DNA of 64,000 nt from assembly GCF_014489575.1 (NCBI RefSeq), contig NZ_CP060789.1:2604001-2668000 (forward strand). The letters run 5' to 3'. Below the pieces are notes generated by a model. It had not been told where the DNA came from, did not search any database, and worked only from the letters and a program-made list of their open reading frames with translations. Positions 1 to 64,000 of this stretch are shown piece after piece. The stretch's first letter is position 1, and each line of letters begins with the position of its first letter. Position numbers and translations under genes: made by a program. The DNA comes from Tessaracoccus defluvii (GTDB lineage Bacteria; Actinomycetota; Actinomycetes; Propionibacteriales; Propionibacteriaceae).

Positions 1-994
1 TCCCGGCCCGATGTCGGGCGTCGGGAGAAGCGGCGCAACCGACGGGTCCTGTTCGTCGTGCTCGCGCTGCTCGTCGCGGTCGTCGCGGGGGCATAGGCGT
101 TGCGTCGTACTACGCGAAGTCGGCGATCGACGCGCTGGACAACATCACCCGCGAGCCCACCATCATGCCCACCACCGGCAGCAGCAACCGGCCGCCGACG
201 GTCGAACCGGTGCCGGGAGTCGAGCACGCGCCGCTGAACATCGTCCTGATGGGCAGCGACACCCGTGGCGACGAGCGCGGGCGCTCCGACGTCCTGCAAC
301 TCCTTCACATCTCCGGCGACCGCAAAGGCGTCTACCTGATGAGCATCCCCGTGACTCGTGGGTCGACATCCCCGGCCGCGGGAAGGCGAAGATCAACGCC
401 GCCTACTCGTGGGGCGGGCCCGCCCTGACCATCGAGACAATGGAGCAGCTGCTCGAGGTGCCGATGGACCACACGGCCATCATCGATTTCGAGGGCTTCA
501 CCAAGGTCATCGACACCCTGGGCGGCATCACGGTCTACAACCGCGAGGCCTCGAGCAGCCGCGGCGCCACCTTCCCGAAGGGCGACATCACCCTCAACGG
601 CGCCGACGCGCTCATCTTCGTCCGCGAACGCTACGGCCTTTCCGACGGCGACTTCGGGCGCGCCACGCGGCAGCGCGACGTCATCAAGGCCGTCCTCACC
701 AAGCTCGCCTCCGCCGGCACGCTGACCGACCCCGGCAAGTTCCGCGAGGCCGTGACCACCCTGGGCGGCAACTTCACCGTCGACGCCGGCCTCACGAACG
801 ACGCGATCATCGACCTCGGCTGGCAGATGAAGGACTTCCACCCGGCCGACATCCGCTCGTTCCAGCTGCCGACCGCCGGCTTCGACATGACGGGCGACGG
901 CCAGTCGATCGTCGTCGTCGACAGCGACAAGATCGTCCAGCTCCGCGAGGCGCTGCGGAACGACACCATGGAGGAGTTCTACTCGTCTTTGTGA
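1..994 (+). CDS. LytR-CpsA-Psr (LCP) family ligase, 5' partial, two frameshifts
   Basis: LCP enzymes attach undecaprenyl-linked glycopolymers to peptidoglycan outside the membrane. The 5' end lies before the window. Three reading frames join into one protein: a hydrophobic segment ([14 protein letters not shown]) in frame 1, then [20 protein letters not shown], then [20 protein letters not shown] and [17 protein letters not shown], which are the usual LCP core blocks with the conserved arginines and aspartates. Each join needs one missing base: a G in the run at 87-91 and a C in the run at 347-350. With both restored the reading frame is continuous to the TGA at 992-994. The next gene makes UDP-glucuronate, so a role in surface polysaccharide assembly fits. 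The breaks are probably sequencing errors (see findings). Confidence 0.85.
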
Positions 995-1101
995 CTCCGC
1001 TGCCCACCGACGGGGTCCCCCGGGTTATCGCCGAATGCCGCGGTACGGCATTGTTGGGAACACATCGCCAAGCGAAGCATCACCGAGGGGACCTCACAAA
1101 C

Positions 1102-2268
1102 ATGAAGATCGTCGTCGTCGGCACCGGTTATGTCGGCCTGTCCAACGCCGTCATCCTGGCCCGCCACCATGACGTCACCGCCGTCGACATCGACGCGGCG
1201 AAGGTCGAGCTGATCAACGCCAGGGTCTCCCCCATCGACGACGTCGAACTCGCCGACCACCTGGCCAACCGGCCGCTCCGGCTCCACGCCACCACCGACG
1301 CCGACGCGGCCTACGCCGACGCCGGCTTCGTGCTGGTCGCCACCCCCACCGACTACGACCCGCAGACGAGCTACTTCGACACCCGCTCCGTCGAGGGAGT
1401 CATCGCGGCCGCGCTGAAGGTGAACCCGGCGGCCGTCGTCGTCATCAAGTCGACGGTGCCCGTCGGCTTCACCGAGGAGCTGCGCGAGCGGCACCCGGGG
1501 GCCACGATCCTGTTCTCCCCCGAGTTTCTCCGCGAGGGGCGGGCGCTGTACGACAACCTGCACCCGTCGCGCATCGTCGTGGGCGACCGGGGCGAGGCCG
1601 GGCGCGCCTTCGCCGACCTCATGGTGGAGGGCGCGGACGACACCGACATCCCGGTGCTGCTCACCGACTCGACGGAGGCCGAGTCGATCAAGCTGTTCGC
1701 CAACACGTACCTGGCTCTGCGGGTGGCCTACTTCAACGAGCTGGACACGTACGCCGCCACCCGTGGGCTGGACACGGCGCAGATCATCGAGGGTGTCGGC
1801 CTCGACCCGCGGATCGGTTCGCACTACAACAACCCGTCGTTCGGGTACGGCGGCTACTGCTTGCCGAAGGACACCAAGCAGCTGCTCGCCAACTACTCCG
1901 ACGTGCCGCAGAGCCTCATCGCCGCCGTCGTCGACGCCAACCGCACCCGCAAGGACTTCATCGCCAACGACATCCTCGCCCGAGGCCCGGAGGTCGTCGG
2001 GATCTACCGGCTGACGATGAAGACGGGGTCGGACAACTTCCGCTCGTCGTCGGTGCAGGGCGTCATGAAGCGGATCAAGGCCAAGGGTGTGCCGGTGATC
2101 ATCTACGAGCCGGCGCTGGAGGAGGACACGTTCTACCACTCCGAGGTGGTGCGTGATCTGGAGGAGTTCAAGCGTCGGGCCGACGTGATCGTGAGCAACC
2201 GTCAGTCGGACGACTTGGACGACGTGGCGGGGAAGATCTACACGCGGGACATCTACGGCCGCGACTGA
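1102..2268 (+). CDS. ugd: UDP-glucose/UDP-sugar 6-dehydrogenase
   Basis: This cytoplasmic enzyme oxidises UDP-glucose to UDP-glucuronate with two NAD+. The 388-aa protein opens with the Rossmann motif [17 protein letters not shown]. It carries [21 protein letters not shown] and the catalytic-cysteine block [14 protein letters not shown] (Cys near residue 254), and ends with the UDP-binding C-terminal domain. The length is typical of the short bacterial form. The ATG at 1102 is the only start directly ahead of the Rossmann motif; the longer open frame upstream belongs to the overlapping LCP region. It lies about 110 bp after the LCP gene on the same strand, suggesting a shared capsule or cell-wall glycopolymer role. 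Confidence 0.93.
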
Positions 2269-2324
2269 GCCAGCGTCGTCAGAGGACCGTGGTCCGAGCA
2301 GGAATCCGTGTGCCGTCTTTCTAC

Positions 2325-3347
2325 TTACGAGTCCTGAATGGGTACGTGGGCGATTCGCAGACTCCAGAACTCGTCGTCTGCCCACTGTTCAGGGATGCCC
2401 ATGCCTCGCAAGTTCATGGGTGGACGCGAGTCGATGAGTTCGTAAAGTCGTCGCGCCCAACTGCTGCGCGGTGAGATGGTCGACAGGATGCTCTGTAGCG
2501 ACACGAGGACGGGGTAGAGCCGCTTTCGGGATCGCTCTGGAAGTGCGTCTTCTCCGGACAGCCAGCTGATCGACGGCGCGCTGGGAATCGCCGGATAGAC
2601 GCCGAGCCCCACATTCCATAGCCGGCCATGGTGGGCGCAGACGTTTCGTACGCGGACATAGGTCTGCATCCAGGATTCCAGCACGGGTGCGGTTAGACCC
2701 ATGCTCCTGGCCACGGCGGTACGGTCAGAGCGTCGCTTCAGGTTGCGGTATGTGTTTGAGAGCTGGCCGATGGTCAGTATCTCCACCGTGAGCCAGGAGG
2801 GCGGCAGCTCCGGCGTGCCATACGTGGTCAGGTAGTGCTCGAGCGCGGACTTGTGGACCAAGGAGTCCTCGCCTGTTTCAGGCGTTCCCAGTAGCCGGTC
2901 TTCGCAGGCGTCCTTGATGATCTTCACTAGCCCCGCATGCCGGCGGCCGTCGTGAAAGTGCGAGCCATCCGCATACCAGTGAGGATCTTTGTAGGTCGTT
3001 GACATGTGATCGGTGAGAGCTGCGCGAACGGCAACCTCGACGCGTTCGAGAGCGTCCATGACCAGGAGTCGGAGCGTCCGGTCGAAGACGTAGAGATCGA
3101 GGACATCGTCGAAGGTGGTGCCCTCGCGCAGGCCGTCTCTACCCTCTCGCCGGAACGGAATCGTGTAGGGGGAAAGGCGGTAGTAGCCGATGTGCCGCAG
3201 GTAGCGCACGGCGCGATCGTGGTCCGGGATGGCCAAGCCGCGGGTAGCGAGCCGGTCTGCAAGCGCGTCCAGGGTCATCGGCGGTTTGTCGTAGTGCAGC
3301 GCACCGCGGGGACGAGGGATCTGGTCTCCGTTTCGAGGTCTCGGCAT
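2325..3347 (-). CDS. Abi_2 (AbiD/AbiF-type) abortive-infection protein with HEPN RNase motif
   Basis: The 340-aa protein matches the Abi_2 family of phage-exclusion proteins. Its N-terminal half has HYDKPPMTLDALADRLATRG and YLRHIGYYRLSPYTIPFR, followed by DLYVFDRTLRLLVMDALERV. Near residue 245 is RVRNVCAHHGRLWN, an R-x4-H HEPN ribonuclease signature. The ATG at 3347 is chosen because an AGGAGG Shine-Dalgarno sits eight bases upstream; an in-frame start 29 codons earlier would run through a strong hairpin. Related Abi_2 proteins act as toxins activated on infection. It sits alone between ugd and a sugar oxidoreductase, with slightly lower GC than its neighbours, so lateral transfer is likely. 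The stem-loops just upstream may be its RNA partner. Confidence 0.8.
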   Translation of the reverse strand: MPRPRNGDQIPRPRGALHYDKPPMTLDALADRLATRGLAIPDHDRAVRYLRHIGYYRLSPYTIPFRREGRDGLREGTTFDDVLDLYVFDRTLRLLVMDALERVEVAVRAALTDHMSTTYKDPHWYADGSHFHDGRRHAGLVKIIKDACEDRLLGTPETGEDSLVHKSALEHYLTTYGTPELPPSWLTVEILTIGQLSNTYRNLKRRSDRTAVARSMGLTAPVLESWMQTYVRVRNVCAHHGRLWNVGLGVYPAIPSAPSISWLSGEDALPERSRKRLYPVLVSLQSILSTISPRSSWARRLYELIDSRPPMNLRGMGIPEQWADDEFWSLRIAHVPIQDS

Positions 3348-3369
3348 CGTTGCTCCTCCTGACTCGAGA

Positions 3370-3440
3370 CAAGAAAATCCCCCAAGTGCGCATCGTGGAG
3401 AGGCGTGGGGGATGTAGTGGTCACAGGCTACCACGATGTG
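3370..3440 (-). ncRNA. Candidate structured RNA/attenuator upstream of the Abi_2 gene
   Basis: Read on the minus strand, a GTGGT/ACCAC stem (3417-3421 with 3430-3434) precedes an 8-bp stem ATCCCCCA/TGGGGGAT (3377-3384 with 3406-3413). The longer stem encloses a short CGC/GCG stem and is followed by TTTTCTT. This is the shape of a small RNA ending in an intrinsic terminator, 30 bases before the Abi_2 ribosome-binding site. Some Abi_2/AbiF genes are accompanied by such an RNA. No homology could be tested, so it could equally be a plain attenuator. Confidence 0.35.
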
Positions 3441-3647
3441 AGCCAGCGTGGCATCGGGCGAGACCGGCGGGCTGCGAAGTCAGTCGCTCTCGCTCAGGTT
3501 CGGTAGCCGAGACGCGGCCGCGCGTTCATTCCCTGACGGAACTCATCGACGAACCGGTCACTGCGAGGTCTTGGCGCACTTCGCCTCGGTGGAACGTGAA
3601 GTCGCGCGACAGCTCAGGACCCGGACCGAACAACCATCTCGAAGGGC

Positions 3648-4643
3648 TCAGCCACCGAAGACCGACGCCTCTTCCGGGTACCGACCCGCCTGGTGCAGGC
3701 ACTCCTCCAGGATCCGCATCACCTCGAGCGTGTCCGACAGCGGCATCGTCGGCGACTCCGTCATCCCCTCCGACACCCGCTTCGTCACCTCCGCGAACTC
3801 GTGCGAGTAGCCGCGCCCCGACGGCTTGGCCTCGATGATCCGCGGCAGCACCCCGCTCCGGTTGACGGTGATCACCGCCGGGTGGTGGAAGCGGGGCTCC
3901 ACCTCCACCCAGCCCTTCGTCCCGACGATGATCAGCCTCGCCGGGCCGGGGCCGTCGAGCCCGAACGCCAGCGACGACAGCCCGCCGCCGACGTGCGAGA
4001 TGCTGACGGTGGCCGCCGACTCGACGCCGTTGGGATGGAAGCGGGCCTTGCTGTCGATGGAGCATGCACTGCCGAGGAACGCCTGGGCGAAGTTCACCAG
4101 GTAGACGCCGAGGTCGAGGATGGCGCCGCCGCCGAGGGCGGGGTCGAACAGGCGGTGGGTCGGGTCGTAGTCGCGGTAGGCGTACAGGTCGCCCTGGACG
4201 GCGAGGACGTCGCCGATGCGCCCCCAGGCGACCACCTCGCGGGCAGCGGCGACCGCCGGCAGGAAGCGCGTCCACATCGCCTCCATCGCGAACACGCCCT
4301 TCGACTGGGCGGCCTCCACGACCTCCTCCGCGCCGGCCAGCGTCGCAGTGAACGCCTTCTCCACGAGCACCGCCTTACCTGCGTCGATGGCGGCCAGCGC
4401 GATGTCGCGGTGGTGCGGGTGCGGGGTGGCGATGTAGACGACGTCGACATCAGGAGACTCGATGAGCGAGCGGTAGTCGCCGTAGGCGATGGGGACGCGG
4501 TGCTTGTCCGCGAACGCGTCGGCGTGGGCCTGTCTCCGCGATGCGACGGCGACCAGGTCGCCTCCCGGAACGAACTGGAAGTCGCCCGCGACAGCGTCAG
4601 CGATGGCCCCAGTACCGACGATTCCCCACCGAACTGTGCTCAT
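3648..4643 (-). CDS. Gfo/Idh/MocA family NAD(P)-dependent oxidoreductase
   Basis: The 331-aa protein begins with the dinucleotide-binding motif WGIVGTGAIADAVAGDF. It has the family's VYIATPHPHHRDIALAAIDA block and VLVEKAF, where most members have EKP. The C-terminal domain contains GGGAILDLGVYLVNFAQAFL, as in trans-dihydrodiol dehydrogenase-like sugar oxidoreductases. Substrate cannot be read from sequence; a sugar or inositol derivative is likely from the family. The ATG at 4643 directly precedes the Rossmann strand. It is monocistronic, with about 100 bp to the next gene on the same strand and 300 bp to the Abi_2 start. Confidence 0.85.
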   Translation of the reverse strand: MSTVRWGIVGTGAIADAVAGDFQFVPGGDLVAVASRRQAHADAFADKHRVPIAYGDYRSLIESPDVDVVYIATPHPHHRDIALAAIDAGKAVLVEKAFTATLAGAEEVVEAAQSKGVFAMEAMWTRFLPAVAAAREVVAWGRIGDVLAVQGDLYAYRDYDPTHRLFDPALGGGAILDLGVYLVNFAQAFLGSACSIDSKARFHPNGVESAATVSISHVGGGLSSLAFGLDGPGPARLIIVGTKGWVEVEPRFHHPAVITVNRSGVLPRIIEAKPSGRGYSHEFAEVTKRVSEGMTESPTMPLSDTLEVMRILEECLHQAGRYPEEASVFGG

Positions 4644-4747
4644 AGCCTGAGCCTAATCGGCGGCGCGGTCCGCGGCTGGCGCCGTCGAAATCTCGCCTGA
4701 CCTGCGGATGACGTCTGGCGGTCGCCGGAAGTTCGACGACGGTGGAA

Positions 4748-5935
4748 TCAGGGACGCTGCGCGAGGATGTAGAGGCGGTCCTTGTCGTCGCCGATCTCGA
4801 CGTAGGTCTCGACCTCCACCAAACCCGCGGCAGTCACAGCCTGGCGGACCTGGGCCGGCGAGTGCGCCACCCAGGGGGTGGGGCCGTCGTGGCCGAGCCA
4901 GCCGTGCTGCGGGCCGGCGGCGGCTCCTGCGTCGGTGGCGAGCGCGAGGATGCCCTCGTCGTCGAGGAGGTTGGCGAGGTAGCCGATCTGGGCGGCCATC
5001 TCCTGCGGCGAATAGTGGACGAGGGTGTACCAGGCGGTGATCGCGCCCCAGCCGCGGGCGGCCGGCGGGCGCATCATGCGGCGCAGGTCGCCGAGCTCGA
5101 ACGTGACCTCCGGGTGCATGAGGGTGGCGACGTCGATCATGGTGCGGGAGAAGTCGAAGCCGGTGACGTCGGCGCCATGGCGGGCCAGGTAGGCGGCGAC
5201 GACGCCGGTGCCGGTACCCACGTCGGCCACGGGGCGGTCGTCTGCCAGCTCGACGACCCGGTCCAGGAGCCAGCGCTCGAGGGGCCGTTCGTCGAGGCGG
5301 TAGGCGAAGGTCTCGTGGTAAGCCGCGGCGACGGCGTCGTAGGTGGCGAGGACCTGCGCGTCACGCTCATCGACGCCGTCGACGAGGATCTGCTCGCGGT
5401 CGGGCTCGGGTGCCTGGCCGACGGGGAGCGGGAGGTCACCGAAGAGATGAGCCCAGCGGACGTCCTGCTGGCCGGGGCGGCGGCCGATCTCGGCGACGAG
5501 CGGCACCTCACGGGCGGCGAGACGTCGCAGGACGGCCTCGACATCGTCGCGGTCCTTGAACGCGAAGAGGCGGTCGGTGCGGGTCTTCAGCTCGCCGGCG
5601 GCCTGCGGGCCGCGGAGCAGGAGGACGGTGAGGACGGCGCGTTCGTCGTCGTCGAGGGCCATGATCGGGATGATCGTCTGCCGGTACTTGAGGGTGCGGC
5701 GGCCGGAATCGGACCAGGTGACCAGGGCGAGCTGCTTGTCCTTGAGGGAGCGGACGGCGTCCTGGATGGTGCGCTCGTCGTAGTCGACCACGGGCTCGCG
5801 GCTGCTGGTCTGGTTGCAGGCCGTGCGGAGGGCGTTGAGGGAGAGGGGGTAGCTGTTCGGGACGGTGACCTCCTTCTCCATCAGGCAGCCGAGGACTCGC
5901 TGTTCTTCGGGGCTGAGGTGAGGCGCTTGGGTCAC
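4748..5935 (-). CDS. DUF480 (YceH-like) protein fused to a class I SAM methyltransferase
   Basis: The first ~210 residues are the DUF480 winged-helix domain: LSPEEQRVLGCLMEKE, NALRTACNQTSSREP and VEAVLRRLAAREVPLVAEIG. From about residue 220 a Rossmann-type methyltransferase follows, with the SAM-binding glycine motif VADVGTGTGVVAAYLARHG and TGFDFSRTMIDVA. DUF480 proteins are usually about 220 aa, so this is a two-domain fusion of 395 aa, a combination common in actinobacteria. The GTG at 5935 is chosen because it begins right before the conserved HLSPEEQ block; upstream in-frame codons show no conservation. Function and methyl acceptor are unknown. Confidence 0.8.
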   Translation of the reverse strand: MTQAPHLSPEEQRVLGCLMEKEVTVPNSYPLSLNALRTACNQTSSREPVVDYDERTIQDAVRSLKDKQLALVTWSDSGRRTLKYRQTIIPIMALDDDERAVLTVLLLRGPQAAGELKTRTDRLFAFKDRDDVEAVLRRLAAREVPLVAEIGRRPGQQDVRWAHLFGDLPLPVGQAPEPDREQILVDGVDERDAQVLATYDAVAAAYHETFAYRLDERPLERWLLDRVVELADDRPVADVGTGTGVVAAYLARHGADVTGFDFSRTMIDVATLMHPEVTFELGDLRRMMRPPAARGWGAITAWYTLVHYSPQEMAAQIGYLANLLDDEGILALATDAGAAAGPQHGWLGHDGPTPWVAHSPAQVRQAVTAAGLVEVETYVEIGDDKDRLYILAQRP

Positions 5936-5997
5936 GAGGACGAGGTTACCGGTTGGTGCGGGGCGGTCGGTCGGGTGGGGCGGTTCGGGGGCAAATG

Positions 5998-6062
5998 TGC
6001 GGGCCCTTCGACACGGCCGCAAGCGGCCGGCTCAGGGAACGAAGCTGAGGGGCGCCGCTGGC
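5998..6062. repeat. Intergenic palindromic repeat, CCCTTCGA...CTCAGGGAACG family
   Basis: The spacer between two leftward genes holds GCCCTTCGACACGGCCGC-aa-GCGGCCGGCTCAGGGAACG-type sequence, an inverted repeat around a CGGCCGC/GCGGCCG stem. The end blocks CCCTTCGA and CTCAGGGAACG recur at 15.2-15.4 kb and 19.6 kb, so it is one copy of a dispersed REP-like family. Confidence 0.55.
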
Positions 6063-6069
6063 GGCCGGC

Positions 6070-6785
6070 TCAGCGACCGGACCTGCCCGACTTCGGCTTC
6101 GGCTTCGCCCCGCGCTTCGGCGTCGGGCCGGACTTCCGCGGCTGCTGGGCGCCCTGCTTCTGCTTCTGGTTCTGCCCCTGCTTCTGAGGCTGGGGCTGCT
6201 TCTGCGCCGTGGGGTCCGTCGTCCTCGTCTCCCGCTCCCGCGCCGTCCGCGAGCTGTTGACCGAGCGGCCGCGGACGATGCCCACCAGTTCCTGGATGAG
6301 CACGTCGTCGGCATCCTTCAGCCACGCCAGACCCACCGTCGTCGGCGGGGCGTCGACGACAGGGCGGTGGACCATGTCGCGGCGGCTCTCCCCCGCGCCA
6401 CCGACAGCGGCACCCGCAGCACCGCGACCTCGGCGACGACCCGGTCGATGTTGACGGCCGTCACCTCCGTCAGGACCTCCTCGTCGAGCAGATCCTCGAG
6501 CGTCACCTCGTCGACGGCGGCGATCGCGTGCTCCTTCGCCACCCACACGACGGGCTGCTCGTCGTAGAGGCGGATGAGGTGGAGGCCGTCGACATCGAGG
6601 GGGAGGCGGACGAAGCAGGCGTCGACGTCGCCGCGCAGGAGGGCGCCGCGGGCGTCGGGTTCGGTGACGGGCGTGATCGCCAGGGGGGTGTCGGGGAAGC
6701 GCTCCTCCCAGATGCGGCGCCACTTGGTGAGGATCACGCCGGGCACGTAGCCCACTCGCAGGGGCAGATGCGCCGGAGTCGTCAT
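6070..6785 (-). CDS. LysR-type substrate-binding-domain protein lacking the HTH, frameshifted
   Basis: After restoring one C in the run at 6390-6394, the gene encodes 238 aa. It begins with LRVGYVPGVILTKWRRIWEE and contains DVDACFVRLPLD and YDEQPVVWVAKEHAIA, the periplasmic-binding-type effector domain of LysR regulators. There is no DNA-binding domain. It ends in a strongly basic, Gln/Lys/Pro-rich tail of about 50 residues. The ATG at 6785 directly precedes the domain. It is divergent from the DUF5997 gene, a pairing commonly seen in actinobacteria, which suggests the two proteins work together. Ligand and role are unknown. Confidence 0.75.
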
Positions 6786-6822
6786 TCCCGCAGGGTATCC
6801 GGCGAGCGGATACGCTGCACCT

Positions 6823-7182
6823 GTGAGCCAGACCATGAAGCCGATCACCGCCGCAGCCAAACTGGGCATCTACCTGCCCGCCGCACCGGAGGAGTTCCAG
6901 CGCTCACCGATCACGCGCGACGAACTCGACGCGCTGCGCGCCGACCCGCCCGCCTGGCTGGTGGAGCTGCGGAAGAACGGGCCGTTCCCGCGTGATGTGC
7001 TCGCCGCGAAGCTGGGGATCTCCCGCTCGGGGCTCGCCCGCGGTGGCGTGACGGAGGCGCTGACGGCGGACCAGGTCGGCGAACTGCTGGCCGAGCCGCC
7101 GTACTGGCTGCTGAAGGAGCGCGAGACACACAAGAAGCAGCTCGAGGAGCAGGCTGCGGAGCGTGCGGCGGAGCGGGGCTGA
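6823..7182 (+). CDS. DUF5997 family protein
   Basis: The 119-aa protein has the family sequence ITAAAKLGIYLPAAPEEFQ, then NGPFPRDVLAAKLGISRSGL, which looks like a winged-helix or HTH-type segment, and a charged helical C-terminus. The GTG at 6823 is used because the family N-terminus (KPITAAAKLG) starts four codons later; the ATG at 6835 is a possible alternative. Only 37 bp separate it from the divergent LysR-substrate-domain gene. The DNA-binding-like DUF5997 fold and the HTH-less effector domain could form a split regulator; this is inference. Confidence 0.8.
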   Translation: MSQTMKPITAAAKLGIYLPAAPEEFQRSPITRDELDALRADPPAWLVELRKNGPFPRDVLAAKLGISRSGLARGGVTEALTADQVGELLAEPPYWLLKERETHKKQLEEQAAERAAERG

Positions 7183-7293
7183 CGGCTGACAGCAAGGGCC
7201 GTCGAGGCACCGTCGGGGTTTGAGATGACACGGACGGCGCCGTCGTCACCGTCGACGAAGAACTAGACTCGGCACGAATCCTGGAGGTTATGC

Positions 7294-8568
7294 ATGGGTC
7301 GCATTGTGCAGAAGTTCGGCGGGTCGTCTGTTGCGGACGCCGACTCGATCAAGCGGGTGGCGCGGCGGATCGCCCGCACCCGCGGCGAGGGCCACGACGT
7401 CATCATCGTCATCTCGGCGATGGGTGACACCACCGACGAACTGATGGACCTGGCGCTGAAGGTGTCGCCGCGGCCGAAGTCGCGCGAACTGGACATGCTG
7501 CTGACGACCGGCGAACGCCAGTCGGCGGCGCTGCTGGCGATGGCGCTGTCGGACCTCGGCATCGAGGCCGTCTCGTACACCGGCTCGCAGGCCGGCGTGC
7601 TGACGACGCCGACACACGGCAACGCGCGCATCATCGACATCACGCCCGGGCGCGTCGAGAAGGCGCTGCAGGACGGCTACGTCGCCATCGTCGCCGGATT
7701 CCAGGGCGTGTCGCAGACGACGAAGGACGTCACCACGCTGGGCCGCGGCGCCTCCGACACGACCGCCGTCGCGCTGGCGTCCGCGCTGAACGCCGACTAC
7801 TGCGAGATCTACTCGGACGTCGACGGCGTCTACACCGCCGATCCCCGCATCGTGCCGGCAGCCCGGCACATCGGCCAGATCGGCTACGAGGACATGATGG
7901 AGATGGCGGCCTCGGGCGCCAAGATCCTGCACCTGCGCTGCGTCGAATACGCCCGGCGGGAGGGCGTGCCGGTACACGTGCGCTCCTCGTTTACTGACAA
8001 GCCCGGGACGTGGGTCAAGGACCAGTCCCAGATCGCGAAGGACCCCACCATGGAAGAAGCCATCATCACCGGTGTCGCCCACGATCGCGGCGAGGCCAAG
8101 ATCACCGTCGTCGGAGTGCCCGACCGGGTCGGCGAGGCTGCACGGATCTTCAAGGCCGTCGCGGAGCAGGACCTGAACATCGACATGATCGTCCAGAACG
8201 TCTCGCGGCTGTCGGATGTGAAGACGGACATCTCGTTCACGCTGCCGATGTCGGACGGTGCGAAGGCGATCGCGGCGCTGGAAGCGGTCCAGGCGGTCGT
8301 CGGGTTCGAGGAACTGCTGTACGACGACCAGATCGGCAAGGTGTCGGTGATCGGCGTCGGGATGCGGTCGCACCCAGGTGTGTCGGCGACGTTCTTCGAG
8401 GCGCTGGCGGGTGCCGATGTGAACCTGCAGATGATCTCGACGTCGGAGATCCGGATTTCGGTGATCGTGGGCGCGGATGACGTGGACGACGCCGTCAGGG
8501 CTGCACACACGGCGTTCGGGTTGGATGCGGAGAAGACGGCGACGGTGTACGCGGGTACGGGTCGCTGA
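7294..8568 (+). CDS. lysC: Aspartate kinase
   Basis: The enzyme phosphorylates L-aspartate, the first step to lysine, threonine, methionine and diaminopimelate. The 424-aa protein has [13 protein letters not shown] at the N-terminus, [12 protein letters not shown], and [13 protein letters not shown] in the kinase domain. Two ACT regulatory domains follow from about residue 265 ([18 protein letters not shown] and [17 protein letters not shown]). A GGAGGT ribosome-binding site lies eight bases before the ATG. Length and domain order are standard for actinobacterial LysC, where feedback by lysine plus threonine is usual. No asd gene follows; the next 850 bp are repeats. Confidence 0.95.
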
Positions 8569-8655
8569 GAAGAGCTGGAGAGTTGCGGGCGGCCGCTCCC
8601 TTGGGGGGCGGCCGTTTCTCGTGTGTGGGGGTGCGTGCGGCAGGCCCTCCGGATG

Positions 8656-8731
8656 AGCACGAGTCTCCGGCTGGTGCGCACCACACCCCGGGTGCGCACG
8701 AGTCTCCGGCTGGTGCGCACCACACCCCCGA
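8656..8731. repeat. Two tandem copies of a 38-bp repeat
   Basis: The unit GCACGAGTCTCCGGCTGGTG followed by CGCACCACACCCC occurs twice in a row with only terminal differences. It begins like the left end of the palindromic element that follows at 8734, so it may be a degenerated duplication of that terminus. Confidence 0.6.
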
Positions 8732-8733
8732 TG

Positions 8734-9250
8734 GGCACGAATCTCCGCTGAGCCGCCGCTGTGTGCATATACACGTAGCTGCGGCTTGAGCCAGCAGAAT
8801 GCACGCCAGACCCAGATTCATGCACGGGACGGGGGGCTCGGGGCCGGGGTTGCCTGGGATGCCGGCCACCGTCGGGATCGCCTGCACAAGGCTCCGGGCG
8901 GCGCACGACAGCACTCCCCATGTGCACGAATCTCCGCTGAGCGGCCGCTGCGTGCATATGCACGTAGCTGCGGCTTGAGCCAGCAGAATGCACGCCAGAC
9001 CCAGATTCGTGCACGGGACGGGGGCTCGGGGCCGGGGTTGCCTGGGATGCGGGCCACCGTCGGGATCGCCTGCCCGAAGCTCCGGGCCGGCGCGCGACAG
9101 GCCCACGGTGAGCACGAATCTCCGCTGAGCCGCCGCTATGCGCATATGCACGTAGCCGCGGCTTGAGCCAGCGCAATGCACGCCAGAACCAGATTCGTGC
9201 ACGGGACGGGCTCGGGGCCGGAGGCGCCTGGGATGCAGATTCGTGCACGG
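8734..9250 (+). repeat. 188-bp tandem array of three palindromic elements (copies A-C)
   Basis: Elements A (8734-8826), B (8922-9014) and C (9110-9202) recur with an exact 188-bp period. Each is about 93 bp, starts with (GT)GCACGAATCTCCGCTGAGC, has a centre reading TGCATATGCA or close to it, and ends with AGATTCGTGCAC, the inverted complement of the start. The roughly 95-bp spacers are also similar (CTCGGGGCCGGGGTTGCCTG). A partial right end with AGATTCGTGCAC recurs at about 9237-9250. No promoter or gene is seen in the 847 bp between lysC and the HNH gene. The spacing and length rule out a CRISPR array. Confidence 0.85.
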
Positions 9251-9415
9251 ACGGCAGCGTGCGGGGACGGCAACAGGCCGGGGCGACAACGGGCTGGGAC
9301 TGGCACCGGGACCGGATACGCGACCCAAAAGAGACGGTTGTCAAGAGGCAAATAGTTATCCACAGGGATTCACACACCTGTGTGAATCCTGGCCTCTGAG
9401 TCGTAAAATCAACCC

Positions 9416-10890
9416 ATGGACGCAACGAAGCTCGAGACCCACGGGGCGGCACTGATTGCCGAAGCCCGTGCCGTCCTCGACCGTGTCCTCCCCCTCCTCA
9501 CCGACCCCGCCACCATCTGGCCCAGAGCGCCCGCGAGCACCTCGCCCTGATCAGTGAGCTGCGCCGGGCCGAGTCGCGGCTGCAGTCGACGGTGGCCGTG
9601 GTCATCGCCGACGCTGACCGTCGCGGGGTGGCCGAACGGGCCGCCGGCACGTCCATCACCAGCTGGATGACAGTGACCGAGAAGGCCAGCCCTCGCGATG
9701 CAGCCGGGGTGCTGTTCGCCGGCCGCGGGCTGAACTCAAGCCCCGCCGTGAAGCAGGCCGCGCTGGCCGGCGACGTGACGCCGCAGCAGGCCCGTAGCAT
9801 CGCTACCGTCGTCGACGCCCTCCCCCGGAACCTGACGAGCGCGCAGCGGGAGGCCGCGTCGGAGATCCTGGTCGGGTCGGCTGCGACGTCGAACCCAGAT
9901 CAGCTGCGCCGCATGGGGCAGGTCGTGCTCGACGCGGTAGCCCCTGTCGAGACGGCGGAGGAAGCGGCCGAGCGGGAGCGGCGCCTCCTGGCGGCCCAGC
10001 GGCGCCGGGCGCTGCGGAACCGTTCACTGACGTTCACCACCGACGATGGATCGATGTTGATCCGCGGCTCGCTGCCGGTGCTGGAGGGCGAGGAGTTCGT
10101 GCGGATCATCAGCGCCTACCGGGCCAGCGCCCAGCGCAGCGGGGACGAGGCCCTCGATCCGTTCGAGAGGCCCGTCACCGCGGCTCAGCGGGATGCGGAC
10201 GCGCTGCTGCAGTTGATCAACGACGTGCAGCGCCGCCGCACCGCGCCGGGCGTCGCGGGCGACCGTCCGCGCGTCGTCGTCGTGATGCGCGAGGAGTCGC
10301 TGCGCGAGCGTGCGGAGCAGGCGGGGAAGCTCGCGACGGGCGAGCGGATCTCGGCCGGAGACCTGCGGCGGCTCTGCTGCGACGCCGATCTCCTGCCCGT
10401 GGTGCTGGGTAGCGCGTCGGAGGTCCTGGACGTCGGGCGCGAGCAGCGGCTCGTCACCCCCGCCATGCGCCGTGCGCTGGACCTTCGCGACGGCGGCTGC
10501 GTCTTCCCCGGCTGCAACCAGCGCCCGGAGTTCTGCGACGCGCATCACATCGTGCCGTGGTGGGCGGGCGGCGTGACCGCCCTGTACAACCTGGTGCTGC
10601 TGTGCCGTCACCACCACGGGATGGTCGAACCGCAGCGGTTCGGCGACACCTCGGACGCGTGGGTTCCCGACTTCGATATCGGGGCTCCGGGGAGGACTCT
10701 GCCCATCGGCCAGGGAGACCCGGAGACGACTCTGCCCTCGGGCAGCCGCCCCGTCGGCGTCAGGAACGAGAACCGGTGGGAGGTCCGGATGAATGCCGAC
10801 GGGGCACCGGAGTTCATACCTCCCATGGCGATCGACCCACGGCGGGTCCCTCGGCGCGGGGTGTGCCGGGCGGGTCAGCAGACGGTGTGA
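9416..10890 (+). CDS. DUF222 / HNH endonuclease (13E12-type repeat family), frameshifted
   Basis: With one C restored in the run at 9521-9523 the gene encodes 491 aa. The N-terminal part (residues 1-300) is the helical DUF222 domain, including LISELRRAESRLQSTVAVV and RSLTFTTDDGSMLIRGSLP. The C-terminus holds the HNH nuclease: RRALDLRDGGCVFPGCN, then CDAHHIVPWWAGG and LVLLCRHHH. These genes are multicopy in many actinobacteria and their function is unknown; the architecture suggests a mobile or repeat-associated nuclease. It starts at an ATG directly after the 188-bp repeat array. Absence of the missing base would truncate the protein at 35 residues. Confidence 0.8.
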
Positions 10891-11068
10891 GTGCTGGCGG
10901 CGGAGCTGAGTAGGTCGCTGGGCCGACCTCGGCACACCCGTCCCCACCCTTGTCACATGCGTGTCCACCCAGGTCGCAGCCGACCCTGAAACCTCACTGA
11001 CCCTGATCAGACCCGCTGTCGCCGGTGGCCCGCCGTGACGTAGGGTAAAGCGTCTGAGGAGGGACCAT

Positions 11069-12454
11069 ATGACGCCGATCAGCCGACGCACTCTGCTGTC
11101 CGCGTTGGCCGTCGCACCCCTCGCCGCCTGCACCGTCGACCCCGTCACGCCACCGCAGCCGAGCAGCCCCAGTTCGTCGTCCGCCTCCCCCACCCCCACC
11201 GCCTGGCCCTCACGCCCCGGCGACCCGCAGAGCGTCACCGCCGCAGTCTTCGACGGCGCGTTCGGCGTGAGCTACGTCGTCCTGGCCGGCGATGCGCTCA
11301 AGAAGACCTACCCCGACGTCACCACCCGCCTCATCCGCACCCAGAAGGTCGCCACCGAACTGGCCGGACGGTTCGCGGACGGCAACACCCCACCCGACCT
11401 CATCGACAACTCCGGCCCCGACCCCCTCCCCATCGCCGAGATGCTCGACCAGTTCCTGCCCCTCGACGACGTCGTCGACGCCACCGGCCCCGACGGCGCG
11501 GCGCCCATCAGCGAATCGCTCTACACGAACGCGCTGACCCCCGGCATCCTCAACGGCGACCTCGTCGCCATCAACTACGCACTCACCGTCTACGGACTCT
11601 GGCACTCGGCCGCCGATTTCGCCGCAGAAGGATGGTCGTTCCCCAGCACCTGGGACGCCGTCCTCGACCTCGGCGAGCAGATCCGCAGCCGCGACCAGTT
11701 CCTCTTCGTCTGGGGCGACGACGCCGTCACCTACTACCAGGAACTCGCGATCGCATCCGCGATCAAGGAGGGCGGCCACGACGTCCGCCGGGCCCTCGAC
11801 AACCTCGACGAGAACGGCTGGGCCCACCCCGCCGTCACCCTCGTGCTCCAACAACTCGAAGCCTGCGTGCGGGAGGGCTACGTCCTCCACGGCGGGCCCT
11901 ACCTCGAGGCCCAGGCGCTATGGGCGCGGGACCGGCGCGCCCTCCTGTACCCCTCGGGGGCGTGGATCGCGCGGGAGACACAGGACGTCGCCGCCGAGGA
12001 CTTCGCGCTGACGGCGGCGCCGGCGCCCACGCTGACGTCGTCGCCGATGCTGCCGCAGACGGCGATCCACGCGACCTCGACCGAATCGTTCCTCGTCCCC
12101 GCCCACGCGGCGAACCCCGACGGCGGCAAGGCGCTGCTGCGGGCGATGCTGAGCACCGAGGTGGCGTCCGAGTTCAGCCGCACAAACCTCATGCCGACGG
12201 TGGTGCGCAACTCGATCCCGACAGACCTGGTGTCGTCGGCGCTGACGTCCCAGACACGACTGCTGTCGGACGCCGGCGACAACGTGTTCACCTGGCGGTT
12301 CGGGGAGTACTACGGGCTGAACGTCGAGCAGGGTGCGCTGTGGGCGCGGTTCCTGTCAGGCGAGCTGACGGCGTCGCTGCTGGCGGAGCAGTTGCAGGGG
12401 TTGTCGGACCGGGTGCGGAACGATCCGAACGTGGTGCGGTACTCGGCGGAGTAG
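11069..12454 (+). CDS. Orphan extracellular solute-binding lipoprotein (carbohydrate ABC type)
   Basis: The 461-aa protein has an N-terminal twin-arginine-like SRRTLLS, a hydrophobic stretch and the lipobox LAACT, so it is expected to be a lipid-anchored binding protein. A Ser/Pro/Thr linker follows, then a family 1 solute-binding fold (DLIDNSGPDPLPIAEMLDQF, FVWGDDAVTYYQELAIASA), most like N-acetylglucosamine/chitobiose-type binding proteins. GAGGAGGG lies just upstream of the ATG. No permease or ATPase genes flank it, which is unusual. It may share another importer's permeases or be a remnant of a larger locus. Confidence 0.8.
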   Translation: MTPISRRTLLSALAVAPLAACTVDPVTPPQPSSPSSSSASPTPTAWPSRPGDPQSVTAAVFDGAFGVSYVVLAGDALKKTYPDVTTRLIRTQKVATELAGRFADGNTPPDLIDNSGPDPLPIAEMLDQFLPLDDVVDATGPDGAAPISESLYTNALTPGILNGDLVAINYALTVYGLWHSAADFAAEGWSFPSTWDAVLDLGEQIRSRDQFLFVWGDDAVTYYQELAIASAIKEGGHDVRRALDNLDENGWAHPAVTLVLQQLEACVREGYVLHGGPYLEAQALWARDRRALLYPSGAWIARETQDVAAEDFALTAAPAPTLTSSPMLPQTAIHATSTESFLVPAHAANPDGGKALLRAMLSTEVASEFSRTNLMPTVVRNSIPTDLVSSALTSQTRLLSDAGDNVFTWRFGEYYGLNVEQGALWARFLSGELTASLLAEQLQGLSDRVRNDPNVVRYSAE

Positions 12455-12487
12455 GTCGGGCGGCCGGGCTCTCGTCCTTCAACAAGC

Positions 12488-14200
12488 TCAGCGACGGCGA
12501 CCCGTCCCGAACAGACCCCGGATGATCTCCCGGCCCGCCGTCCGCACCAGGTCCTTGAACACCGGCGACTTCGTCACCTGCTCCACCAGAGACGGGTTCT
12601 CCCGCTCCCACTTCTTCCGCGCAGCCTCCGCCGCCTTCGCCTCACGCTCCAGGCGGGCCTCCTCCTTCGCCAGCTCCCGCGCCTGCCGGGCCTCCATCTC
12701 AGCCAGCTCGCGCTCGACCTTCTCGCCTTCTTTGCGGCGACGCTCCGCCTCAGCGGCAGCCTCCTTCTCCGCCTTGGCGCGCAGCTCGGCCTCTTCCTTC
12801 TCCGCCTTCAGCCTCTCCGTCTCCAGGCGCTCCGCCTCCGCCGCGCGGGCGCCCTCCTCCAGGCGCGCCGTCAACATCTCGTAGGCCGACTCGCGGTCGA
12901 TCGCCGTCCCGTACTTCGCCAACAGCGGCGACGCGGCAATCATCGTCTGCAGCTCAGCGTCAGGCGTCGGGGCCATCAGCGACGTTGGCGCCCACATCCG
13001 CGTCCGCGCCACCGGCGTCGGCGCGCCCTTCTCGCTCATCACCGTCACGATCGCCTCACCCGTGCCCAGCTGCTGCAGCACCTGCTCCAGGTCGTAGCCC
13101 GAGTTCGGGTAGGTGTCGACGGTGGCGCGCAGCGCCTTCGCATCATTCGGGGTGTGCGCCCGCAGCTGGTGCTGCACCCGGGAGCCCAGCTGCGCCAGCA
13201 CGTCCTCCGGCACATCCTTCGGCGTCTGCGTCACGAAGAACACACCCACGCCCTTCGAGCGGATCAGCCGCACCGTCTGCGTGATCGCCTCCAGGAACGC
13301 CTTCGACGCCCCACGGAACAGCAGGTGCGCCTCGTCGAAGAAGAACACCAGCTTCGGCTTGTCGATGTCACCGACCTCCGGCAGCGACGAATACAGGTCC
13401 GCCAACAGCCACATCAGGAACGTCGAGAACAGCGCCGGCCTGGTCGCCAACTCCGGCAACTCCAACAGCGAGACGACGCCGCGGCCGTCGTAGGCGGTGC
13501 GCATCAGCTCGGACGGGTCGAACTCCGGCTCCCCGAAGAAGACGTCCGCACCCTGATCCGACAAGGTCACCAGCGAACGCAGGATGACGCCGACGGTGGC
13601 CGACGACACCCCGCCGATGTCCTTCAACTCCGCCTTGCCCTCGTCGGAGGTGAGGAACTTCAGCAGCGCGATCAGATCCTTCAGGTCCAGCAGCGCGAGC
13701 CCGGCCTTGTCGGCGTAGTGGAACACCAGCCCCAGCGACGACTCCTGCACCTGGTTCAGGTCCAACACCTTCGACAGCAGCACCGGCCCGAACGCCGATA
13801 TCGTCGCCCGCACCGGAACGCCGTTGCCGATGCCGCCCAGCGCGTAGAACTCCGTCGGGAAACCGCCCGGCTCCCACGGCTGCCCCTGCGCGGCAACGCG
13901 GGCCAGGATCTTCTCATTCGAGGCGCCCGGCGACGCCATGCCGCTCAGGTCACCCTTGATGTCGGCCGCGAACACCGGCACCCCGGCCGAACTCAGCGCC
14001 TCCGCCATCACCTGCAGCGTCTTCGTCTTGCCGGTACCGGTCGCGCCGGCCACCAGGCCGTGCCTGTTGAACATGCCGACGGGGATCCTGATCGGCACGT
14101 CCGGCAGCGGCCCATCGTCGATGAGGACGCCGAGAGTCGCGGCGGGCACGTCGAAGGTGTAGCCGGCCTTGATCAGTTCAACCTGTGCTTCGTTGCTCAC
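12488..14200 (-). CDS. HerA-like P-loop ATPase (DUF853 helicase family)
   Basis: The 570-aa protein contains Walker A GATGTGKTKTL near residue 50 and Walker B LVFFFDEAHLLFRG near 290, then VGVFFVTQTPKDVPEDVL and LGSRVQHQLRAHTP, the typical layout of the DUF853 bacterial HerA-like group. The last ~120 residues are a long Lys/Glu/Ala coiled coil. HerA proteins are hexameric DNA-pumping ATPases; this group's role is not settled. The GTG at 14200 is supported by GGAAGG eight bases upstream. It is divergent from the gene at 14316 with about 115 bp between. Confidence 0.85.
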   Translation of the reverse strand: MSNEAQVELIKAGYTFDVPAATLGVLIDDGPLPDVPIRIPVGMFNRHGLVAGATGTGKTKTLQVMAEALSSAGVPVFAADIKGDLSGMASPGASNEKILARVAAQGQPWEPGGFPTEFYALGGIGNGVPVRATISAFGPVLLSKVLDLNQVQESSLGLVFHYADKAGLALLDLKDLIALLKFLTSDEGKAELKDIGGVSSATVGVILRSLVTLSDQGADVFFGEPEFDPSELMRTAYDGRGVVSLLELPELATRPALFSTFLMWLLADLYSSLPEVGDIDKPKLVFFFDEAHLLFRGASKAFLEAITQTVRLIRSKGVGVFFVTQTPKDVPEDVLAQLGSRVQHQLRAHTPNDAKALRATVDTYPNSGYDLEQVLQQLGTGEAIVTVMSEKGAPTPVARTRMWAPTSLMAPTPDAELQTMIAASPLLAKYGTAIDRESAYEMLTARLEEGARAAEAERLETERLKAEKEEAELRAKAEKEAAAEAERRRKEGEKVERELAEMEARQARELAKEEARLEREAKAAEAARKKWERENPSLVEQVTKSPVFKDLVRTAGREIIRGLFGTGRRR

Positions 14201-14315
14201 GGCAATACCTTCCCATAACCCCACCGAACCCCGCGGCAGGCCGTGCCAAGACCGCGCGACAGCGAGTCGTGCGGGCTTCCGGACGACCCAGGAGGGTACC
14301 CGGTAGGCTGATGCG

Positions 14316-14609
14316 GTGATCTTCAAGCGCGTCGGCGACCATCGTCCCTACCCGGACCATGGCTACACCCAGAAGCAGTGGGGCGCCATCCCACCGCATC
14401 AGGTGCGTCTTGCCGATCTCGTCACCACGAAACGCACCCTCGACCTCGACACCCTCCTGGAAGAGGACTCGACCTTCTACGGCGACCTGTTCGCCCATGT
14501 GGTCGCCTACCGAGGCGAGTTGTACCTGGAGGAAGGTCTGCACCGCGCGCTCCGCGCCGCGCTGCAGCAGCGACTGACCCTGCATGCCCGGGTCCTCGAG
14601 CTGAACTGA
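14316..14609 (+). CDS. Conserved small actinobacterial protein (often labelled VapB-family)
   Basis: The 97-aa protein (YPDHGYTQKQWGAIPPHQVR, then LVTTKRTLDLDTLLEEDSTF and EEGLHRALRAALQQR) is a conserved actinobacterial product usually encoded next to a LytR_C protein, as here. Databases often label it a VapB-type antitoxin, but no ribbon-helix-helix or partner toxin is visible, so that label is doubtful. It starts at GTG 14316 and ends 24 bp before the LytR_C gene, suggesting co-transcription. Confidence 0.7.
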   Translation: MIFKRVGDHRPYPDHGYTQKQWGAIPPHQVRLADLVTTKRTLDLDTLLEEDSTFYGDLFAHVVAYRGELYLEEGLHRALRAALQQRLTLHARVLELN

Positions 14610-14633
14610 CCGTCGAAGAGAGAAGTAGAACCT

Positions 14634-15190
14634 GTGCGCGTCTTCCGCTTGATAGCCACCCCGGTCATTCTGCTTGCCCTCCTCGGCCTGCTCCTCTGGG
14701 GCGCCAACTGGGGATGGAAGGCGCTGACCGAGCCGCTGCCGACGCCGTCGCCCACCCCTGCGTCATGCAGTCGGCGACGGTCGTCACGCCGGCGCAGGTC
14801 ACCATCCGCGTGTACAACGGCGGCTTCACCACCGGCCTGGCGAACCGGACGGCCACCAAGCTGAAGGACGCCGGCTTCAAGATCGCGAAGACCACCAACA
14901 CCGAGGAGATGCTCGAGCCCACCGTCATCCGCGGCAACGAACGCGAGAAGGCGATGCTCGAGCTGGTGCGGGGCCAGTTCATCGAGGCGACGATCGAGTA
15001 CGACCAGCGGGTTGACGGCACCGTCGACGTCATCCTGGGCCGCAGCGCCAACGACAAGAACTTCGCAGAGGCCCCGCCGACGGAGATCGTCACGGATGCG
15101 GGGATGGTGTGTGTGGCGGCGTCGAAGACGCCGACGCCGAGCGGGTCGGGCACGCCGGTGCCGTCGCCGTCAGCGAGCACGAACGAGTAG
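14634..15190 (+). CDS. LytR C-terminal (LytR_C) domain membrane protein, frameshifted
   Basis: With one C restored in the run at 14755-14758 the gene encodes 185 aa. An N-terminal membrane anchor (IATPVILLALLGLLLWGANW) is followed by a short Pro/Thr linker. The LytR_C domain starts at VTIRVYNGGFTTGLANRTAT and runs to RVDGTVDVILGRSANDKNF. The C-terminal tail is Ser/Pro/Thr rich and presumably disordered outside the membrane. LytR_C domains are normally attached to LCP ligases; stand-alone anchored versions are common in actinobacteria. GTG start at 14634 with an AGAGAAG ribosome-binding site. Confidence 0.78.
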
Positions 15191-15225
15191 GTCCTGAGAG
15201 GGGCCCTTCGAGACGGTTGCTCGTA

Positions 15226-15381
15226 CCGGGTCCTGAGCTTGTCGAAGGGCACGGCTCCTCAGGGAACGAAGTTTCCGGATCCTGAGCTTGTCGAAGGGCA
15301 CGGCTCCTCAGGGAACGCCCTTCGAGACGCCGCTCGTACCGGATCCTGAGCTTGTCGAAGGGCGCGGCTCCTCAGGGAACG
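15226..15381. repeat. Three copies of a 43-bp dispersed repeat
   Basis: CCGG(G/A)TCCTGAGCTTGTCGAAGGGC followed by CGGCTCCTCAGGGAACG occurs at 15226-15268, 15275-15317 and 15339-15381. The blocks CCCTTCGAGACG and GCTCGTACCGG also repeat around them. CCTGAGCTTGTCGAAGGG-type repeats are widespread between actinobacterial genes. Related copies lie near 6.0, 12.47 and 19.57 kb. Confidence 0.7.
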
Positions 15382-15383
15382 TA

Positions 15384-15413
15384 AAGTGCCCGCCTCTTCC
15401 GAGGCGGGCACTT
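15384..15413 (-). terminator. Rho-independent-type hairpin after tRNA-Ser
   Basis: AAGTGCCCGCCTC and GAGGCGGGCACTT form a perfect 13-bp stem with a TTCC loop, ending exactly where the CCA end of the minus-strand tRNA begins. The U-tract is weak. It can also work in the plus direction for the LytR_C gene. Confidence 0.65.
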
Positions 15414-15500
15414 GGCGGTGATGGAGGGATTTGAACCCCCGGTAGGTTTCCCTACTCTCGCTTTCGAGGCGAGCTCTTTCGGCCACTCAGACACATCACC
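15413..15500 (-). tRNA. tRNA-Ser(CGA)
   Basis: Acceptor arms GGTGATG and CATCACC pair, followed by discriminator G and an encoded CCA. The anticodon stem CTCGC/GCGAG encloses loop CTCGAAA with anticodon CGA, reading UCG serine codons. The long variable arm (GTAGGGAAACCTAC) and 88-nt length are type II serine features. The T-arm reads GGGGGTTCAAATCCCTC. Confidence 0.95.
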
Positions 15501-15581
15501 GCGGGCTACTTTACCGAGTCGTCGTTTCCTTGACCAATCCGCCCTTTGGACCAACCCGACGGGCACCCCTAGAGTGGGTCG

Positions 15582-16754
15582 GTGCGTGACTTCGTGACCC
15601 TCCTGAAGAGCCCCGGCCTCGCCGTCGTACTCATCACCCAGCTCGCGGCACGCTTCCCCGCCGGCATGTACTCCCTCGGCCTCCTCATGCACGTCGCCTC
15701 GACCCAGGGGAACTACACTTCCGCCGGCCTCGTGCTCGGCGCCTTCTCCATCGGCATGGCCATCGCCGGGCCCGTCGTCTCGCGGCAGCTCAGCCGGTTC
15801 GGCAGCACCCCCGTGCTGCTCGTCACCCTCATCTTCTCCGCCTCCACCATCGCCACGCTGGCCGCGCTCGACCTTCCCCTCGCCGGGCAGATGGCGCTCG
15901 CCGCGATCGGCGGCGCGGCGATCCCGCCCGTCGTCCCCACCGTCCGGACCCTCTACCCGAAGCTCGTCCCCACCCACCGGCTGACGGCGCTGTTCGCCTT
16001 CGACGCGGCCCTGCAGGAGGTCATCTGGGTGTTCGGGCCCGTGCTGATCACCGTGCTCGTCGCCGGCTTCGGCACCAGCACCGCGCTGCTGGTGGTCGTC
16101 GGCATCCAGGTCGCCGGCGGGCTCGTCTTCGCGCTGTCCCGCAGCGTCCGCAGCCTCGTCATCCCGCCGGCCGGCAAACGCCTCGGCCGCGTCCTGCACA
16201 ACCCGTCCGTCCTCCTCATGACGGCGACGTCGATGATGTTCATCGGCGCGTTCGCCGCGATCGAGGCCGCCGTCGTCGCCACCTTCGGCGAAGGCTCCAT
16301 GGAGACCGGCCTCGTGCTGGCGATCTCCTCGTTCGGCTCCCTGCTGGCCGGGTTGGTCGTGGGCAACCGGCAGCTGACCCACTGGTCCCTGCCCCTGCGG
16401 CTATCGGTGGTGGTGGTCGGCTTCGCCGTCGCGACCCTTGTCAGCGGCTTCTGGGGCATGGCGATCGCCCTGTTCATCGCCGGCCTCGGTATCGCGCCTG
16501 CACTGGCGGCCGTGTCGTCGGTCGTCGCCGGCAGCGTGCCGTTCTCGGAGACGGCGGAGGCCTACGGCTGGATCGGCACCGGGCAACTCCTCGGCTCCTC
16601 CGTCGGCTCCATGCTCGCCGGCGTGGCCATCGACAACGCCGGCGGACACGGCGGGGTCCTCGTCGCGTTCGGCATCGGCGTGCTGGCGCTGCTCATCGCC
16701 GTCGTGTTCCGCAACGCGCAGCCCGACCTCCGGGCGTCGGTGCTGGCCGAATAG
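15582..16754 (+). CDS. MFS transporter
   Basis: The 390-aa protein shows about twelve hydrophobic segments and no soluble domain, as in major facilitator permeases. Recognisable blocks are FPAGMYSLGLLMHVAS in helix 1, VLGAFSIGMAIAGPVVSRQL with the loop RFG, and AGSVPFSETAEAYGWIGTGQ in a late helix. The fold resembles drug/sugar-efflux-like MFS members of actinobacteria; substrate is unknown. It starts at GTG 15582, about 80 bp past the tRNA-Ser 5' end, and is convergent with the kinase gene. Confidence 0.8.
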   Translation: MRDFVTLLKSPGLAVVLITQLAARFPAGMYSLGLLMHVASTQGNYTSAGLVLGAFSIGMAIAGPVVSRQLSRFGSTPVLLVTLIFSASTIATLAALDLPLAGQMALAAIGGAAIPPVVPTVRTLYPKLVPTHRLTALFAFDAALQEVIWVFGPVLITVLVAGFGTSTALLVVVGIQVAGGLVFALSRSVRSLVIPPAGKRLGRVLHNPSVLLMTATSMMFIGAFAAIEAAVVATFGEGSMETGLVLAISSFGSLLAGLVVGNRQLTHWSLPLRLSVVVVGFAVATLVSGFWGMAIALFIAGLGIAPALAAVSSVVAGSVPFSETAEAYGWIGTGQLLGSSVGSMLAGVAIDNAGGHGGVLVAFGIGVLALLIAVVFRNAQPDLRASVLAE

Positions 16755-16789
16755 TCGGCGCACCCCGCACCGTCCCGGGCGGCGCGGAC

Positions 16790-17721
16790 TCAGCGGACGA
16801 CGTCGCCGCCCGCACCCACCAGCGGCAGTTCCGCCCGCGTCGGCAGGCCCTCCCAGTCACCGTGGTTGCCCAGCGCGAACGCCGCCACCGCATTGCCCCG
16901 CCCCAGCCGCTCCACCGGGCCCAACCCGTCCAGGTGAGCCGACAGGAACCCCGCGGCGAACGCATCCCCCGCCCCCACCGGATCGACGACGGCGGTCGCG
17001 ACGCTGGGGGCGTCGAAACGGCCCTCCGCGGTCACCAGGCCCGCCCCGTCGGCACCTCGCTTCAGCACCACCTGCGCCGGGCCGAGGGCCCGCAGCGCGT
17101 CGTCGGTGGGCGCGGCGTCGTCCAGCGCGAGCCGCAGTTCGTCGTCGGCGCCGAAAAGAATGTCGGCCTGTCGGGCGAGCGGCCCCAGGACGGCGGCCGC
17201 CTCGTCGCGGCCCCACAGGGAGGCGCGGTAGTTGAGGTCGAAGCTGACGGTGACGCCGCGCCGCCGGGCCTCCGCCACCACCACCTCGACCGTCTCGCGG
17301 GCGCCGTCACCCAGTGCGCACGTGACGCCCGTGACATGCACGACGCCGGGGTTCAGCGCCCAGACGGCGTCGGCATCGGCTGGCGTCAGCGCCGAGCCCG
17401 CCGACCCGTCCCGCAGATATGTGACCCGCCGCCTCTCGGCCAGCGGAGAGTCGAAGACGATCAGCGCCGACGGCCGCGTGGCATCGACCCGCAACGCCGA
17501 GCAGTCGATCCCCTCGCCGCGCAGGGCCCGCACCATCGTCGTCGCCATCGCGTCACCGCCGACGGCGCCCGCGCAGGCCACCGCATGCCCGAGCCGCGCG
17601 AGGCCCACGGCCACGTTGCTCTCGGCCCCGGCGAACGAAAACCGCGCCTCCGCGCCCACAGCGAGCGGCCCTGCCACTCGGAACGCCAGCAGGGTCTCCC
17701 CAGCGTCACCACGTCAACCAT
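16790..17721 (-). CDS. PfkB-family sugar kinase, 2-keto-3-deoxygluconate kinase-like, frameshifted
   Basis: With one C restored in the run at 17698-17701 the protein is 310 aa and starts MVDVVTLGETLLAFRVAGPL. It has the PfkB glycine block FSFAGAESNVAVGLARLGH and the C-terminal DPVGAGDAFAAGFLSAHLDG signature with the catalytic aspartate. The family phosphorylates sugars with ATP; the N-terminal pattern fits KDG-kinase-like members. The corrected start overlaps the tadA stop by eight bases, so the two are probably co-transcribed. The uncorrected frame loses the first ~15 residues. Confidence 0.78.
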
Positions 17722-18184
17722 CGCCACCTCCACGTCGCTGTGCGAAGAATGTGTCGAGGACGGCGGCGCACTCGACCTCCAACACCCCGCCCGTCACCTC
17801 GGGGCGGTGATTCAGCCGCGGGTCGCGCACGACATCCCACAGCGACGCCACCGCACCGGCCTTTTCATCGAAAGCGCCGAACACGAGCCGCCCCACCCGC
17901 GACGCCACGATCGCGCCCGCGCACATCGTGCAGGGCTCCAGTGTGACGACCAGCGTGCAGCCGGTCAGCCGCCACTCGCCGACGACCGCTGCGGCCCGAC
18001 GCAGCGCCAGCACCTCTGCGTGCGCCGTCGGATCACCCGTGAGTTCACGCTCATTACCTGCGCGGGCGATGACGGCGCCGTCACCGTCGAGCACGACGGC
18101 ACCGATCGGCACGTCCCCATGCCCCTCAGCCAGGGCGGCCTCGACCAGCGCGAGGCGCATCGCCTCATGCCACCGGGTGCCCAC
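17714..18184 (-). CDS. tadA: tRNA(adenine-34) deaminase
   Basis: TadA converts A34 to inosine in tRNA-Arg(ACG); such a tRNA is encoded at 31.65 kb. The 156-aa protein has the zinc-site motifs PTAHAEVLAL (catalytic Glu) and EPCTMCAGA. Length and motifs are standard. It lies three bases after the tRNA-adenosine-deaminase-associated gene, forming a typical actinobacterial pair. Confidence 0.92.
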   Translation of the reverse strand: MGTRWHEAMRLALVEAALAEGHGDVPIGAVVLDGDGAVIARAGNERELTGDPTAHAEVLALRRAAAVVGEWRLTGCTLVVTLEPCTMCAGAIVASRVGRLVFGAFDEKAGAVASLWDVVRDPRLNHRPEVTGGVLEVECAAVLDTFFAQRRGGGDG

Positions 18185-18186
18185 GG

Positions 18187-18774
18187 TCAGTCGTCGAACG
18201 CCTCGGCGGCCCGCTCGAACTCGGCCCCGATCTTCAGCTTCTCGGCGATGCGGCCGAGCAGCACGTCAGAGTCCTCGTCGTAGTCGGTGGCGATGGCCTC
18301 CATCTCGAAACCACGCAGGCCGCTGGCCGCGTAGATCTCCAGATCGCCGACCGTGCCGGACTCGTCGTCGTCCTCGTCACCCAGCTCGGCGCCGAGGTAG
18401 TCGACGACGTCGCGGGCGATGGGCCAGTCGTGGGCGGCCGAGATGTCGGACAGCAGCACCTCGACGACGCGGCCGCGGGCACGGCAGATCACGAAGAAGT
18501 CGCCCCCGATCGACACCCAGCCGTCGGCACCCGAATCGCCGGGAAGCCGCTGCAGCTGACGGATCAGCTCGTCGAGATCGTTGGCGAGGTCGTAGTCGAG
18601 CGGCACGGCCACAGGCTTGCCGTCCTCGCGGTACAGCGCGACGACCAGGTCGACGTCGTCCTCCGAGGCGTCCTCGAGGTCGTAATCGTCCTCGTCATCC
18701 TCGAAATCGTCGTCGTCGTTCTCCGCGTCGTCCTTCAGGTCAAACGGCTCGGCGTCCTCGTCGAACACATCCAC
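18187..18774 (-). CDS. tRNA adenosine deaminase-associated protein
   Basis: The ~195-aa protein is known from its position directly upstream of tadA in actinobacteria. The first 45 residues are extremely acidic (Asp/Glu runs), followed by a conserved domain with [20 protein letters not shown] and [17 protein letters not shown]. The GTG at 18774 is preferred over the ATG at 18792 because GAAGGGAG sits eight bases before it, while nothing precedes the ATG. Function is unknown. Confidence 0.8.
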
Positions 18775-18904
18775 AGCCAAACTCCCTTCCATCCGACGAC
18801 GCGTACGCCACCCATCCTTGCACGACCCGCCCCTCGGCACACCCCCACCCTGCGGTCCGGGGGTCGCCCGCGCGCAACGGCGCCGTCTGTGCGATTGTTG
18901 GGGC

Positions 18905-19546
18905 GTGGAAGTTACCGTCGTTCATCACCCCCTGGTCGATCACAAGCTGACTCTGCTGCGCAACAAGCACACCAAGCAGCCCGTCTTCCGACGCCTCGTC
19001 GAGGAGCTCGTCACCCTGCTCGCCTACGAGGCCACCCGTGGGGTCCGCGTCGTCGACGTCGACATCGAGACACCGGTCACCGCCACCCGCGGCATCCAGC
19101 TCGCGCAGCCCGCACCGCTCGTCGTGCCGATCCTGCGCGCCGGGCTCGGAATGTTGGAGGGCATGCTGCGGCTCGTGCCGAGCGCGGAGGTCGGGTTCCT
19201 CGGCATGATCCGCGACGAGGAGACCCTCGAGCCGATGACGTATGCCGAGCGGCTCCCCAACGACCTGTCCGGACGCCAGTGCTACGTGCTCGACCCGATG
19301 CTCGCCACCGGCGGCTCGCTCGGCGGCGCCGTCCAGTTCCTGGTGGACCGGGGCGCGGACGACATCACGTGCATCTGCCTGCTCGCGGCGCCGGAGGGCA
19401 TCGAGAAGCTGCAGGGGCTGCTGGCGGACCTGCATGTGCCGTGCAAGCTGATCGTGGCTGCGGTCGATGAGCGGCTCAACGAGGTGGGGTACATCGTGCC
19501 GGGTCTGGGTGACGCGGGCGACCGGCTGTACGGCCTGGCGGAGTAG
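18905..19546 (+). CDS. upp: Uracil phosphoribosyltransferase
   Basis: The salvage enzyme makes UMP from uracil and PRPP. The 213-aa protein has [39 protein letters not shown], the PRPP loop [12 protein letters not shown], and the uracil site [21 protein letters not shown] at 18905 is the start. It is divergent from the tadA cluster with 130 bp between, and convergent with the next gene. Confidence 0.95.
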
Positions 19547-19555
19547 GGCGCTCGT

Positions 19556-19606
19556 CCTCAGGGGGCCCTTCGAGACGCCGTTCGTTCCTCACGGCCCTCA
19601 GGGACC
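19556..19606. repeat. Dispersed CCCTTCGAGACG repeat, single degenerate copy
   Basis: CCCTTCGAGACGCCGTTCGT and CCTCAGGGA lie in the gap between two convergent genes and match the blocks at 15.2-15.4 kb. It may act as a bidirectional terminator. Confidence 0.5.
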
Positions 19607-20317
19607 GGGCCACCAGCGAAGGACCCGTGTCGCGAAGAACGTGAGCCACCTCGATGGCTCGCCCGCGTCGACGTCGACCTCAAACCACACCGCCCCCGGA
19701 TGCCGCCTGGCCTGCAGCCAGCGGCCCTCCGGGGTCCGGGCCCCCTCGTAGTCGAGGATCCCCTTGAGCGAGTTGAGCGTCGAGTGCACCGACGACCGGC
19801 GCGACCCCTCGCCCCACTCGCAGTTCCAGCCCCCGTCGGGGAGCTGATGCTCGGGGAACCAGTCACGCAGGGCGGTGACGTCGGCCCCCAGCCAGGCCCC
19901 GTTTGCGAGCGTGAACGCGTTGATGCACGCGTCCACCTCCCCGCCCCAGTAGGGCAGGTTGTCGTACTCCCAGCGGGAGTTGGCGTCGAGCTTGGCGGCC
20001 GTGCCGGCCAGGACGGCGCCGTCGACCCCGAACTCGCGCAGCATGTTCAGCGACCACGTCGTCGCCGTCCACGGCTGTCCCTCGCCCGGATCGTCGAAGT
20101 CGAATCCGGCGGGGAAGTAGGCGCCGCCCGCCCACTGGCCGTCGTCGCCCTGCAGTGCCAGCAGCCGGGCCCCGAACCCCTCCGTCACGACACGCCGTCG
20201 GGTCGCCTGCCACTGCTCCTCGGGGGCGTCGGCGAGGTCGCGCTCGACCTGCCAGGCCAGGGCCGGGTCGGCGCCGTCGAGGAGCCAGTCGACGAGTTCC
20301 GGATCCACCGCTTCCAT
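19598..20317 (-). CDS. Squalene-cyclase-like (terpenoid cyclase fold) protein with internal deletion
   Basis: The 239-aa protein has LLALQGDDGQWAGGAYFPAG, WEYDNLPYWGGEVDACINAF and HQLPDGGWNCEWGEGSRRSS, the QW-like repeats of small actinobacterial squalene-cyclase-like proteins. It ends with a GEPSRWLTFFATRVLRWW segment typical of the family C-terminus. Family members are usually around 310-320 aa; here the sequence jumps at about residue 197 (EGARTPEGRWLQARRHPG), so about 80 residues appear missing in frame. The catalytic DxDD of true cyclases is not seen. It is probably a non-classical or decayed member of unknown function. Confidence 0.65.
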   Translation of the reverse strand: MEAVDPELVDWLLDGADPALAWQVERDLADAPEEQWQATRRRVVTEGFGARLLALQGDDGQWAGGAYFPAGFDFDDPGEGQPWTATTWSLNMLREFGVDGAVLAGTAAKLDANSRWEYDNLPYWGGEVDACINAFTLANGAWLGADVTALRDWFPEHQLPDGGWNCEWGEGSRRSSVHSTLNSLKGILDYEGARTPEGRWLQARRHPGAVWFEVDVDAGEPSRWLTFFATRVLRWWPGP

Positions 20318-20386
20318 GCGGCCGAACCTACGCGCAGGGCCCCACCCCGGAGGCGTGCCGCAGAACCGGTCCGATAGCCTCCATGG

Positions 20387-21148
20387 ATGGCCGGATCCTC
20401 AGCTAGTTGGGTACCGAAGCAGCACGGCGCGTGGGCGATGATCGTGGTGCCGTATCTCGTCGGGCTCGCGATGACGGCGCGCGTCAGGCCACTCGGCCCG
20501 GGCGACGCGCTGCTCGGCGTCACCTGGCTCGTCGGGTACTTCGCGTTCAACAGCCTCGTGCACGTCCTCAAGGTGCCGGCGAAGCGACGCCCGGCGCACT
20601 ACCCGCCGCTCACGGTCTACGGCGCCGTCGCCGTCCTCGCGGGGATCGGGACCCTGCTGCTCACCGGCTGGTCACTGCTCTACTGGGTCCCCGCATACGC
20701 CGTCCTGCTCGGCACCTCGCTGTACCTGGCCTCCACGAAACGGGAACGGGCGCTGCTCAGCGGCGTGTTGACGGTGATCGCCTCCTGCGGGCTGATGGCC
20801 GTCCTGCGGATCGGCCCCGACGTGCCGCTGCCGGGTGCGGGCGAGGTGGCAACGATGACCGTGGTGACGGCGTACTTCGTGGGCACCGTCCCGCACGTGA
20901 AGGCGCTGATCCGGGAACGCAACGACCCCGGCTCGGCGACCAGGTCGCTGATCTACCACGCGGTGCTGGCAGTCGCCGTCATCGTCCTCGTGGCGCTGGG
21001 CCTCTTGCACCCGCTCTGGGTGGTGTGGGTGCTGCTGCTGGTGGCCCGCTCCTGGTGGCTGCCGCGCGCCCGCCGCACCCCGATGCAGATCGGGCTGGTG
21101 GAGATCGCCGCGTCCGTCGCCGCCCTGATGCTGGGCGTACTGGCCTGA
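20387..21148 (+). CDS. YwiC-like membrane protein
   Basis: The 253-aa protein carries WVPKQHGAWAMIVVPYLVGL, the hallmark N-terminus of the YwiC-like family, with KVPAKRRPAHYPPL after the second helix and seven or more membrane segments overall. Function is unknown; the fold resembles UbiA-type membrane proteins. No clear ribosome-binding site is seen, and the TAGCCT just upstream hints at a leaderless transcript. Confidence 0.8.
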   Translation: MAGSSASWVPKQHGAWAMIVVPYLVGLAMTARVRPLGPGDALLGVTWLVGYFAFNSLVHVLKVPAKRRPAHYPPLTVYGAVAVLAGIGTLLLTGWSLLYWVPAYAVLLGTSLYLASTKRERALLSGVLTVIASCGLMAVLRIGPDVPLPGAGEVATMTVVTAYFVGTVPHVKALIRERNDPGSATRSLIYHAVLAVAVIVLVALGLLHPLWVVWVLLLVARSWWLPRARRTPMQIGLVEIAASVAALMLGVLA

Positions 21149-21221
21149 CTTCCGCCGCGGCCGGTTAGGTGACGCGGCCGCTGCTGCCTACTCTGCTCTT
21201 GGGGCTATGGAGGGAGCAGTC

Positions 21222-23009
21222 ATGAGCGAACCGGTGGAACTGGCTGGCATGGGCGCGATTGTGGGAGCCGACGGCGTCGGGTTCCGGGTCTGGGCGCCGC
21301 ACGCCGACACGGTCGCCGTCGTGGGCGACTTCAACGACTGGGACGAGACCGCCGACCCGCTCACCCGCGAAAACGACGAGGGCTACTGGTACGGCTGCGT
21401 CGACGGCGCCACCACGGGGCAGCAGTACAAGTTCGTCCTCACCAACGGCGACCTGCGGCTGGAGCGGATCGACCCGTACGCACGGCAGGTGACCAACTCC
21501 GTCGGCAACGGCGTCATCGTCGACCCCGCCGACTTCGACTGGCAGGGCGACGACTTCACCCTGCCGCCGCTCAACGAGCTGGTGATCTATGAGGCACACG
21601 TCGGGTCGTTCGTCACGCAGCCCGGGCGGCAAGGCAACCTCGAACTACTGACCGACAAGCTGCAACACGTCGTCAACCTCGGCTGCAACGTCATCCAGCT
21701 GATGCCGGTCGCGGAGTTCGCCGGCGACCTGTCGTGGGGCTACAACCCGGCGCACATGTTCGCCGTCGAGTCGACCTACGGCGGCCCGCACGCCTACCGG
21801 GAGTTCGTCCGGCGCGCGCACGAGCTGGGCCTCGGAGTAATCCAGGACGTCGTCTACAACCACTTCGGCCCGTCCGACCTCGACCTGTGGCAGTTCGACG
21901 GCTGGAGCGAGAACGGCAAGGGCGGGATCTACTTCTACAACGACGACCGCTCCCACACCCCGTGGGGCGATACCCGGCCTGACTACGGGCGCGGCCCGGT
22001 GCGGCAGTTCATCCACGACAACGCCATGATGTGGCTCGACGAGTTCCACGTCGACGGGCTGCGCATGGACATGACGCCCTACATGCGATCCAAGGACGCC
22101 ACCGGCTTCGACATCATGGACGGCTGGACCCTGCAGGCGTGGGTGAACCGGGACATCGTCGCGCGGCATCCGCACGCCGTCCTCATCGCCGAGGACATGC
22201 ACTCGGAGCCGCGGGTCACCGGCTTCGACAACGACGGCGCCGGCTACCACGCGCAGTGGGACCCGAACTTCGTGCACCCGATCCGGGCCGCGATCCAGGC
22301 GGCCCGCGACGAGGACCGGAGCATGTCCGCCGTCGCCGGAGCCCTGACCTTCAACTACGACGGCGACGCGTTCCGCCGCGTCGTCTACACCGAGTCGCAT
22401 GACGAGGTGGCCAACGGCAAGGCCCGCGTCGTCAGCGAGATCAACCACTCGGATCAGCAGGGGTGGCACTCGCAGAAGCGCTCGACGTTGGGCGCGGCGT
22501 TGGCGCTGACGGCGCCCGGCGTGCCGATGCTGTTCCAGGGCCAGGAGTTCCTGCAGGGCGACTGGTTCCGCGACGACGTGCCCCTCGACTGGCACCTCAG
22601 CCGCACGCACCACGGCATCGTGCAGCTGTACGCCGACCTGGTGGCGCTGCGCCGCAACCGGCACGGCCGGAGCCGGGGACTGCAGGGCCAGGGGATCACC
22701 GTCTTCCACGTCGACGAGGCCGCGAAGGTGCTGGCGTTCCAGCGCTGGGCCGATCACGGGGTCGGCGACGACGTCGTGGTCGTCGTCAACCTGTCCGACA
22801 AGCCGCTCGAGGACCTGCGCATCGGGCTGCCCGCTGCCGGTGCCTGGCGGCTGGAGCTGAACTCGGATTCGTCGTTCTACTCGGACGACTTCGCCGACTT
22901 CGTGTCGGAGGATCTGGTGGGCGAGGCGGAGCCGCGCGACGGGCTGGACGCGAGCGCGTCGGTGTCGATCGCGCCGTACACGGTGCTGATCTACAGCTAC
23001 GCCGGCTGA
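21222..23009 (+). CDS. GH13 alpha-glucan branching enzyme-like protein
   Basis: The 595-aa protein has an N-terminal CBM48-type domain (FRVWAPHADTVAVVGDFNDW), then the GH13 barrel: GVIQDVVYNHFGPSDLDL (region I), VDGLRMDMTPYMR (region II, Asp nucleophile), LIAEDMHSEPR (region III, Glu acid/base) and VVYTESHDEVANGK (region IV). A C-terminal beta domain follows. This arrangement is that of short branching enzymes or glucanotransferases. The ATG at 22 codes MSEPVEL and has GGAGGGA upstream; an ATG five codons earlier is less likely. No other glycogen genes are nearby. Confidence 0.85.
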   Translation: MSEPVELAGMGAIVGADGVGFRVWAPHADTVAVVGDFNDWDETADPLTRENDEGYWYGCVDGATTGQQYKFVLTNGDLRLERIDPYARQVTNSVGNGVIVDPADFDWQGDDFTLPPLNELVIYEAHVGSFVTQPGRQGNLELLTDKLQHVVNLGCNVIQLMPVAEFAGDLSWGYNPAHMFAVESTYGGPHAYREFVRRAHELGLGVIQDVVYNHFGPSDLDLWQFDGWSENGKGGIYFYNDDRSHTPWGDTRPDYGRGPVRQFIHDNAMMWLDEFHVDGLRMDMTPYMRSKDATGFDIMDGWTLQAWVNRDIVARHPHAVLIAEDMHSEPRVTGFDNDGAGYHAQWDPNFVHPIRAAIQAARDEDRSMSAVAGALTFNYDGDAFRRVVYTESHDEVANGKARVVSEINHSDQQGWHSQKRSTLGAALALTAPGVPMLFQGQEFLQGDWFRDDVPLDWHLSRTHHGIVQLYADLVALRRNRHGRSRGLQGQGITVFHVDEAAKVLAFQRWADHGVGDDVVVVVNLSDKPLEDLRIGLPAAGAWRLELNSDSSFYSDDFADFVSEDLVGEAEPRDGLDASASVSIAPYTVLIYSYAG

Positions 23010-23314
23010 CGGGGCGCTAGGGTCGCCTCGGCGTCCGGTCACACCTCACACGTTCAAGGCATACCAGGCCACCATCCGGACGTACCCAGGGCACCCATCA
23101 TGTCTGTCAGTCCCGGCGTTTAACATGAGAAACATGGCCGATGGTGGTGACTACAACTTCGCCGTCGGCGGCACCGGAAGCGGGGTCTCGGCATAGCCGA
23201 AGCCCCAGCCGGCCGCATGGGGGCGCCGGATTTCGGGTGCGGGGTCAGTCCGTCAGGGCTGGCCCCGTTCCGTGTTTCTGGGAGTCAATCCGACTTCGGT
23301 CGTTGTCCAGGTGG

Positions 23315-23449
23315 CCCACGCACTCCAGCCGCGCGGACCCCGTCCCGTGCACAAATCTAGATCCCGCGAACACTCTGCTGGCTCAAGCCGCCGCTGTGTG
23401 CATATGCACACAGCGGCGGTTCAGCGGAGATTCGTGCACATCGGGAGCG
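23315..23449 (-). repeat. 135-bp direct repeat D containing a 93-bp palindromic element
   Basis: The palindromic element (23347-23439) reads GTGCACAAATCT...AGATTCGTGCAC, with stem GCCGCCGCTGTGTGCATATG and its complement in the middle. It is flanked by CCCACGCACTCCAGCCGCG and ATCGGGAGCG. The whole 135 bp recurs in the same orientation at 26287-26421 with only a few mismatches. The rest of the 455-bp space between the GH13 and Fic genes shows nothing recognisable. Confidence 0.85.
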
Positions 23450-23464
23450 TGGCCGACGGCTCTC

Positions 23465-24638
23465 TCAGACGTCGTCGCCGTAACTCCACGGAGCATCGAT
23501 AATGTCGAACAGCTCTTTCGCGACCCAGTACATCCGCCCCCGCGTCCGCTCGTCCCAACAGCCCGGAGCCATCCGCGGGCCTCAGCATCGCGAATCACGT
23601 TACGTGCCCCCTGGTTGGTGAGCCCGGTCTTCTTCTGCAACCGGGCGACCGTGACGAAGGGATTGCTGAAGATCAGTTCTACAAGCGCCGGCAGGCTGGA
23701 GCGTGTCTGCCCAGACTCGCGGATATAGATCTCTCTCACAGCTAGCAAGCGTTCAGCACGCGACACTGCGTCGTCCGCAGACCGACGGACAGCAGTCAGG
23801 AAGAACTGGAGCCACTCCTGAATCGCTCCCCGCTCACGTACCTCCTGCAACCGCTCGTAGTACTCGCGGCGGTGCTGCTCGAGGTACCCCGACATGTAGA
23901 GCAGGGGGGTGGTCAGGCGGCCCTCCTCCAGCAGCATCAAGTTGATGAGCAGTCGCCCGATCCGCCCATTGCCATCGAGAAACGGGTGGATTGTCTCGAA
24001 CTGATAGTGCATCAATCCGCAGCGAACCAGGGTGGGCAGCTCGCCAGGCGTGTTGACGAAGTTCTCCCAGTCGGCGATGAGACCACCGAGTTCCCCGGGC
24101 AGAGGCGGAACATAGGCTGCTGTGTCAGGACTGTCGGTCGTTGATCCGACCCAGACAGGCGTGCGGCGGAACTCCCCGGGGAACTTCTCTTGCCCACGAA
24201 CACCAGAGAGCAGCAGGGCGTGGAGTTCCAGCACGAAGCGTTGAGTGATCGGCAGATCACGGACCAGCTCGTAGCCACGGTGTGTCGCCGCGATGTAGCG
24301 CTCAACCTCAGCGATGTCCTCATTGGCCGTTGGGGTTTCCGCTGCCTCTGCTTGGAGTACATCAGATAGGGAAGCCTGCGTCCCTTCGATCCTCGAGCTG
24401 GCGAGCGCTTCCTGCGTCAGATACGGGCCTAGGAGCAGCCCTGGGTCCCGTATGAGCCCACCGAGCCCTGAAGCCTCCCCAGCGAGGCGTCAGCGTCCGA
24501 GAGGGCCTTGACCGTGCGGGTAGCAAGCGGGAGGTCGCGCGGGATCGGACCGGGCTTGTAGTACCAGAAGGCCCACTTGTTACCAGGCTCGCGGGCAGCT
24601 TGGCCGAACTGTGTCGTCTGGAAGCGCGTTGGATCCAC
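23465..24638 (-). CDS. Fic/DOC family AMP-transferase, two frameshifts
   Basis: Fic proteins transfer AMP from ATP to target hydroxyls. With two bases restored (near 24470, and a C in the run at 23537-23541) the protein is 391 aa. It has an N-terminal Fic_N region (FGQAAREPGNKWAFWYY, PIPRDLPLATRT), the inhibitory motif SSRIEGT, the catalytic loop HPFLDGNGRIGRLLI and a C-terminal winged helix (VTVARLQKKTGLTNQGARN). It ends MYWVAKELFDIID...DDV at 23465. The SxxxEG motif ahead of the Fic core marks a class II, self-inhibited Fic. GTG start at 24638. AT-rich upstream DNA and flanking repeats suggest acquisition. Confidence 0.8.
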
Positions 24639-24855
24639 GACGAAACAATAGCAAGTAAACAAGCCATCTACTTGGAAGTAAGACCGTTACGTGCAACTAG
24701 ACTTGGGCCCCGCAGAGATACTCCAACATTTTCGCCCGCACACTTGCAGCGTCAGTCACCATCACAAACCGACTTGGAGCGTCGCGCCAACTTCCAAGTC
24801 AACTGCCCACTCGCTTGGGCCTTGACCCTTGATCGTGGACACGGTGTCGGTTCGG

Positions 24856-25776
24856 TTATGCCGCTTCCGTGAGGGTAGCGGACCTGGTTGCCGCGTAGGT
24901 GTTCTCGTAGGTGTTCGGGGTGATGTTGCCGATCGCTGAGTGGCGTCGGCGGGTGTTGTAGCGGCCCGCCCATCGGAACACGGCCCGATACGCGGTGGCC
25001 TGGTCTGGGAACACCGATTCTCCGGCGAGGAGCTCGCGTTTCAGTGCGGCGTTCAGGCTTTCGGCCAGGGAGTTGTCGGCGCTCGTGCCGACGGCCCCCA
25101 TGGATTGGGTCACCTGCAACTCCTCGCAGAGCTTGGCGTAGGCCTTCGAGGCGTAGACGCTGCCGTGGTCGGAATGGAAGATCGCCCCTGCCAGACTGCC
25201 CCGGTCTCGGGCCGCAGCGCGTAGCGCGTCCTCGACGAGTTCAGTGCGCATGTGGTCGGCGACCTGCCAACCGGCCAGCTTCCGCGACCCAAGATCGATA
25301 CACGTCGCGAAATAGAGGTGCGTGCCGTCCGCGATGGGCAGGTACGTGATATCACCGACATAGCGACGATTCGGCTCACCGATGGAGAAGTCCCGCCCGA
25401 GCAGGTCGGGAAACTCATGCCCGGACTGGTCCGGGATCGTGGTCTTCACCCGTCGACGCAGCCGGATCCCGGCAAGGTCGTGCTCGCGCATCACCCGGGC
25501 GACCCGTTTGTGATTGACCCGCCCGGCCGCGCCGACGCCGTCGTTGAGGTCAGCGGTGATCCGCGGCGCCCCATAGGCGCGATCACCGCCCTTCGTGGGG
25601 TCCTGCAGCACCCGGATCCGCGCCGCCAACACCGCATCCGCGGCCCGCCGCGCGTCCCGTCCTGGTGCGGCGGCGAGCCACGCGTAGAACGACGACCGGG
25701 CGATCTCGACGACCTCACACAACCGCTTCACGCCGTAGGCGTCCTTGTGGTCCTCGACGAACTGGAAGCGGTTCAC
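24856..25776 (-). CDS. IS3-family transposase OrfB (DDE integrase core)
   Basis: The 306-aa protein has the N-terminal HTH_21-type region (HKDAYGVKRLCEVVEIARSS), then the rve integrase core with RRYVGDITYLPIADGTHLY (first Asp), AGAIFHSDHGSVYASKAYA (second Asp) and NSLAESLNAALKRELL (Glu). It starts at GTG 25776, overlapping the OrfA stop in a GTGA, so coupling rather than an A-rich slippery site is likely. All catalytic residues are present. Confidence 0.92.
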   Translation of the reverse strand: MNRFQFVEDHKDAYGVKRLCEVVEIARSSFYAWLAAAPGRDARRAADAVLAARIRVLQDPTKGGDRAYGAPRITADLNDGVGAAGRVNHKRVARVMREHDLAGIRLRRRVKTTIPDQSGHEFPDLLGRDFSIGEPNRRYVGDITYLPIADGTHLYFATCIDLGSRKLAGWQVADHMRTELVEDALRAAARDRGSLAGAIFHSDHGSVYASKAYAKLCEELQVTQSMGAVGTSADNSLAESLNAALKRELLAGESVFPDQATAYRAVFRWAGRYNTRRRHSAIGNITPNTYENTYAATRSATLTEAA

Positions 25777-26102
25777 CAGTTCGTCTCCCCGGCGAAATAC
25801 TTCGCCGCCTGACGGAGGATGTCCCGCTCCGTCTCGAGTTTGCGGGCCTCGGCCCGCAGTGCCGCGTTCTCCGCTTCGAGTCGGGCCACCCGCGCCGCCT
25901 GCGACTCAGGCCGCGGCCCGTCAGGCACCACCAGGCCACCCCTGACGGTCGTCCCGGAGCCGAGCTTGTCCACCCACTCCCTCAACGCGCCCCGTGAGAT
26001 CCCCAGATCGACCGCGATGCCCTTCACCGTCGCGCCAGGCGTCGATTCATACAGGTCCACCGCCCGTCGTCGGAAATCGTCGGTGTAGTTCTTCCTTGCC
26101 AT
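25773..26102 (-). CDS. IS3-family transposase OrfA (HTH)
   Basis: The 109-aa protein starts MARKNYTDDFRRRAVDLYES, the classic IS3 OrfA helix-turn-helix, followed by GISRGALREWVDKLGSGTTV. A leucine-zipper-like helix (ARLEAENAALRAEARKLETE) follows, ending in AKYFAGETNW. The ATG at 26102 fits the family start. It binds the terminal repeats and pairs with OrfB. Confidence 0.92.
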   Translation of the reverse strand: MARKNYTDDFRRRAVDLYESTPGATVKGIAVDLGISRGALREWVDKLGSGTTVRGGLVVPDGPRPESQAARVARLEAENAALRAEARKLETERDILRQAAKYFAGETNW

Positions 26103-26202
26103 CCCTAGATTCTCGCTTCCCCAGCATCGTGCTGGAATCAGCGTGTCCAAGATCAGGGGTCAAGTCCCCTTGGAGCGTCGCGTCCGACCGCGGCGCCAGC
26201 GA

Positions 26203-26273
26203 GCATTCGTCTGTCCTGAGCCGCGGCTGCGTGCACTTGCACACAGCCGCGGCTCAGCGGAGAAACCTGCACA
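26203..26273 (-). repeat. Diverged palindromic element E
   Basis: The arms GAGCCGCGGCTGCGTGCA and TGCACACAGCCGCGGCTC (26218-26255) form a long near-perfect stem, followed by AGCGGAGAAACCTGCAC, a degenerate right end of the GTGCACGAATCT family. It lies 40 bp beyond the IS right end. Confidence 0.75.
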
Positions 26274-26286
26274 TCGACCCAGGCAA

Positions 26287-26421
26287 CCCACGCACTCCAG
26301 CCGCGCGGACCCCGTCCCGTGCACAAATCTAGATCCCGCGAACACTCTGCTGGCTCAAGCCGCCGCTACGTGCATATGCACACAGCGGCGGCTCAGCGGA
26401 GATTCGTGCACATCGGGAGCG
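26287..26421 (-). repeat. 135-bp direct repeat F containing a 93-bp palindromic element
   Basis: This is the second copy of the 135-bp block at 23315-23449, in the same orientation, with the element at 26319-26411. Immediately after it the right end (GGCGGCTGAGCGGAGATTCG then TGCACATCGGGAGCG) is duplicated once more to about 26460. Recombination between the two blocks would remove 2.97 kb carrying the Fic gene and the IS. Confidence 0.85.
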
Positions 26422-26462
26422 CGGACGGCGGCTGAGCGGAGATTCGTGCACATCGGGAGCGT

Positions 26463-26520
26463 GGGACCCGAACCCCGAACCCGCGGCCCGAACACCGAAC
26501 CCCGAACCCGCGACCCAACT
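26463..26520. repeat. Low-complexity CCGAACCCCGAACCCGCG repeat
   Basis: Two imperfect 28-bp units of CCGAACCCCGAACCCGCG lie between repeat F and the stop of the next leftward gene. No gene is seen in the 350 bp from the IS end to that stop apart from the repeats. Confidence 0.6.
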
Positions 26521-28240
26521 ACCGCGACGTCGCCGAGAACGCACCCAGCGGCAAGGGGAACCGGCGCTCGATGAACGTCGTCCCGTGGAAGTTCTGCTCC
26601 ATCTCCACCACCGGCACGGGCAGGAAGTAGGTGGCCACGAACCCCGCCGGATCGCTGCCGAGCAGCGCGATCACCTCCCCCAGGTCATCGGCCCCACGGT
26701 TGGCGGCATCCGCCGTCAGCACGTCGGTCAGCTCCTCGATCAGCCCTGCCGGGACCTGCCGGCCCGCCTCCAGCGCCTCCCGCAGCACTCGGGCGAGGTT
26801 CGTCTCCCGGCAGTGGTAGACGTAGGCCAGCACCCGACGGCGGAACTCGCGGAGCTCCAGCACGAACGCCCGGAACGCGTCGCCCTCGGCGCCGGGGATC
26901 CTGTCCTGCACCGTCTCAGCCAGCGCCAGGGCGCTCTCCTGCCGGTCCGCGCAGGACTGCCACCGCAGCCCGAGGTCCTCCAGGAGCCACGGGTGCGGCT
27001 CCATGTCGTCGACCACCATGAAGGTCGACGCCCTCGTCGAGCGCCACGACGGCGTCTCGGCGACGTAGCCCCGGATGGCCGCCGCCGTCAGCGCGTGGGC
27101 CGGGTCACTCTTGCCCACCTCCCGCACGAACCACGACGCGTCCCACGGGAACAGTTCCATGGCCTCGCTGGCCAGGCGCCACACCTCCTCGACGGCCTGC
27201 CGGGTCTCGTCGTCCCCGTACCCCTCCGACAAGGTGGCCAGCACCGTCGCGTCGGACAGGAGAGGCGCCTGCCAGCCGAGGGCCGCGGCGCGGAGGTTCG
27301 GGTCCACGGCATGCACGTTGAGGCCGTAGTACTCCTTGACGCCGGTCGCGCCCGGTACGTCGGTCATCGCCCGCACCTGACGGTAGGTGGTCAGCGGTGA
27401 CTGCAGCGCCAGGAACGGCTCGACCTCCTCGCTCGCGGCGCCGAAGAAGCCCTCGAGGATCACCGGGATACCCCGCGCTGCGGCGGCCCGCGTCAGGTTC
27501 CGCACGTGCCGGTCAGCCGGCAGCGCGACCATCACCTCGGCGGTGTTGTTGTGCAGGGCCAGCGCGAAACCGGTGGTGTCGATGCGTTCGATGATCTGCA
27601 GGATCTGCCCGGCCGACAGTTCCCACGGCTCCCAGCAGATTCTGCCGCCGGGACGCACCTCCTGCCAGCGGGCGGTGAGCATCTCCAGGAACGGGGTCAG
27701 CCGACGGTGCAGCGGGATCCCAGCGCACCGCGGGCAGGCGCCGAACTCCGAGCACAGCCACGCGTCCTGGTCGTACGTGTAGAGCCACAGGTCGTCGACG
27801 GCGAACTCGGCGGCGAACGCGCCCAGCAGCAGCGCGTAGCGCTCGCCGACGGCGGGGTCGAGGATGCAGTTCGGCTGCGGGTCTGCGTGCGCCGTGTGGT
27901 TGTTGAACGGGATCCCGCAGTTGAAGGCCGTCCGGAACCCGGCCTCCTGCGCGAGTGCGAGCCGACGGCGCAGGTCGTCACGCCGTCCCTCGTAGCGGGA
28001 CGGGTCGCTGTTCAGCCGGAGGGGCTGCGGGTATCGCGCCTCATCTTCCGGCGCGAGCCGCACCACGTCCTCCAGGTTGAGGGGCTCGTCAGCCGGCCTC
28101 GCTCCCCACCCGATGTTGACCTGGATGCCTGTGAAGCCGAGCTCCCGCAACCGGTCGATGGCGCCCTCGCCCCAGCCGGCCGCATGCGGGTCGGCGGGAT
28201 GGCCCAGGATCGCGATCCGCTCTGTGATGGTGTTGTGCAC
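26519..28240 (-). CDS. Unrecognised 573-aa protein, probably a TIM-barrel carbohydrate-active enzyme
   Basis: No family is recognised with confidence. The N-terminal 300 residues alternate strands and helices as in a barrel: AIDRLRELGFTGIQVNIGWG, AGFRTAFNCGIPFNNHTAHA, LWLYTYDQDAWLCSEFGACP, GRICWEPWELSAGQILQIIE and GIPVILEGFFG. Acidic residues sit at strand ends, as expected for a glycosidase. CSEFGACPRC could bind a metal. The C-terminal half is helical. There is no signal peptide, so it should act in the cytoplasm. GTG start at 28240 is supported by AGAGGAA upstream. The downstream neighbours are repeats; the upstream neighbour is a broken glycan-active gene, so both may be leftovers of one catabolic locus. 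Confidence 0.55.
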   Translation of the reverse strand: MHNTITERIAILGHPADPHAAGWGEGAIDRLRELGFTGIQVNIGWGARPADEPLNLEDVVRLAPEDEARYPQPLRLNSDPSRYEGRRDDLRRRLALAQEAGFRTAFNCGIPFNNHTAHADPQPNCILDPAVGERYALLLGAFAAEFAVDDLWLYTYDQDAWLCSEFGACPRCAGIPLHRRLTPFLEMLTARWQEVRPGGRICWEPWELSAGQILQIIERIDTTGFALALHNNTAEVMVALPADRHVRNLTRAAAARGIPVILEGFFGAASEEVEPFLALQSPLTTYRQVRAMTDVPGATGVKEYYGLNVHAVDPNLRAAALGWQAPLLSDATVLATLSEGYGDDETRQAVEEVWRLASEAMELFPWDASWFVREVGKSDPAHALTAAAIRGYVAETPSWRSTRASTFMVVDDMEPHPWLLEDLGLRWQSCADRQESALALAETVQDRIPGAEGDAFRAFVLELREFRRRVLAYVYHCRETNLARVLREALEAGRQVPAGLIEELTDVLTADAANRGADDLGEVIALLGSDPAGFVATYFLPVPVVEMEQNFHGTTFIERRFPLPLGAFSATSR

Positions 28241-28349
28241 GATTCCTCTTCTCGGGCCGTGGCCCGCTCGTATCAGGGTCCGGAAACCGGACCGGGCTGG
28301 CCGGGGGCGCGCACGCACCCCCGACCAGCCGGATGGACCTGGAAGCCGA

Positions 28350-29175
28350 CTAGCGCTTCACCTTGACGGTGATCGGCGCGCTGGTCGTCGTCCCGGCGTG
28401 GTTACGGAACTCCACGGTGTACTCGTAGGTTCCCACGGGCATCCCGGTGACCGTGTAAGTGGCCCGCTGCGCACCCGGTGACGCCGCCGTGAGTTCGCCC
28501 TCGGCCACCGGTTCCCCGTCCTGGAAGAACGTGTACGCGGTGGCGTTGGTGCCCCACCACAGGTTCGCGGTCACCGTGTAGTCGCCGTTGCCGTCGCGGT
28601 TGTCGTCGGACAGTGCCAGCTTGCCGGGCTTGGCGTCCTTGACGGTCACGGACACCGGCTTCGCCCACGTCACGCCCTGGCTGTTGATCAGCTGGGCGGT
28701 GTAGGCGTAGGTGCCGTCGACGCGGCCCTGCACGGGGACGGTGACGCTCTGCGCCGCCGGGCCGGCTGCCGCCAGCTCCGCAGTGTGGATGAGCACCCCG
28801 TTCTCGTACACCTTGACCCGCGAGGCGTTGGCGCCCCACCAGAGGTTCAGCCGCACCTCGTAGTTGCCGTCGGCGAGCCCGTTCTGCCACCCGCTGGTGG
28901 TCGAGAGGACCCCGACCGCCGGCGCCGCCGCCTCCGTGTCGACGACCGCCGGCGGACCGGCGACCGCGATGGAGTCGACCCGGATGGTCCCGGCCGCGGC
29001 CGCGCCGATCGACAGTTCGGCGATCCGTTCTCCGGGCACACCCCAGCCGGGCATCCCCGTCATGTCGATCGTCAGCACGCCGTCGACGGCGCAGACCCGG
29101 CCGGGTTCACGGCCGTGACGTTCCAGTAGTAGGTCATGCCGGAGCGAACCAGTCTCATCGGGTTCGAGGTTGCGG
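28350..29175 (-). pseudogene. 3' remnant of a secreted multidomain glycan-active protein
   Basis: The remnant begins inside a fibronectin-III-like domain (GMTYYWNVTAVNPAGSAPST, codons starting at 29140), then needs one base near 29080 to continue as VLTIDMTGMPGWG and IRVDSIAVAGP. Two tandem ~90-residue Ig-like modules follow, sharing NYEVRLNLWWGANAS and DYTVTANLWWGTNAT, as in the C-termini of secreted chitinase/glycosidase-type enzymes. It ends normally at 28350. No signal peptide, catalytic domain or full Fn3 domain is left; the 5' side abuts the first ~20 codons of a different gene. It is therefore a fused fragment, not a functional gene. Confidence 0.65.
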
Positions 29176-29225
29176 ATCCGCTGCTCGAGCGACCTCAGAT
29201 TCGGCGGCGGCGTCGAGTACGTCAC
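29165..29225 (-). pseudogene. AbiEii-like toxin gene remnant (first ~20 codons)
   Basis: A GTG overlaps the abiEi stop in a GTGA, as AbiE pairs usually do. The first codons read TYSTPPPNLRSLEQRIRN, which resembles the start of AbiEii nucleotidyltransferases (short Tyr-Ser/Ala-Thr-Pro, then a Leu-Arg helix). After about 20 codons similarity stops and the glycan-active fragment begins. The nucleotidyltransferase GSD motif and kinase-like loops are absent. Confidence 0.5.
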
Positions 29226-29794
29226 GAGACGCCCCTCTCCCCCGGAGCCTTGCGGAGTTCGCGTTGCAGCCGTGCATAGTCGGCCCGCGTCACCAGACCC
29301 TCTCTGCGCGCTTCACGGGCCGCCTCAAGCAACCGGCCCCGCTCAATCGAACCTCGGCAATCGAGGATGGCATCGGCAACCCGCATGGCCAACAGTCCTT
29401 CATAGCGAGTGAGATGGGGCGCCGCTCCACGCGGCGCGGTGCTGACCTCCATGAAGGCCGGCTTCTTGGCTCGCGTCCGCTTCGGTGCCACGACTCGGAT
29501 CTTGCGCGGATTGACGTCCGCAAGAGCGAACAGCGCCAACACCGAGTCGCCGCGCAAATAGGCACCATCACCGGCGCGCAGCAGCGCCTCGGCGAACTGC
29601 TCGAATGGCGACCCGGGCGCGTCAGGTACGCGATAGATCCCGTAGGCGACGTTGATCAGTGCGCCCCGGGCAGCTAGCTTGCGCAGCTCCACTGCCGGAA
29701 CGCCCGCCGCGAGGGCTTGCTTCGTGGTGATGAAGCCGTACTCGCCGAGCGCGATCTCACGCACCAGGTCTCTGTACTTCACCTCTGCCACCAT
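29222..29794 (-). CDS. abiEi: AbiEi-type antitoxin/regulator
   Basis: The 190-aa protein begins with a winged-helix domain (GFITTKQALAAGVPAVELRK, ARGALINVAYGIYRVPDAPG) and has the AbiEi-type second domain (SVLALFALADVNPRKIRVVA, HLTRYEGLLAMRVADAILD). In type IV AbiE systems it represses the operon and counteracts AbiEii. Here the toxin gene is reduced to a stub, so it is an orphan. An inverted repeat next to the ATG is a likely operator. Confidence 0.75.
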   Translation of the reverse strand: MVAEVKYRDLVREIALGEYGFITTKQALAAGVPAVELRKLAARGALINVAYGIYRVPDAPGSPFEQFAEALLRAGDGAYLRGDSVLALFALADVNPRKIRVVAPKRTRAKKPAFMEVSTAPRGAAPHLTRYEGLLAMRVADAILDCRGSIERGRLLEAAREARREGLVTRADYARLQRELRKAPGERGVS

Positions 29795-29828
29795 GGCGCA
29801 ACCGTACCGAAAACGGTACGGTTGTGCC
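29795..29828. promoter_or_regulatory. Inverted-repeat operator at the abiEi start
   Basis: GGCGCAACCGTACCG and CGGTACGGTTGTGCC form a 15-bp inverted repeat (one mismatch) around AAAA, touching the abiEi ATG. AbiEi proteins autorepress through inverted repeats at this position, so this is probably its binding site. Confidence 0.6.
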
Positions 29829-29866
29829 AGGCTTCCGACCTGCGCAAACGCGTCAGACGCGTCAGA

Positions 29867-30763
29867 TCAGTAGTAGTACGGGAACTTCGACCAGTCCGGC
29901 GCCCGCTTCTCCAGGAACGAGTCCCGGCCCTCCACCGCCTCGTCCGTCATGTACGCCAGCCGCGTCGTCTCCCCCGCGAAGATCTGCTGGCCCACCAGGC
30001 CGTCGTCGATCGCGTTGAACGCGTACTTCAGCATCCGCTGCGCCGTCGGCGACTTCCCGCAGATCTTCGCCGCCCACTCCAGGCCGACGTCCTCCAACTG
30101 CTCGTGCGGGACCACCCGGTTCACCATGCCCATGCGGTGCGCGTCCTCCGCGTCGTGGACGTCGCCGAGGAAGAAGATCTCGCGGGCGAACTTCTGCCCC
30201 ACCTGGCGGGCCAGGTAGGCCGAGCCGTAGCCCGCGTCGAAGGAGCCGACGTCGGCGTCGGTCTGCTTGAACTTCGCGTGCTCACGGGAGGCGAGCGTCA
30301 GGTCCGCGACGACGTGCAGCGAATGCCCGCCGCCCGCGGCCCAGCCGTTGACCAGCGCGATGACCACCTTCGGCATGAACCGGATCAGACGCTGCACCTC
30401 GAGGATGTGGAGCCGGCCGAGCTTGGCCGGGTCGACGCTCTCCGCCGTCTCCCCCTCCGCGTACTGGTAGCCGACGCGGCCGCGGATCCGCTGATCGCCG
30501 CCGGAGCAGAAGGCCCACCCGCCGTCCTTCTCGGAGGGCCCGTTGCCGGTGAGCAGCACGCAGCCGACGTCGGACGAGGTCCGGGCGTGCTCCAGTGCCG
30601 TGTACAGCTCGTCGACGGTGTGCGGGCGGAACGCGTTGCGCACCTCCGGCCGGTCGAACGCGATCCGCACCGCGGGCACGTCCTTGGCGCGGTGGTAGGT
30701 GATGTCGGTGAAGTTGAACCCCTCGACCGGGGTCCAGAGCTCGGGGCGGAACGGGTTGGTCAT
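29867..30763 (-). CDS. menB: 1,4-dihydroxy-2-naphthoyl-CoA synthase
   Basis: MenB closes the second ring of menaquinone from o-succinylbenzoyl-CoA. The 298-aa protein has the crotonase fold with VGCVLLTGNGPSEKDGGWAF and CSGGDQRIRGRVGYQY, which are specific to MenB, plus LVNGWAAGGGHSLHVVADLT, TDADVGSFDAGYGSAYLARQ and the C-terminal DWSKFPYYY. The ATG at 30763 starts MTNPFRPELW. No other men genes are in the window. Confidence 0.95.
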   Translation of the reverse strand: MTNPFRPELWTPVEGFNFTDITYHRAKDVPAVRIAFDRPEVRNAFRPHTVDELYTALEHARTSSDVGCVLLTGNGPSEKDGGWAFCSGGDQRIRGRVGYQYAEGETAESVDPAKLGRLHILEVQRLIRFMPKVVIALVNGWAAGGGHSLHVVADLTLASREHAKFKQTDADVGSFDAGYGSAYLARQVGQKFAREIFFLGDVHDAEDAHRMGMVNRVVPHEQLEDVGLEWAAKICGKSPTAQRMLKYAFNAIDDGLVGQQIFAGETTRLAYMTDEAVEGRDSFLEKRAPDWSKFPYYY

Positions 30764-30798
30764 GCCCGCGAGCCTATCGCCCGCCCGCCGTCGCCGGC

Positions 30799-31530
30799 TC
30801 AGTAGCGCGGTGCGCGCACCGCCTCGGCGATCCGGTCCGGGAAGTCGGTGATCAGGGCATCGACGCCGAGTTCGGCAAGTCGGCGGGCGGCGTCGTCCTT
30901 GTTCACCGTCCAGGCGTTCACCTTGACGCCGGCCTCGTGGCACAGCCACACATAGTGCGGCTGCAGCAACGCCTGCTGATGCGGGTGGACGGCGCCGGCG
31001 CCGAACCAGGAGGCGTAGCGCCACGGGTCGTAGATGCCGTCCGACAGCAGCAGCCCGATGTGCTCGGGAGCGACGCGTCCGCGGAGGTTGGCCAGCGAGA
31101 AGTGGTTGAACGAGGAGTAGATTACCCTGTCGGTCATGCGGGCGTCCTGCACGATCCGCAGGACGTCGTCCTCCATCCCCGGGTACAGCTCGATGGTGTT
31201 CTTCAGTTCGACGTTGACGGTGACGCTCGTCGGCTGACACAGCTCGAGGACCTCGCGCAGCGTCGGGACCTTGACGTTGCGACGCCCGGCGAAGCCGTTG
31301 TTGAAGTCGCAGGCCCGCAGCTCTTCGAGGGTGTGATCGACGACCTTGCCGAAGCCGTTGGAGGTCCGGTTGATCGTCTCGTCGTGGATGACGACGATCT
31401 GGCCGTCAGCGGTGCGCTGGACGTCCAGCTCGATGCCGTCCGCGCCGTACTTGAGGGCGAGTTCGAAGGCGGGCATGGTGTTCTCGGGCGCGTAGGCGCA
31501 GGCGCCCCGGTGGGCCCAGATCTCTGTCAC
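30799..31530 (-). CDS. Glycerophosphodiester phosphodiesterase
   Basis: The 243-aa enzyme has IWAHRGACAYAPENT (His-Arg metal/substrate site), GADGIELDVQRTADGQIVV and HDETINRTSNGFG (catalytic His), the GDPD signature, and ends VDALITDFPDRI. No signal peptide is seen, so it should be cytoplasmic, releasing glycerol-3-phosphate from glycerophosphodiesters. GTG at 31530 with GGGAGG upstream is chosen over a GTG 14 codons earlier. Confidence 0.9.
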   Translation of the reverse strand: MTEIWAHRGACAYAPENTMPAFELALKYGADGIELDVQRTADGQIVVIHDETINRTSNGFGKVVDHTLEELRACDFNNGFAGRRNVKVPTLREVLELCQPTSVTVNVELKNTIELYPGMEDDVLRIVQDARMTDRVIYSSFNHFSLANLRGRVAPEHIGLLLSDGIYDPWRYASWFGAGAVHPHQQALLQPHYVWLCHEAGVKVNAWTVNKDDAARRLAELGVDALITDFPDRIAEAVRAPRY

Positions 31531-31652
31531 GGGTCCATCCTCCCATTCCCGGGGACAAGGGACAACGCCCAATGAACGCGTCGGCCGGCCCGGGAGGAGC
31601 CGCGTCGTTTTGCTTCCCTGGCCGAAGACCGCGTATAGTCTGTCAAGCCCAA

Positions 31653-31728
31653 GCGCTCGTGGCTCAACGGATAGAGCATCTGACTACGGATCAGAAGGTT
31701 GGGGGTTCGAGTCCCTCCGAGCGCGCCA
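31653..31728 (+). tRNA. tRNA-Arg(ACG)
   Basis: Acceptor arms GCGCTCG/CGAGCGC pair, with discriminator G and encoded CCA. The anticodon stem TCTGA/TCAGA encloses CTACGGA with anticodon ACG, the substrate of TadA (encoded at 17.7 kb). D- and T-arms (GGTTCGAGTCC core) are normal; length is 76 nt. Confidence 0.96.
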
Positions 31729-31756
31729 GCGGTCTCCGCAAGGCGACAGGCAGAAA

Positions 31757-31783
31757 GAGGTTCCTCCGGGAGCCTCTTTTTTG
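31757..31783 (+). terminator. Rho-independent terminator after tRNA-Arg
   Basis: GAGGTTCCT and GGGAGCCTC form a nine-pair stem with wobble pairs, directly followed by TTTTTTG. Confidence 0.75.
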
Positions 31784-31806
31784 TTGCCGTCCCAGCGGTG
31801 GCCCGA

Positions 31807-32730
31807 TCAGGCCAGGGCCGCCAACGCGCCACTGACCGCCTCCCGGTCCAGGCCGATTCCCACCGAGTCTGCAGCGACGACGCACGCTCCCACGACCGGG
31901 AACTCGGCGAAGGCCGCCTCGAAGTGCTCATCGAGTCGACGGCGCAGCCCACCGGCCTGCAGCAATCCACCCGCGAACACCACCCTGCGCGGCGCCTCCA
32001 CGGCCATCGCCGCAGTGAGCAGCCCCTCAGCCGCACGGTCGAGCAGGCCCGTAGCGACCGCGTCGGCACCGTCGAGCCCCAGGGCGAGCGGCGCGAACCT
32101 GCCCCACGCCGACGGCGGCAGGGGCGTCGCGGCGGCGATCAGGGCCTGCCGGGGATCCCCGTCACCCGGGAGACCAAGCTCCTTCGAGACAGCCTCGGCC
32201 AGTGCGGTCTCCGGGCCCCGGTGATCCATGGCCGCGGCGGCTGCACGCAGAACCTCACGGCCGATCCAGGCACCCGAACCGACATCGCCCAGCAGCCATC
32301 CCATGCCGTCACACCGTGCGACAAGTTCCCATCCCTCGAACCTGGCGGCGACCGCGCCCGTCCCGGCCAGCAGCAGCACCCCCTCCGGGTCGGGAGCCGC
32401 GCTACGGAAGGCCACCTCCAGGTCCCCGACCAGCACAGCGTCCGGCAGCCCCAGCCCCGCCCAGGCCTGCTGCAACATTGCCTCCACCTGCACCCTGCCG
32501 GCCTGCGCAGCACCAGCCGCGCCCACCCCGACGGCGTCCACCTCGCCGGGCGCGGCTCCGGCCGCGGCGAGCGCACGCTCGACGGCGCGCCGCAGGTGAA
32601 GGGGCCCCTCGGGACCCGAGGAGCGGAAGTTCGCGCCCGGCTCACGGGCGAACCCCAGCACCTCCCCGCCGTCACGGACGACGGCACACCGGACACTGGT
32701 ACCACCCACATCGAGCCCCAGAACGATCAT
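31807..32730 (-). CDS. BadF/BadG-type amino-sugar kinase (GlcNAc/MurNAc kinase-like)
   Basis: The 307-aa protein has the phosphate-1 motif VLGLDVGGTSVRCAVVRDGG, LLLAGTGAVAARFEG and GWLLGDVGSGAWIGREVLRA, typical of BadF/BadG-type ASKHA kinases. Members of this group phosphorylate GlcNAc, glucosamine or MurNAc. It is divergent from the MurNAc/muropeptide operon, 140 bp away, so the natural reading is a cytoplasmic kinase making GlcNAc-6-P or MurNAc-6-P from the sugars freed by the NagZ-type enzyme. The ATG at 32730 immediately precedes the motif. Confidence 0.85.
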   Translation of the reverse strand: MIVLGLDVGGTSVRCAVVRDGGEVLGFAREPGANFRSSGPEGPLHLRRAVERALAAAGAAPGEVDAVGVGAAGAAQAGRVQVEAMLQQAWAGLGLPDAVLVGDLEVAFRSAAPDPEGVLLLAGTGAVAARFEGWELVARCDGMGWLLGDVGSGAWIGREVLRAAAAAMDHRGPETALAEAVSKELGLPGDGDPRQALIAAATPLPPSAWGRFAPLALGLDGADAVATGLLDRAAEGLLTAAMAVEAPRRVVFAGGLLQAGGLRRRLDEHFEAAFAEFPVVGACVVAADSVGIGLDREAVSGALAALA

Positions 32731-32794
32731 GCCGGTCACTGTAGGCGGGACGGCCCTCGCGCCGACAGCAGACACACCCATGACTGATGAGTCT

Positions 32795-32826
32795 TTTTCA
32801 TCCGACCTTCACGATGTGATACAAAT
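32795..32826 (+). promoter_or_regulatory. Candidate promoter of the amino-sugar salvage operon
   Basis: TGATACAAAT at 32817-32826 is an extended -10-like element; a weak TTTTCA lies 19 bases upstream. The segment is AT-rich compared with its surroundings and sits 45 bp before the first start codon. Confidence 0.35.
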
Positions 32827-32870
32827 ATTCACACCCTGCCGGGAGTGCCGGCACCTTTCGAGGAGGAAAG

Positions 32871-34187
32871 ATGAACAAGTTCGTGAAGGGCGCCGTGGCG
32901 ACTCTCGCCGTGCTCTCACTCGCAGCCTGCGGGAGCGGCGGCGGCGATGGGTCACCCGCCCCCAGCACCGGCGCCCCCTCCACCACCGCCGGCCTGATCG
33001 GCGAGGGCGAGACGCTCACCGTCTGGATCATGGAGGGCACCAACCCCGACTCCACCGCGTTCTTCGACGAGGTCGGAACCGCGTTCAAGGAGAAGACCGG
33101 CGCCGACCTCGACGTCCAGATGGTCCCGTGGGCCTCCGCCAAGGAGAAGTTCGCCACCGCGATCGCCGGCGGCACGACGCCGGACGTCGCCGAGGTCGGC
33201 AACACCTGGACCGCGGAGTTCGCCGAAGCCGGCGCCCTGGTCGACCTGACCAGCCGCGTGGAGGGCGACGGCCTCAACGGCGACCTGGTCGAGGGCCTGG
33301 TCCAGTCCGGCACCCTGGACGGCAGCCTCTACGGCATGCCCTGGTACGCGGGCGTACGCGCCTTCGTCTACAACACCGAGATCTTCGAGAAGGCCGGCGT
33401 CGAGGTCCCCACCAACTGGGCCGAACTGCAGAGCACGGTCGAGGCGATCAAGGCGTCGCAGCCCGACGTCATCCCCTTCCCGATCGTCGGCGCGAGCGAG
33501 TTCAGCGCCTACCCGTGGGTCTGGGGTGCCGGCGGCGACATCGCCGTCGAGAAGGACGGCGCCTGGACCTCCACCATCAACTCCCCTGAGGCCGTCGAGG
33601 GGCTGAAATTCTACACCGACCTCGCCCTCGTCGACGGATCGTCGACCCCGGCCGCGGCCACCTGGAAGGAAACCGACGTCCTCGCCGCATTCGAGCAGGG
33701 CAACGTCGCCATGAGCATCCAGGGTTCGTGGACCCCCGCCCGCATCATCGCGGACGCCCCCGAGATGGAGGGCAAGCTCGGCGCCTTCACCATCCCGGCC
33801 AAGGACGGCGGGGTCGCCCCCTCGTTCCTCGGCGGCTCGCACCTCGGCGTCTTCGAGGGCACCAAGAACGAGGACCTCTCGTGGGAGTTCGTCAAGCTGA
33901 TGAGCACCGGCGAGTTCGCCCAGAAGTGGGGCGAGTCGGCCAACTACTTCCCCGGCCAGACTTCGCTGCTCGAGCAGATGGAGGCCAACGCCGATGAACT
34001 GACCTCCGTGTTCATCCGCCAGATGGTCGACGGCGGCGCCTCCACCCCGGTCACCCCGACGTGGGGTGCCATCCAGGGCCAGCAGGTGACCCCGACGATG
34101 ATCCAGTCCATCCTCAGCGGGCAGGCAACCGCACAGGAGGCGGCCGACAAGGCTGCCGAGACGATGAACGCCACGTTCGGCGGCTAA
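32871..34187 (+). CDS. ABC sugar-binding lipoprotein of the amino-sugar salvage operon
   Basis: The 438-aa protein has a lipoprotein signal (LAVLSLAACGSGGG) and a family 1 binding-protein fold: ETLTVWIMEGTNPDSTAFFD, GTTPDVAEVGNTWTAEFAEA and AMSIQGSWTPARIIADAPE. GAGGAGG lies seven bases before the ATG. It delivers a sugar to the two permeases that follow. Because NagZ-type hydrolase, AnmK and MurQ are encoded downstream, the ligand is likely a peptidoglycan fragment such as GlcNAc-anhMurNAc, GlcNAc-MurNAc or MurNAc; that is inferred from context. A strong hairpin follows the gene. Confidence 0.88.
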   Translation: MNKFVKGAVATLAVLSLAACGSGGGDGSPAPSTGAPSTTAGLIGEGETLTVWIMEGTNPDSTAFFDEVGTAFKEKTGADLDVQMVPWASAKEKFATAIAGGTTPDVAEVGNTWTAEFAEAGALVDLTSRVEGDGLNGDLVEGLVQSGTLDGSLYGMPWYAGVRAFVYNTEIFEKAGVEVPTNWAELQSTVEAIKASQPDVIPFPIVGASEFSAYPWVWGAGGDIAVEKDGAWTSTINSPEAVEGLKFYTDLALVDGSSTPAAATWKETDVLAAFEQGNVAMSIQGSWTPARIIADAPEMEGKLGAFTIPAKDGGVAPSFLGGSHLGVFEGTKNEDLSWEFVKLMSTGEFAQKWGESANYFPGQTSLLEQMEANADELTSVFIRQMVDGGASTPVTPTWGAIQGQQVTPTMIQSILSGQATAQEAADKAAETMNATFGG

Positions 34188-34211
34188 CGCACCATGGCCA
34201 TCGGTCTTGAC

Positions 34212-34259
34212 GAGAGGTCCCGGGCTCTGCCCGGGGCCTCTCCCCGGCGCCACCGGGGC
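34212..34259 (+). promoter_or_regulatory. Intercistronic hairpins between binding-protein and permease genes
   Basis: GAGAGGTCCCGGG pairs with CCCGGGGCCTCTC (34212-34224 with 34230-34242), and CCCCGG/CCGGGG forms a second small stem. Hairpins after ABC binding-protein genes commonly protect that part of the mRNA and reduce permease expression. Their presence argues that the permease starts downstream of them. Confidence 0.6.
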
Positions 34260-34274
34260 GGTTACCACGCAGCC

Positions 34275-35159
34275 ATGCGCCGTCGACCCTGGCTGCTCTT
34301 GACCCCCGCGCTGGCGACCCTCGCAATCCTGCTCGTCGTTCCGCTGCTGCGTGTCGTCTGGCTCTCCTTCCAGGACTACGGCCTGAAGGAGCTCAACAAG
34401 GGCACGACCAACTTCATCGGGCTCGACAACTACGCCAAGATCTTCGGCGACTCCTACCTCTACACCGTCGTCCTGCCCAACACGATCGGCTTCGCCGCCT
34501 TCTGCGTCGTGACGACAGTTGTCCTCGGCACACTCGTGGCGCTGTTCCTGAACGGGCTGCCTCCCTTCTGGAGGTACGTCACGTCGACGGCGATTATGGT
34601 GGCCTGGGCCGTGCCCGCCGTCACCGGCACGTACGTGTGGGCGTTCATCTTCGAGCCCTCCAACGGGCTCGCCACCAATCTCTTTGACGCGATGGGCCTC
34701 ATGGAGGCCGGCTCGGTCAACTGGTTCCTCAACCGGCTGAGCTTCTACGCCATCTCCGCGCTCAACGTCGTCCACCACTCCATCCCGTTCGTCGCCGTGA
34801 CGGTGCTGGCTGGCCTGCTGACCATCCCTGACGAGCTCTACGAGGCCGCGGAGATCGACGGCGCGAGCAAGTGGCGCCAGTTCTGGTCCATCACGGCCCC
34901 GACGCTGAAGCCTGTCTTCGCCGTCGTCACCATCCTGTCGACCATCTGGGACTTCAAGGTCTTCACGCAGATCTGGCTGATGCCGGGCGGCGGCGGAACC
35001 AACCCCGAGGTGTTCAACCTGGGTGTCTGGTCCTATGTGCAGTCGTTCGCCCAGAGCAAGTACGGCATGGGGTCGGCCATCGCCGTCGTCCTCACGCTCG
35101 TGTTGATGCTGGTCACCGTCGTGTACCTGCGCACACTCTTCAAGGAGGAACAGCTGTGA
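34275..35159 (+). CDS. ABC sugar permease 1 (MalF type)
   Basis: The ~294-aa inner-membrane protein has six predicted helices, beginning with PWLLLTPALATLAILLVVPL. The cytoplasmic EAA loop is YEAAEIDGASKWRQFWSITA. The ATG at 34275 is preferred; an ATG at 34194 would make the leader run through the intercistronic hairpins and adds a non-conserved 27-residue extension. It ends in a GTGA overlap with permease 2. Confidence 0.88.
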   Translation: MRRRPWLLLTPALATLAILLVVPLLRVVWLSFQDYGLKELNKGTTNFIGLDNYAKIFGDSYLYTVVLPNTIGFAAFCVVTTVVLGTLVALFLNGLPPFWRYVTSTAIMVAWAVPAVTGTYVWAFIFEPSNGLATNLFDAMGLMEAGSVNWFLNRLSFYAISALNVVHHSIPFVAVTVLAGLLTIPDELYEAAEIDGASKWRQFWSITAPTLKPVFAVVTILSTIWDFKVFTQIWLMPGGGGTNPEVFNLGVWSYVQSFAQSKYGMGSAIAVVLTLVLMLVTVVYLRTLFKEEQL

Positions 35160-35995
35160 ACACCAGAGTCACACCCCGCAAGGTGCTGCGCTGGTCGCTC
35201 CAGACGCTCGGCGTTATCGTCTGCGTCGCGTTCTTCCTGCTGCCGGCCTACTGGATGATCTCGACGGCGATCGATCCGGCCGCCGCCTACCGCGGTGGGA
35301 ACGTGCTGCCGCAGGGCATCACCTGGGACCACTTCGAAGCGGTCCTCGGCCGCGGAGGCTTCGGCACGTTCATGGCCAACTCCCTGCTGGTGGCGGCCGT
35401 CACCGTCGTGCTGTCGGCGCTGCTGGCCCTGCTGGCGGCGGTCGCCGTCGCACGGTTCCGGTTCAGTGCCCGCACCTCCATCCTGGTGATGATCCTGATC
35501 GCGCAGATGGTGCCGCTCGAGGCGCTGGTCATCCCGCTGTTCCTGCAGGCCCGCAACCTGCAGATGCTGAACTCACTCATCGGTCTGTCGATCGTCTACC
35601 TCGCCTTCAGCATCCCGTTCGCCGTGTGGATGCTGCGCGGCTTCGTCGCGGCGGTGCCGGTCGAGGTCGAGGAGGCGGCCTACGTCGACGGCGCCTCGTG
35701 GTGGCGGATGTTCTGGTCGGTGCTGTTCCCGCTCGTCGCCCCCGGATTGGTCGCCACCAGCGTGTTCTCCTTCATCACCGCCTGGAACGAGTTCATCTTC
35801 GCGCTGACCTTCCTCCAGGATGACTCCAAGTTCACCGTCGCCATCGGCCTGCAGCGGTTCTTCGGTCAGAACACCGCCGACTGGGGACCGATCATGGCCG
35901 CATCGACGCTGATCACGATCCCGGTGATCATCTTCTTCGTCGCGGTGCAACGCAACCTGGTCTCCGGTCTCTCGGCAGGGGCGGTGAAGGGATGA
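35156..35995 (+). CDS. ABC sugar permease 2 (MalG type)
   Basis: The 279-aa permease has helices starting VIVCVAFFLLPAYWMISTAI and the EAA loop VEEAAYVDGASWWRMFWSVL. It ends with AVQRNLVSGLSAGAVKG, the usual C-terminus of MalG-like sugar permeases. GTG start at 35156 has GGAGGAA upstream and overlaps the previous stop. No ATPase gene follows, so a shared MsiK-type ATPase must energise it; one candidate is at 61.3 kb. Confidence 0.9.
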   Translation: MNTRVTPRKVLRWSLQTLGVIVCVAFFLLPAYWMISTAIDPAAAYRGGNVLPQGITWDHFEAVLGRGGFGTFMANSLLVAAVTVVLSALLALLAAVAVARFRFSARTSILVMILIAQMVPLEALVIPLFLQARNLQMLNSLIGLSIVYLAFSIPFAVWMLRGFVAAVPVEVEEAAYVDGASWWRMFWSVLFPLVAPGLVATSVFSFITAWNEFIFALTFLQDDSKFTVAIGLQRFFGQNTADWGPIMAASTLITIPVIIFFVAVQRNLVSGLSAGAVKG

Positions 35996-37410
35996 ACCCG
36001 GCCTATGGTGTCCTGATGCCCGGTTTCCCGGGCACCACCCTCCCCGACTGGATCGCATCGCCTCTCCGTGGGGGTCTAGTGGGCGTGATCCTGTTCGCAG
36101 AGAACGTCCCCGACCTCGAGACCACCCGGCGTCTCACCGATGCTGTCCGCGCCGCCAACCCGGCCGCCGTCGTCTCCTCCGACGAGGAGGGTGGCGACGT
36201 CACGCGCATCCAGGCCGCGACCGGATCGTTCCTTCCCGGCAACGCGGCGCTCGGCGAACTGGACGATGTCGATTTGACGCGCCGCATCGCGGCCGCCTAT
36301 GGACGTCTCATCGCCCTGGCGGGTATCGACCTCGCACTCGGCCCCTGCCTGGACGTCGCCAGCGAGCCGCTGAACCCTGTCATCGGCACCCGCTCGTTCA
36401 GTGCGTCGACGGCGGTTGTCGGGGCGCACGGCCGTGCATTCGTCGCCGGACTGGGCGATGCGGCGGTGGCCTCGTGCGGCAAACACTTCCCCGGCCACGG
36501 CGCCACGGCACTGGACTCGCATCTCGCCCTGCCTGTCCTCGACGTGACGCATGAGGAACTGGTCCGCCGTGACGAAGAACCCTTCGCCGTGGCGCGCCCG
36601 GACGCCATCATGACTGGGCACCTCGTCGTGACCCCACTGGGCGAAGAGGCCGCGACGCTGGCCTCCTGGGCGTACCGGGACGCCCGCGCCCTCGGCCACG
36701 ACGGCCCACTCCTCACCGACGCTCTCGGCATGCGGGCCATCACCGACCGGATGGACATCGGCGAGGCCACGGTGCGAGCCCTCGAGGCAGGAGCCGACCT
36801 CGTGCTCCTGGATGCCCCCCACATGCGCGACGCGGAGGCCGACTTCCATGCCGCCGTCGGCGCCGTCACCGACGCGCTCGCAACCGGGCGGCTGACGGAG
36901 CAGGCACTGCTGCGTTCGGCCGCCCGCAACGCCACGCTGCGGCGCCCCCGACCCGCCGTCGACGCGGCCTCCTTCAGCGCTGCGCTGGATGAGCTCAGGT
37001 CGCTCGGTGAATGGGCTGCGGAAGCCGCGATCCGGTGGTCGGGCGACGTCGCCCTGACGGCGCCTCCCGTCGTCGTCGACGTCCGCCGCCGCGTCAACCA
37101 CGCCTCCGGAAGCCTCGCGAACCCCGTGGTCGCCGCACTGCGGGCGGAGGGCACCGACGCTGTACTCGCCGTCCCCGGAGAAGCGCTGCCCGCCGACCGT
37201 CAGCCGGTCGTCGTCACCCGGCACCCGCTGAGCGACCCCAAAGAAGCCGACGCGCTGCGCGCCGTGCTGGAGGCGCGGCCCGACTCCGTCGTCGTGCACG
37301 GCGGCGTCCGTGCCGCAGCACCCGCCGTGGAGCGACTCATCTGCATGCACGGCCTCGGGCTCGTCAACGCCCGCGCGGCGGCGCAGCTCCTGACCGGGGC
37401 CCGGCGATGA
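35992..37410 (+). CDS. nagZ: GH3 beta-N-acetylglucosaminidase (NagZ-like)
   Basis: The 472-aa enzyme has the GH3 core VVSSDEEGGDVTRI, the NagZ signature SCGKHFPGHGATALDSHLAL (catalytic His) and LLTDALGMRAITDRMD (nucleophile Asp), plus a C-terminal second domain. It has no signal peptide, so it should cleave GlcNAc from imported muropeptides in the cytoplasm. The ATGA overlap with permease 2 and with anmK (37407-37410) makes one operon. Some actinobacterial GH3 enzymes of this type act by phosphorolysis. Confidence 0.87.
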   Translation: MNPAYGVLMPGFPGTTLPDWIASPLRGGLVGVILFAENVPDLETTRRLTDAVRAANPAAVVSSDEEGGDVTRIQAATGSFLPGNAALGELDDVDLTRRIAAAYGRLIALAGIDLALGPCLDVASEPLNPVIGTRSFSASTAVVGAHGRAFVAGLGDAAVASCGKHFPGHGATALDSHLALPVLDVTHEELVRRDEEPFAVARPDAIMTGHLVVTPLGEEAATLASWAYRDARALGHDGPLLTDALGMRAITDRMDIGEATVRALEAGADLVLLDAPHMRDAEADFHAAVGAVTDALATGRLTEQALLRSAARNATLRRPRPAVDAASFSAALDELRSLGEWAAEAAIRWSGDVALTAPPVVVDVRRRVNHASGSLANPVVAALRAEGTDAVLAVPGEALPADRQPVVVTRHPLSDPKEADALRAVLEARPDSVVVHGGVRAAAPAVERLICMHGLGLVNARAAAQLLTGARR

Positions 37411-38564
37411 GGGTTCTAGGCCTGATGTCGGGCACCTCAGCAGACGCGATCGACTGTGCGGTCGCGGAGTTCAGCGAGGCGGGCGGTCGCCTCGACATGC
37501 GGCTGCTGTGGCACGGCGAGCAGCCCTGGGACGAGGGGCTGCGGGCACGCATCCTCGGCGTGCTGCCTCCTGCCACGAGCACCGTCGCTGACTGGTGCCA
37601 GCTGGATACGGAGATCGGGCAGGCGTTCGGTGCCGCCGCCAGCGCGGCGATCGCGGAGGCCGGGCCGGTGGACCTCATCGCGAGCCACGGTCAGACCCTC
37701 TTCCACTGGGTGGAGAACGGGAAGGCCCGCGGCTCTCTCCAGGTGGGCAACCCCGCCTGGATCCAGGCGGCGACCGGCACGCCCGTCGTCAGCGATTTCC
37801 GGATCGCCGACATCGCTGCGGGTGGCCATGGTGCACCGCTGACGTCGACCTTCGACGCCATGTGGCTCGGGGAGACCCCCACCGCGCTGCTGAACCTCGG
37901 CGGCATCGCCAATGTGACCGTCGTCGGCCTCAGCGACGGCGCACTCACGGGCGACACGGGCCCGGCCAACTGTCTCCTCGACGCCGCCGCCCACCGGTTC
38001 CACGGGCTCCCTGCCGATCTCGGCGGCGCCCTGGCCAGGGCGGGTCGTGTCGACGAGCGTGCGCTGGCCATTCTGCTCGCCGACCCGTTCTTCGCGCAGC
38101 CGCTGCCCCGCAGCACCGGTCGGGAGTACTTCGACGGCGACTATGTCGCCCGTCGGCTGGTGGACGTCACCTTGGAGGGCGCTGACCTGTTCGCGACCCT
38201 GACCGAGCTGACGGCGCGGACCGTCGCCGACGTGATCAACAGGGCCAGCGTCCGGCGCGTCGTCGCTTCCGGCGGCGGCATCCACAACCCGTTCCTGATG
38301 GAGCGCCTCGCGGCACTCCTGGAGGCGCCACTCCTCACGGCGGACGAACTGGGCCTGCCCTCCGATGCCAAGGAGGCTTACGTGTTCGCACTGCTGGGAT
38401 ATCTGTCGGCGACAGGTCGGCCCGGCGTTGTGGTCGGCGCCGGTGGGCGGGCCGCCACCGGAGCCACCCATCCCACCGTTCTCGGCACCCTGACCCCGGC
38501 CGGTTCCGGCCAGCCCGCGGCGCCCGCGATCACGCTCGCGCTGCACAACCAGGAGGAAGCATGA
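37407..38564 (+). CDS. anmK: Anhydro-N-acetylmuramic acid kinase
   Basis: AnmK hydrolyses the 1,6-anhydro ring of anhMurNAc and phosphorylates it to MurNAc-6-P. The 385-aa protein has RVLGLMSGTSADAIDCAVAE, IASHGQTLFHWVE, TALLNLGGIANVTVVG, GDTGPANCLLDAAAH and VVASGGGIHNPFLMERLA, all AnmK hallmarks. It overlaps nagZ and murQ by four bases each. Its presence shows that anhydro-muropeptides, the product of lytic transglycosylases, are a substrate of the operon. Confidence 0.94.
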   Translation: MRVLGLMSGTSADAIDCAVAEFSEAGGRLDMRLLWHGEQPWDEGLRARILGVLPPATSTVADWCQLDTEIGQAFGAAASAAIAEAGPVDLIASHGQTLFHWVENGKARGSLQVGNPAWIQAATGTPVVSDFRIADIAAGGHGAPLTSTFDAMWLGETPTALLNLGGIANVTVVGLSDGALTGDTGPANCLLDAAAHRFHGLPADLGGALARAGRVDERALAILLADPFFAQPLPRSTGREYFDGDYVARRLVDVTLEGADLFATLTELTARTVADVINRASVRRVVASGGGIHNPFLMERLAALLEAPLLTADELGLPSDAKEAYVFALLGYLSATGRPGVVVGAGGRAATGATHPTVLGTLTPAGSGQPAAPAITLALHNQEEA

Positions 38565-39499
38565 CGACCCAGACGGAACTCGGTTGGAGCACCGAGCAGA
38601 GCAACTCTGCCTCGGTGGACCTGGACACCAGGCCCACCTCCGACATCGTCGGCATTCTGCTGGCGGCCGACGCCGGCGTCGCAGCCGCCGTCGCAGCCGT
38701 CGCCACCGCGATCACCGCGGCAACCGACCTGATCGTGGAGACCATCAGCAGCGGCGGCGTCGTGCACTACGTCGGTTCGGGCACCTCCGGGCGGATGGGT
38801 GTCTTGGACGCCGTCGAACTCTGGCCGACCTTCCGAGTCGACGATTCGAGGGTCCGGGCGCATCTGGCCGGTGGTGCCGGCGCCATGACACAGGCCGTGG
38901 AGGGCGCTGAGGATGACGTCGAGGCTGGTGCCGCGCTCGTTCGCGCCGCCGGTGACCGGGACCTCATCATCGGTCTGGCGGCCTCCGGGCGCACACCATT
39001 CGTGGGTGGTGCGCTCGCAGAGGCCAGGGCCCGGGGGTTGGGAACCGTGCTCGTCTCCACAAACCCGTCCGCTCCGCTGGCTGAACTGGCGGACGTCGCG
39101 ATCCTCCCCGACACGGGCCCTGAGGTCCTCACGGGGTCGACGCGGCTGAAGTCGGCCACGGCGCAGAAGATGGTGCTCAACGCCATGTCGACCGCCTCGA
39201 TGGTGCGGCTCGGCAAGACCTACAGCAACCTCATGATCGACATGGTGCCCTCCAACGCCAAGCTCCGCGCACGGTCCCTTAGGATGCTGCGGCAAGGGTC
39301 GGGCGCGTCCGAGGACGCTGCAGCCGCCGCACTCGATGCGGCGCAGGGATCGGTGCGGGTCGCCTTGGTCAGTCTTCTCGCCGGCGTGGATGCGACGGTG
39401 GCTGGGCGGGCGCTCGAGTCGAACCCACCCGACGCTCACCGTCCCGGCGACCCGTCCGGGATCCGGACCGCTGTTGCAGATCTGAAGGGCACCCGATGA
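38561..39499 (+). CDS. murQ: N-acetylmuramic acid 6-phosphate etherase
   Basis: MurQ removes D-lactate from MurNAc-6-P to give GlcNAc-6-P. The 312-aa SIS-fold protein has LDTRPTSDIVGILLAAD, VHYVGSGTSGRMGVLDAVEL, VEGAEDDVEAGAALVRAAG (catalytic Glu region), IGLAASGRTPFVGGAL and LKSATAQKMVLNAMSTASMV. It lies between anmK and the RpiR regulator with four-base overlaps. Confidence 0.95.
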   Translation: MTTQTELGWSTEQSNSASVDLDTRPTSDIVGILLAADAGVAAAVAAVATAITAATDLIVETISSGGVVHYVGSGTSGRMGVLDAVELWPTFRVDDSRVRAHLAGGAGAMTQAVEGAEDDVEAGAALVRAAGDRDLIIGLAASGRTPFVGGALAEARARGLGTVLVSTNPSAPLAELADVAILPDTGPEVLTGSTRLKSATAQKMVLNAMSTASMVRLGKTYSNLMIDMVPSNAKLRARSLRMLRQGSGASEDAAAAALDAAQGSVRVALVSLLAGVDATVAGRALESNPPDAHRPGDPSGIRTAVADLKGTR

Positions 39500-40350
39500 T
39501 GCAGCCACCGATCACTGCCCTCCTCCGCGGGCAGCTCGATCAGATGGGTGCGACCAAGCGTCGGCTCGCGCAGGTGATCCTGGACGACCCCGGCCGCGTG
39601 TCGCGCATGTCCATCCAGGCCCTCGCCGAGGCGGCGGGGGTGTCCCAGGCCTCCGTCACCCGGTTCTGCCGCTCGCTGGAGCTCGACGGCTACGCCCAGC
39701 TGCGGCTGGCGCTGGCCGCGGAGAGCGTCCGGGGCGAGCCGGTCCCCGCTGAGGGTGACATCGCGGAGGGCGACGACCTGGCCTCGGTGGTGAGCAAGAT
39801 CGTCCGCCTCGATGCGCAGGCCGTGACGGACACCGCACAGGTGATGAGTCTCGCCACGCTGGAACTCGCCATCGACGCGCTCTCCCGGGCCCGGCGGATC
39901 GATGTCTACGGCGTCGGGGCGTCCGCGATCGTCGGCGCCGACCTGGCCCAGAAGCTGACCCGGATCGGACGCCCCTGCGTCGCCTATGGGGATGCGCACC
40001 TCGGGCTCACCTCGGCTGCGCTCCTCGGACCCGATGACGCCGTCGTCGCCGTCTCCCACTCGGGGACGACGGCGGACACGCTCGACATGGTGCGCACCGC
40101 GAAGGCCGGCGGGGCAGCGACGATCGCCGTCACCAACGACCCGCACTCGGAGCTGGCCTCGACGGTCGACCACGTGCTGCTGACGGCCGCGCAGGAATCG
40201 GTCTTCCGGTCGGGCGCTACGGCGTCACGTCTGGCGCAGTTGCTGGTCGTCGACTGCATGTTCGTCGGGTTGGCCCAGCGGACCTTCCAGGCGTCCCAGC
40301 TGGCGCTTGAGAGCACCTGGCGCGCCGTCCGGCACCGCGCCAACCGCTGA
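39496..40350 (+). CDS. RpiR/MurR-family transcriptional regulator
   Basis: The 284-aa protein has an N-terminal HTH_6 domain (MSIQALAEAAGVSQASVTRF) and a C-terminal SIS sugar-phosphate domain (IDVYGVGASAIVGADLAQKL, VVAVSHSGTTADTLDMVRTA). MurR-type members sense MurNAc-6-P. As the last gene of the operon it probably controls it in response to that intermediate. Confidence 0.9.
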   Translation: MMQPPITALLRGQLDQMGATKRRLAQVILDDPGRVSRMSIQALAEAAGVSQASVTRFCRSLELDGYAQLRLALAAESVRGEPVPAEGDIAEGDDLASVVSKIVRLDAQAVTDTAQVMSLATLELAIDALSRARRIDVYGVGASAIVGADLAQKLTRIGRPCVAYGDAHLGLTSAALLGPDDAVVAVSHSGTTADTLDMVRTAKAGGAATIAVTNDPHSELASTVDHVLLTAAQESVFRSGATASRLAQLLVVDCMFVGLAQRTFQASQLALESTWRAVRHRANR

Positions 40351-40431
40351 GGCGGCAGGCCCTCGTCGCCCGGCCGACACCTAGTCGAGCCCGGCCGCTG
40401 GAGCGAGAATCCGCTCGCTAACATCCTGGCC

Positions 40432-41057
40432 ATGCCAACGATGGACGACCCCTACGCCACCCCCATAGAGCCCCCTCCCCCGCGGGTCCCGGCAGGATCG
40501 CGAGACTGGGCTGGCTGTGGGGAGCCCTCGCCGCGACGGCCGTGACGGCGACGGGCATGTACCTGGTGATGCAGCCAGCCCCGGCTGCTGCGCCGGAGCC
40601 CGCGCCGACGGTCACCGTCACGACGACCACGACGGCGACCGCGACTGTTACCGCAACCCGGACGCTTCCGCCCGCCGCCCCACCCACCCCGACGCCACCG
40701 GCGACCTGGACCGAGGTGGACGCGTACATGGACACATCGGATGCTGCCTGGGCCCTGAAGGAGGCCCCGGAGAGCTTCCGTGCCATGGCGGCAGACTTCA
40801 TCAACAACGACACCGACGGTTGCGGCCGGATGATGTGGGTCACCGACATCCATCCCGATGGGTTCGTGATCGGATCGCAGGGAGGGATCACGTGCGGAGG
40901 CGGTGCCCACTACATCTGGGTCGACAGCGGGAACGGATGGGAGGAACTGTTCGGAATGCAGGACCTGTTGCCGTGCGAAGACCTCGAACGAGCCGGGGTT
41001 CCGCAGGACACCCACTCCCTGGAGTGCGTCTCGAACGATGAGGTCTATTTCTACTGA
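40432..41057 (+). CDS. Membrane-anchored small secreted-domain protein, frameshifted
   Basis: With one C restored near 40477-40481 the gene gives 208 aa: a proline-rich cytoplasmic N-terminus (MDDPYATPIEPPPP), one membrane helix (LGWLWGALAATAVTATGMYL), a Thr/Pro linker, then a ~110-residue extracellular domain (WVTDIHPDGFVIGSQGGITC, FGMQDLLPCEDLERAGVPQD) with four cysteines that could pair. No family is recognised. It follows the RpiR gene by 80 bp and is not obviously part of that operon. Confidence 0.55.
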
Positions 41058-41080
41058 GTCGACGCGGCTTCTTGCTGACC

Positions 41081-41155
41081 GTGCATGTATCTCCGTAGAG
41101 CCGCCGCTGTGGCACTACGCGCACAGCGGCGGCTCCAGCCAGGCGAATGCTCGCG
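41081..41155 (+). repeat. Palindromic element G (diverged)
   Basis: GTGCATGTATCTCCGTAGAG resembles the GTGCACGAATCTCCGCTGAG left end. It is followed by GAGCCGCCGCTGTG and CGCACAGCGGCGGCTC as stem arms, then CCAGCCAGGCGAATG. It lies immediately downstream of the leftward esterase gene's stop. Confidence 0.7.
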
Positions 41156-41185
41156 CGAGGCTCACTCCCCCGGTTCGCCACTCAC

Positions 41186-43531
41186 TCACCCGCCGATCGG
41201 CGCCCCCGTGTTCGGGAGCCCGGGCCGCGGACGCGAGGCTGTCGCCGTAGCACTCGCGGTGGACGTCGGCGTCCTGGTCGCGCTCGCCGACGCCGTGGGT
41301 TCCGGGCTCACGCTCGGCTCCCCCGTCCGTGTCGGGGACGGCGACGGCGACGGTTCCACGTCCCCGCCCGCAAGCAGCATGACGAACACGTCACCTGCAC
41401 CGGCGTTCGAGAACCCCGCCGGCGCCCCGTACGTCAGCCCCTCCAGCCAGACTCCCGAACCGCCGACCGCGGCCATCAGGTTCGCCTCGTCCCACTCGTC
41501 GGCCCCGTCGCGTTCCCGCGAACCGAACTGGCTGATCCCGGAGACCTCACCGGCAGCGTCGATGGAGAACGTGACGACGTCGACGCCGCCCCTGCCCTCG
41601 CCCATCGCCCCGTAGGTGGTCGCCACCGCGAGCGCCCCGCCCCCCGGCGTGGCCACGATCGCCGCGCCCCGGTCGTCGGTGGAGGTCCCCAGCTGACGCA
41701 CCCACGTCGGCTCGTCGGCCCGCGCGGTGGCCCCGAAAGCCGCGACGAAGATGTCGTTGTCACCCAGCGACCCGTCACCCAGGACACCCTTGGTGTGGCC
41801 AATCGCCAGCACCGTGCCGTCGGCGAGCGCCGCGACTCCGCTGACCTGCTCGTTGACATCGCTGGCCACGGCGCCCAGCCAGGTGCGCTCGCCCGATGCG
41901 GTGTACCGGGCGACCCAGCCGTCACCGGAGCCCCTGGCCTCCAGGCCGGGCAGCCCACCGGCCGCGATGCCTCCGACGGCGACCCCGCCGCCGGGCAGCA
42001 GCGCAGCCCCGAAACCCTTGTCCTCCCCGGCCCCACCGAACTGGTCGACCCACAGGAGCTCGGCGGCTCCGCTGACCCGGGCCACGACATTGTCCTTGTC
42101 GCCGGCCGGTTCGGCCTCGCCGACCCGACCCGACGTGTAGCCCGTCAGGTAGAGGCCGCCGGCGCCGTCGGGAGCCACCCCGTAGGCGCGATCGGCCGCC
42201 GCAGGATCGCCGAACTGCAGGAAGGGCCCCGGCGTTCCGTCTGCCGCGAGCGAGACGACCACGATGTCATCCGACGGCGCCCCTCCCGCCCCGCTCGACC
42301 AGACCCCGCGCGTGTAGCCGGCAACCAGCACCGAGCCGTCCGGGCCTTCGACGACGCCGTACGCGCGGTCGTTGCCGGCGGTGCCGAGCGTGCGGCGCCA
42401 CTGTTCGGTGCCGTCGGGGCCGCGGCGGATCACGACGATGTCGAGGCCACCCAGCGGCTCATGCCCCTTCATGGCGCCGTCTGCGTTGATGACGACGGTG
42501 GTTGAACCGTCTGCGTGCTCCAGGATGCCGCCGGCCCGGTCGTCGCCCTCTGCGCCGAACAGTTCTGCCTCCCACTGGGCTGCCGGTGCGGTGCGCAGGC
42601 GTGACGCGATGTCGACGATGCCCTCCCGGAAGCCTGGCTGCCACACGTCCCAGTCGTGGCCGCCGTCCATGATCCGCAGCTCAGCCGTGACGCCGGGCAC
42701 CCGGCGGGCCGTGTTGTAGAGCTGGGCCGACTCGAAGTCGATGTCGTTGTGGGCCTCCGCCGGGTCGGGGTTGGGCCACTCGTCGTCGCCGACCGCGATG
42801 AACAGGTGCACCGGCTGGCCTGGATCAAGGTCGTCGAAGGCCCTCCCGTAGCTGAGTTCCTCGTAGCGCGCGGGGTCGAACAGTGCGTCGCCGACGCCGT
42901 AGGCGCCGTAGTCGCGGGTCGACGAATCGGCCGGCGGCTGCGGCGTGTAGACGGCGGGGCTGAGCACGAGGCCGGCCGAGAAGTCCTCCTGGTGCGCGAG
43001 CGCGAACCGCAGGGTTCCCGCGCCGCCCATCGAGTAGCCGCCGACGGCGCGACCCTCGCGGTCGTCGACCGTGCGGAAGGTGGCGTCGATGTGGTCGAGC
43101 AGGTCGACGGCGAGCGCCGTCTCCACCGCGACCCCCGGCCCGCTGGAGGCGGCCCCCGTATAGGCGGAGTCGGTGTACCAGTTGCCGCGATCGTTCCAGG
43201 GCGCGTCGGGCATCACCGCGATGATCGGCTGGATGTCGCCCGCGGCGATCAGCTCGTCGAGGTCGCCCGCGACCCGCTGCCACGCGGCCTGCGTGTCACC
43301 GCGGCCGTGCAGCAGGTAGATGACGGGGTACTCGGCATCGCTGGCCGCGTAGCCGGGCGGGAGGTAGACGCTGTAGTCGACGGCGCCGGCGGCGGTTCCC
43401 TCGACACGTCCGGTGACTATCTCGCCGGCCCGCGGCGTCGCCGGGCCTGCGGTGAGGACGGCGGCGGTCGCCACCGTCAGGCCGACGACGAGCGCGCCCG
43501 CCGTCAGCCCCTTCAGGATGTTGCCTCTCAT
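41186..43531 (-). CDS. Secreted esterase with beta-propeller-like repeats and truncated LPXTG signal
   Basis: The 781-aa protein has an N-terminal signal peptide (GLTAGALVVGLTVATAAVLT). An esterase-D/feruloyl-esterase-like alpha/beta hydrolase domain spans residues 45-310: YPVIYLLHGRGDTQAAWQ, the nucleophile elbow VGGYSMGGAGTLRFAL and the catalytic-His region MDGGHDWDVWQPGF. From about 320 to 720 come repeats around EGDDRAGGIL, GNDRAYGVVEGPDGSVLVAG and DDRGAAIVATPGGGALAVAT, resembling a seven-bladed SBBP/PQQ-like propeller. A Ser/Pro/Thr linker leads to LPNTGAPIGG and stop. The sorting motif has no following membrane helix or Arg/Lys tail, so sortase anchoring is probably lost. Monocistronic. 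Confidence 0.8.
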   Translation of the reverse strand: MRGNILKGLTAGALVVGLTVATAAVLTAGPATPRAGEIVTGRVEGTAAGAVDYSVYLPPGYAASDAEYPVIYLLHGRGDTQAAWQRVAGDLDELIAAGDIQPIIAVMPDAPWNDRGNWYTDSAYTGAASSGPGVAVETALAVDLLDHIDATFRTVDDREGRAVGGYSMGGAGTLRFALAHQEDFSAGLVLSPAVYTPQPPADSSTRDYGAYGVGDALFDPARYEELSYGRAFDDLDPGQPVHLFIAVGDDEWPNPDPAEAHNDIDFESAQLYNTARRVPGVTAELRIMDGGHDWDVWQPGFREGIVDIASRLRTAPAAQWEAELFGAEGDDRAGGILEHADGSTTVVINADGAMKGHEPLGGLDIVVIRRGPDGTEQWRRTLGTAGNDRAYGVVEGPDGSVLVAGYTRGVWSSGAGGAPSDDIVVVSLAADGTPGPFLQFGDPAAADRAYGVAPDGAGGLYLTGYTSGRVGEAEPAGDKDNVVARVSGAAELLWVDQFGGAGEDKGFGAALLPGGGVAVGGIAAGGLPGLEARGSGDGWVARYTASGERTWLGAVASDVNEQVSGVAALADGTVLAIGHTKGVLGDGSLGDNDIFVAAFGATARADEPTWVRQLGTSTDDRGAAIVATPGGGALAVATTYGAMGEGRGGVDVVTFSIDAAGEVSGISQFGSRERDGADEWDEANLMAAVGGSGVWLEGLTYGAPAGFSNAGAGDVFVMLLAGGDVEPSPSPSPTRTGEPSVSPEPTASASATRTPTSTASATATASRPRPGLPNTGAPIGG

Positions 43532-43605
43532 GGGTGGAAGTTCCCCTCTGCTCGGATCTTCATGCGGGCGTCGGTGCCCGCGGGCGTCCCTGAGGACGGG
43601 GGCCC

Positions 43606-43625
43606 GGGCCGCGTCGTCGCGGCCC
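43606..43625 (-). terminator. Hairpin downstream of the citE-like gene
   Basis: GGGCCGCG and CGCGGCCC form an 8-bp perfect stem with TCGT loop, 11 bases after the citE-like stop. There is no U-tract, so termination would be inefficient or Rho-assisted. Confidence 0.4.
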
Positions 43626-43636
43626 AGGGACCTGGT

Positions 43637-44494
43637 TCACCCCAGCCGGTCGGCCAGGGCGATCGTGTGACGGGCCGACTCGACCATGGCCAGGTCGAGG
43701 AAGGTCCCGTCGGCAAGTTGCAGGGCGCCGGTCCCGGAGGAGACGGCGCCGTCGATCCGCTCGAGCACCAGGCGTGCCCGCGCGACCTCGTCGTCCGAGG
43801 GCCGGAAGGACTCTCGGATCGTGTCGAGTTGGTGGGGGTGGATGGCGCTGCGGCCGAGGAATCCCCAGGAGCGGCCGACGCGACACGTGGCGGCGAGCCC
43901 CTCCAGGTCCGTGACGTGCGTCCACGCCGACATCAGCGGCGACGGCAACCCGGCCGCTCTCGCAGCGTTGACGACGCGGGCGCGGGCCCAGCCGAGGCCC
44001 TCGGTGTCGGCGACACGGAGGTCGGCGCGCAGGTCCGCCTCACCCATCCCGAGCGTCGCGACCTGCGGGCGGCGCGCCAGCTCGTACGCGAGTTCGACGC
44101 CGAGCGCCGACTCGATCAGCAGGTGCAGGTCCCGCCCCGGCAGGCGGGCAGCGAGTCCGTCGACGACCTCGACCGACTCCACCTTCGGGATCCGCGCCCC
44201 GACCCACCGCGGCAGCCCCGCGAGCGCCTCGACGTCCGCTTCGTGCCAGGGCGTTCCTGGCGCGTTGATCCGCACCTGAACATGCACGGCGTCCGCGGGC
44301 GCCGCGTCCGGGAAGGCGGCCCCGACGAGCGCCGGGATCGCTTCCAGCGACCCCCGGGCGGCGTCCTTCGCCGACGGAGCGACGGCGTCCTCCAGGTCGA
44401 CGAACACCCCGTCAGCCCCGCTGACAAGGGCTTTCGCGATCCGGTCCGGGCGGTCCGCCGGCACGTACAGCGGCGCGATCAGCAGTCGGCTCAT
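43637..44494 (-). CDS. CitE-like HpcH/HpaI aldolase/citrate lyase family protein
   Basis: The 285-aa protein has APLYVPADRPDRIAKALVSG, GVFVDLEDAVAPSAKDAARG, RINAPGTPWHEADVEAL, LLIESALGVELAYEL and GRSAIHPHQLDTIRESF, the CitE/CitE-like Mg-dependent barrel with conserved Arg, Glu and Asp metal ligands. Family members cleave or form malyl-, citramalyl- or related acyl-CoA. It is the last gene of a leftward operon and overlaps the CoA-transferase stop by four bases, which suggests the transferase supplies its acyl-CoA substrate. Confidence 0.87.
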   Translation of the reverse strand: MSRLLIAPLYVPADRPDRIAKALVSGADGVFVDLEDAVAPSAKDAARGSLEAIPALVGAAFPDAAPADAVHVQVRINAPGTPWHEADVEALAGLPRWVGARIPKVESVEVVDGLAARLPGRDLHLLIESALGVELAYELARRPQVATLGMGEADLRADLRVADTEGLGWARARVVNAARAAGLPSPLMSAWTHVTDLEGLAATCRVGRSWGFLGRSAIHPHQLDTIRESFRPSDDEVARARLVLERIDGAVSSGTGALQLADGTFLDLAMVESARHTIALADRLG

Positions 44495-45698
44495 ACGGCC
44501 CCCTCCCCACGCAGCTCCGCTATGCGGGCCGCGTCGTAGCCGAGTTCTGCGAGGACGGCGTCCGTGTCGGCCCCGTGGGTGCGGCCGGTGTGCGCGATGA
44601 CGCCGTCGTTGTCGGAGAGCCGGAACAGCGGCCCCTGCATCAGCATCGGACCCAGCTCGTCGTCGTCGATCCCGTGAATGGTGCCCAGGGCCCGGAACTG
44701 CGGGTCGGCGACGATGTCGTCGGCGTTGTAGATCGGGGCGACGGCGGCCTGGGCCTCCTCGAACGCGGCGATCACGTCGTCGCGGCTGCGCTGCGCGATC
44801 CAGGAGCCGACGGCGTCGTCCAGGACGTCGGCGTGCAGCGCCCGGTCGGCGCCGCGGGCGAACCACGGCTCGTCGATCAGCTCCGGCCGCCCCACCAGCC
44901 GCATCACCCGCTCGGCGATCGACTGCGCCGACGTGGAGACGGCGACCCAGCGGCCGTCGGCCGTGCGGTACGTGTTGCGGGGCGCGTTGTTGACGGACCG
45001 GTTGCCGGTGCGCGGCTGCACGGTGTGCAGCTGGTCCCAGCGGGTGATCTGCGGGCCCAGCATCGCGAGGATCGGCTCGATGATGGCCGTGTCGATCACC
45101 TGGCCGCGCCCGGTGACCCCCGCGCATGCAGCGCTACCATGACGGCGTACGCGGTGGCCAGCGACGCGACGCCGTCGGCCAGCCCGAACGGCGGCAGCGT
45201 CGGCGGCCCGTCCGGCTCGCCCGTGGTGGCCGCGAATCCGCTCATCGCCTCGGCCAGCGTCCCGAATCCGGGGCGCGAGCGCATCGGCCCGACCTGCCCG
45301 AACCCGGTGACCCGGGCGAGCACGAGCCGCGGGTTGCGCTCCAGCAGCACGTCGGGCCCCAGCCCCCAGCGCTCCAGCGTGCCGGGCCGGAAGTTCTCGA
45401 TCACCACGTCGGCGGTGGACGCCAGCCGGAGGAACGCCTCGCGTCCGCCGTCGCCGTTCAGGTTGATCGTGACGGTCCGCTTGTTGCGGCCCAGCGTCTT
45501 CCACCACAGGTTGACGCCGTCCTTCGCGACGCCGTGGCCGCGCGACGGGTCGGGCCGCGTCGGGTGCTCGACCTTGACGACGTCGGCGCCCATGTCGCCC
45601 AGGTGCATGGCGGCCATGGGGCCGGCGAACAGCGTGGAGGCGTCGATGACGCGCAGGCCGTGCAGCGCTCCGCGGGTGGGGTCGGTGCCGGTGCTCAT
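44491..45698 (-). CDS. Class III (CaiB/BaiF) CoA-transferase, frameshifted
   Basis: With one C restored in the run at 45117-45121 the protein is 402 aa. It has RVIDASTLFAGPMAAMHLGD, GADVVKVEHPTRPDPSRG (the catalytic Asp lies in the FxxD-type region nearby), RNKRTVTINLNGDGGREAFL, VIENFRPGTLERWGL and, after the break, QVIDTAIIEPILAMLGPQI. These enzymes move CoA between carboxylic acids. ATG at 45698 overlaps the upstream gene's stop (ATGA), and its own stop overlaps the CitE-like gene. Confidence 0.85.
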
Positions 45699-47668
45699 CG
45701 CGCCTGCTTCCCGTCGAACGCGATCCGGAACCCGACGGTGGGGCCGCGGTCGAGGCCGAAGCCGGGCCGCAGGTACTTCACCGACACCTCCGGCGGATGC
45801 ACCCCGCCCTCGACGTACCAGTCGGAGCCCTCCGCACGGTAGTGGCTGCCGCCCTTCAGCATGAGGAAGCGGGTGCGGCCGTCGCTGTGCTCCGACTCCG
45901 TCCAGTTCCACACCTCGGGGGTGCCGCGGCGGAACCCGGGCAGGCCGGCGGCCAGCTGCCATTCGTCCTCGGTGGGCAGCCTCCCGCCGCGCCACTCGCA
46001 GTAGGCGCGGGCATCGTCGAGGCCGACGTGGGTGACGGGCCGGTCCGCGTCGACGGCAGCAGGTGCGCCGTCGACCCAGTGGGCCAGGAAGCGGGCGTCG
46101 TCGGCGGGTCGCCAGCCGGTGGCGAGGAACTCGGCGAACTCGGCGTTGGTGACCTCGACGGCGGCCACCGCCACCGACGTCTCCAGCGACACCTCACGCT
46201 GCAGCGTGCGGGCGTCGTGCAGGCGCGGCACCAGCGGCTTCCACTCGTCGACGTACGGCGCCCCCTGGTACATCCCCGTCTCCCGGGCCCGGTAACGGAC
46301 GGTGAGGACGTGCTCCCCCGCGGGCACGACGACGCGCTCGGCGGGCGGCGGCCCAAAGCGGGGCCGCGGCACGATCCGGCGGGCGATCCGGTGTGGGAAC
46401 GACGCGTCCGCGACCGGCGGCTGCGCGTCGAGCTCGACGGCGACGGCGGACGCCCACGTGGGCAGCCCGGCATCGGCGGCGACGAGCACCGCGGCCGCGA
46501 CACCGCGGGCGGGCACGAGGATGCGGCCGCCGTCGGCCACGCCACGGTCGGTCAGGGCGATGGCGCCGGGGACGACGGGGCCGAGGTAGTCGGTGTCGCC
46601 GCGGTTGACGAGTGTGTAGAGCCGGACGGGCCCCTGTGTCCAGGCTGAGGCATAGACCCCTGCGGCCTCGGCCTCGTCGGCCAGTGGCGCGAGTGGCGTC
46701 CAGTCGCCGTCACGGAGCAGGTCGGCGGCGGCCCGCTGCACCGTGAGCATGCGCTTCAGGGTGGCGGCGTCGCGCGGACTCCAGCCCACCCAGACGCCGA
46801 ACACGACCTCCCACACCATCATCCCGACGCCGTTGAGCCAGGCGGACTGCAGCTCCTCGGAATGGTCGCGGTGCCAGCGGCGGATGTGGTGCTGCATGTG
46901 ACGGCGCTCGAACCAGTGCGCGCGCAGCACGCCCGGCACGGGCGAGTCGGCGAAGAACTGCGCCCACGACGTCGAATGATCGGCGATCCGCTCGACCGGC
47001 AGTTTCGACTCGCCCTCCAGGACGATGCCGGGCCGGGCGGCCTCGAGGCGGGCGACCAGCTCCGGATCGGCCTTCTTGAGCGTGTCGAGGAAGACGCCGT
47101 CGGCGCCCAGGTCGCGGACGAGGGCGGCAAGTTCGGTCACGTCGTCGTCGCCGCGGCGGGTGCCCGTGTCCCACGGGTTGTAGTCGACGAAGACCCTCAC
47201 GCCCAGCTCGTGGAGCCGGCCGACGAGCTCCCCGATGCCGGGCACCTCCCGGTAGTGGTCCCACTGGTTGCGGTCGTCGAGCCCGATGATCGGGTAGGCG
47301 TGCCACAAGACGACGGCGTCGAGGCCGCCGAGTCGTTCGCGGGCGTCGTCGAGGAACCGCTCCGGCGTGAACCGGCGCTCCTCGAAGGAGTAGAACAGTT
47401 CGTCCCACAGCCACACCTGCGCCACCGTGAAGCAGTTGGCGGCCCACGCGGCCTCGGGCCGGTCGTAGGCGGCGCCGTCGAAGCCGTGTCGGGCGCGGGC
47501 GTCGTCGCGCCACCCGTGGAGGACGGCGCGCCAGGCGTCGCGGTCGACGACGTCGGCGGGACCGACAAAGATCTTTGCCTCGTCGAGTGCGACGAGGTCC
47601 GGCTCCTCCAGCGGCACGCCGGTGGGCAGGTCGATGGGCCGGGGCACCAGCGGGTCGAACGCGTACAT
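45695..47668 (-). CDS. Barrel-type hydrolase-like domain fused to a SUMF1/FGE-like domain
   Basis: The 657-aa protein has no signal peptide. Residues ~60-330 look like a TIM barrel: LDAVVLWHAYPIIGLDDRNQ, VRVFVDYNPWDTGTRRGDDD, LGADGVFLDTLKKADPE and GIVLEGESKLPVERIAD, with Asp and Glu at strand ends as in retaining glycosidases. A beta-rich middle follows. The last ~160 residues are a SUMF1/sulfatase-modifying-like fold: VEVTNAEFAEFLATGWRPAD, RGGRLPTEDEWQLAAGLPGF and LKGGSHYRAEGSDWYVEGG. The two copper-binding cysteines of true formylglycine-generating enzyme are absent, so that activity is unlikely. AGGAGG precedes the ATG at 47668. Substrate unknown; context suggests a glycoside imported by the same operon. 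Confidence 0.65.
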   Translation of the reverse strand: MYAFDPLVPRPIDLPTGVPLEEPDLVALDEAKIFVGPADVVDRDAWRAVLHGWRDDARARHGFDGAAYDRPEAAWAANCFTVAQVWLWDELFYSFEERRFTPERFLDDARERLGGLDAVVLWHAYPIIGLDDRNQWDHYREVPGIGELVGRLHELGVRVFVDYNPWDTGTRRGDDDVTELAALVRDLGADGVFLDTLKKADPELVARLEAARPGIVLEGESKLPVERIADHSTSWAQFFADSPVPGVLRAHWFERRHMQHHIRRWHRDHSEELQSAWLNGVGMMVWEVVFGVWVGWSPRDAATLKRMLTVQRAAADLLRDGDWTPLAPLADEAEAAGVYASAWTQGPVRLYTLVNRGDTDYLGPVVPGAIALTDRGVADGGRILVPARGVAAAVLVAADAGLPTWASAVAVELDAQPPVADASFPHRIARRIVPRPRFGPPPAERVVVPAGEHVLTVRYRARETGMYQGAPYVDEWKPLVPRLHDARTLQREVSLETSVAVAAVEVTNAEFAEFLATGWRPADDARFLAHWVDGAPAAVDADRPVTHVGLDDARAYCEWRGGRLPTEDEWQLAAGLPGFRRGTPEVWNWTESEHSDGRTRFLMLKGGSHYRAEGSDWYVEGGVHPPEVSVKYLRPGFGLDRGPTVGFRIAFDGKQAR

Positions 47669-47681
47669 TCCTTGCCTCCTG

Positions 47682-49033
47682 CTACCTCCCGGCCAGCGCG
47701 ACGGTGCGCGCCGCCAGGTCGACGATCTGCTGCGGGCCGCCGGGCATCGACGTGTCGATGCGGCCCTTGAGCGGCGCCGTCCACTGCTCGCCGATGCCGT
47801 CGACGCCGAGCAGGGCCCCCGCGACAGCGCCGACCGTGGCGCCGGCGGAGTCCGTGTCCCAGCCGGCGGTGACGGCGAGCGACACCGAACGGCCGAAGTC
47901 GCCACGGCCCGCGGCCAGCGCGTAGGCGATGACGGCGGCGTTGTTCAGCACGTGCACCCAGTGCAGGTGCCCGTAGGCGGCATGGATCGCGTCGAGCGCG
48001 GCGCGGACGCCGTCCTCGCTGAGGTCGGTGGCCGCCGCCTGCACGCGGCCCAGCGCGATGGCGTCGGCGAGCGCGCTGCGCGGAGGGACGACGGTGGACG
48101 CGAGGTCGAGCGCCTCGTCGACGGAGTCCGCCACCATCGCGGCGGAGCCGAGGGCTGCGGCCCACATGGCGCCGTAGAGGCCGTTGCGGGTGTGGCTGAG
48201 CCGGGCGTCGCGCCAGGCGAGCTCGGCTGCGGCGAGCGGCTCGCCGGGGCGGATCCAGCCGAACACGTCGGTGCGGATGAGCGCGCCGATCCACTCCCGG
48301 AAGGGGTTCTGGTGGGTGGCGGTCTCCGGGACGGGACGCGCCTCGAGGATGTTGCGCAGCGCGATCCGCTCGGCGGTGAACACGCGCCCGGCGGGCAGGT
48401 TCTCCAGCCACAGCTGGGCGACGTCGTCGGTGCCGAAGCCGACGCCGTGCCGCTCGAGCAGGGCGAGCGCGAGGATCGGGTAGTTGAGGTCGTCGTCCTC
48501 GGGCATCCCGTCGATGTTCTCCTCGAGGGACGTGGGCCGGGAGCGACGGTTCCAGGGCCAGCGGGCGGCGACGTCGTCGGGCAGGCCGACCTCGGTGAAC
48601 CACCGGTCAAGGGGCCAGCGGCCGGTGGCGCGGAGGATCTCCTCGATGCCCTGCCGCGGGATCTTCTCCACCGGCTTGCCGAGCAGGCAGCCCGCCGCGC
48701 GGCCCGTCCAGGCGCCGAGCACCCGGGCCGGCAGATCCGACGGCGCGGGCCATGTCAGGCGCTCCGGAAGCAACGCGACGATGGCGTCCCAGTCGTCGGG
48801 CTCGTCGGGGGCCGGGGCCACCGGCAGCGCATCGAGCTCGTCAAGCAGCTCACGGGCGGGGGCCCGCAGCTCCGGCGTGGCCGGCACGGGCCGGCCCCGC
48901 TCACGGCCGGGACCGGGTCCCCCCCGGCCGCGACCCAGCGGGCCAGGACCCCGGCCGTGTCACGGCCATCGGCCAGCGACTGGACCAGCTCGTGGGCCAG
49001 CAGGTCCTCGGGCTGCGCCCACGTCAACCTCAT
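47682..49033 (-). CDS. ADP-ribosylglycohydrolase family protein 1, frameshifted
   Basis: With one C restored in the run at 48919-48925 the protein is 450 aa. An N-terminal helical segment (MRLTWAQPEDLLAHELVQSL) of ~90 residues precedes the ARH fold: RVLGAWTGRAAGCLLGKPVE, PEDDDLNYPILALALLERHG (metal-binding DDD) and SVSLAVTAGWDTDSAGATVG (second metal site). The fold is the dinuclear-Mg all-helical hydrolase that cleaves ADP-ribosyl or related N-/O-glycosidic bonds. Start overlaps the stop of the paralogous gene upstream (ATGA). Substrate is unknown; the operon suggests a small imported glycoside rather than modified protein. Confidence 0.82.
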
Positions 49034-50193
49034 GCCGAGGCCTCGGCGATCCGCGCGAGCTGCGCGAGCCTGTCTTCCGCCCGACGACGGTCGGCCTCCA
49101 CCAGCTCGGCGGCGACCTCGGCCATCAGGGCACCCGTGGCGCGGATGTCCATCCGGCTGGCGGTCTCGATCCGGTCCAGCCACTCGTTCGGGACGACCTG
49201 CGTGCCGCCGAGTCCGGCGCACACCGCGCCGGCCATGACGGCGATCGAATCGGCGTCGCGACCGTAGTTGACGGCGCCGAGCACGGCCCCGCGGAAGTCC
49301 CCCTGATGCGCGACGATGAAGCCGACCGCAACCGGCAGCTCCTCGATCGCCTTCGTGCGCGACGGGCGGCGCGCGTCCATCGACATCGCCCGGTACTCGG
49401 GTCCCACCGAGTCGTACGGCGCGACCGCCTCGCGGATGGCCCGGCCCAGCTCCCGGGCCTGCTCGTCGTCGGCGGGACGCCCGAACGCGGCGCCCGCGGC
49501 CGCGCAGGCCTCGATGGCGGACCGTGTCCCGTCGTGCGACAGCCGCAGGGCGGCCTCGACGACGTCGGCGACGGTGGCGCCGGGCGCGACCGACGCCGCG
49601 ACCATGGCCGCGAACACCGCCGCCGCCTCCCGCCCGTAGCTGGACTGGTGGGCCCCCGCCACGTCGATCGCCTCGGCGTAGGCGGCGTCCGGGTCTCCCG
49701 GATTGGCGAGCCCGACCGGGGCCATGTACATGGCGGCACCGCAGTTGACGACGTTACCGACGCCCGCCTCACGCGGGTCGACGTGCCCGTAGTGCAGGCG
49801 GGCGACGAGCCACTTCTCGGCGAGGAAGACGCGCTGCAACACGAGCGCCTCCGACTCCAGTTCGGGGATCCAGCGCGGCTCCCCGATCATCAGCGGCACC
49901 AGGTCCTCCGCGACGGCGTAAGCGTCCAGGTGGGCGCGCCGTCGGGCGTAGACCTCGATCAGCAGCCGGGTCATGAGCGTGTCGTCCGTGATGTGCCCGT
50001 CACCCTTGTGGTACGGCGCGATCGGGCGGGCGGTGCGCCAGTCCTCGAACCAGGGCCCGACGATGCCGGTGACCCGTCCGCCGTGGCGCTCCTCGATCTG
50101 TTCGGGCGTCCAGCCCTCGATGGCGCCGCCGAGGGCATCGCCCACGGCCGCACCGGTGATCACCGCCGTGCAGCGGTCCTCCAACCAGCTCAC
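49030..50193 (-). CDS. ADP-ribosylglycohydrolase family protein 2
   Basis: The 387-aa protein has CTAVITGAAVGDALGGAIEG, DGHITDDTLMTRLLIEVYAR (metal-binding TDDT) and GAVLGAVNYGRDADSIAVMA (RDADS second metal site), a complete ARH-type active site. It is intact. It lies 57 bp after the binding-protein gene, separated by a strong hairpin, and overlaps paralogue 1, with which it shares fold but little sequence. The pair may form two steps or two specificities in one pathway. Confidence 0.88.
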   Translation of the reverse strand: MSWLEDRCTAVITGAAVGDALGGAIEGWTPEQIEERHGGRVTGIVGPWFEDWRTARPIAPYHKGDGHITDDTLMTRLLIEVYARRRAHLDAYAVAEDLVPLMIGEPRWIPELESEALVLQRVFLAEKWLVARLHYGHVDPREAGVGNVVNCGAAMYMAPVGLANPGDPDAAYAEAIDVAGAHQSSYGREAAAVFAAMVAASVAPGATVADVVEAALRLSHDGTRSAIEACAAAGAAFGRPADDEQARELGRAIREAVAPYDSVGPEYRAMSMDARRPSRTKAIEELPVAVGFIVAHQGDFRGAVLGAVNYGRDADSIAVMAGAVCAGLGGTQVVPNEWLDRIETASRMDIRATGALMAEVAAELVEADRRRAEDRLAQLARIAEASA

Positions 50194-50217
50194 TGGTTCG
50201 CTCCTTAGAAAGGGAAT

Positions 50218-50245
50218 GGGCGGCCGCTCCCCCCAGCGGCCGCCC
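50218..50245 (-). promoter_or_regulatory. Intercistronic hairpin after the ABC binding-protein gene
   Basis: GGGCGGCCGCT and AGCGGCCGCCC form a perfect 11-bp stem with a six-base C-rich loop, 5 bp after the binding-protein stop. No U-tract follows. It probably stabilises the upstream mRNA and damps expression of the enzymes downstream. Confidence 0.6.
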
Positions 50246-50250
50246 CCGGC

Positions 50251-51575
50251 TCAGCGGTTGACCTGATCCCAGCCCGACTTCAGCTCGTCGGCCAGGCCGG
50301 CCGCGTCGATCTCATTCGCCTGGAACTTCTGGAACGCCGGGTGGCCACGGTGTCCTTCCACTGAGCGTAGGTGTCGACGAACAGGTACGGCGCACTGGTC
50401 ATGTGCTGGCCGGACTTGAGGATGTTGTCCCAGCCGATCTCGCCGGACATCTCGGCGGCGAGCGCCTCCTGCGCGGAGGTGGTGGCGGGGATCAGGGCAT
50501 CGGCCTTGTTGATCGCGGCGAGGTTCGCCGTGCTGGTGAAGTACTCGATGAACTGGACCGACTCGGCGATGTGCTCCGAGTCGACGTTGACCGACAGGGT
50601 CTGCGGGTTGGCCGCCTGATCGGCGCCCGCGGGGCCCGCGAGCGGTGGCAGGACCGTCCACTCCATGCCGTCGGGGGCGTCGTTGGCGACGTTCGCGGCC
50701 TGGAAGGAGCCCTGGATCGTCATCGCGATCTGGCCGTCGTAGAAGTACGGCAGCGTCTTGCCACCCGACAGGGTCAGCGTGACGGGCAGCAGCGACTTGT
50801 CGGTGTAGGCCATGTCGTGGACCAGCTTCGGCAGGGCCAGCTCGCCGTCGCCGACGGTGATCGTCGCGTCGGTGCCGGTGCCCTCGAACCACTGGCCGCC
50901 GAAGCCCGGCGACATCGCCATCATCGCGGCGGTCGGGCTGGCCAGCCCCCAGCCGAGGCCGGTGACGCCGTTGGCGGTGGCCTTCTTGGCCATGTCGCGC
51001 AGCTGATCCCAGGTCATGGTGTCACCGGTCGGGATCTCGACGCCGGCGTCGGCCAGCAGCTTGGTGTTGGCGAAGACCATGTAGGCCTGCAGCTCGGTCG
51101 GGTACCCGACGATCTGGTCGTCGACCGTCACGGTCTTGAGGATGCCCTCGGGAATGTCGGCCTTGTGGTCGGCGGACATGTGCTCGGTGAGGTCGGCCAG
51201 GTACCCGTCCCGCGCGAACGGGACGATGCTGGCGGCCTCGTAGTGGATGATGTCGGGCGCCGCGCCGCCGTTGAACTGGGTGATCAGCTTGTCGTAGATG
51301 CCGTCCCAGCCGGCGGGGACGATCTCGACCTGGATGTTGGGGTTGTCCTTGTTCCAGCTGTCGACGATCTGCTTGGTCACCTCGATGGCGGCCGGCTGAT
51401 CGGAGAGCGACTGGAAGGTCAGGTTCACCGGCTCGGCGGGGGTGGTCGCCGACGGGACGTCGGACGGGCCGCCCGTCGGGCTGCCGGTCGCGATGGGGTC
51501 GGTGGTGCCGCACGCCGTGAGGGCGAGGGCGGCCACCGTGAGGCCTGCGACGATGGAGGCTCCACTTCGCTTCAT
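50251..51575 (-). CDS. ABC carbohydrate-binding lipoprotein, C-terminal frameshift
   Basis: The protein (441 aa with one base restored near 50340-50345) has a lipoprotein signal ending ALALTACGTTD and a family 1 binding fold: NLTFQSLSDQPAAIEVTKQI, GAAPDIIHYEAASIVPFA and IAMTIQGSFQAANVANDAP. Without correction the last 30 residues (HPAFQKFQANEIDAAGLADE...) are replaced by a nonsense tail. It is the ligand receptor for the two permeases transcribed just before it. The ATG at 51575 has AAAGGAA upstream. Confidence 0.87.
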
Positions 51576-51629
51576 GATGGGGTTCCTTTCGGGAGGGTGG
51601 ATGCGGGTCTCGTAGGGATGGATGACGGA

Positions 51630-52457
51630 TCAGCCCTTCACCGCGCCGGCCATGAGGCCGCGGGTGAGCTTGCGCTGCATGATCGAGAAGAAGACGATGC
51701 TGGGGATCGCCGCCAGCACGGAGCCGGCGGCCAGCGGGCCGAGCGCCACCTTGCCCTCGCCGCCGACGAACATCTTCAGCGTGATGGGCAGGGTGTAGTT
51801 CTCGGGCGACTGCAGCAGCACGAGGGCGAAGAAGAACTCGTTCCAGCTGGACACGAACGAGAACATGGCCGTGGCGACGACGCCCGGCACGAGCAGCGGG
51901 AACACGATCCTGGCCAGCACCTGGAGTCGGCCGGCACCGTCGACGGATCCGGCCTCCTCCAGGTCGACCGGGATGCCCATGACGTAGCCCTGCATCATCC
52001 ACAGAGCGAACGGCAGGGTGTAGGTGGTGTGCACGAGGGTCAGGCCGAGCAGGGAGTCGGTCAGGTTCAGCGTGCGCAGGATCAGGAACAGCGGAAGGAT
52101 GATGAGGATCACCGGGAACACCTGGCTGACCAGGATCCAGCCGATCCCGACCGCGCGGATCTTCCCCTTCAGGCGGGCCAGCACATAGGCGGCGGGCATC
52201 GCAATGAGGATCACCAGCGCGGTGGAGCCGAGCGCGACGACCGCCGAGTTGAGGCCGGACGACACCAGCCCCTGCCGCTCGAGCGCCAGCGGGTAGTTGG
52301 CGAACGTGAAGTCGCGCGGGATCAGGCTGATGGCCAGCGAGTTCAGCTCGGCCGACGACTTGAAGCTGGCCGAGACCAGCCACAGCAGCGGGAAGCCGAG
52401 GAACACGATGTAGGCGGCCAGCGCCACGTACTGGCCGGTGCGGGCGACGACGCGCAT
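51630..52457 (-). CDS. ABC sugar permease (MalG type)
   Basis: The 275-aa permease has six helices starting VALAAYIVFLGFPLLWLVSA, the EAA loop DLEEAGSVDGAGRLQVLARI and the typical ending MQRKLTRGLMAGAVKG. The ATG at 52457 touches the previous gene's stop (TGATG), implying coupled translation. Confidence 0.9.
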   Translation of the reverse strand: MRVVARTGQYVALAAYIVFLGFPLLWLVSASFKSSAELNSLAISLIPRDFTFANYPLALERQGLVSSGLNSAVVALGSTALVILIAMPAAYVLARLKGKIRAVGIGWILVSQVFPVILIILPLFLILRTLNLTDSLLGLTLVHTTYTLPFALWMMQGYVMGIPVDLEEAGSVDGAGRLQVLARIVFPLLVPGVVATAMFSFVSSWNEFFFALVLLQSPENYTLPITLKMFVGGEGKVALGPLAAGSVLAAIPSIVFFSIMQRKLTRGLMAGAVKG

Positions 52458-53395
52458 CACTTCTCCCCTCGCGGATCGGCGTCCTGCCGGAACTGCGACC
52501 ACAGATAGACGGCGAGCAGTGCCACCACGACGACGACCAGCACCACACCCATGGCGGCGGCGTAACCGATGTTGCGGTTCTTGAACGCCTCCAGGTAGGT
52601 GAACAGCATCGGCAGCATCGTCTTGCCGCCAGGGCCGCCCTCGGTGAGCACGTACACCAGCGAGAACGAGTTGAAGTTCCAGATGAAGTTCAGCGACGTG
52701 ATGGACGTGACGATGGGGCGCAGGCTCGGCCAGGTGACCGATCGGAAGCGCTGCCAGGCGTTCGCGCCGTCGACGGAGGCGGCCTCGTTGAGCTCATCGG
52801 GGATCTGCTGCAGGCCCGCGAGCAGGGTGACGGTCGTCTGCGGCATGCCGACCCAGACGCCCACCAGGATCACCGCGGGCAGCGCCGTCGAGAAGTTGGC
52901 GAGCCAGTTCGTCTCCGACGGCAGCCCCATGGCGCCGAGCACCGCGTTGAGCGGGCCGCCGTTCGGCGAGTAGATCAGCTGCCACATGATGGCCACGACC
53001 ACCGGCGGCATGGCCCACGGGATGAGCGCGAGGACGCGGGTCAGCCCCTGGAAGCGGAGGTCCGCGTTGAGTAGGAGCGCCAGCCCGAGCGCGGCGAGGA
53101 GCTGCAGGAGCGTCACGCTGACGGCCCACACCATGCCGATCCGGAACGACTCCCAGAACATGGTGTTGCTCATCAGGTCGACGAAGTTGTCGATCCCGAT
53201 GAACGTGTACTCGGGGTTCCGCACGAGCCTGGCGTCGGTGAACGCGAGCGCGATGCCCACGATCAGGGGCGCGACGCTGAGCACCAGGATCGGGATCAGC
53301 GACGGCATCACCAGGAGGGCGGCCTCCTTGCGCCTCGTCCGTTCCAAGCCGGAGGCCCGCCTGCGCACCGGGGCGGTGGCCTGCGCCGTGGTCAT
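52457..53395 (-). CDS. ABC sugar permease (MalF type)
   Basis: The 312-aa permease starts with a cytoplasmic basic segment, then ALLVMPSLIPILVLSVAPLI and five more helices. The EAA loop is LNEAASVDGANAWQRFRSVT, followed by TEGGPGGKTMLPMLFTYLEA, usual for MalF-like proteins. It overlaps the LacI gene's stop by four bases. No ATPase gene is in this operon. Confidence 0.9.
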   Translation of the reverse strand: MTTAQATAPVRRRASGLERTRRKEAALLVMPSLIPILVLSVAPLIVGIALAFTDARLVRNPEYTFIGIDNFVDLMSNTMFWESFRIGMVWAVSVTLLQLLAALGLALLLNADLRFQGLTRVLALIPWAMPPVVVAIMWQLIYSPNGGPLNAVLGAMGLPSETNWLANFSTALPAVILVGVWVGMPQTTVTLLAGLQQIPDELNEAASVDGANAWQRFRSVTWPSLRPIVTSITSLNFIWNFNSFSLVYVLTEGGPGGKTMLPMLFTYLEAFKNRNIGYAAAMGVVLVVVVVALLAVYLWSQFRQDADPRGEK

Positions 53396-54417
53396 AGCTC
53401 ACTCCTCACACTGGATTCACGCACCTTCAGCTCCGGGCCGACGGTGGCCAACTGGGGCGGCTCCGGGGATTCGCCGAGCCGGGCGAGCATCAGTTCGGCG
53501 GCCAGCTGGCCTCGTCGGGTGGTGCCCAGCGAGACGCTCGTGAGCGCCGGCTGCACCATCCGGCCGATCTCGGTGTCGTCCATGCCGGTGACGGCGAGGT
53601 CGTCCGGCACGCTCAGCCCGCGCTCGCGGGCGGCACGGACGACGCCGATGGCCAGCAGGTCGTTGGCTGCGACGACGGCGTCGAGGCGGACGCCCGCGGC
53701 CACGGCCCGGTCGAGCAGCGCGTGGGCGGCCTCGACGCCCGCAGCGACGGTGAAGTCGTCCGCCACCTGGGTGCCGAAGCTGGCGGCCTGGAAGCCGGGG
53801 GCAGCGACGGCGGTGTCGTAGCCGCGCTGCCGGTGCTCGCCCGGGGTGGTGTCGGTGGGGCCGTTGAGGAACGCGAGGCTGCGGCAGCCCGCGTCGACCA
53901 GGTGCGTGACGGCCAGCCCGATGCCGCTGGCCGAGTCGGTGGAGACCGTCTCGATGCCGTGGGCGCGGAGCGACCGGCCGATCGCGACGACGGGCACCTG
54001 GGTGGCGGTGAGCAGCTCGATGAACTGGGCGTCGACGCGCAGCGGGCTGATGATGACGCCGTCGACGTGGCCGTCGTCGAGCGAGCTGAGGACGCGGGCG
54101 GCGGACGCGGCCGCGTCGCCGATGCTGGAGACGACGATGCGGTAGCCGTGCGGGGAGAGCACGCCGTGGATGGCGCTCAGCATCTCGACGTAGACGGGGT
54201 TGCCGATGTCGGCGACGGCGAACTCGATGAGGTGCGTGCGCTGGAGCCGCAGCTGGCGGCCTGCCGCGTTGGGGCGGTAGCCGAGCTCGGCGGCGGCGGC
54301 GCGGACACGTTCGACCATGTCGGGGCTTGCCCCCGTGCCGTGGAGTGCCCGCGAGGTCGAGCCGAGCGATACCCCGGCGCGCTTGGCGACCTCATGCAGC
54401 GTGACTCGAGACGACAC
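53392..54417 (-). CDS. LacI-family transcriptional regulator
   Basis: The 341-aa protein has the LacI HTH TLHEVAKRAGVSLGSTSRAL and hinge VRAAAAELGYRPNAAGRQLR, then the periplasmic-binding-like sensor (SIGDAAASAARVLSSLDDGH, VAIGRSLRAHGIETVSTDSA, VTGMDDTEIGRMVQPALTSV). As first gene of the leftward operon, overlapping the permease, it likely represses its own operon through the two GGAAACGTTTCC-type sites 25-75 bp upstream. Confidence 0.93.
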   Translation of the reverse strand: MSSRVTLHEVAKRAGVSLGSTSRALHGTGASPDMVERVRAAAAELGYRPNAAGRQLRLQRTHLIEFAVADIGNPVYVEMLSAIHGVLSPHGYRIVVSSIGDAAASAARVLSSLDDGHVDGVIISPLRVDAQFIELLTATQVPVVAIGRSLRAHGIETVSTDSASGIGLAVTHLVDAGCRSLAFLNGPTDTTPGEHRQRGYDTAVAAPGFQAASFGTQVADDFTVAAGVEAAHALLDRAVAAGVRLDAVVAANDLLAIGVVRAARERGLSVPDDLAVTGMDDTEIGRMVQPALTSVSLGTTRRGQLAAELMLARLGESPEPPQLATVGPELKVRESSVRSEL

Positions 54418-54442
54418 CGTCCCCTCCTCTCCTCATCGAGAT

Positions 54443-54491
54443 TTGGAAACGTTTCCAAGCTCGGCGCCCGAGCATTTGGAATCGTTTCCAA
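54443..54491. promoter_or_regulatory. Two LacI-type operators in the divergent promoter region
   Basis: TTGGAAACGTTTCCAA (54443-54458, perfect 16-bp palindrome) and TTGGAATCGTTTCCAA (54476-54491, one mismatched pair) are typical LacI/GalR-family sites. Their centres are 33 bp apart, about three helical turns, so two dimers could sit on the same face. They lie between the LacI gene (start 54417) and the ROK gene (start 54632). Confidence 0.85.
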
Positions 54492-54631
54492 GGATGAGCG
54501 AAGCCTGCCAGTCGCGCGGCAGGGTGTCAATGGCCCGTGACCAAATCGTGATCCTCACCCGGCTTCCCGCCTCCGCCTCTGCGGGCGTCTCGGTCGGCGT
54601 TAGCATGGTCCGGAGTCCGACAGGGGGTGCC

Positions 54632-55828
54632 ATGCGATCCGGCGCGAGCCTCTCGCACGTCAGCCAGTACAACGAGAACGCCGTCATCCACGCGCTGCGC
54701 GCGCTGGGCCCGACGAGCCAGACCGACATCGCCGCCCATACCGGCCTGTCGGTTCCCGCCGTGTCCTCGATCGTGCGCAACCTCCGCCAGGAGGGCTACC
54801 TGACCGAGTTGCGCACCGAGTCCGTCGGCAGAGGCAGGCCCCGCGTGATCGTGGACATCGTCGCCTCCGCCAACTACGCGATCGGTCTGCACATCGACCC
54901 GGCGATCATGTCGGCCGCCCTGCTCGACCTCCGCGGCCAGGTCGTCGCGGCGAACACCAGCGTCTCCATCGACCCGAACGACCCGAGCGGCTCGCTCGAC
55001 GAGGCGGCCACGTTGATCGAGGGCCTCGTCGCAGGGTCCGGCATCGACCGGGAACGCCTGCTCGGCGCCTGCGCCGCAGTGCCCGGCCCGCTCGACGACG
55101 CCACGGGCTCCCTGATCGACACCGTCTGGCTACCCAGCTGGACGGGGGTCAACATCGGCGGGGCGCTCACCCACCGGCTCGGCACGCCCGTCCCGGTGAT
55201 CAAGGACACCCACGCCGCCGTCACCGGCGAGGTGTGGGTCCGCGGCGGCGACGCGCTCGACTCGACCATGGTGTTCGTCTACCTCGGCATCGGCACCGGC
55301 ATCGGGCTGGCCATGCGGGGCGAGGCCATCCGCGGCGCCTGGGGCAATGCCGGCGAGATCGGCCGCATGCTGGTGGCCCTCGGCGACGACGACAAGCACG
55401 GCATGGACAACGACCCGTTCCACCTCGTGCAGGAGGCCCACGAACGCGGGATCCTTCCGGCCACGGCCCCGAGCCGGTGGGAACTCCACCAGCAGGAGGC
55501 CCAGCTGCGCGAGCTGTGTCGGATCGCCACGGACGGCGACGCTGGCGCCGCGGCGATCCTCCGGGCCGCGGGCGAGCGGCTCGCCGAGATGGTGGTCATG
55601 GTGGTGGAGGTCTTCGACGCCGACACCGTCGTCTACGGCGGCCCGAACTGGGAACACCTCCAGCCCTTCTACGAGGCGCCCGCCGTCGCCGCCCTCGCCC
55701 GCCCGTCCGCCCGCGGCCCCCACCCCGTGCAGGTTCTGCCCACCGTCATGGGCACGGCCGTCGGCGCGATCGGCGCCGCCTGCTTCGTGCTCGACGAGCG
55801 CTTCGCCCCGCGCCTCGGCCGCCGCTGA
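54632..55828 (+). CDS. ROK-family transcriptional regulator (NagC/XylR type)
   Basis: The 398-aa protein has an N-terminal winged helix (SQTDIAAHTGLSVPAVSSIV, RQEGYLTELRTESVGRGRPR) and a ROK sugar-binding domain (VFVYLGIGTGIGLAMRGEAI, GAWGNAGEIGRMLVALGDDD). The CxCGxxGCxE zinc motif usual in ROK proteins is absent. ATG at 54632 with AGGGGGT upstream is preferred over the ATG at 54605. It probably controls the isomerase/transporter/mannosidase genes that follow. Confidence 0.88.
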   Translation: MRSGASLSHVSQYNENAVIHALRALGPTSQTDIAAHTGLSVPAVSSIVRNLRQEGYLTELRTESVGRGRPRVIVDIVASANYAIGLHIDPAIMSAALLDLRGQVVAANTSVSIDPNDPSGSLDEAATLIEGLVAGSGIDRERLLGACAAVPGPLDDATGSLIDTVWLPSWTGVNIGGALTHRLGTPVPVIKDTHAAVTGEVWVRGGDALDSTMVFVYLGIGTGIGLAMRGEAIRGAWGNAGEIGRMLVALGDDDKHGMDNDPFHLVQEAHERGILPATAPSRWELHQQEAQLRELCRIATDGDAGAAAILRAAGERLAEMVVMVVEVFDADTVVYGGPNWEHLQPFYEAPAVAALARPSARGPHPVQVLPTVMGTAVGAIGAACFVLDERFAPRLGRR

Positions 55829-55883
55829 CGGCCCTGCGACGCGACGCCCGACGGCGACCACACCTAATGTCCGGACATTTATA

Positions 55884-55940
55884 ACGATTTGGTATCGTTT
55901 CGGAAACCCCGTTGACGGCATTTTCTCTGCATTACAGAAT
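55884..55940 (+). promoter_or_regulatory. Promoter and operator-like palindromes upstream of the iolE-like gene
   Basis: TTGACG at 55912-55917 and CAGAAT at 55935-55940 are spaced by 17 bp in an AT-rich patch. Just upstream are ACGATttggtATCGT (55884-55898) and GTTTCGGAAAC (55897-55907), inverted repeats that could bind the ROK or LacI regulator. Confidence 0.55.
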
Positions 55941-55983
55941 AAAGGTACGCACCGCCGCGTACTGACTTTCCGGAGAGCCACCC

Positions 55984-56892
55984 ATGATCAAGATCGCCAA
56001 CGCGCCCGTCTCGTACGGAGTATTCGGGCTTGCCAGGCCCGATCTGGTCACCCTGCCCACCGGCGATGCCCTCCTCGGGCTCGTCCGGGACGCCGGCTAC
56101 GAGGGGATCGACCTTGGCGCCCACGGGCTCTTCGGCACCGGCGACAGCCTGGTCGACGCCCTAGACCGACACGGCCTCGGCCTGGCTGGCGGCTGGCTCG
56201 ACTATCCATTCGCAGGCACGGACGCCGAGTTCGCGGCGGCCTTCGACGCGTCGCTGCCTGTGCTGGACGACTTCGCCCTCGTCGCGGCGGCGCAGGACGG
56301 CCCCGGCCCGCTCCCGACCATCGCCGACTCGGGCGACGCGGCCCGCAAGGCGTGCCCGGGCGGCGCCCCCGAACTGCAACTGACCGGCGCGGCCTGGGAG
56401 CGTTTCGTGACGCGGCTCGAGAAGGTGGCGGCGCATGTCCGTTCCCTCGGCCTCGAGCCGACCTTCCACCACCACGCCGTCACCTACATCGAGACGCCCG
56501 CGGAGATCGACGCCTTCCTGCGCGACACGACGATGGACCTCACCTTCGACACGGGGCACCTGCTGCTCGGCGGCGGCGACCCGGCCACCGACTTCGCGCG
56601 CTGGGCGCCGCGCGTCAACCACCTCCACCTGAAGGACGCCGACCTGCGGATCCTCGAGGCGGCGAAGGGCTCCGACAACCCGCTGCGCGACGTGTGGGAG
56701 AAGCGGGTCTTCGTGGCCCTCGGCGAAGGTGACCTGGATCTGGACGGCATCGCCACCGACATCCTCGCCAGCGGCTTCTCCAGCTGGCTCGTCGTCGAGC
56801 AGGACATCGTCGTCATGTCCGAGGCGGACCTGCAACGCGCCATCGCGGACCAGGTGGCCAACCGCGACACCATCCGGCGGTGGTTCGCATGA
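55984..56892 (+). CDS. Sugar phosphate isomerase/epimerase family protein (IolE-like)
   Basis: The 302-aa AP-endonuclease-2-type TIM barrel has KIANAPVSYGVFGLARPDLV, VRDAGYEGIDLGAHGLFGTG, LEPTFHHHAVTYIETPAEID (metal ligands), LTFDTGHLLLGGGDPATDF and VNHLHLKDADLRILEA. It resembles inosose dehydratase or xylose-isomerase-like epimerases. Together with the next gene, a Gfo/Idh oxidoreductase, it likely oxidises and rearranges the sugar brought in by the operon. Overlap ATGA with the next gene. Confidence 0.83.
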   Translation: MIKIANAPVSYGVFGLARPDLVTLPTGDALLGLVRDAGYEGIDLGAHGLFGTGDSLVDALDRHGLGLAGGWLDYPFAGTDAEFAAAFDASLPVLDDFALVAAAQDGPGPLPTIADSGDAARKACPGGAPELQLTGAAWERFVTRLEKVAAHVRSLGLEPTFHHHAVTYIETPAEIDAFLRDTTMDLTFDTGHLLLGGGDPATDFARWAPRVNHLHLKDADLRILEAAKGSDNPLRDVWEKRVFVALGEGDLDLDGIATDILASGFSSWLVVEQDIVVMSEADLQRAIADQVANRDTIRRWFA

Positions 56893-58055
56893 CGCGCCCC
56901 CGCATCGCCGTCATCGGCCTGGGAGGTATCGCCCAGTCGGTCCACCTGCCGCTGATCCAGCGCAACCGGGCCGACGTCGACCTCGCCGCCGTCGTCGAAC
57001 TGTCCGCTTCGCGGCTCGCCGTCCTCGCCGACCGCTACGGCGTCCCTGCGGGCGGACGATTCACCAGTCTGGAGGCCCTGCTCTGTGCCCTCGCGGACGG
57101 CTCCGTGCGGATCGACGCCGCCATCGTCGCCACCGGGGGCGGCCACACCGACGAGACGCTCGCCCTCATCCGCGCCGGCGTGAAGGTGCTCGTGGAGAAG
57201 CCCCTCGGCTGGAGCCCTCAGGACCTCGAAGCGCTGGAGCAGGGCCTCGCCGACCTCCGCCGCGATCCCCGCGACTGGCTGCGCATCGGCTACATGAAGG
57301 AACACGATCCCGCGGTCGCCGCGGCCCGGGAGATCCTCGCTGACGTGGTCCCCCGCGAGGTGCGCGTCGAGGTGCTGCACCCCGCCGACGGCGCCCAGAT
57401 CCGGTTCGCGCGGCTCGAACCGGCCGCTGACGACGTGGAGCCTGCGACGCTCGCGGCCCTGACCGCCCGCGGTGCCCGCTCGATCAGCGAGGCGACGGGG
57501 GCCGACGACGACACGCTGCGCAGGTTGTGGTCCAACGTCGTCCTCGGCTCCGTGATCCACGACATCGCCCTCACCCGGCACCTGGGGCTCGGCCTCGACC
57601 GCGTGCTCCACGCCCGCAGGCAGGGTGACCAGTTCCCCGGCTCGGTGTTCGGCGTGGGTCTCACCACGGCAGACGTTCCCTGGAACCTGGGCTGGCATTT
57701 CATCTCCGACTACCCCGAATACCGCGAAACCGTCACCGTCCACCACGAAAGGGGAACCGTCCAACTCGAGTTCGCGACGCCCTACATCCTCAACGCACCC
57801 ACCGTCCTGCGGGTGTGCGACGGAGGAGACCAGTTGAGCAGCCAGGTCAGTACACGCACCTGGCCCCAGGAGGAGGCGTTCGAGCGTGAGCTCCGCGCAC
57901 TCCTCACCCTCGCCAGCGGCGGAAACTGCGGGGGTTCATCCCTCGCGGAAGCCCGCACAGACCTGGCCAGCGCACAGGCCCTCTGGGGTGCCTGTGCCAT
58001 CTCCGCCGGCCTCGACGTCGTGGCCGGCAGTGGGGATGCGGCTCCCCGCCAGTGA
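56889..58055 (+). CDS. Gfo/Idh/MocA family oxidoreductase
   Basis: The 388-aa protein has RIAVIGLGGIAQSVHLPLIQ, AAIVATGGGHTDETLALIRA and VLVEKPLGW, the Rossmann and EKP motifs of the family, followed by an unusually long C-terminal domain with VHDI-type histidines (GSVIHDIALTRHLGLGLD). The ATG at 56889 overlaps the isomerase stop. Substrate unknown, presumably a hexose or inositol derivative. Confidence 0.85.
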   Translation: MTRPRIAVIGLGGIAQSVHLPLIQRNRADVDLAAVVELSASRLAVLADRYGVPAGGRFTSLEALLCALADGSVRIDAAIVATGGGHTDETLALIRAGVKVLVEKPLGWSPQDLEALEQGLADLRRDPRDWLRIGYMKEHDPAVAAAREILADVVPREVRVEVLHPADGAQIRFARLEPAADDVEPATLAALTARGARSISEATGADDDTLRRLWSNVVLGSVIHDIALTRHLGLGLDRVLHARRQGDQFPGSVFGVGLTTADVPWNLGWHFISDYPEYRETVTVHHERGTVQLEFATPYILNAPTVLRVCDGGDQLSSQVSTRTWPQEEAFERELRALLTLASGGNCGGSSLAEARTDLASAQALWGACAISAGLDVVAGSGDAAPRQ

Positions 58056-58093
58056 CGGCGACCCGCACCCAGCACCCTCTCGAAAGGAAAGAG

Positions 58094-59530
58094 ATGCAGT
58101 TCATCGCAAAGGCGACGAGGACCGTCGCCCTGGTGGGCGCCGCGGCGCTCGCCCTGTCCGCGTGTTCACCGTCCGCCACCCCTTCCTCCTCCCCCACGGC
58201 CGGCGGAGGAGAGTCCAGCACCAGCGCCCCCGCGGGCAAGGTGAGCCTCTCGATCATGACCAACGCCATCTCCGGCGGCAAGAACGCCGCCGAGGCGGAC
58301 TGGATCGCGAACTTCGTGATCCCCGAGTTCACCGCGGCCCAGAAGGCCAAGGGCGTCGAGGTCGAGGTCAAGTACGAGCCACAGGGCGTCGACGACGAGG
58401 ACTACAAGACCAAGATCGCGCTCGACCTCAGCTCCGGCAAGGGCGCCGACATCCTCGGCATCGACGGCATCTGGACGGGCGAGTTCGCCCAGGCCGGCTA
58501 CATCAAGCCGCTGAACCAGGTGGCGAAGGACGCCGACAGCTGGGACGGCTGGGACCAGATGACCGAGGCGGTCCAGCAGGCCCTCTCGTTCGAGGGCGAG
58601 CGCTACGGCATCCCGCAGGGCTCCGACGGTCGCGTCATCTACTACAACAAGACCCTGTTCCAGCAGGCAGGGCTCCCGACCGACTGGCAGCCCACCTCCT
58701 GGGACGAGATCCTGGAGACCGCGCGCACACTGAAGAAGATCGACGGCGTCGTCCCGATCCAGCTCAACGCCGGCACCGCCATGGGTGAGGCCACCACCAT
58801 GCAGGGCTACCTCCCGATGCTGATGGGCACCGGTCAGAAGCTGTGGGCCGACGGCAAGTGGTACGGCGACACGCAGGGCATGCGTGACGTGCTCGGCCTG
58901 TACAAGACGATCTACATCGACGAGGGCCTCGGCGACCCGATCCTCCAGCAGGAGGCCTCCGGCCGCGACACCTCGTTCCAGGAGTTCGCCGCCGGCAACA
59001 TCGCCATCCTCCTCGAGGGCGACTACTTCTGGCGTTCGGTGATCAACCCGGCCGAAGGCGTCGGCACCGCACCGATGGCCGACCGCGACACGATCGTCGG
59101 CTACGCCAAGATCCCCGCCATGAAGCCGGGCTCCGGCGTCAACGGCCAGGACTTCGTCTCGATGTCGGGCGGCACCGGTCGCGTGCTCAACCCCAACTCG
59201 GCCAACCCTGACCTCGCCTGGGAGCTGCTGGCGTTCATGAACTCGCCCGAGGCATTCGAGGCCCGCGCAGCCGGCACCCTGTCGATCTCGCCCCGCCAGG
59301 ACGTCAACGACAAGCTGCTCGCCTCCGACAAGATGCTCACCTTCGTCAACACCGAGGTCCTGCCCATCACCGCCTACCGCCCCGGCCTCGCCGAGTACCC
59401 CGAGGTCTCCGCGAAGCTGCAGCAGGCCACCCTCGACGTCGTCTCCGGGTCCTCGGTCGACGACGCTGTCAAGGCCTTCGCCGACGCCCTCCCGGGCATC
59501 GTGGGCGGCGAAGACAAGATCGCGAGCTGA
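58094..59530 (+). CDS. ABC sugar-binding lipoprotein of the mannosidase operon
   Basis: The 478-aa protein has lipobox ALALSACSP, then a family 1 fold: VSLSIMTNAISGGKNAAEAD, SSGKGADILGIDGIWTGEFA, YGIPQGSDGRVIYYNKTLFQ and QEFAAGNIAILLEGDYFW. GAAAGGAAAGAG precedes the ATG. It is intact. Linkage to a GH38 enzyme suggests a mannose-containing oligosaccharide as ligand. Confidence 0.9.
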   Translation: MQFIAKATRTVALVGAAALALSACSPSATPSSSPTAGGGESSTSAPAGKVSLSIMTNAISGGKNAAEADWIANFVIPEFTAAQKAKGVEVEVKYEPQGVDDEDYKTKIALDLSSGKGADILGIDGIWTGEFAQAGYIKPLNQVAKDADSWDGWDQMTEAVQQALSFEGERYGIPQGSDGRVIYYNKTLFQQAGLPTDWQPTSWDEILETARTLKKIDGVVPIQLNAGTAMGEATTMQGYLPMLMGTGQKLWADGKWYGDTQGMRDVLGLYKTIYIDEGLGDPILQQEASGRDTSFQEFAAGNIAILLEGDYFWRSVINPAEGVGTAPMADRDTIVGYAKIPAMKPGSGVNGQDFVSMSGGTGRVLNPNSANPDLAWELLAFMNSPEAFEARAAGTLSISPRQDVNDKLLASDKMLTFVNTEVLPITAYRPGLAEYPEVSAKLQQATLDVVSGSSVDDAVKAFADALPGIVGGEDKIAS

Positions 59531-59536
59531 TCACTC

Positions 59537-60457
59537 GTGACCACCTCCACCGCGTCGGCGCCGGGAACCAGGAGTTCCCGGCGCCGGGCGGAGGACGTGG
59601 CGGGCCTGGGGACGAAGCGGGCGCTCGTCTTCGTCACCCCGGCCCTCCTCGTCATCGCCCTCTTCCTCCTCTTCCCGGCCATCTGGACGATCTATCTCGG
59701 GATGACCAACTACCGGTTGACCGGCCTCGCCGCCGCCAACACCGAGTTCGTCGGGCTCGCCAACTACTCGCAGGCGCTCGGTGACAAGAGCTTCTGGAAC
59801 TCGCTGCGCCTCACCCTGATCTTCGTCTTCTTCTCCGGTGTGCTGGGCCAGACCCTCCTCGGGTTCACGCTGGCCTGGTCCACCCGGCGCATCGTAGGCT
59901 GGGCCCGCACCCTGCTCGAGTCGATCGTGCTCGCGGCGTGGGTCATCCCCGGTTCGGTCCACGCGTTCCTCTGGATCGCGCTGCTCGACCGCCGCGGCGG
60001 CACCCTCAACGCCCTTCTCGGCACCGACGGCAAGGCGTGGCTCATCGAGCACCCGATGACCGTCATCGTCATCTTCAACATCTGGATCGGCACCGCCTTC
60101 TCGATGCAGCTGTTCTCGTCCGCGTTGTCGGCCGTCCCGCCGTCGCAGCTGGAGAGCGCGCGGATGGCCGGGGCGTCCGGCTGGGAACAGTTGCGTGACG
60201 TCGTGCTGCCCAACATCCGCGGCCACGTCCTCACCAACACGCTGATGATCACGCTGTGGACCTTCAACACGTTCACGCCGTACCTGCTGACCGCCGGCGG
60301 CCCCAACGGCAAGACAGAGATCCTGTCCGTCTACATCTACCAGACGGCCATCCCCGGAGGTCAGCTCGGCTTCGGCGCCGCGATCTCGATGATCATGCTG
60401 CTGATCAACCTGGCCATCGCCCTGATGTACATGCGCATCGGAAGGAGCAGGAAGTGA
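59537..60457 (+). CDS. ABC sugar permease (MalF type)
   Basis: The 306-aa permease has six helices starting ALVFVTPALLVIALFLLFPA and the EAA-like loop LESARMAGASGWEQLRDVVL, followed by TAGGPNGKTEILSVYIYQTA. GTG at 59537 starts six bases after the binding-protein stop. It overlaps the next permease by four bases. Confidence 0.9.
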   Translation: MTTSTASAPGTRSSRRRAEDVAGLGTKRALVFVTPALLVIALFLLFPAIWTIYLGMTNYRLTGLAAANTEFVGLANYSQALGDKSFWNSLRLTLIFVFFSGVLGQTLLGFTLAWSTRRIVGWARTLLESIVLAAWVIPGSVHAFLWIALLDRRGGTLNALLGTDGKAWLIEHPMTVIVIFNIWIGTAFSMQLFSSALSAVPPSQLESARMAGASGWEQLRDVVLPNIRGHVLTNTLMITLWTFNTFTPYLLTAGGPNGKTEILSVYIYQTAIPGGQLGFGAAISMIMLLINLAIALMYMRIGRSRK

Positions 60458-61302
60458 GCACCTCCACCCCCACCCTCGGGCGCCAGCTGCGCAAGGTGAC
60501 CGGGCGCGTCCTCTTCATCGTCCTGCTCGTGCTGATCGGCGTGTTCTTCGCGCTGCCCATGGCCTGGCTTGTGGTCGCACCGTTCGATGCGGCACCGACC
60601 ATGGCGGTCAAGTGGCCCGAGTGGACGCTCAGCAACTTCCAGCGTCTCCTCGACAACCCCTACGCCATCGGCTCGATCGGCAACTCGCTGATCCTGGCGC
60701 TGGGGACGATGGTGATCACGGTGCTGTTCGCCACGCTCGCGAGCTACGCCCTGTCCCGGGTCAAGATCCCCGGGCGCGACGGACTGCTCTACGGCATGCT
60801 GCTGCTCAGCTCCATCGTCACGGGCACCGCCGCCATGGTGCCGACGTTCCAGCTGATGAACGCGATCCACCTCATCAACACCCACACCGGCGTCATGTTG
60901 GTGCTCGCGGGAGGCCTGCTGCCGACCGTCGTGTTCATCCTGAAGGACTTCATGGACTCGGTCCCGAAGTCGTACGAGGAGTCGGCCCGCCTCTACGGCG
61001 CGAAGCCGTACCAGGTCCTCAGCCACGTCGTGGTCCCCGTCGCCCGTCCCGGCATCGCGTTCGTCGCGATCTGGACCGTCGTCCAGGTGTGGGGCAACTT
61101 CCTGGTGCCGTTCCTGCTGCTGCGCGACCCGACGAGCCAGCCGGCCGCCGTCATGATGTACACCTTCTACACAGAATCCGGGCAGGCGGATCTGCGCCTC
61201 ATCTCAGCGTTCTCGCTGATCTTCGCGCTGCCCGTGATCCTCCTCTACTTCTTCGTCAACCGAAAGTTCGGTTTCCGCTTCTACGGAGGTATCAAGTCAT
61301 GA
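60454..61302 (+). CDS. ABC sugar permease (MalG type)
   Basis: The 282-aa permease has VLFIVLLVLIGVFFALPMAW as helix 1 and the EAA loop YEESARLYGAKPYQVLSHVV. GTG start at 60454 with AAGGAGCAGGAA upstream overlaps the preceding stop, and the stop overlaps the ATPase ATG. Confidence 0.9.
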   Translation: MSTSTPTLGRQLRKVTGRVLFIVLLVLIGVFFALPMAWLVVAPFDAAPTMAVKWPEWTLSNFQRLLDNPYAIGSIGNSLILALGTMVITVLFATLASYALSRVKIPGRDGLLYGMLLLSSIVTGTAAMVPTFQLMNAIHLINTHTGVMLVLAGGLLPTVVFILKDFMDSVPKSYEESARLYGAKPYQVLSHVVVPVARPGIAFVAIWTVVQVWGNFLVPFLLLRDPTSQPAAVMMYTFYTESGQADLRLISAFSLIFALPVILLYFFVNRKFGFRFYGGIKS

Positions 61303-62387
61303 CCTCGACCATCACCACCACCGCCCTGGTCAAGCAGTACCCGAACGGGGTCCGCGGCGTCGACGGCGTCGACATCGAGATCGCCGAGGGCGAGTTCTTC
61401 GCCCTCCTCGGCCCCTCCGGCTGCGGCAAGACCACCCTGCTGCGCTCCATCGCCGGCCTCGAGACCATCACCGAGGGGTCGCTGCGGATCGGCGACGAGG
61501 AGATGACCAACCGTGAGCCCGGGGAGCGGGGGGTGGCCATGGTGTTCCAGGACTACGCCCTCTTCCCCCACATGGATGTGTCGGACAACATCGCCTACCC
61601 GCTGCGGATCCGGAAGGTCGCCAAGGAGGAACGGAAGAAGGTCGCCGCGGACACGGCGGGCCGGCTGTCGCTCGAACATCTGTTGGAACGCCGTCCCGGT
61701 CAGCTGTCCGGCGGTCAGCAGCAGCGTGTCGCGCTGGCCCGCGCCATCGCGACCCGCCCCAAGGTGCTCCTCCTCGACGAGCCACTGTCGAACCTCGACG
61801 CGCGGCTCCGGCTCGAGGCCCGCTCGTTCCTGAAGGAACTGCAGCGCGAACTCGGCGTCACCTCGGTCTTCGTGACCCACGACCAGTCGGAGGCCCTCGC
61901 GCTCGCCGACAGGATGGCCGTCATGAAGGAGGGCAGGATCCAGCAGATCGGCACGCCCCGCGAGGTGTTCCACGCCCCGGCCAACACGTTCGTCGCCTCG
62001 TTCATCGGGTCCCACCCCATGAACCTGCTCGACGGCATCGTCACCGGCGGCCGCATCGCCGTCCTCGGCACCACCATCGCCGTGCGGGCGGAGACCGCCG
62101 CGCTTCTCAGCGAGGGCCAGAAGGTCGTCGTCGGGGCGCGGCCGGAGTACATCACCTGGAGCCCCACCCCCGTACCCGACGGCGTCGAGGCCGAGGTGTC
62201 GACCATCGAGAATCTGGGTGCCTCCGCGCTGCTCACCGCCCGCGCCGGCGACGACCGGTTGCAGGCCGTCGTCGACGAGGATCCGCTGCCGGAGCCGGGC
62301 CAGGTCGTCTGGTTCCAGATCCCGGTGAGCAAGACGATGGTCTTCGACGAGGAGTCGGGCCTCAGGATCGGCGGCGAGGAGCAGTGA
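61299..62387 (+). CDS. ABC transporter ATPase (MsiK/MalK type)
   Basis: The 362-aa ATPase has Walker A LLGPSGCGKTTLLRSIAGLE, Q-loop VFQDYALFPHMDV, signature GQLSGGQQQRVALARAI, Walker B VLLLDEPLSNLDARLR and switch His VFVTHDQSEALALADRM. A C-terminal TOBE/OB regulatory domain follows (VVVGARPEYITWSP). It is the only sugar-importer ATPase in the window, so it may energise the two importers that lack one; that is inference. Confidence 0.92.
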   Translation: MTSTITTTALVKQYPNGVRGVDGVDIEIAEGEFFALLGPSGCGKTTLLRSIAGLETITEGSLRIGDEEMTNREPGERGVAMVFQDYALFPHMDVSDNIAYPLRIRKVAKEERKKVAADTAGRLSLEHLLERRPGQLSGGQQQRVALARAIATRPKVLLLDEPLSNLDARLRLEARSFLKELQRELGVTSVFVTHDQSEALALADRMAVMKEGRIQQIGTPREVFHAPANTFVASFIGSHPMNLLDGIVTGGRIAVLGTTIAVRAETAALLSEGQKVVVGARPEYITWSPTPVPDGVEAEVSTIENLGASALLTARAGDDRLQAVVDEDPLPEPGQVVWFQIPVSKTMVFDEESGLRIGGEEQ

Positions 62388-64000
62388 CCGATCCCCTCCC
62401 CCGGGCGATGTGGATCGTCCCGCACACCCACTGGGACCGCGAATGGTACGAGCCTCACGACGTGTTCCGCGCCCGGCTGGTCAGCATGCTCGACTCGCTG
62501 CTGACCATGCTGGAGCGTGAGCCGGGCTACCGGTTCACGCTCGACGGGCAGTCGGCCGCGATCGACGACTACCTCGAGATCCGCCCCGAGGAGACGGACC
62601 GTGTGCGCGCGGCCGTGGCACGCGGCCAACTCGCGCTGGGCCCGTTCCAGATCCTGCTGGACGAGTTCTGCTGCGACGGCGAGACGATCGTGCGAAACCT
62701 CGAACACGGCATCGCCTCGGCCCGCCGACTCGGCGGTGAGATGCGCGTCGGCTACCTGCCCGACATGTTCGGGCACGCCGCGCAGACCCCGCAGATCCTG
62801 CGCGGCTTCGGCATCGCGGACGCCTCCCTCTGGCGGGGCGTTCCCGCCGCCGTCGACCGGCACGCCTTCCTCTGGGAGGGGCTGGACGGCTCCGCGGTGC
62901 GGGTCGAGTACCTGTGGGACGGATACGGCAGCGCCCTGAAGCTGTTCGAACCGCTGGAGAAGCTGCCGGAGCTCGTCGACGCGTACGTCCGCGAGAACGC
63001 CGGCTGGTTCGGCGGCGAGGACGTCGCAGGCTGGTTCGGCACCGACCACATGGCGCCCCGCGCCGATCTCGTGCAGATCCTGCGTGCCTACGACGGGGAG
63101 GTGGAGCTGCGGATCGGCACCGTCGCCGACGTGATCGCCGCCCGCGACCACTCCCCCGCGGCGCTCGCGTCGCTGCCGGTCGTCCGCGGCGAGCTGCGCT
63201 CGCATGCCCGCGGCAACCTGCTCCCGGGGGTGTTCTCCATCCGCACCGACCTGAAGGCCGCCATGGCCGCGGCCGAGCGGGCGCTGACCACCGGGGAGCG
63301 GCTCGACGCCTTCGTCGGCGGCCCGTCCAGGACGGCGTTCTTCGAGCGGGGCTGGGGGCTGGTCATCGAGTCGACCGCGCATGATTCGGTCACCGGCTGC
63401 GGGGTCGACTCCACCGCGGACGAGGTCGAGTCCCGACTCAAGGTCGCGGCGCAGACCGCCGCGGGGGCGATCGACATCGCGCTCGCCCCGCTCGGGTCGG
63501 CCGCCCAGGAGGGGGCCGTCGCCGTGTTCAACCAGTCCGCCTTCCGGCGGCCGGTGCAGGCGGAGCTGGTGCTCGAGGCCGATCGGGCCGGGCTGCCCGC
63601 GAACGTGCAGTTGCTGAAGTCCCTGCCCACGGTGATCGGCGACGAGACCGTCTCCACCTCGGACCTGCCGAAGATCGTGCGCAGGATCCACGGCCAGGAG
63701 CTGTTCGGCAAGCACATCCGTTCCTGGACCTGGGAAGGCGACGAGCTCGTGTTCACCGTCGCCGACCACACGGCGGGCGACTTCGACCTTGCCGGCTTCG
63801 TCGCCGTCCTCACGCGGAAGTCGGCCGAGGGCGAGCGACTGTTCCGGGTCGTCACGCAGGTGCCGCCGACCAGCCGGGTCCTGGTGGCCGGTGAGGCGGA
63901 CGGGTTGTCGGCCGTCGCGCTGGATGCCAGGGCCGCGGCGGCGCCGTCGCATCCGGTCGCGGCGCGGGGCACCGCGCTCGACAACGGGTTGGTGCGGGTC
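62384..64000 (+). CDS. GH38 alpha-mannosidase, 3' partial
   Basis: The reading frame runs open from GTG 62384 to the window end (539 codons). It begins MWIVPHTHWDREWYEPHDVF, with the zinc-binding His-x-His of GH38, and has VGYLPDMFGHAAQTPQILRG (nucleophile Asp region) and STAHDSVTGCGVDSTADEVE (zinc-binding His/Asp region of the helical middle domain). GH38 alpha-mannosidases are usually 850-1000 aa, so about 40-45% is missing off the edge. No signal peptide is present: it acts on imported mannosides. The GTGA overlap links it to the ATPase. Confidence 0.92.
   Translation, partial: MTDPLPRAMWIVPHTHWDREWYEPHDVFRARLVSMLDSLLTMLEREPGYRFTLDGQSAAIDDYLEIRPEETDRVRAAVARGQLALGPFQILLDEFCCDGETIVRNLEHGIASARRLGGEMRVGYLPDMFGHAAQTPQILRGFGIADASLWRGVPAAVDRHAFLWEGLDGSAVRVEYLWDGYGSALKLFEPLEKLPELVDAYVRENAGWFGGEDVAGWFGTDHMAPRADLVQILRAYDGEVELRIGTVADVIAARDHSPAALASLPVVRGELRSHARGNLLPGVFSIRTDLKAAMAAAERALTTGERLDAFVGGPSRTAFFERGWGLVIESTAHDSVTGCGVDSTADEVESRLKVAAQTAAGAIDIALAPLGSAAQEGAVAVFNQSAFRRPVQAELVLEADRAGLPANVQLLKSLPTVIGDETVSTSDLPKIVRRIHGQELFGKHIRSWTWEGDELVFTVADHTAGDFDLAGFVAVLTRKSAEGERLFRVVTQVPPTSRVLVAGEADGLSAVALDARAAAAPSHPVAARGTALDNGLVRV

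Follow-up and report, generated by a model that had tools for sequence, protein, structure and literature searches.

What does a bacterium consume when it groups a sugar importer, two ADP-ribosylglycohydrolase (ARH)-fold enzymes, a glycosidase-like fusion protein, a CoA-transferase and an acyl-CoA lyase behind a single regulatory gene? The question is raised by nine genes of Tessaracoccus defluvii, all encoded on the minus strand between positions 43637 and 54417 of the window (the whole 64,000-nucleotide stretch of DNA that was analysed) and running in a single direction behind two copies of a LacI-type operator. Our best explanation, which we hold at a probability of about 0.5 as a whole, is that these genes form a LacI-controlled catabolic operon for an imported pentofuranoside, most likely a riboside, of an organic hydroxy-acid, which the ARH-fold enzymes would split so that two branches could process the products. 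What the analysis establishes is which genes are present, their order and conservation, the operator, the predicted folds and the catalytic motifs; the reactions, the pentose and the acid are all inferred.

The nine families and their order had been named correctly in a preliminary description of the locus, and all of them are found on the minus strand with Pfam scores well above cut-offs. That description also had nearly all genes joined by ATGA-type overlaps, which was too generous: when read from the DNA, five of the eight junctions overlap, with ATGA at LacI/first permease, ARH1/ARH2, fusion/CoA-transferase and CoA-transferase/lyase, and TGATG between the two permeases. The other three are gaps of 54 nt (second permease/binding protein), 57 nt (binding protein/ARH1) and 13 nt (ARH2/fusion). 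It further overlooked the absence of a tenth, ribokinase-type gene as well as frame breaks, relative to intact relatives, in three of the nine genes (those for the binding protein, ARH2 and the CoA-transferase). Since these three genes are intact in relatives, the breaks are likely sequencing or assembly errors.

The first gene encodes a LacI-family regulator (53392..54417, minus strand; PF00356 and PF13377, LacI protein/Peripla_BP_3 116 bits). The operator TGGAAACGTTTCCA lies 26 nt upstream of its start (54444..54457) with 0 mismatches, for which shuffles give 0.04 expected matches, and a second copy with one mismatch is located 33 nt farther upstream (54477..54490). With up to two mismatches allowed, these are the sole such sites in the 3.86-Mb genome, and 59 of 74 relatives have a palindrome of this class upstream of LacI. 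Next come two CUT1-type ABC permeases, both matching PF00528 (BPD_transp_1): a MalF/UgpA-like permF (52457..53395, minus strand), whose best NCBIfam model is UgpA with a score below its cut-off, and a MalG/GlcU-like permG (51630..52457, minus strand), whose start at 52457 overlaps the permF stop. They are followed by an extracellular sugar-binding lipoprotein (50251..51575, minus strand; PF01547, SBP_bac_1, 130 bits) with a frame break near 50340 that places its last ~27 residues in another frame. Together, the binding protein and permeases would import a glycoconjugate, the ATPase presumably being encoded elsewhere in actinobacteria and inside the operon, as UgpC, in rhizobia.

It is conceivable that an importer cluster merely came to lie beside unrelated acid-metabolism genes, and the patchy distribution of the set could be taken in this sense: when 396 genomes were drawn from the whole phylum, a strong barrel match came from the organism's own genome only, and within the family such matches came from 6 of 147 genomes, its own included. 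However, such a chance assembly has almost no probability, being refuted by conservation. Among 387 related places in named genomes, the 80 closest were fetched and compared, and all nine genes occur in identical order and orientation in 73 of these best 80 of 387. A stricter ORF test is passed by 70 of the 80, which carry 27 genus-level labels, and the overlaps of fusion/CoA-transferase and CoA-transferase/lyase recur in 69 and 65 of the 70, respectively. Furthermore, a second assembly of the same gene types exists in rhizobia. The preliminary description had staked its proposal on conservation of the gene set in related genomes, and among these actinobacterial loci the gene set held. In a Nocardiopsis locus the importer, ARH2 and the fusion are present but LacI, ARH1, the CoA-transferase and the lyase are missing, so the parts can occur separately. 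Loci of Nonomuraea (L127) and of a second genome (G557, L185) lack the fusion, carry two additional ARH-like genes and retain the ribokinase-type gene or else the CoA-transferase/lyase pair, and a simpler Mycolicibacterium operon comprises LacI, an ARH2-like gene, the importer, ribokinase and UgpC.

The step that would release both halves of the compound is hydrolysis of its glycosyl bond by the metal-dependent hydrolases ARH1 (49030..50193, minus strand) and ARH2 (47682..49033, minus strand), which score 158.3 and 153 bits against the PF03747 cut-off of 26.2. ARH2 has an N-terminal extension and a frame break near 48886, its real start at 49033 lying in a different frame. The dinuclear metal motifs, which we assume to serve here as they do in the ARH family, (T)DDT and DxD(S/T), are canonical in ARH1 (TDDT and DxDS, invariant in 78 of 78 aligned rows), whereas in ARH2 the first reads DDD rather than TDD in 77 of 77 rows and DxD is invariant. 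The ARH1 structure model matches MJ1187, DraG and ARH3, and among solved structures the nearest relatives are DraG, MJ1187, the ADP-ribosyl hydrolase 6dre and ARH3. DraG is a regulator of nitrogenase, and this kinship would suit a scenario in which ADP-ribosylated proteins or nucleic acids are the ARH substrates and the operon or its importer is thereby regulated, leaving the CoA-transferase and lyase to serve an unrelated acid. We consider this scenario very improbable. Although the fold is shared with the DraG/ARH1/ARH3 ADP-ribosylhydrolases, and the TDDT and DxDS motifs with the operon ARH1, both operon proteins miss the DraG and Tri1 equivalog cut-offs of 337 and 490 bits by a wide margin (61 and 44 bits for ARH1; 25 and 21 for ARH2, with its DDD motif). 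Unlike those enzymes, the operon ARHs also sit in an import-and-catabolism setting, in twos or fours, recurring with importer and ribokinase, and no partner transferase was evident in the operon.

Twenty ARH places, hand-picked from a list within the same taxonomic order, were set against 20 control places, and a PfkB-type kinase gene was present near six of the former, this operon included, and one of the latter. CUT1 permeases were no commoner near ARH places (1 of 20, namely this operon, versus 2 of 20 controls), so ARH genes in general are no marker of importer operons. For the other 19 of the 20 ARH places, no CoA-transferase was detected nearby. Another ARH place in the T. defluvii genome itself is adjoined by a PfkB kinase gene (in two pieces), and is thereby similar to ARH plus sugar-kinase pairs such as yegU/yegV of Escherichia coli.

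A further glycosidic bond may be trimmed by the protein that the preliminary description had rightly called a barrel-SUMF1 fusion (45695..47668, minus strand; FGE-sulfatase 64 bits), while overlooking the fold type of the barrel and the absence of cysteines. The N-terminal part (~residues 1-435) is predicted to form a GH13/GH129 glycosidase-like (beta/alpha)8 barrel plus a beta-sandwich. This piece yields no Pfam match even at E 10, and its candidate catalytic residues D195 and E220 are invariant in 50 rows and present also in two distant relatives. The C-terminal part (~residues 438-657) adopts a SUMF1/FGE fold with no invariant cysteine column: at least 10 cysteines of 50 rows occur at columns 557, 649 and 650 only, which do not form a pair at what we take to be the place of the copper-binding cysteine pair in formylglycine-generating enzymes. 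Unlike the formylglycine-generating enzyme/EgtB/SenA family, this domain thus has no conserved cysteine pair and is fused to a glycosidase-like barrel, an unusual partner for the SUMF1 fold; it is probably a binding module. A distant relative of the fusion is encoded in Sphingopyxis between ribokinase and a beta-L-arabinofuranosidase-type gene.

The identity of the sugar half is best approached from the ribokinase-type gene missing from the window, which 61 of 70 tested relatives carry between ARH2 and the fusion. Its presence in most relatives supports the sugar half of the earlier idea that the bond is of a ribosyl type. The ribokinase would convert the freed pentose to its 5-phosphate; in T. 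defluvii, a PfkB-type kinase from elsewhere in the genome would have to do so. The residues GSxNxD, GGKGANQA, E and AGD, presumably the ribose-site and catalytic residues by analogy with E. coli RbsK, are kept throughout, or almost throughout, the 68 aligned rows, which argues against a sugar other than ribose. However, the members of three relatives score 267, 263 and 237 bits and do not reach the TIGR02152 ribokinase cut-off of 299.65, so another pentose is possible. It is conceivable, if rather unlikely, that the sugar half is an oligosaccharide of larger size or a different pentofuranose, e.g. apiose or arabinofuranose, with two to four ARHs and the GH-like barrel doing the trimming and the acid being ester-linked. 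CUT1 importers usually transport oligosaccharides, the Sphingopyxis neighbourhood would fit an arabinofuranose, and the window encodes a possible accessory outside the core, a secreted esterase with delta-60/SBBP propeller repeats and an LPNTG-like end (41186..43531, minus strand). This gene lies 105 nt downstream of the lyase gene beyond a G+C-rich stem-loop, read by eye, and matches feruloyl-esterase and PHA-depolymerase models below cut-off. Yet an esterase follows the lyase on the same strand in only 20 of the best 80 of 387 loci.

The released acid would be the concern of the last two genes. A class III (CaiB/BaiF) CoA-transferase is encoded at 44491..45698 (minus strand), and no second PF02515 gene was found in the genome. 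A frame break near 45110-45125 divides it into two adjoining pieces of 233 and 129 bits, both over the PF02515 (CoA_transf_3) cut-off; the ORF of relatives has a median of 402 aa. The aspartate of its GQxxD motif (G...D), which we take to be catalytic, is present in 77 of 77 operon members and absent from the distant Sphingopyxis protein. The family and this aspartate are held in common with class III CoA-transferases acting between succinyl-CoA and mesaconate, malate or glutarate. Formyl-CoA transferase and mesaconate and glutarate CoA-transferases are likewise the best NCBIfam matches, but an intact relative (L039) scores at best 218.6 bits against cut-offs of 442, 700 and 750 and falls far short of all of them; it does not qualify under the oxalate CoA-transferase model either. 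The neighbouring CitE/RipC-like lyase (43637..44494, minus strand; PF03328, HpcH_HpaI, 91.9 versus 25 bits) finds its best PDB matches in 9nzb/8khl, an acyl-CoA lyase beta chain. Its motifs (the VRxN arginine, DLED, E and D), to which we ascribe the usual metal and carboxylate roles, are kept in 98-100% of 82 rows. RipC and CitE are its best curated models, with scores of 124.6 (window) and 135.7 bits (L039) against 375 for the RipC (S)-citramalyl-CoA lyase.

The freed acid would be converted to its CoA ester by the CoA-transferase, and this ester would then undergo retro-Claisen cleavage by the lyase. The sequence of import, cleavage, CoA activation and retro-Claisen cleavage had already been proposed in the preliminary description and is the best-supported reading, whereas its suggestion of a sugar-derived acid has fared less well. 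A sugar converted to a sugar acid could in turn be activated and cleaved, and a CitE-type lyase could in principle split aldonyl-CoA esters at their 3-hydroxyl. This route nonetheless appears improbable: an admittedly noisy clustering of neighbouring genes revealed no recurrent oxidoreductase (dehydrogenase), lactonase or dehydratase inside the operons, most operon junctions leave no room for an extra gene, and the adjoining ribokinase would compete for the sugar. The GNxH loop described in PMC5592240 as conserved in Mct and YfdE has an apparent equivalent, matched by eye, that reads GNRS in the operon enzyme. The itaconate degradation cluster (PMC12290011 and PMC6689899) likewise combines a CoA-transferase with a CitE/RipC-family lyase. 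Unlike that cluster, the operon has no hydratase gene between the two, which share 4 nt in the window and overlap in the 65 of 70 loci mentioned above, and its pair follows an importer and glycosyl hydrolases. The mycobacterial relative Rv2498c is reported with both (S)-citramalyl-CoA and (R)-HMG-CoA lyase activities, so the lyase family does not fix the acid; were it citramalate-like, the products would be acetyl-CoA and pyruvate.

The alphaproteobacterial plasmid loci bear upon the two-branch arrangement. LacI, both permeases, the binding protein, ARH1 and UgpC occur in 13 of the 13 examined and ARH2 in 12, with the CoA-transferase (8 of 13) and CitE-like lyase (7 of 13) following this core. 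A ribokinase-type match is found in three of the five loci without a CoA-transferase (one a fragment) and in none of the eight with one. The two branches thus come and go separately, which fits a substrate yielding two products. Furthermore, the actinobacterial CoA-transferase shares a clade with enzymes of Burkholderia and Rhodococcus that come from other contexts, and the rhizobial one lies outside this clade, suggesting that the CoA-transferase/lyase branch was recruited independently and probably added more than once; the rhizobial lyase also deviates at several motif positions.

We know of no natural hydroxy-acid pentoside that would be common enough, and the literature searched yielded no description of either the compound or the pathway. 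As a tentative proposal, a hydroxy-dicarboxylic acid may occur as a pentofuranoside that is common in soil and around roots; ARH-fold enzymes may have become its dedicated glycosidases, and actinobacteria and rhizobia may each have built an importer and a two-branch pathway for it. The operon appears to encode a catabolic route not described before, one whose logic can be tested, and it draws attention to a sugar–acid compound on which many bacteria of soil and roots may feed. A further suggestion is that some enzymes of the ARH family, although usually annotated as acting in protein modification, are carbon-source glycosidases.

The nine genes running from 54417 to 43637 on the minus strand of the window (2604001–2668000 in a single-contig genome of 3.86 Mb) encode a LacI regulator, two CUT1-type permeases, a sugar-binding lipoprotein, two ADP-ribosylglycohydrolase-fold proteins (ARH1 and ARH2), a barrel–SUMF1 fusion, a class III CoA-transferase and a CitE-like lyase. 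Neighboring genes overlap by 1–4 bases at five of the eight junctions. Upstream of lacI, the sequence TGGAAACGTTTCCA occurs twice, one copy with a single mismatch, and a whole-genome search for the 16-base form, allowing up to two mismatches, found no sites other than these copies. The uniqueness of the paired operator sites, together with the overlapping junctions, argues for a single, local, self-regulated transcription unit. An operator of the same class is also found upstream of LacI in 59 of 74 relatives. Between the binding-protein gene and ARH1, a G+C-rich stem-loop recognized by eye (50193–50265) could possibly set a higher expression of the binding protein. The gene directly downstream of CitE on the same strand (41186–43531) encodes a secreted esterase that carries propeller repeats and has an LPNTG-like end. 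An esterase gene occupies this position in 20 of 80 relatives, and in the window a G+C-rich stem-loop separates the two genes. Divergent from the operon, at 54317–58055, inspection by eye suggested a ROK-type regulator, a sugar-isomerase-like TIM barrel and a Gfo/Idh/MocA-like oxidoreductase, and the ORF next after the latter, near 57886, appears out of frame.

We read this gene set as a candidate pathway for an imported pentofuranoside of a hydroxy-acid. The CUT1 system would import the compound, ARH1 and ARH2 would cleave the glycosyl bond and the barrel would remove a further sugar. A ribokinase would convert the released pentose to its 5-phosphate, while the CoA-transferase would turn the acid into a CoA ester for retro-Claisen cleavage by the CitE-like lyase. 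We are aware of no natural pentoside of a hydroxy-acid such as this reading would need, which counts against it. CUT1 importers usually carry oligosaccharides. The operon encodes no hydratase, so the acid should come in already hydroxylated. A citramalate-, malate- or HMG-like acid would fit, and among the acids considered from the CoA-transferase neighbors, a citramalate-like or HMG-like one would fit best. The mycobacterial lyase Rv2498c is reported to be active in an (R)-HMG-CoA route as well (PMC6689899). The neighborhoods of the closest CoA-transferases disagree as to the acid and none was adopted: in Haloferax the neighbors are HMG-CoA lyase and isopropylmalate-dehydratase-like genes, in Rhodococcus the gene adjoins a dihydroorotase-type gene with an MmgE/PrpD gene and a CoA ester lyase nearby, in Burkholderia the stretch includes genes for an aldehyde dehydrogenase and a PrpD-like protein, and in Sphingomonas it lies beside other CoA-transferases and a ring-hydroxylating dioxygenase. 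The binding protein was similarly set aside as a guide to the ligand, its nearest solved structures being diverse sugar-binding proteins of low similarity. The SUMF1 domain lacks the FGE cysteines, so the idea that it acts as an FGE-type oxidase was rejected, and a protein-modification role for the ARH pair was dropped because the scores fall far below the DraG and Tri1 equivalog cut-offs. The residue roles used throughout for ARH enzymes, ribokinase, FGE, class III CoA-transferases, CitE and GH13 are those we take to hold for these families.

A scan with one genome per species placed barrel relatives at 387 sites, and our conservation counts refer to the best 80 of these, fetched as named loci, among which the closest named barrel relative is that of Tessaracoccus coleopterorum (93% identity). 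In 73 of these 80, the full nine-gene set is present with order and strand unchanged. A stricter ORF test of the order is passed by 70 of the 80, which carry 27 genus-level labels; the three loci that fail only this test (L043, L051 and L058) contain all nine genes and miss an ORF call. Within the loci passing the stricter test, the fusion overlaps the CoA-transferase gene in 69/70 and the CoA-transferase gene overlaps that of CitE in 65/70. Five of the loci lacking the full set (L026, L030, L048, L091 and L093) are short pieces ending at contig ends and a sixth (L031) is a gapped scaffold. The Nocardiopsis locus L066 is truly without four genes, retaining only the importer, ARH2 and the fusion, and this absence of half the set counts against our reading. 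The distribution of the gene set is patchy, which also speaks against it: among 147 family genomes, six including our own carry a near-full-length fusion, which is in pieces in two of them, and a draw of 396 genomes from the phylum yielded no strong barrel match beyond our own genome. Horizontal transfer would be a natural guess for such a spread. The operon's combination of genes was not described in the titles and abstract openings of the papers listed by the literature searches, most subscription journals lying outside its scope, nor in those of the CoA-transferase and citramalyl-CoA lyase literature.

In the window, the reading frame is broken in three of the nine genes: near 50340 in the binding-protein gene, near 48886 in ARH2 and near 45110–45125 in the gene of the CoA-transferase, besides which no other PF02515 gene turned up in the genome. 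Such breaks could be taken as gene decay. However, in the relatives an ORF of at least 90% of the median length is present for the CoA-transferase in 77/78 loci, for the binding protein in 75/75 and for ARH2 in 74/74 (its N-terminal extension left out). Furthermore, at the locus of a sister Tessaracoccus species (L058), 9 of 10 genes match in more than one frame, at places other than those of the window's breaks, and two PfkB genes elsewhere in our genome appear split in two. Given these intact versions, multi-frame matches and split genes, the three breaks more likely stem from errors in sequencing or assembly. A coding-phase scan of the whole window missed the known breaks and was too insensitive for counting them.

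In 61 of the 70 loci, ARH2 and the fusion have a tenth gene, of ribokinase type, between them. No such gene lies in the 13-nt ARH2–fusion gap of the window; the genome has PfkB-type genes at other places. Three members of this group scored 237–267 bits, below the ribokinase cut-off of 299.65, which weighs against our reading, although the expected residues are conserved. The ten-gene form recurs in 7 of 8 further loci from the same taxonomic order, chosen for adjacent ARH genes. Two loci (L182 of G555, 10486–12984, and L184 of G564, 10984–11808) carry a secreted-looking gene on the opposite strand between ARH1 and ARH2 in an otherwise complete operon, and in L182 another ORF, 550 codons long and by eye perhaps of phosphatase type, is inserted as well.

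ARH genes in general do not mark sugar-importer operons, a further point against our reading: among 20 ARH places and 20 controls, both placed by hand, a CUT1 importer was nearby in 1/20 versus 2/20, and a PfkB-type gene in 6/20 versus 1/20. In E. coli, yegU/yegV form an ARH and sugar-kinase pair. Two further ARH places in our genome adjoin CUT1-type importer genes (L140, G000:C1:3449000-3463000, and L141, G000:C1:373000-387000), one of them accompanied by a PfkB kinase gene in two pieces and, by eye, a GH2-like gene; the other place encodes LacI and an ARH protein of 696 aa.

Related assemblies also exist outside the core group. An ARH1 search matched 23 plasmid records, of which we fetched 14, namely 13 alphaproteobacterial loci and one from Nonomuraea. 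All 13 alphaproteobacterial loci encode LacI, both permeases, the binding protein, ARH1 and a UgpC ATPase, with ARH2 in 12, the CoA-transferase in 8 and a CitE-like gene in 7; no fusion is annotated in the annotated loci. A ribokinase-type match occurs in 3 of the 5 without a CoA-transferase and in none of the 8 with one; one of the three is a fragment and two lie upstream of LacI on the opposite strand. Rhizobial ARH2 has 699 residues, with the Pfam match confined to the first 300 in the two scanned. In a tree of 23 of the 78 operon CoA-transferases and nine others, which carries a long-branch warning, the rhizobial enzyme falls outside a supported clade of actinobacterial, Burkholderia and Rhodococcus enzymes, the latter two from other gene neighborhoods. 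The rhizobial CitE shows motif differences as well. Both features suggest that the acid branch was probably added to the same core more than once. On a Sphingopyxis plasmid (L018, 2327–8379), a TonB receptor gene precedes a ribokinase, a distant fusion relative, a beta-L-arabinofuranosidase-type gene and the gene for a CoA-transferase in which the catalytic aspartate is missing.

Two actinobacterial variants have two extra ARH-like genes (L127, 6961–9004, and L185, about 11690–13590) and no fusion, so that four ARH-type genes follow one another; the Nonomuraea locus (L127) carries a ribokinase-type gene and that of G557 (L185) the CoA-transferase and CitE. A Mycolicibacterium plasmid holds only LacI, an ARH2-like gene, the importer, a ribokinase and UgpC. 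Since such variants carry one branch without the other, the predicted sugar and acid branches are separable modules, as would be expected if the substrate yields two products.
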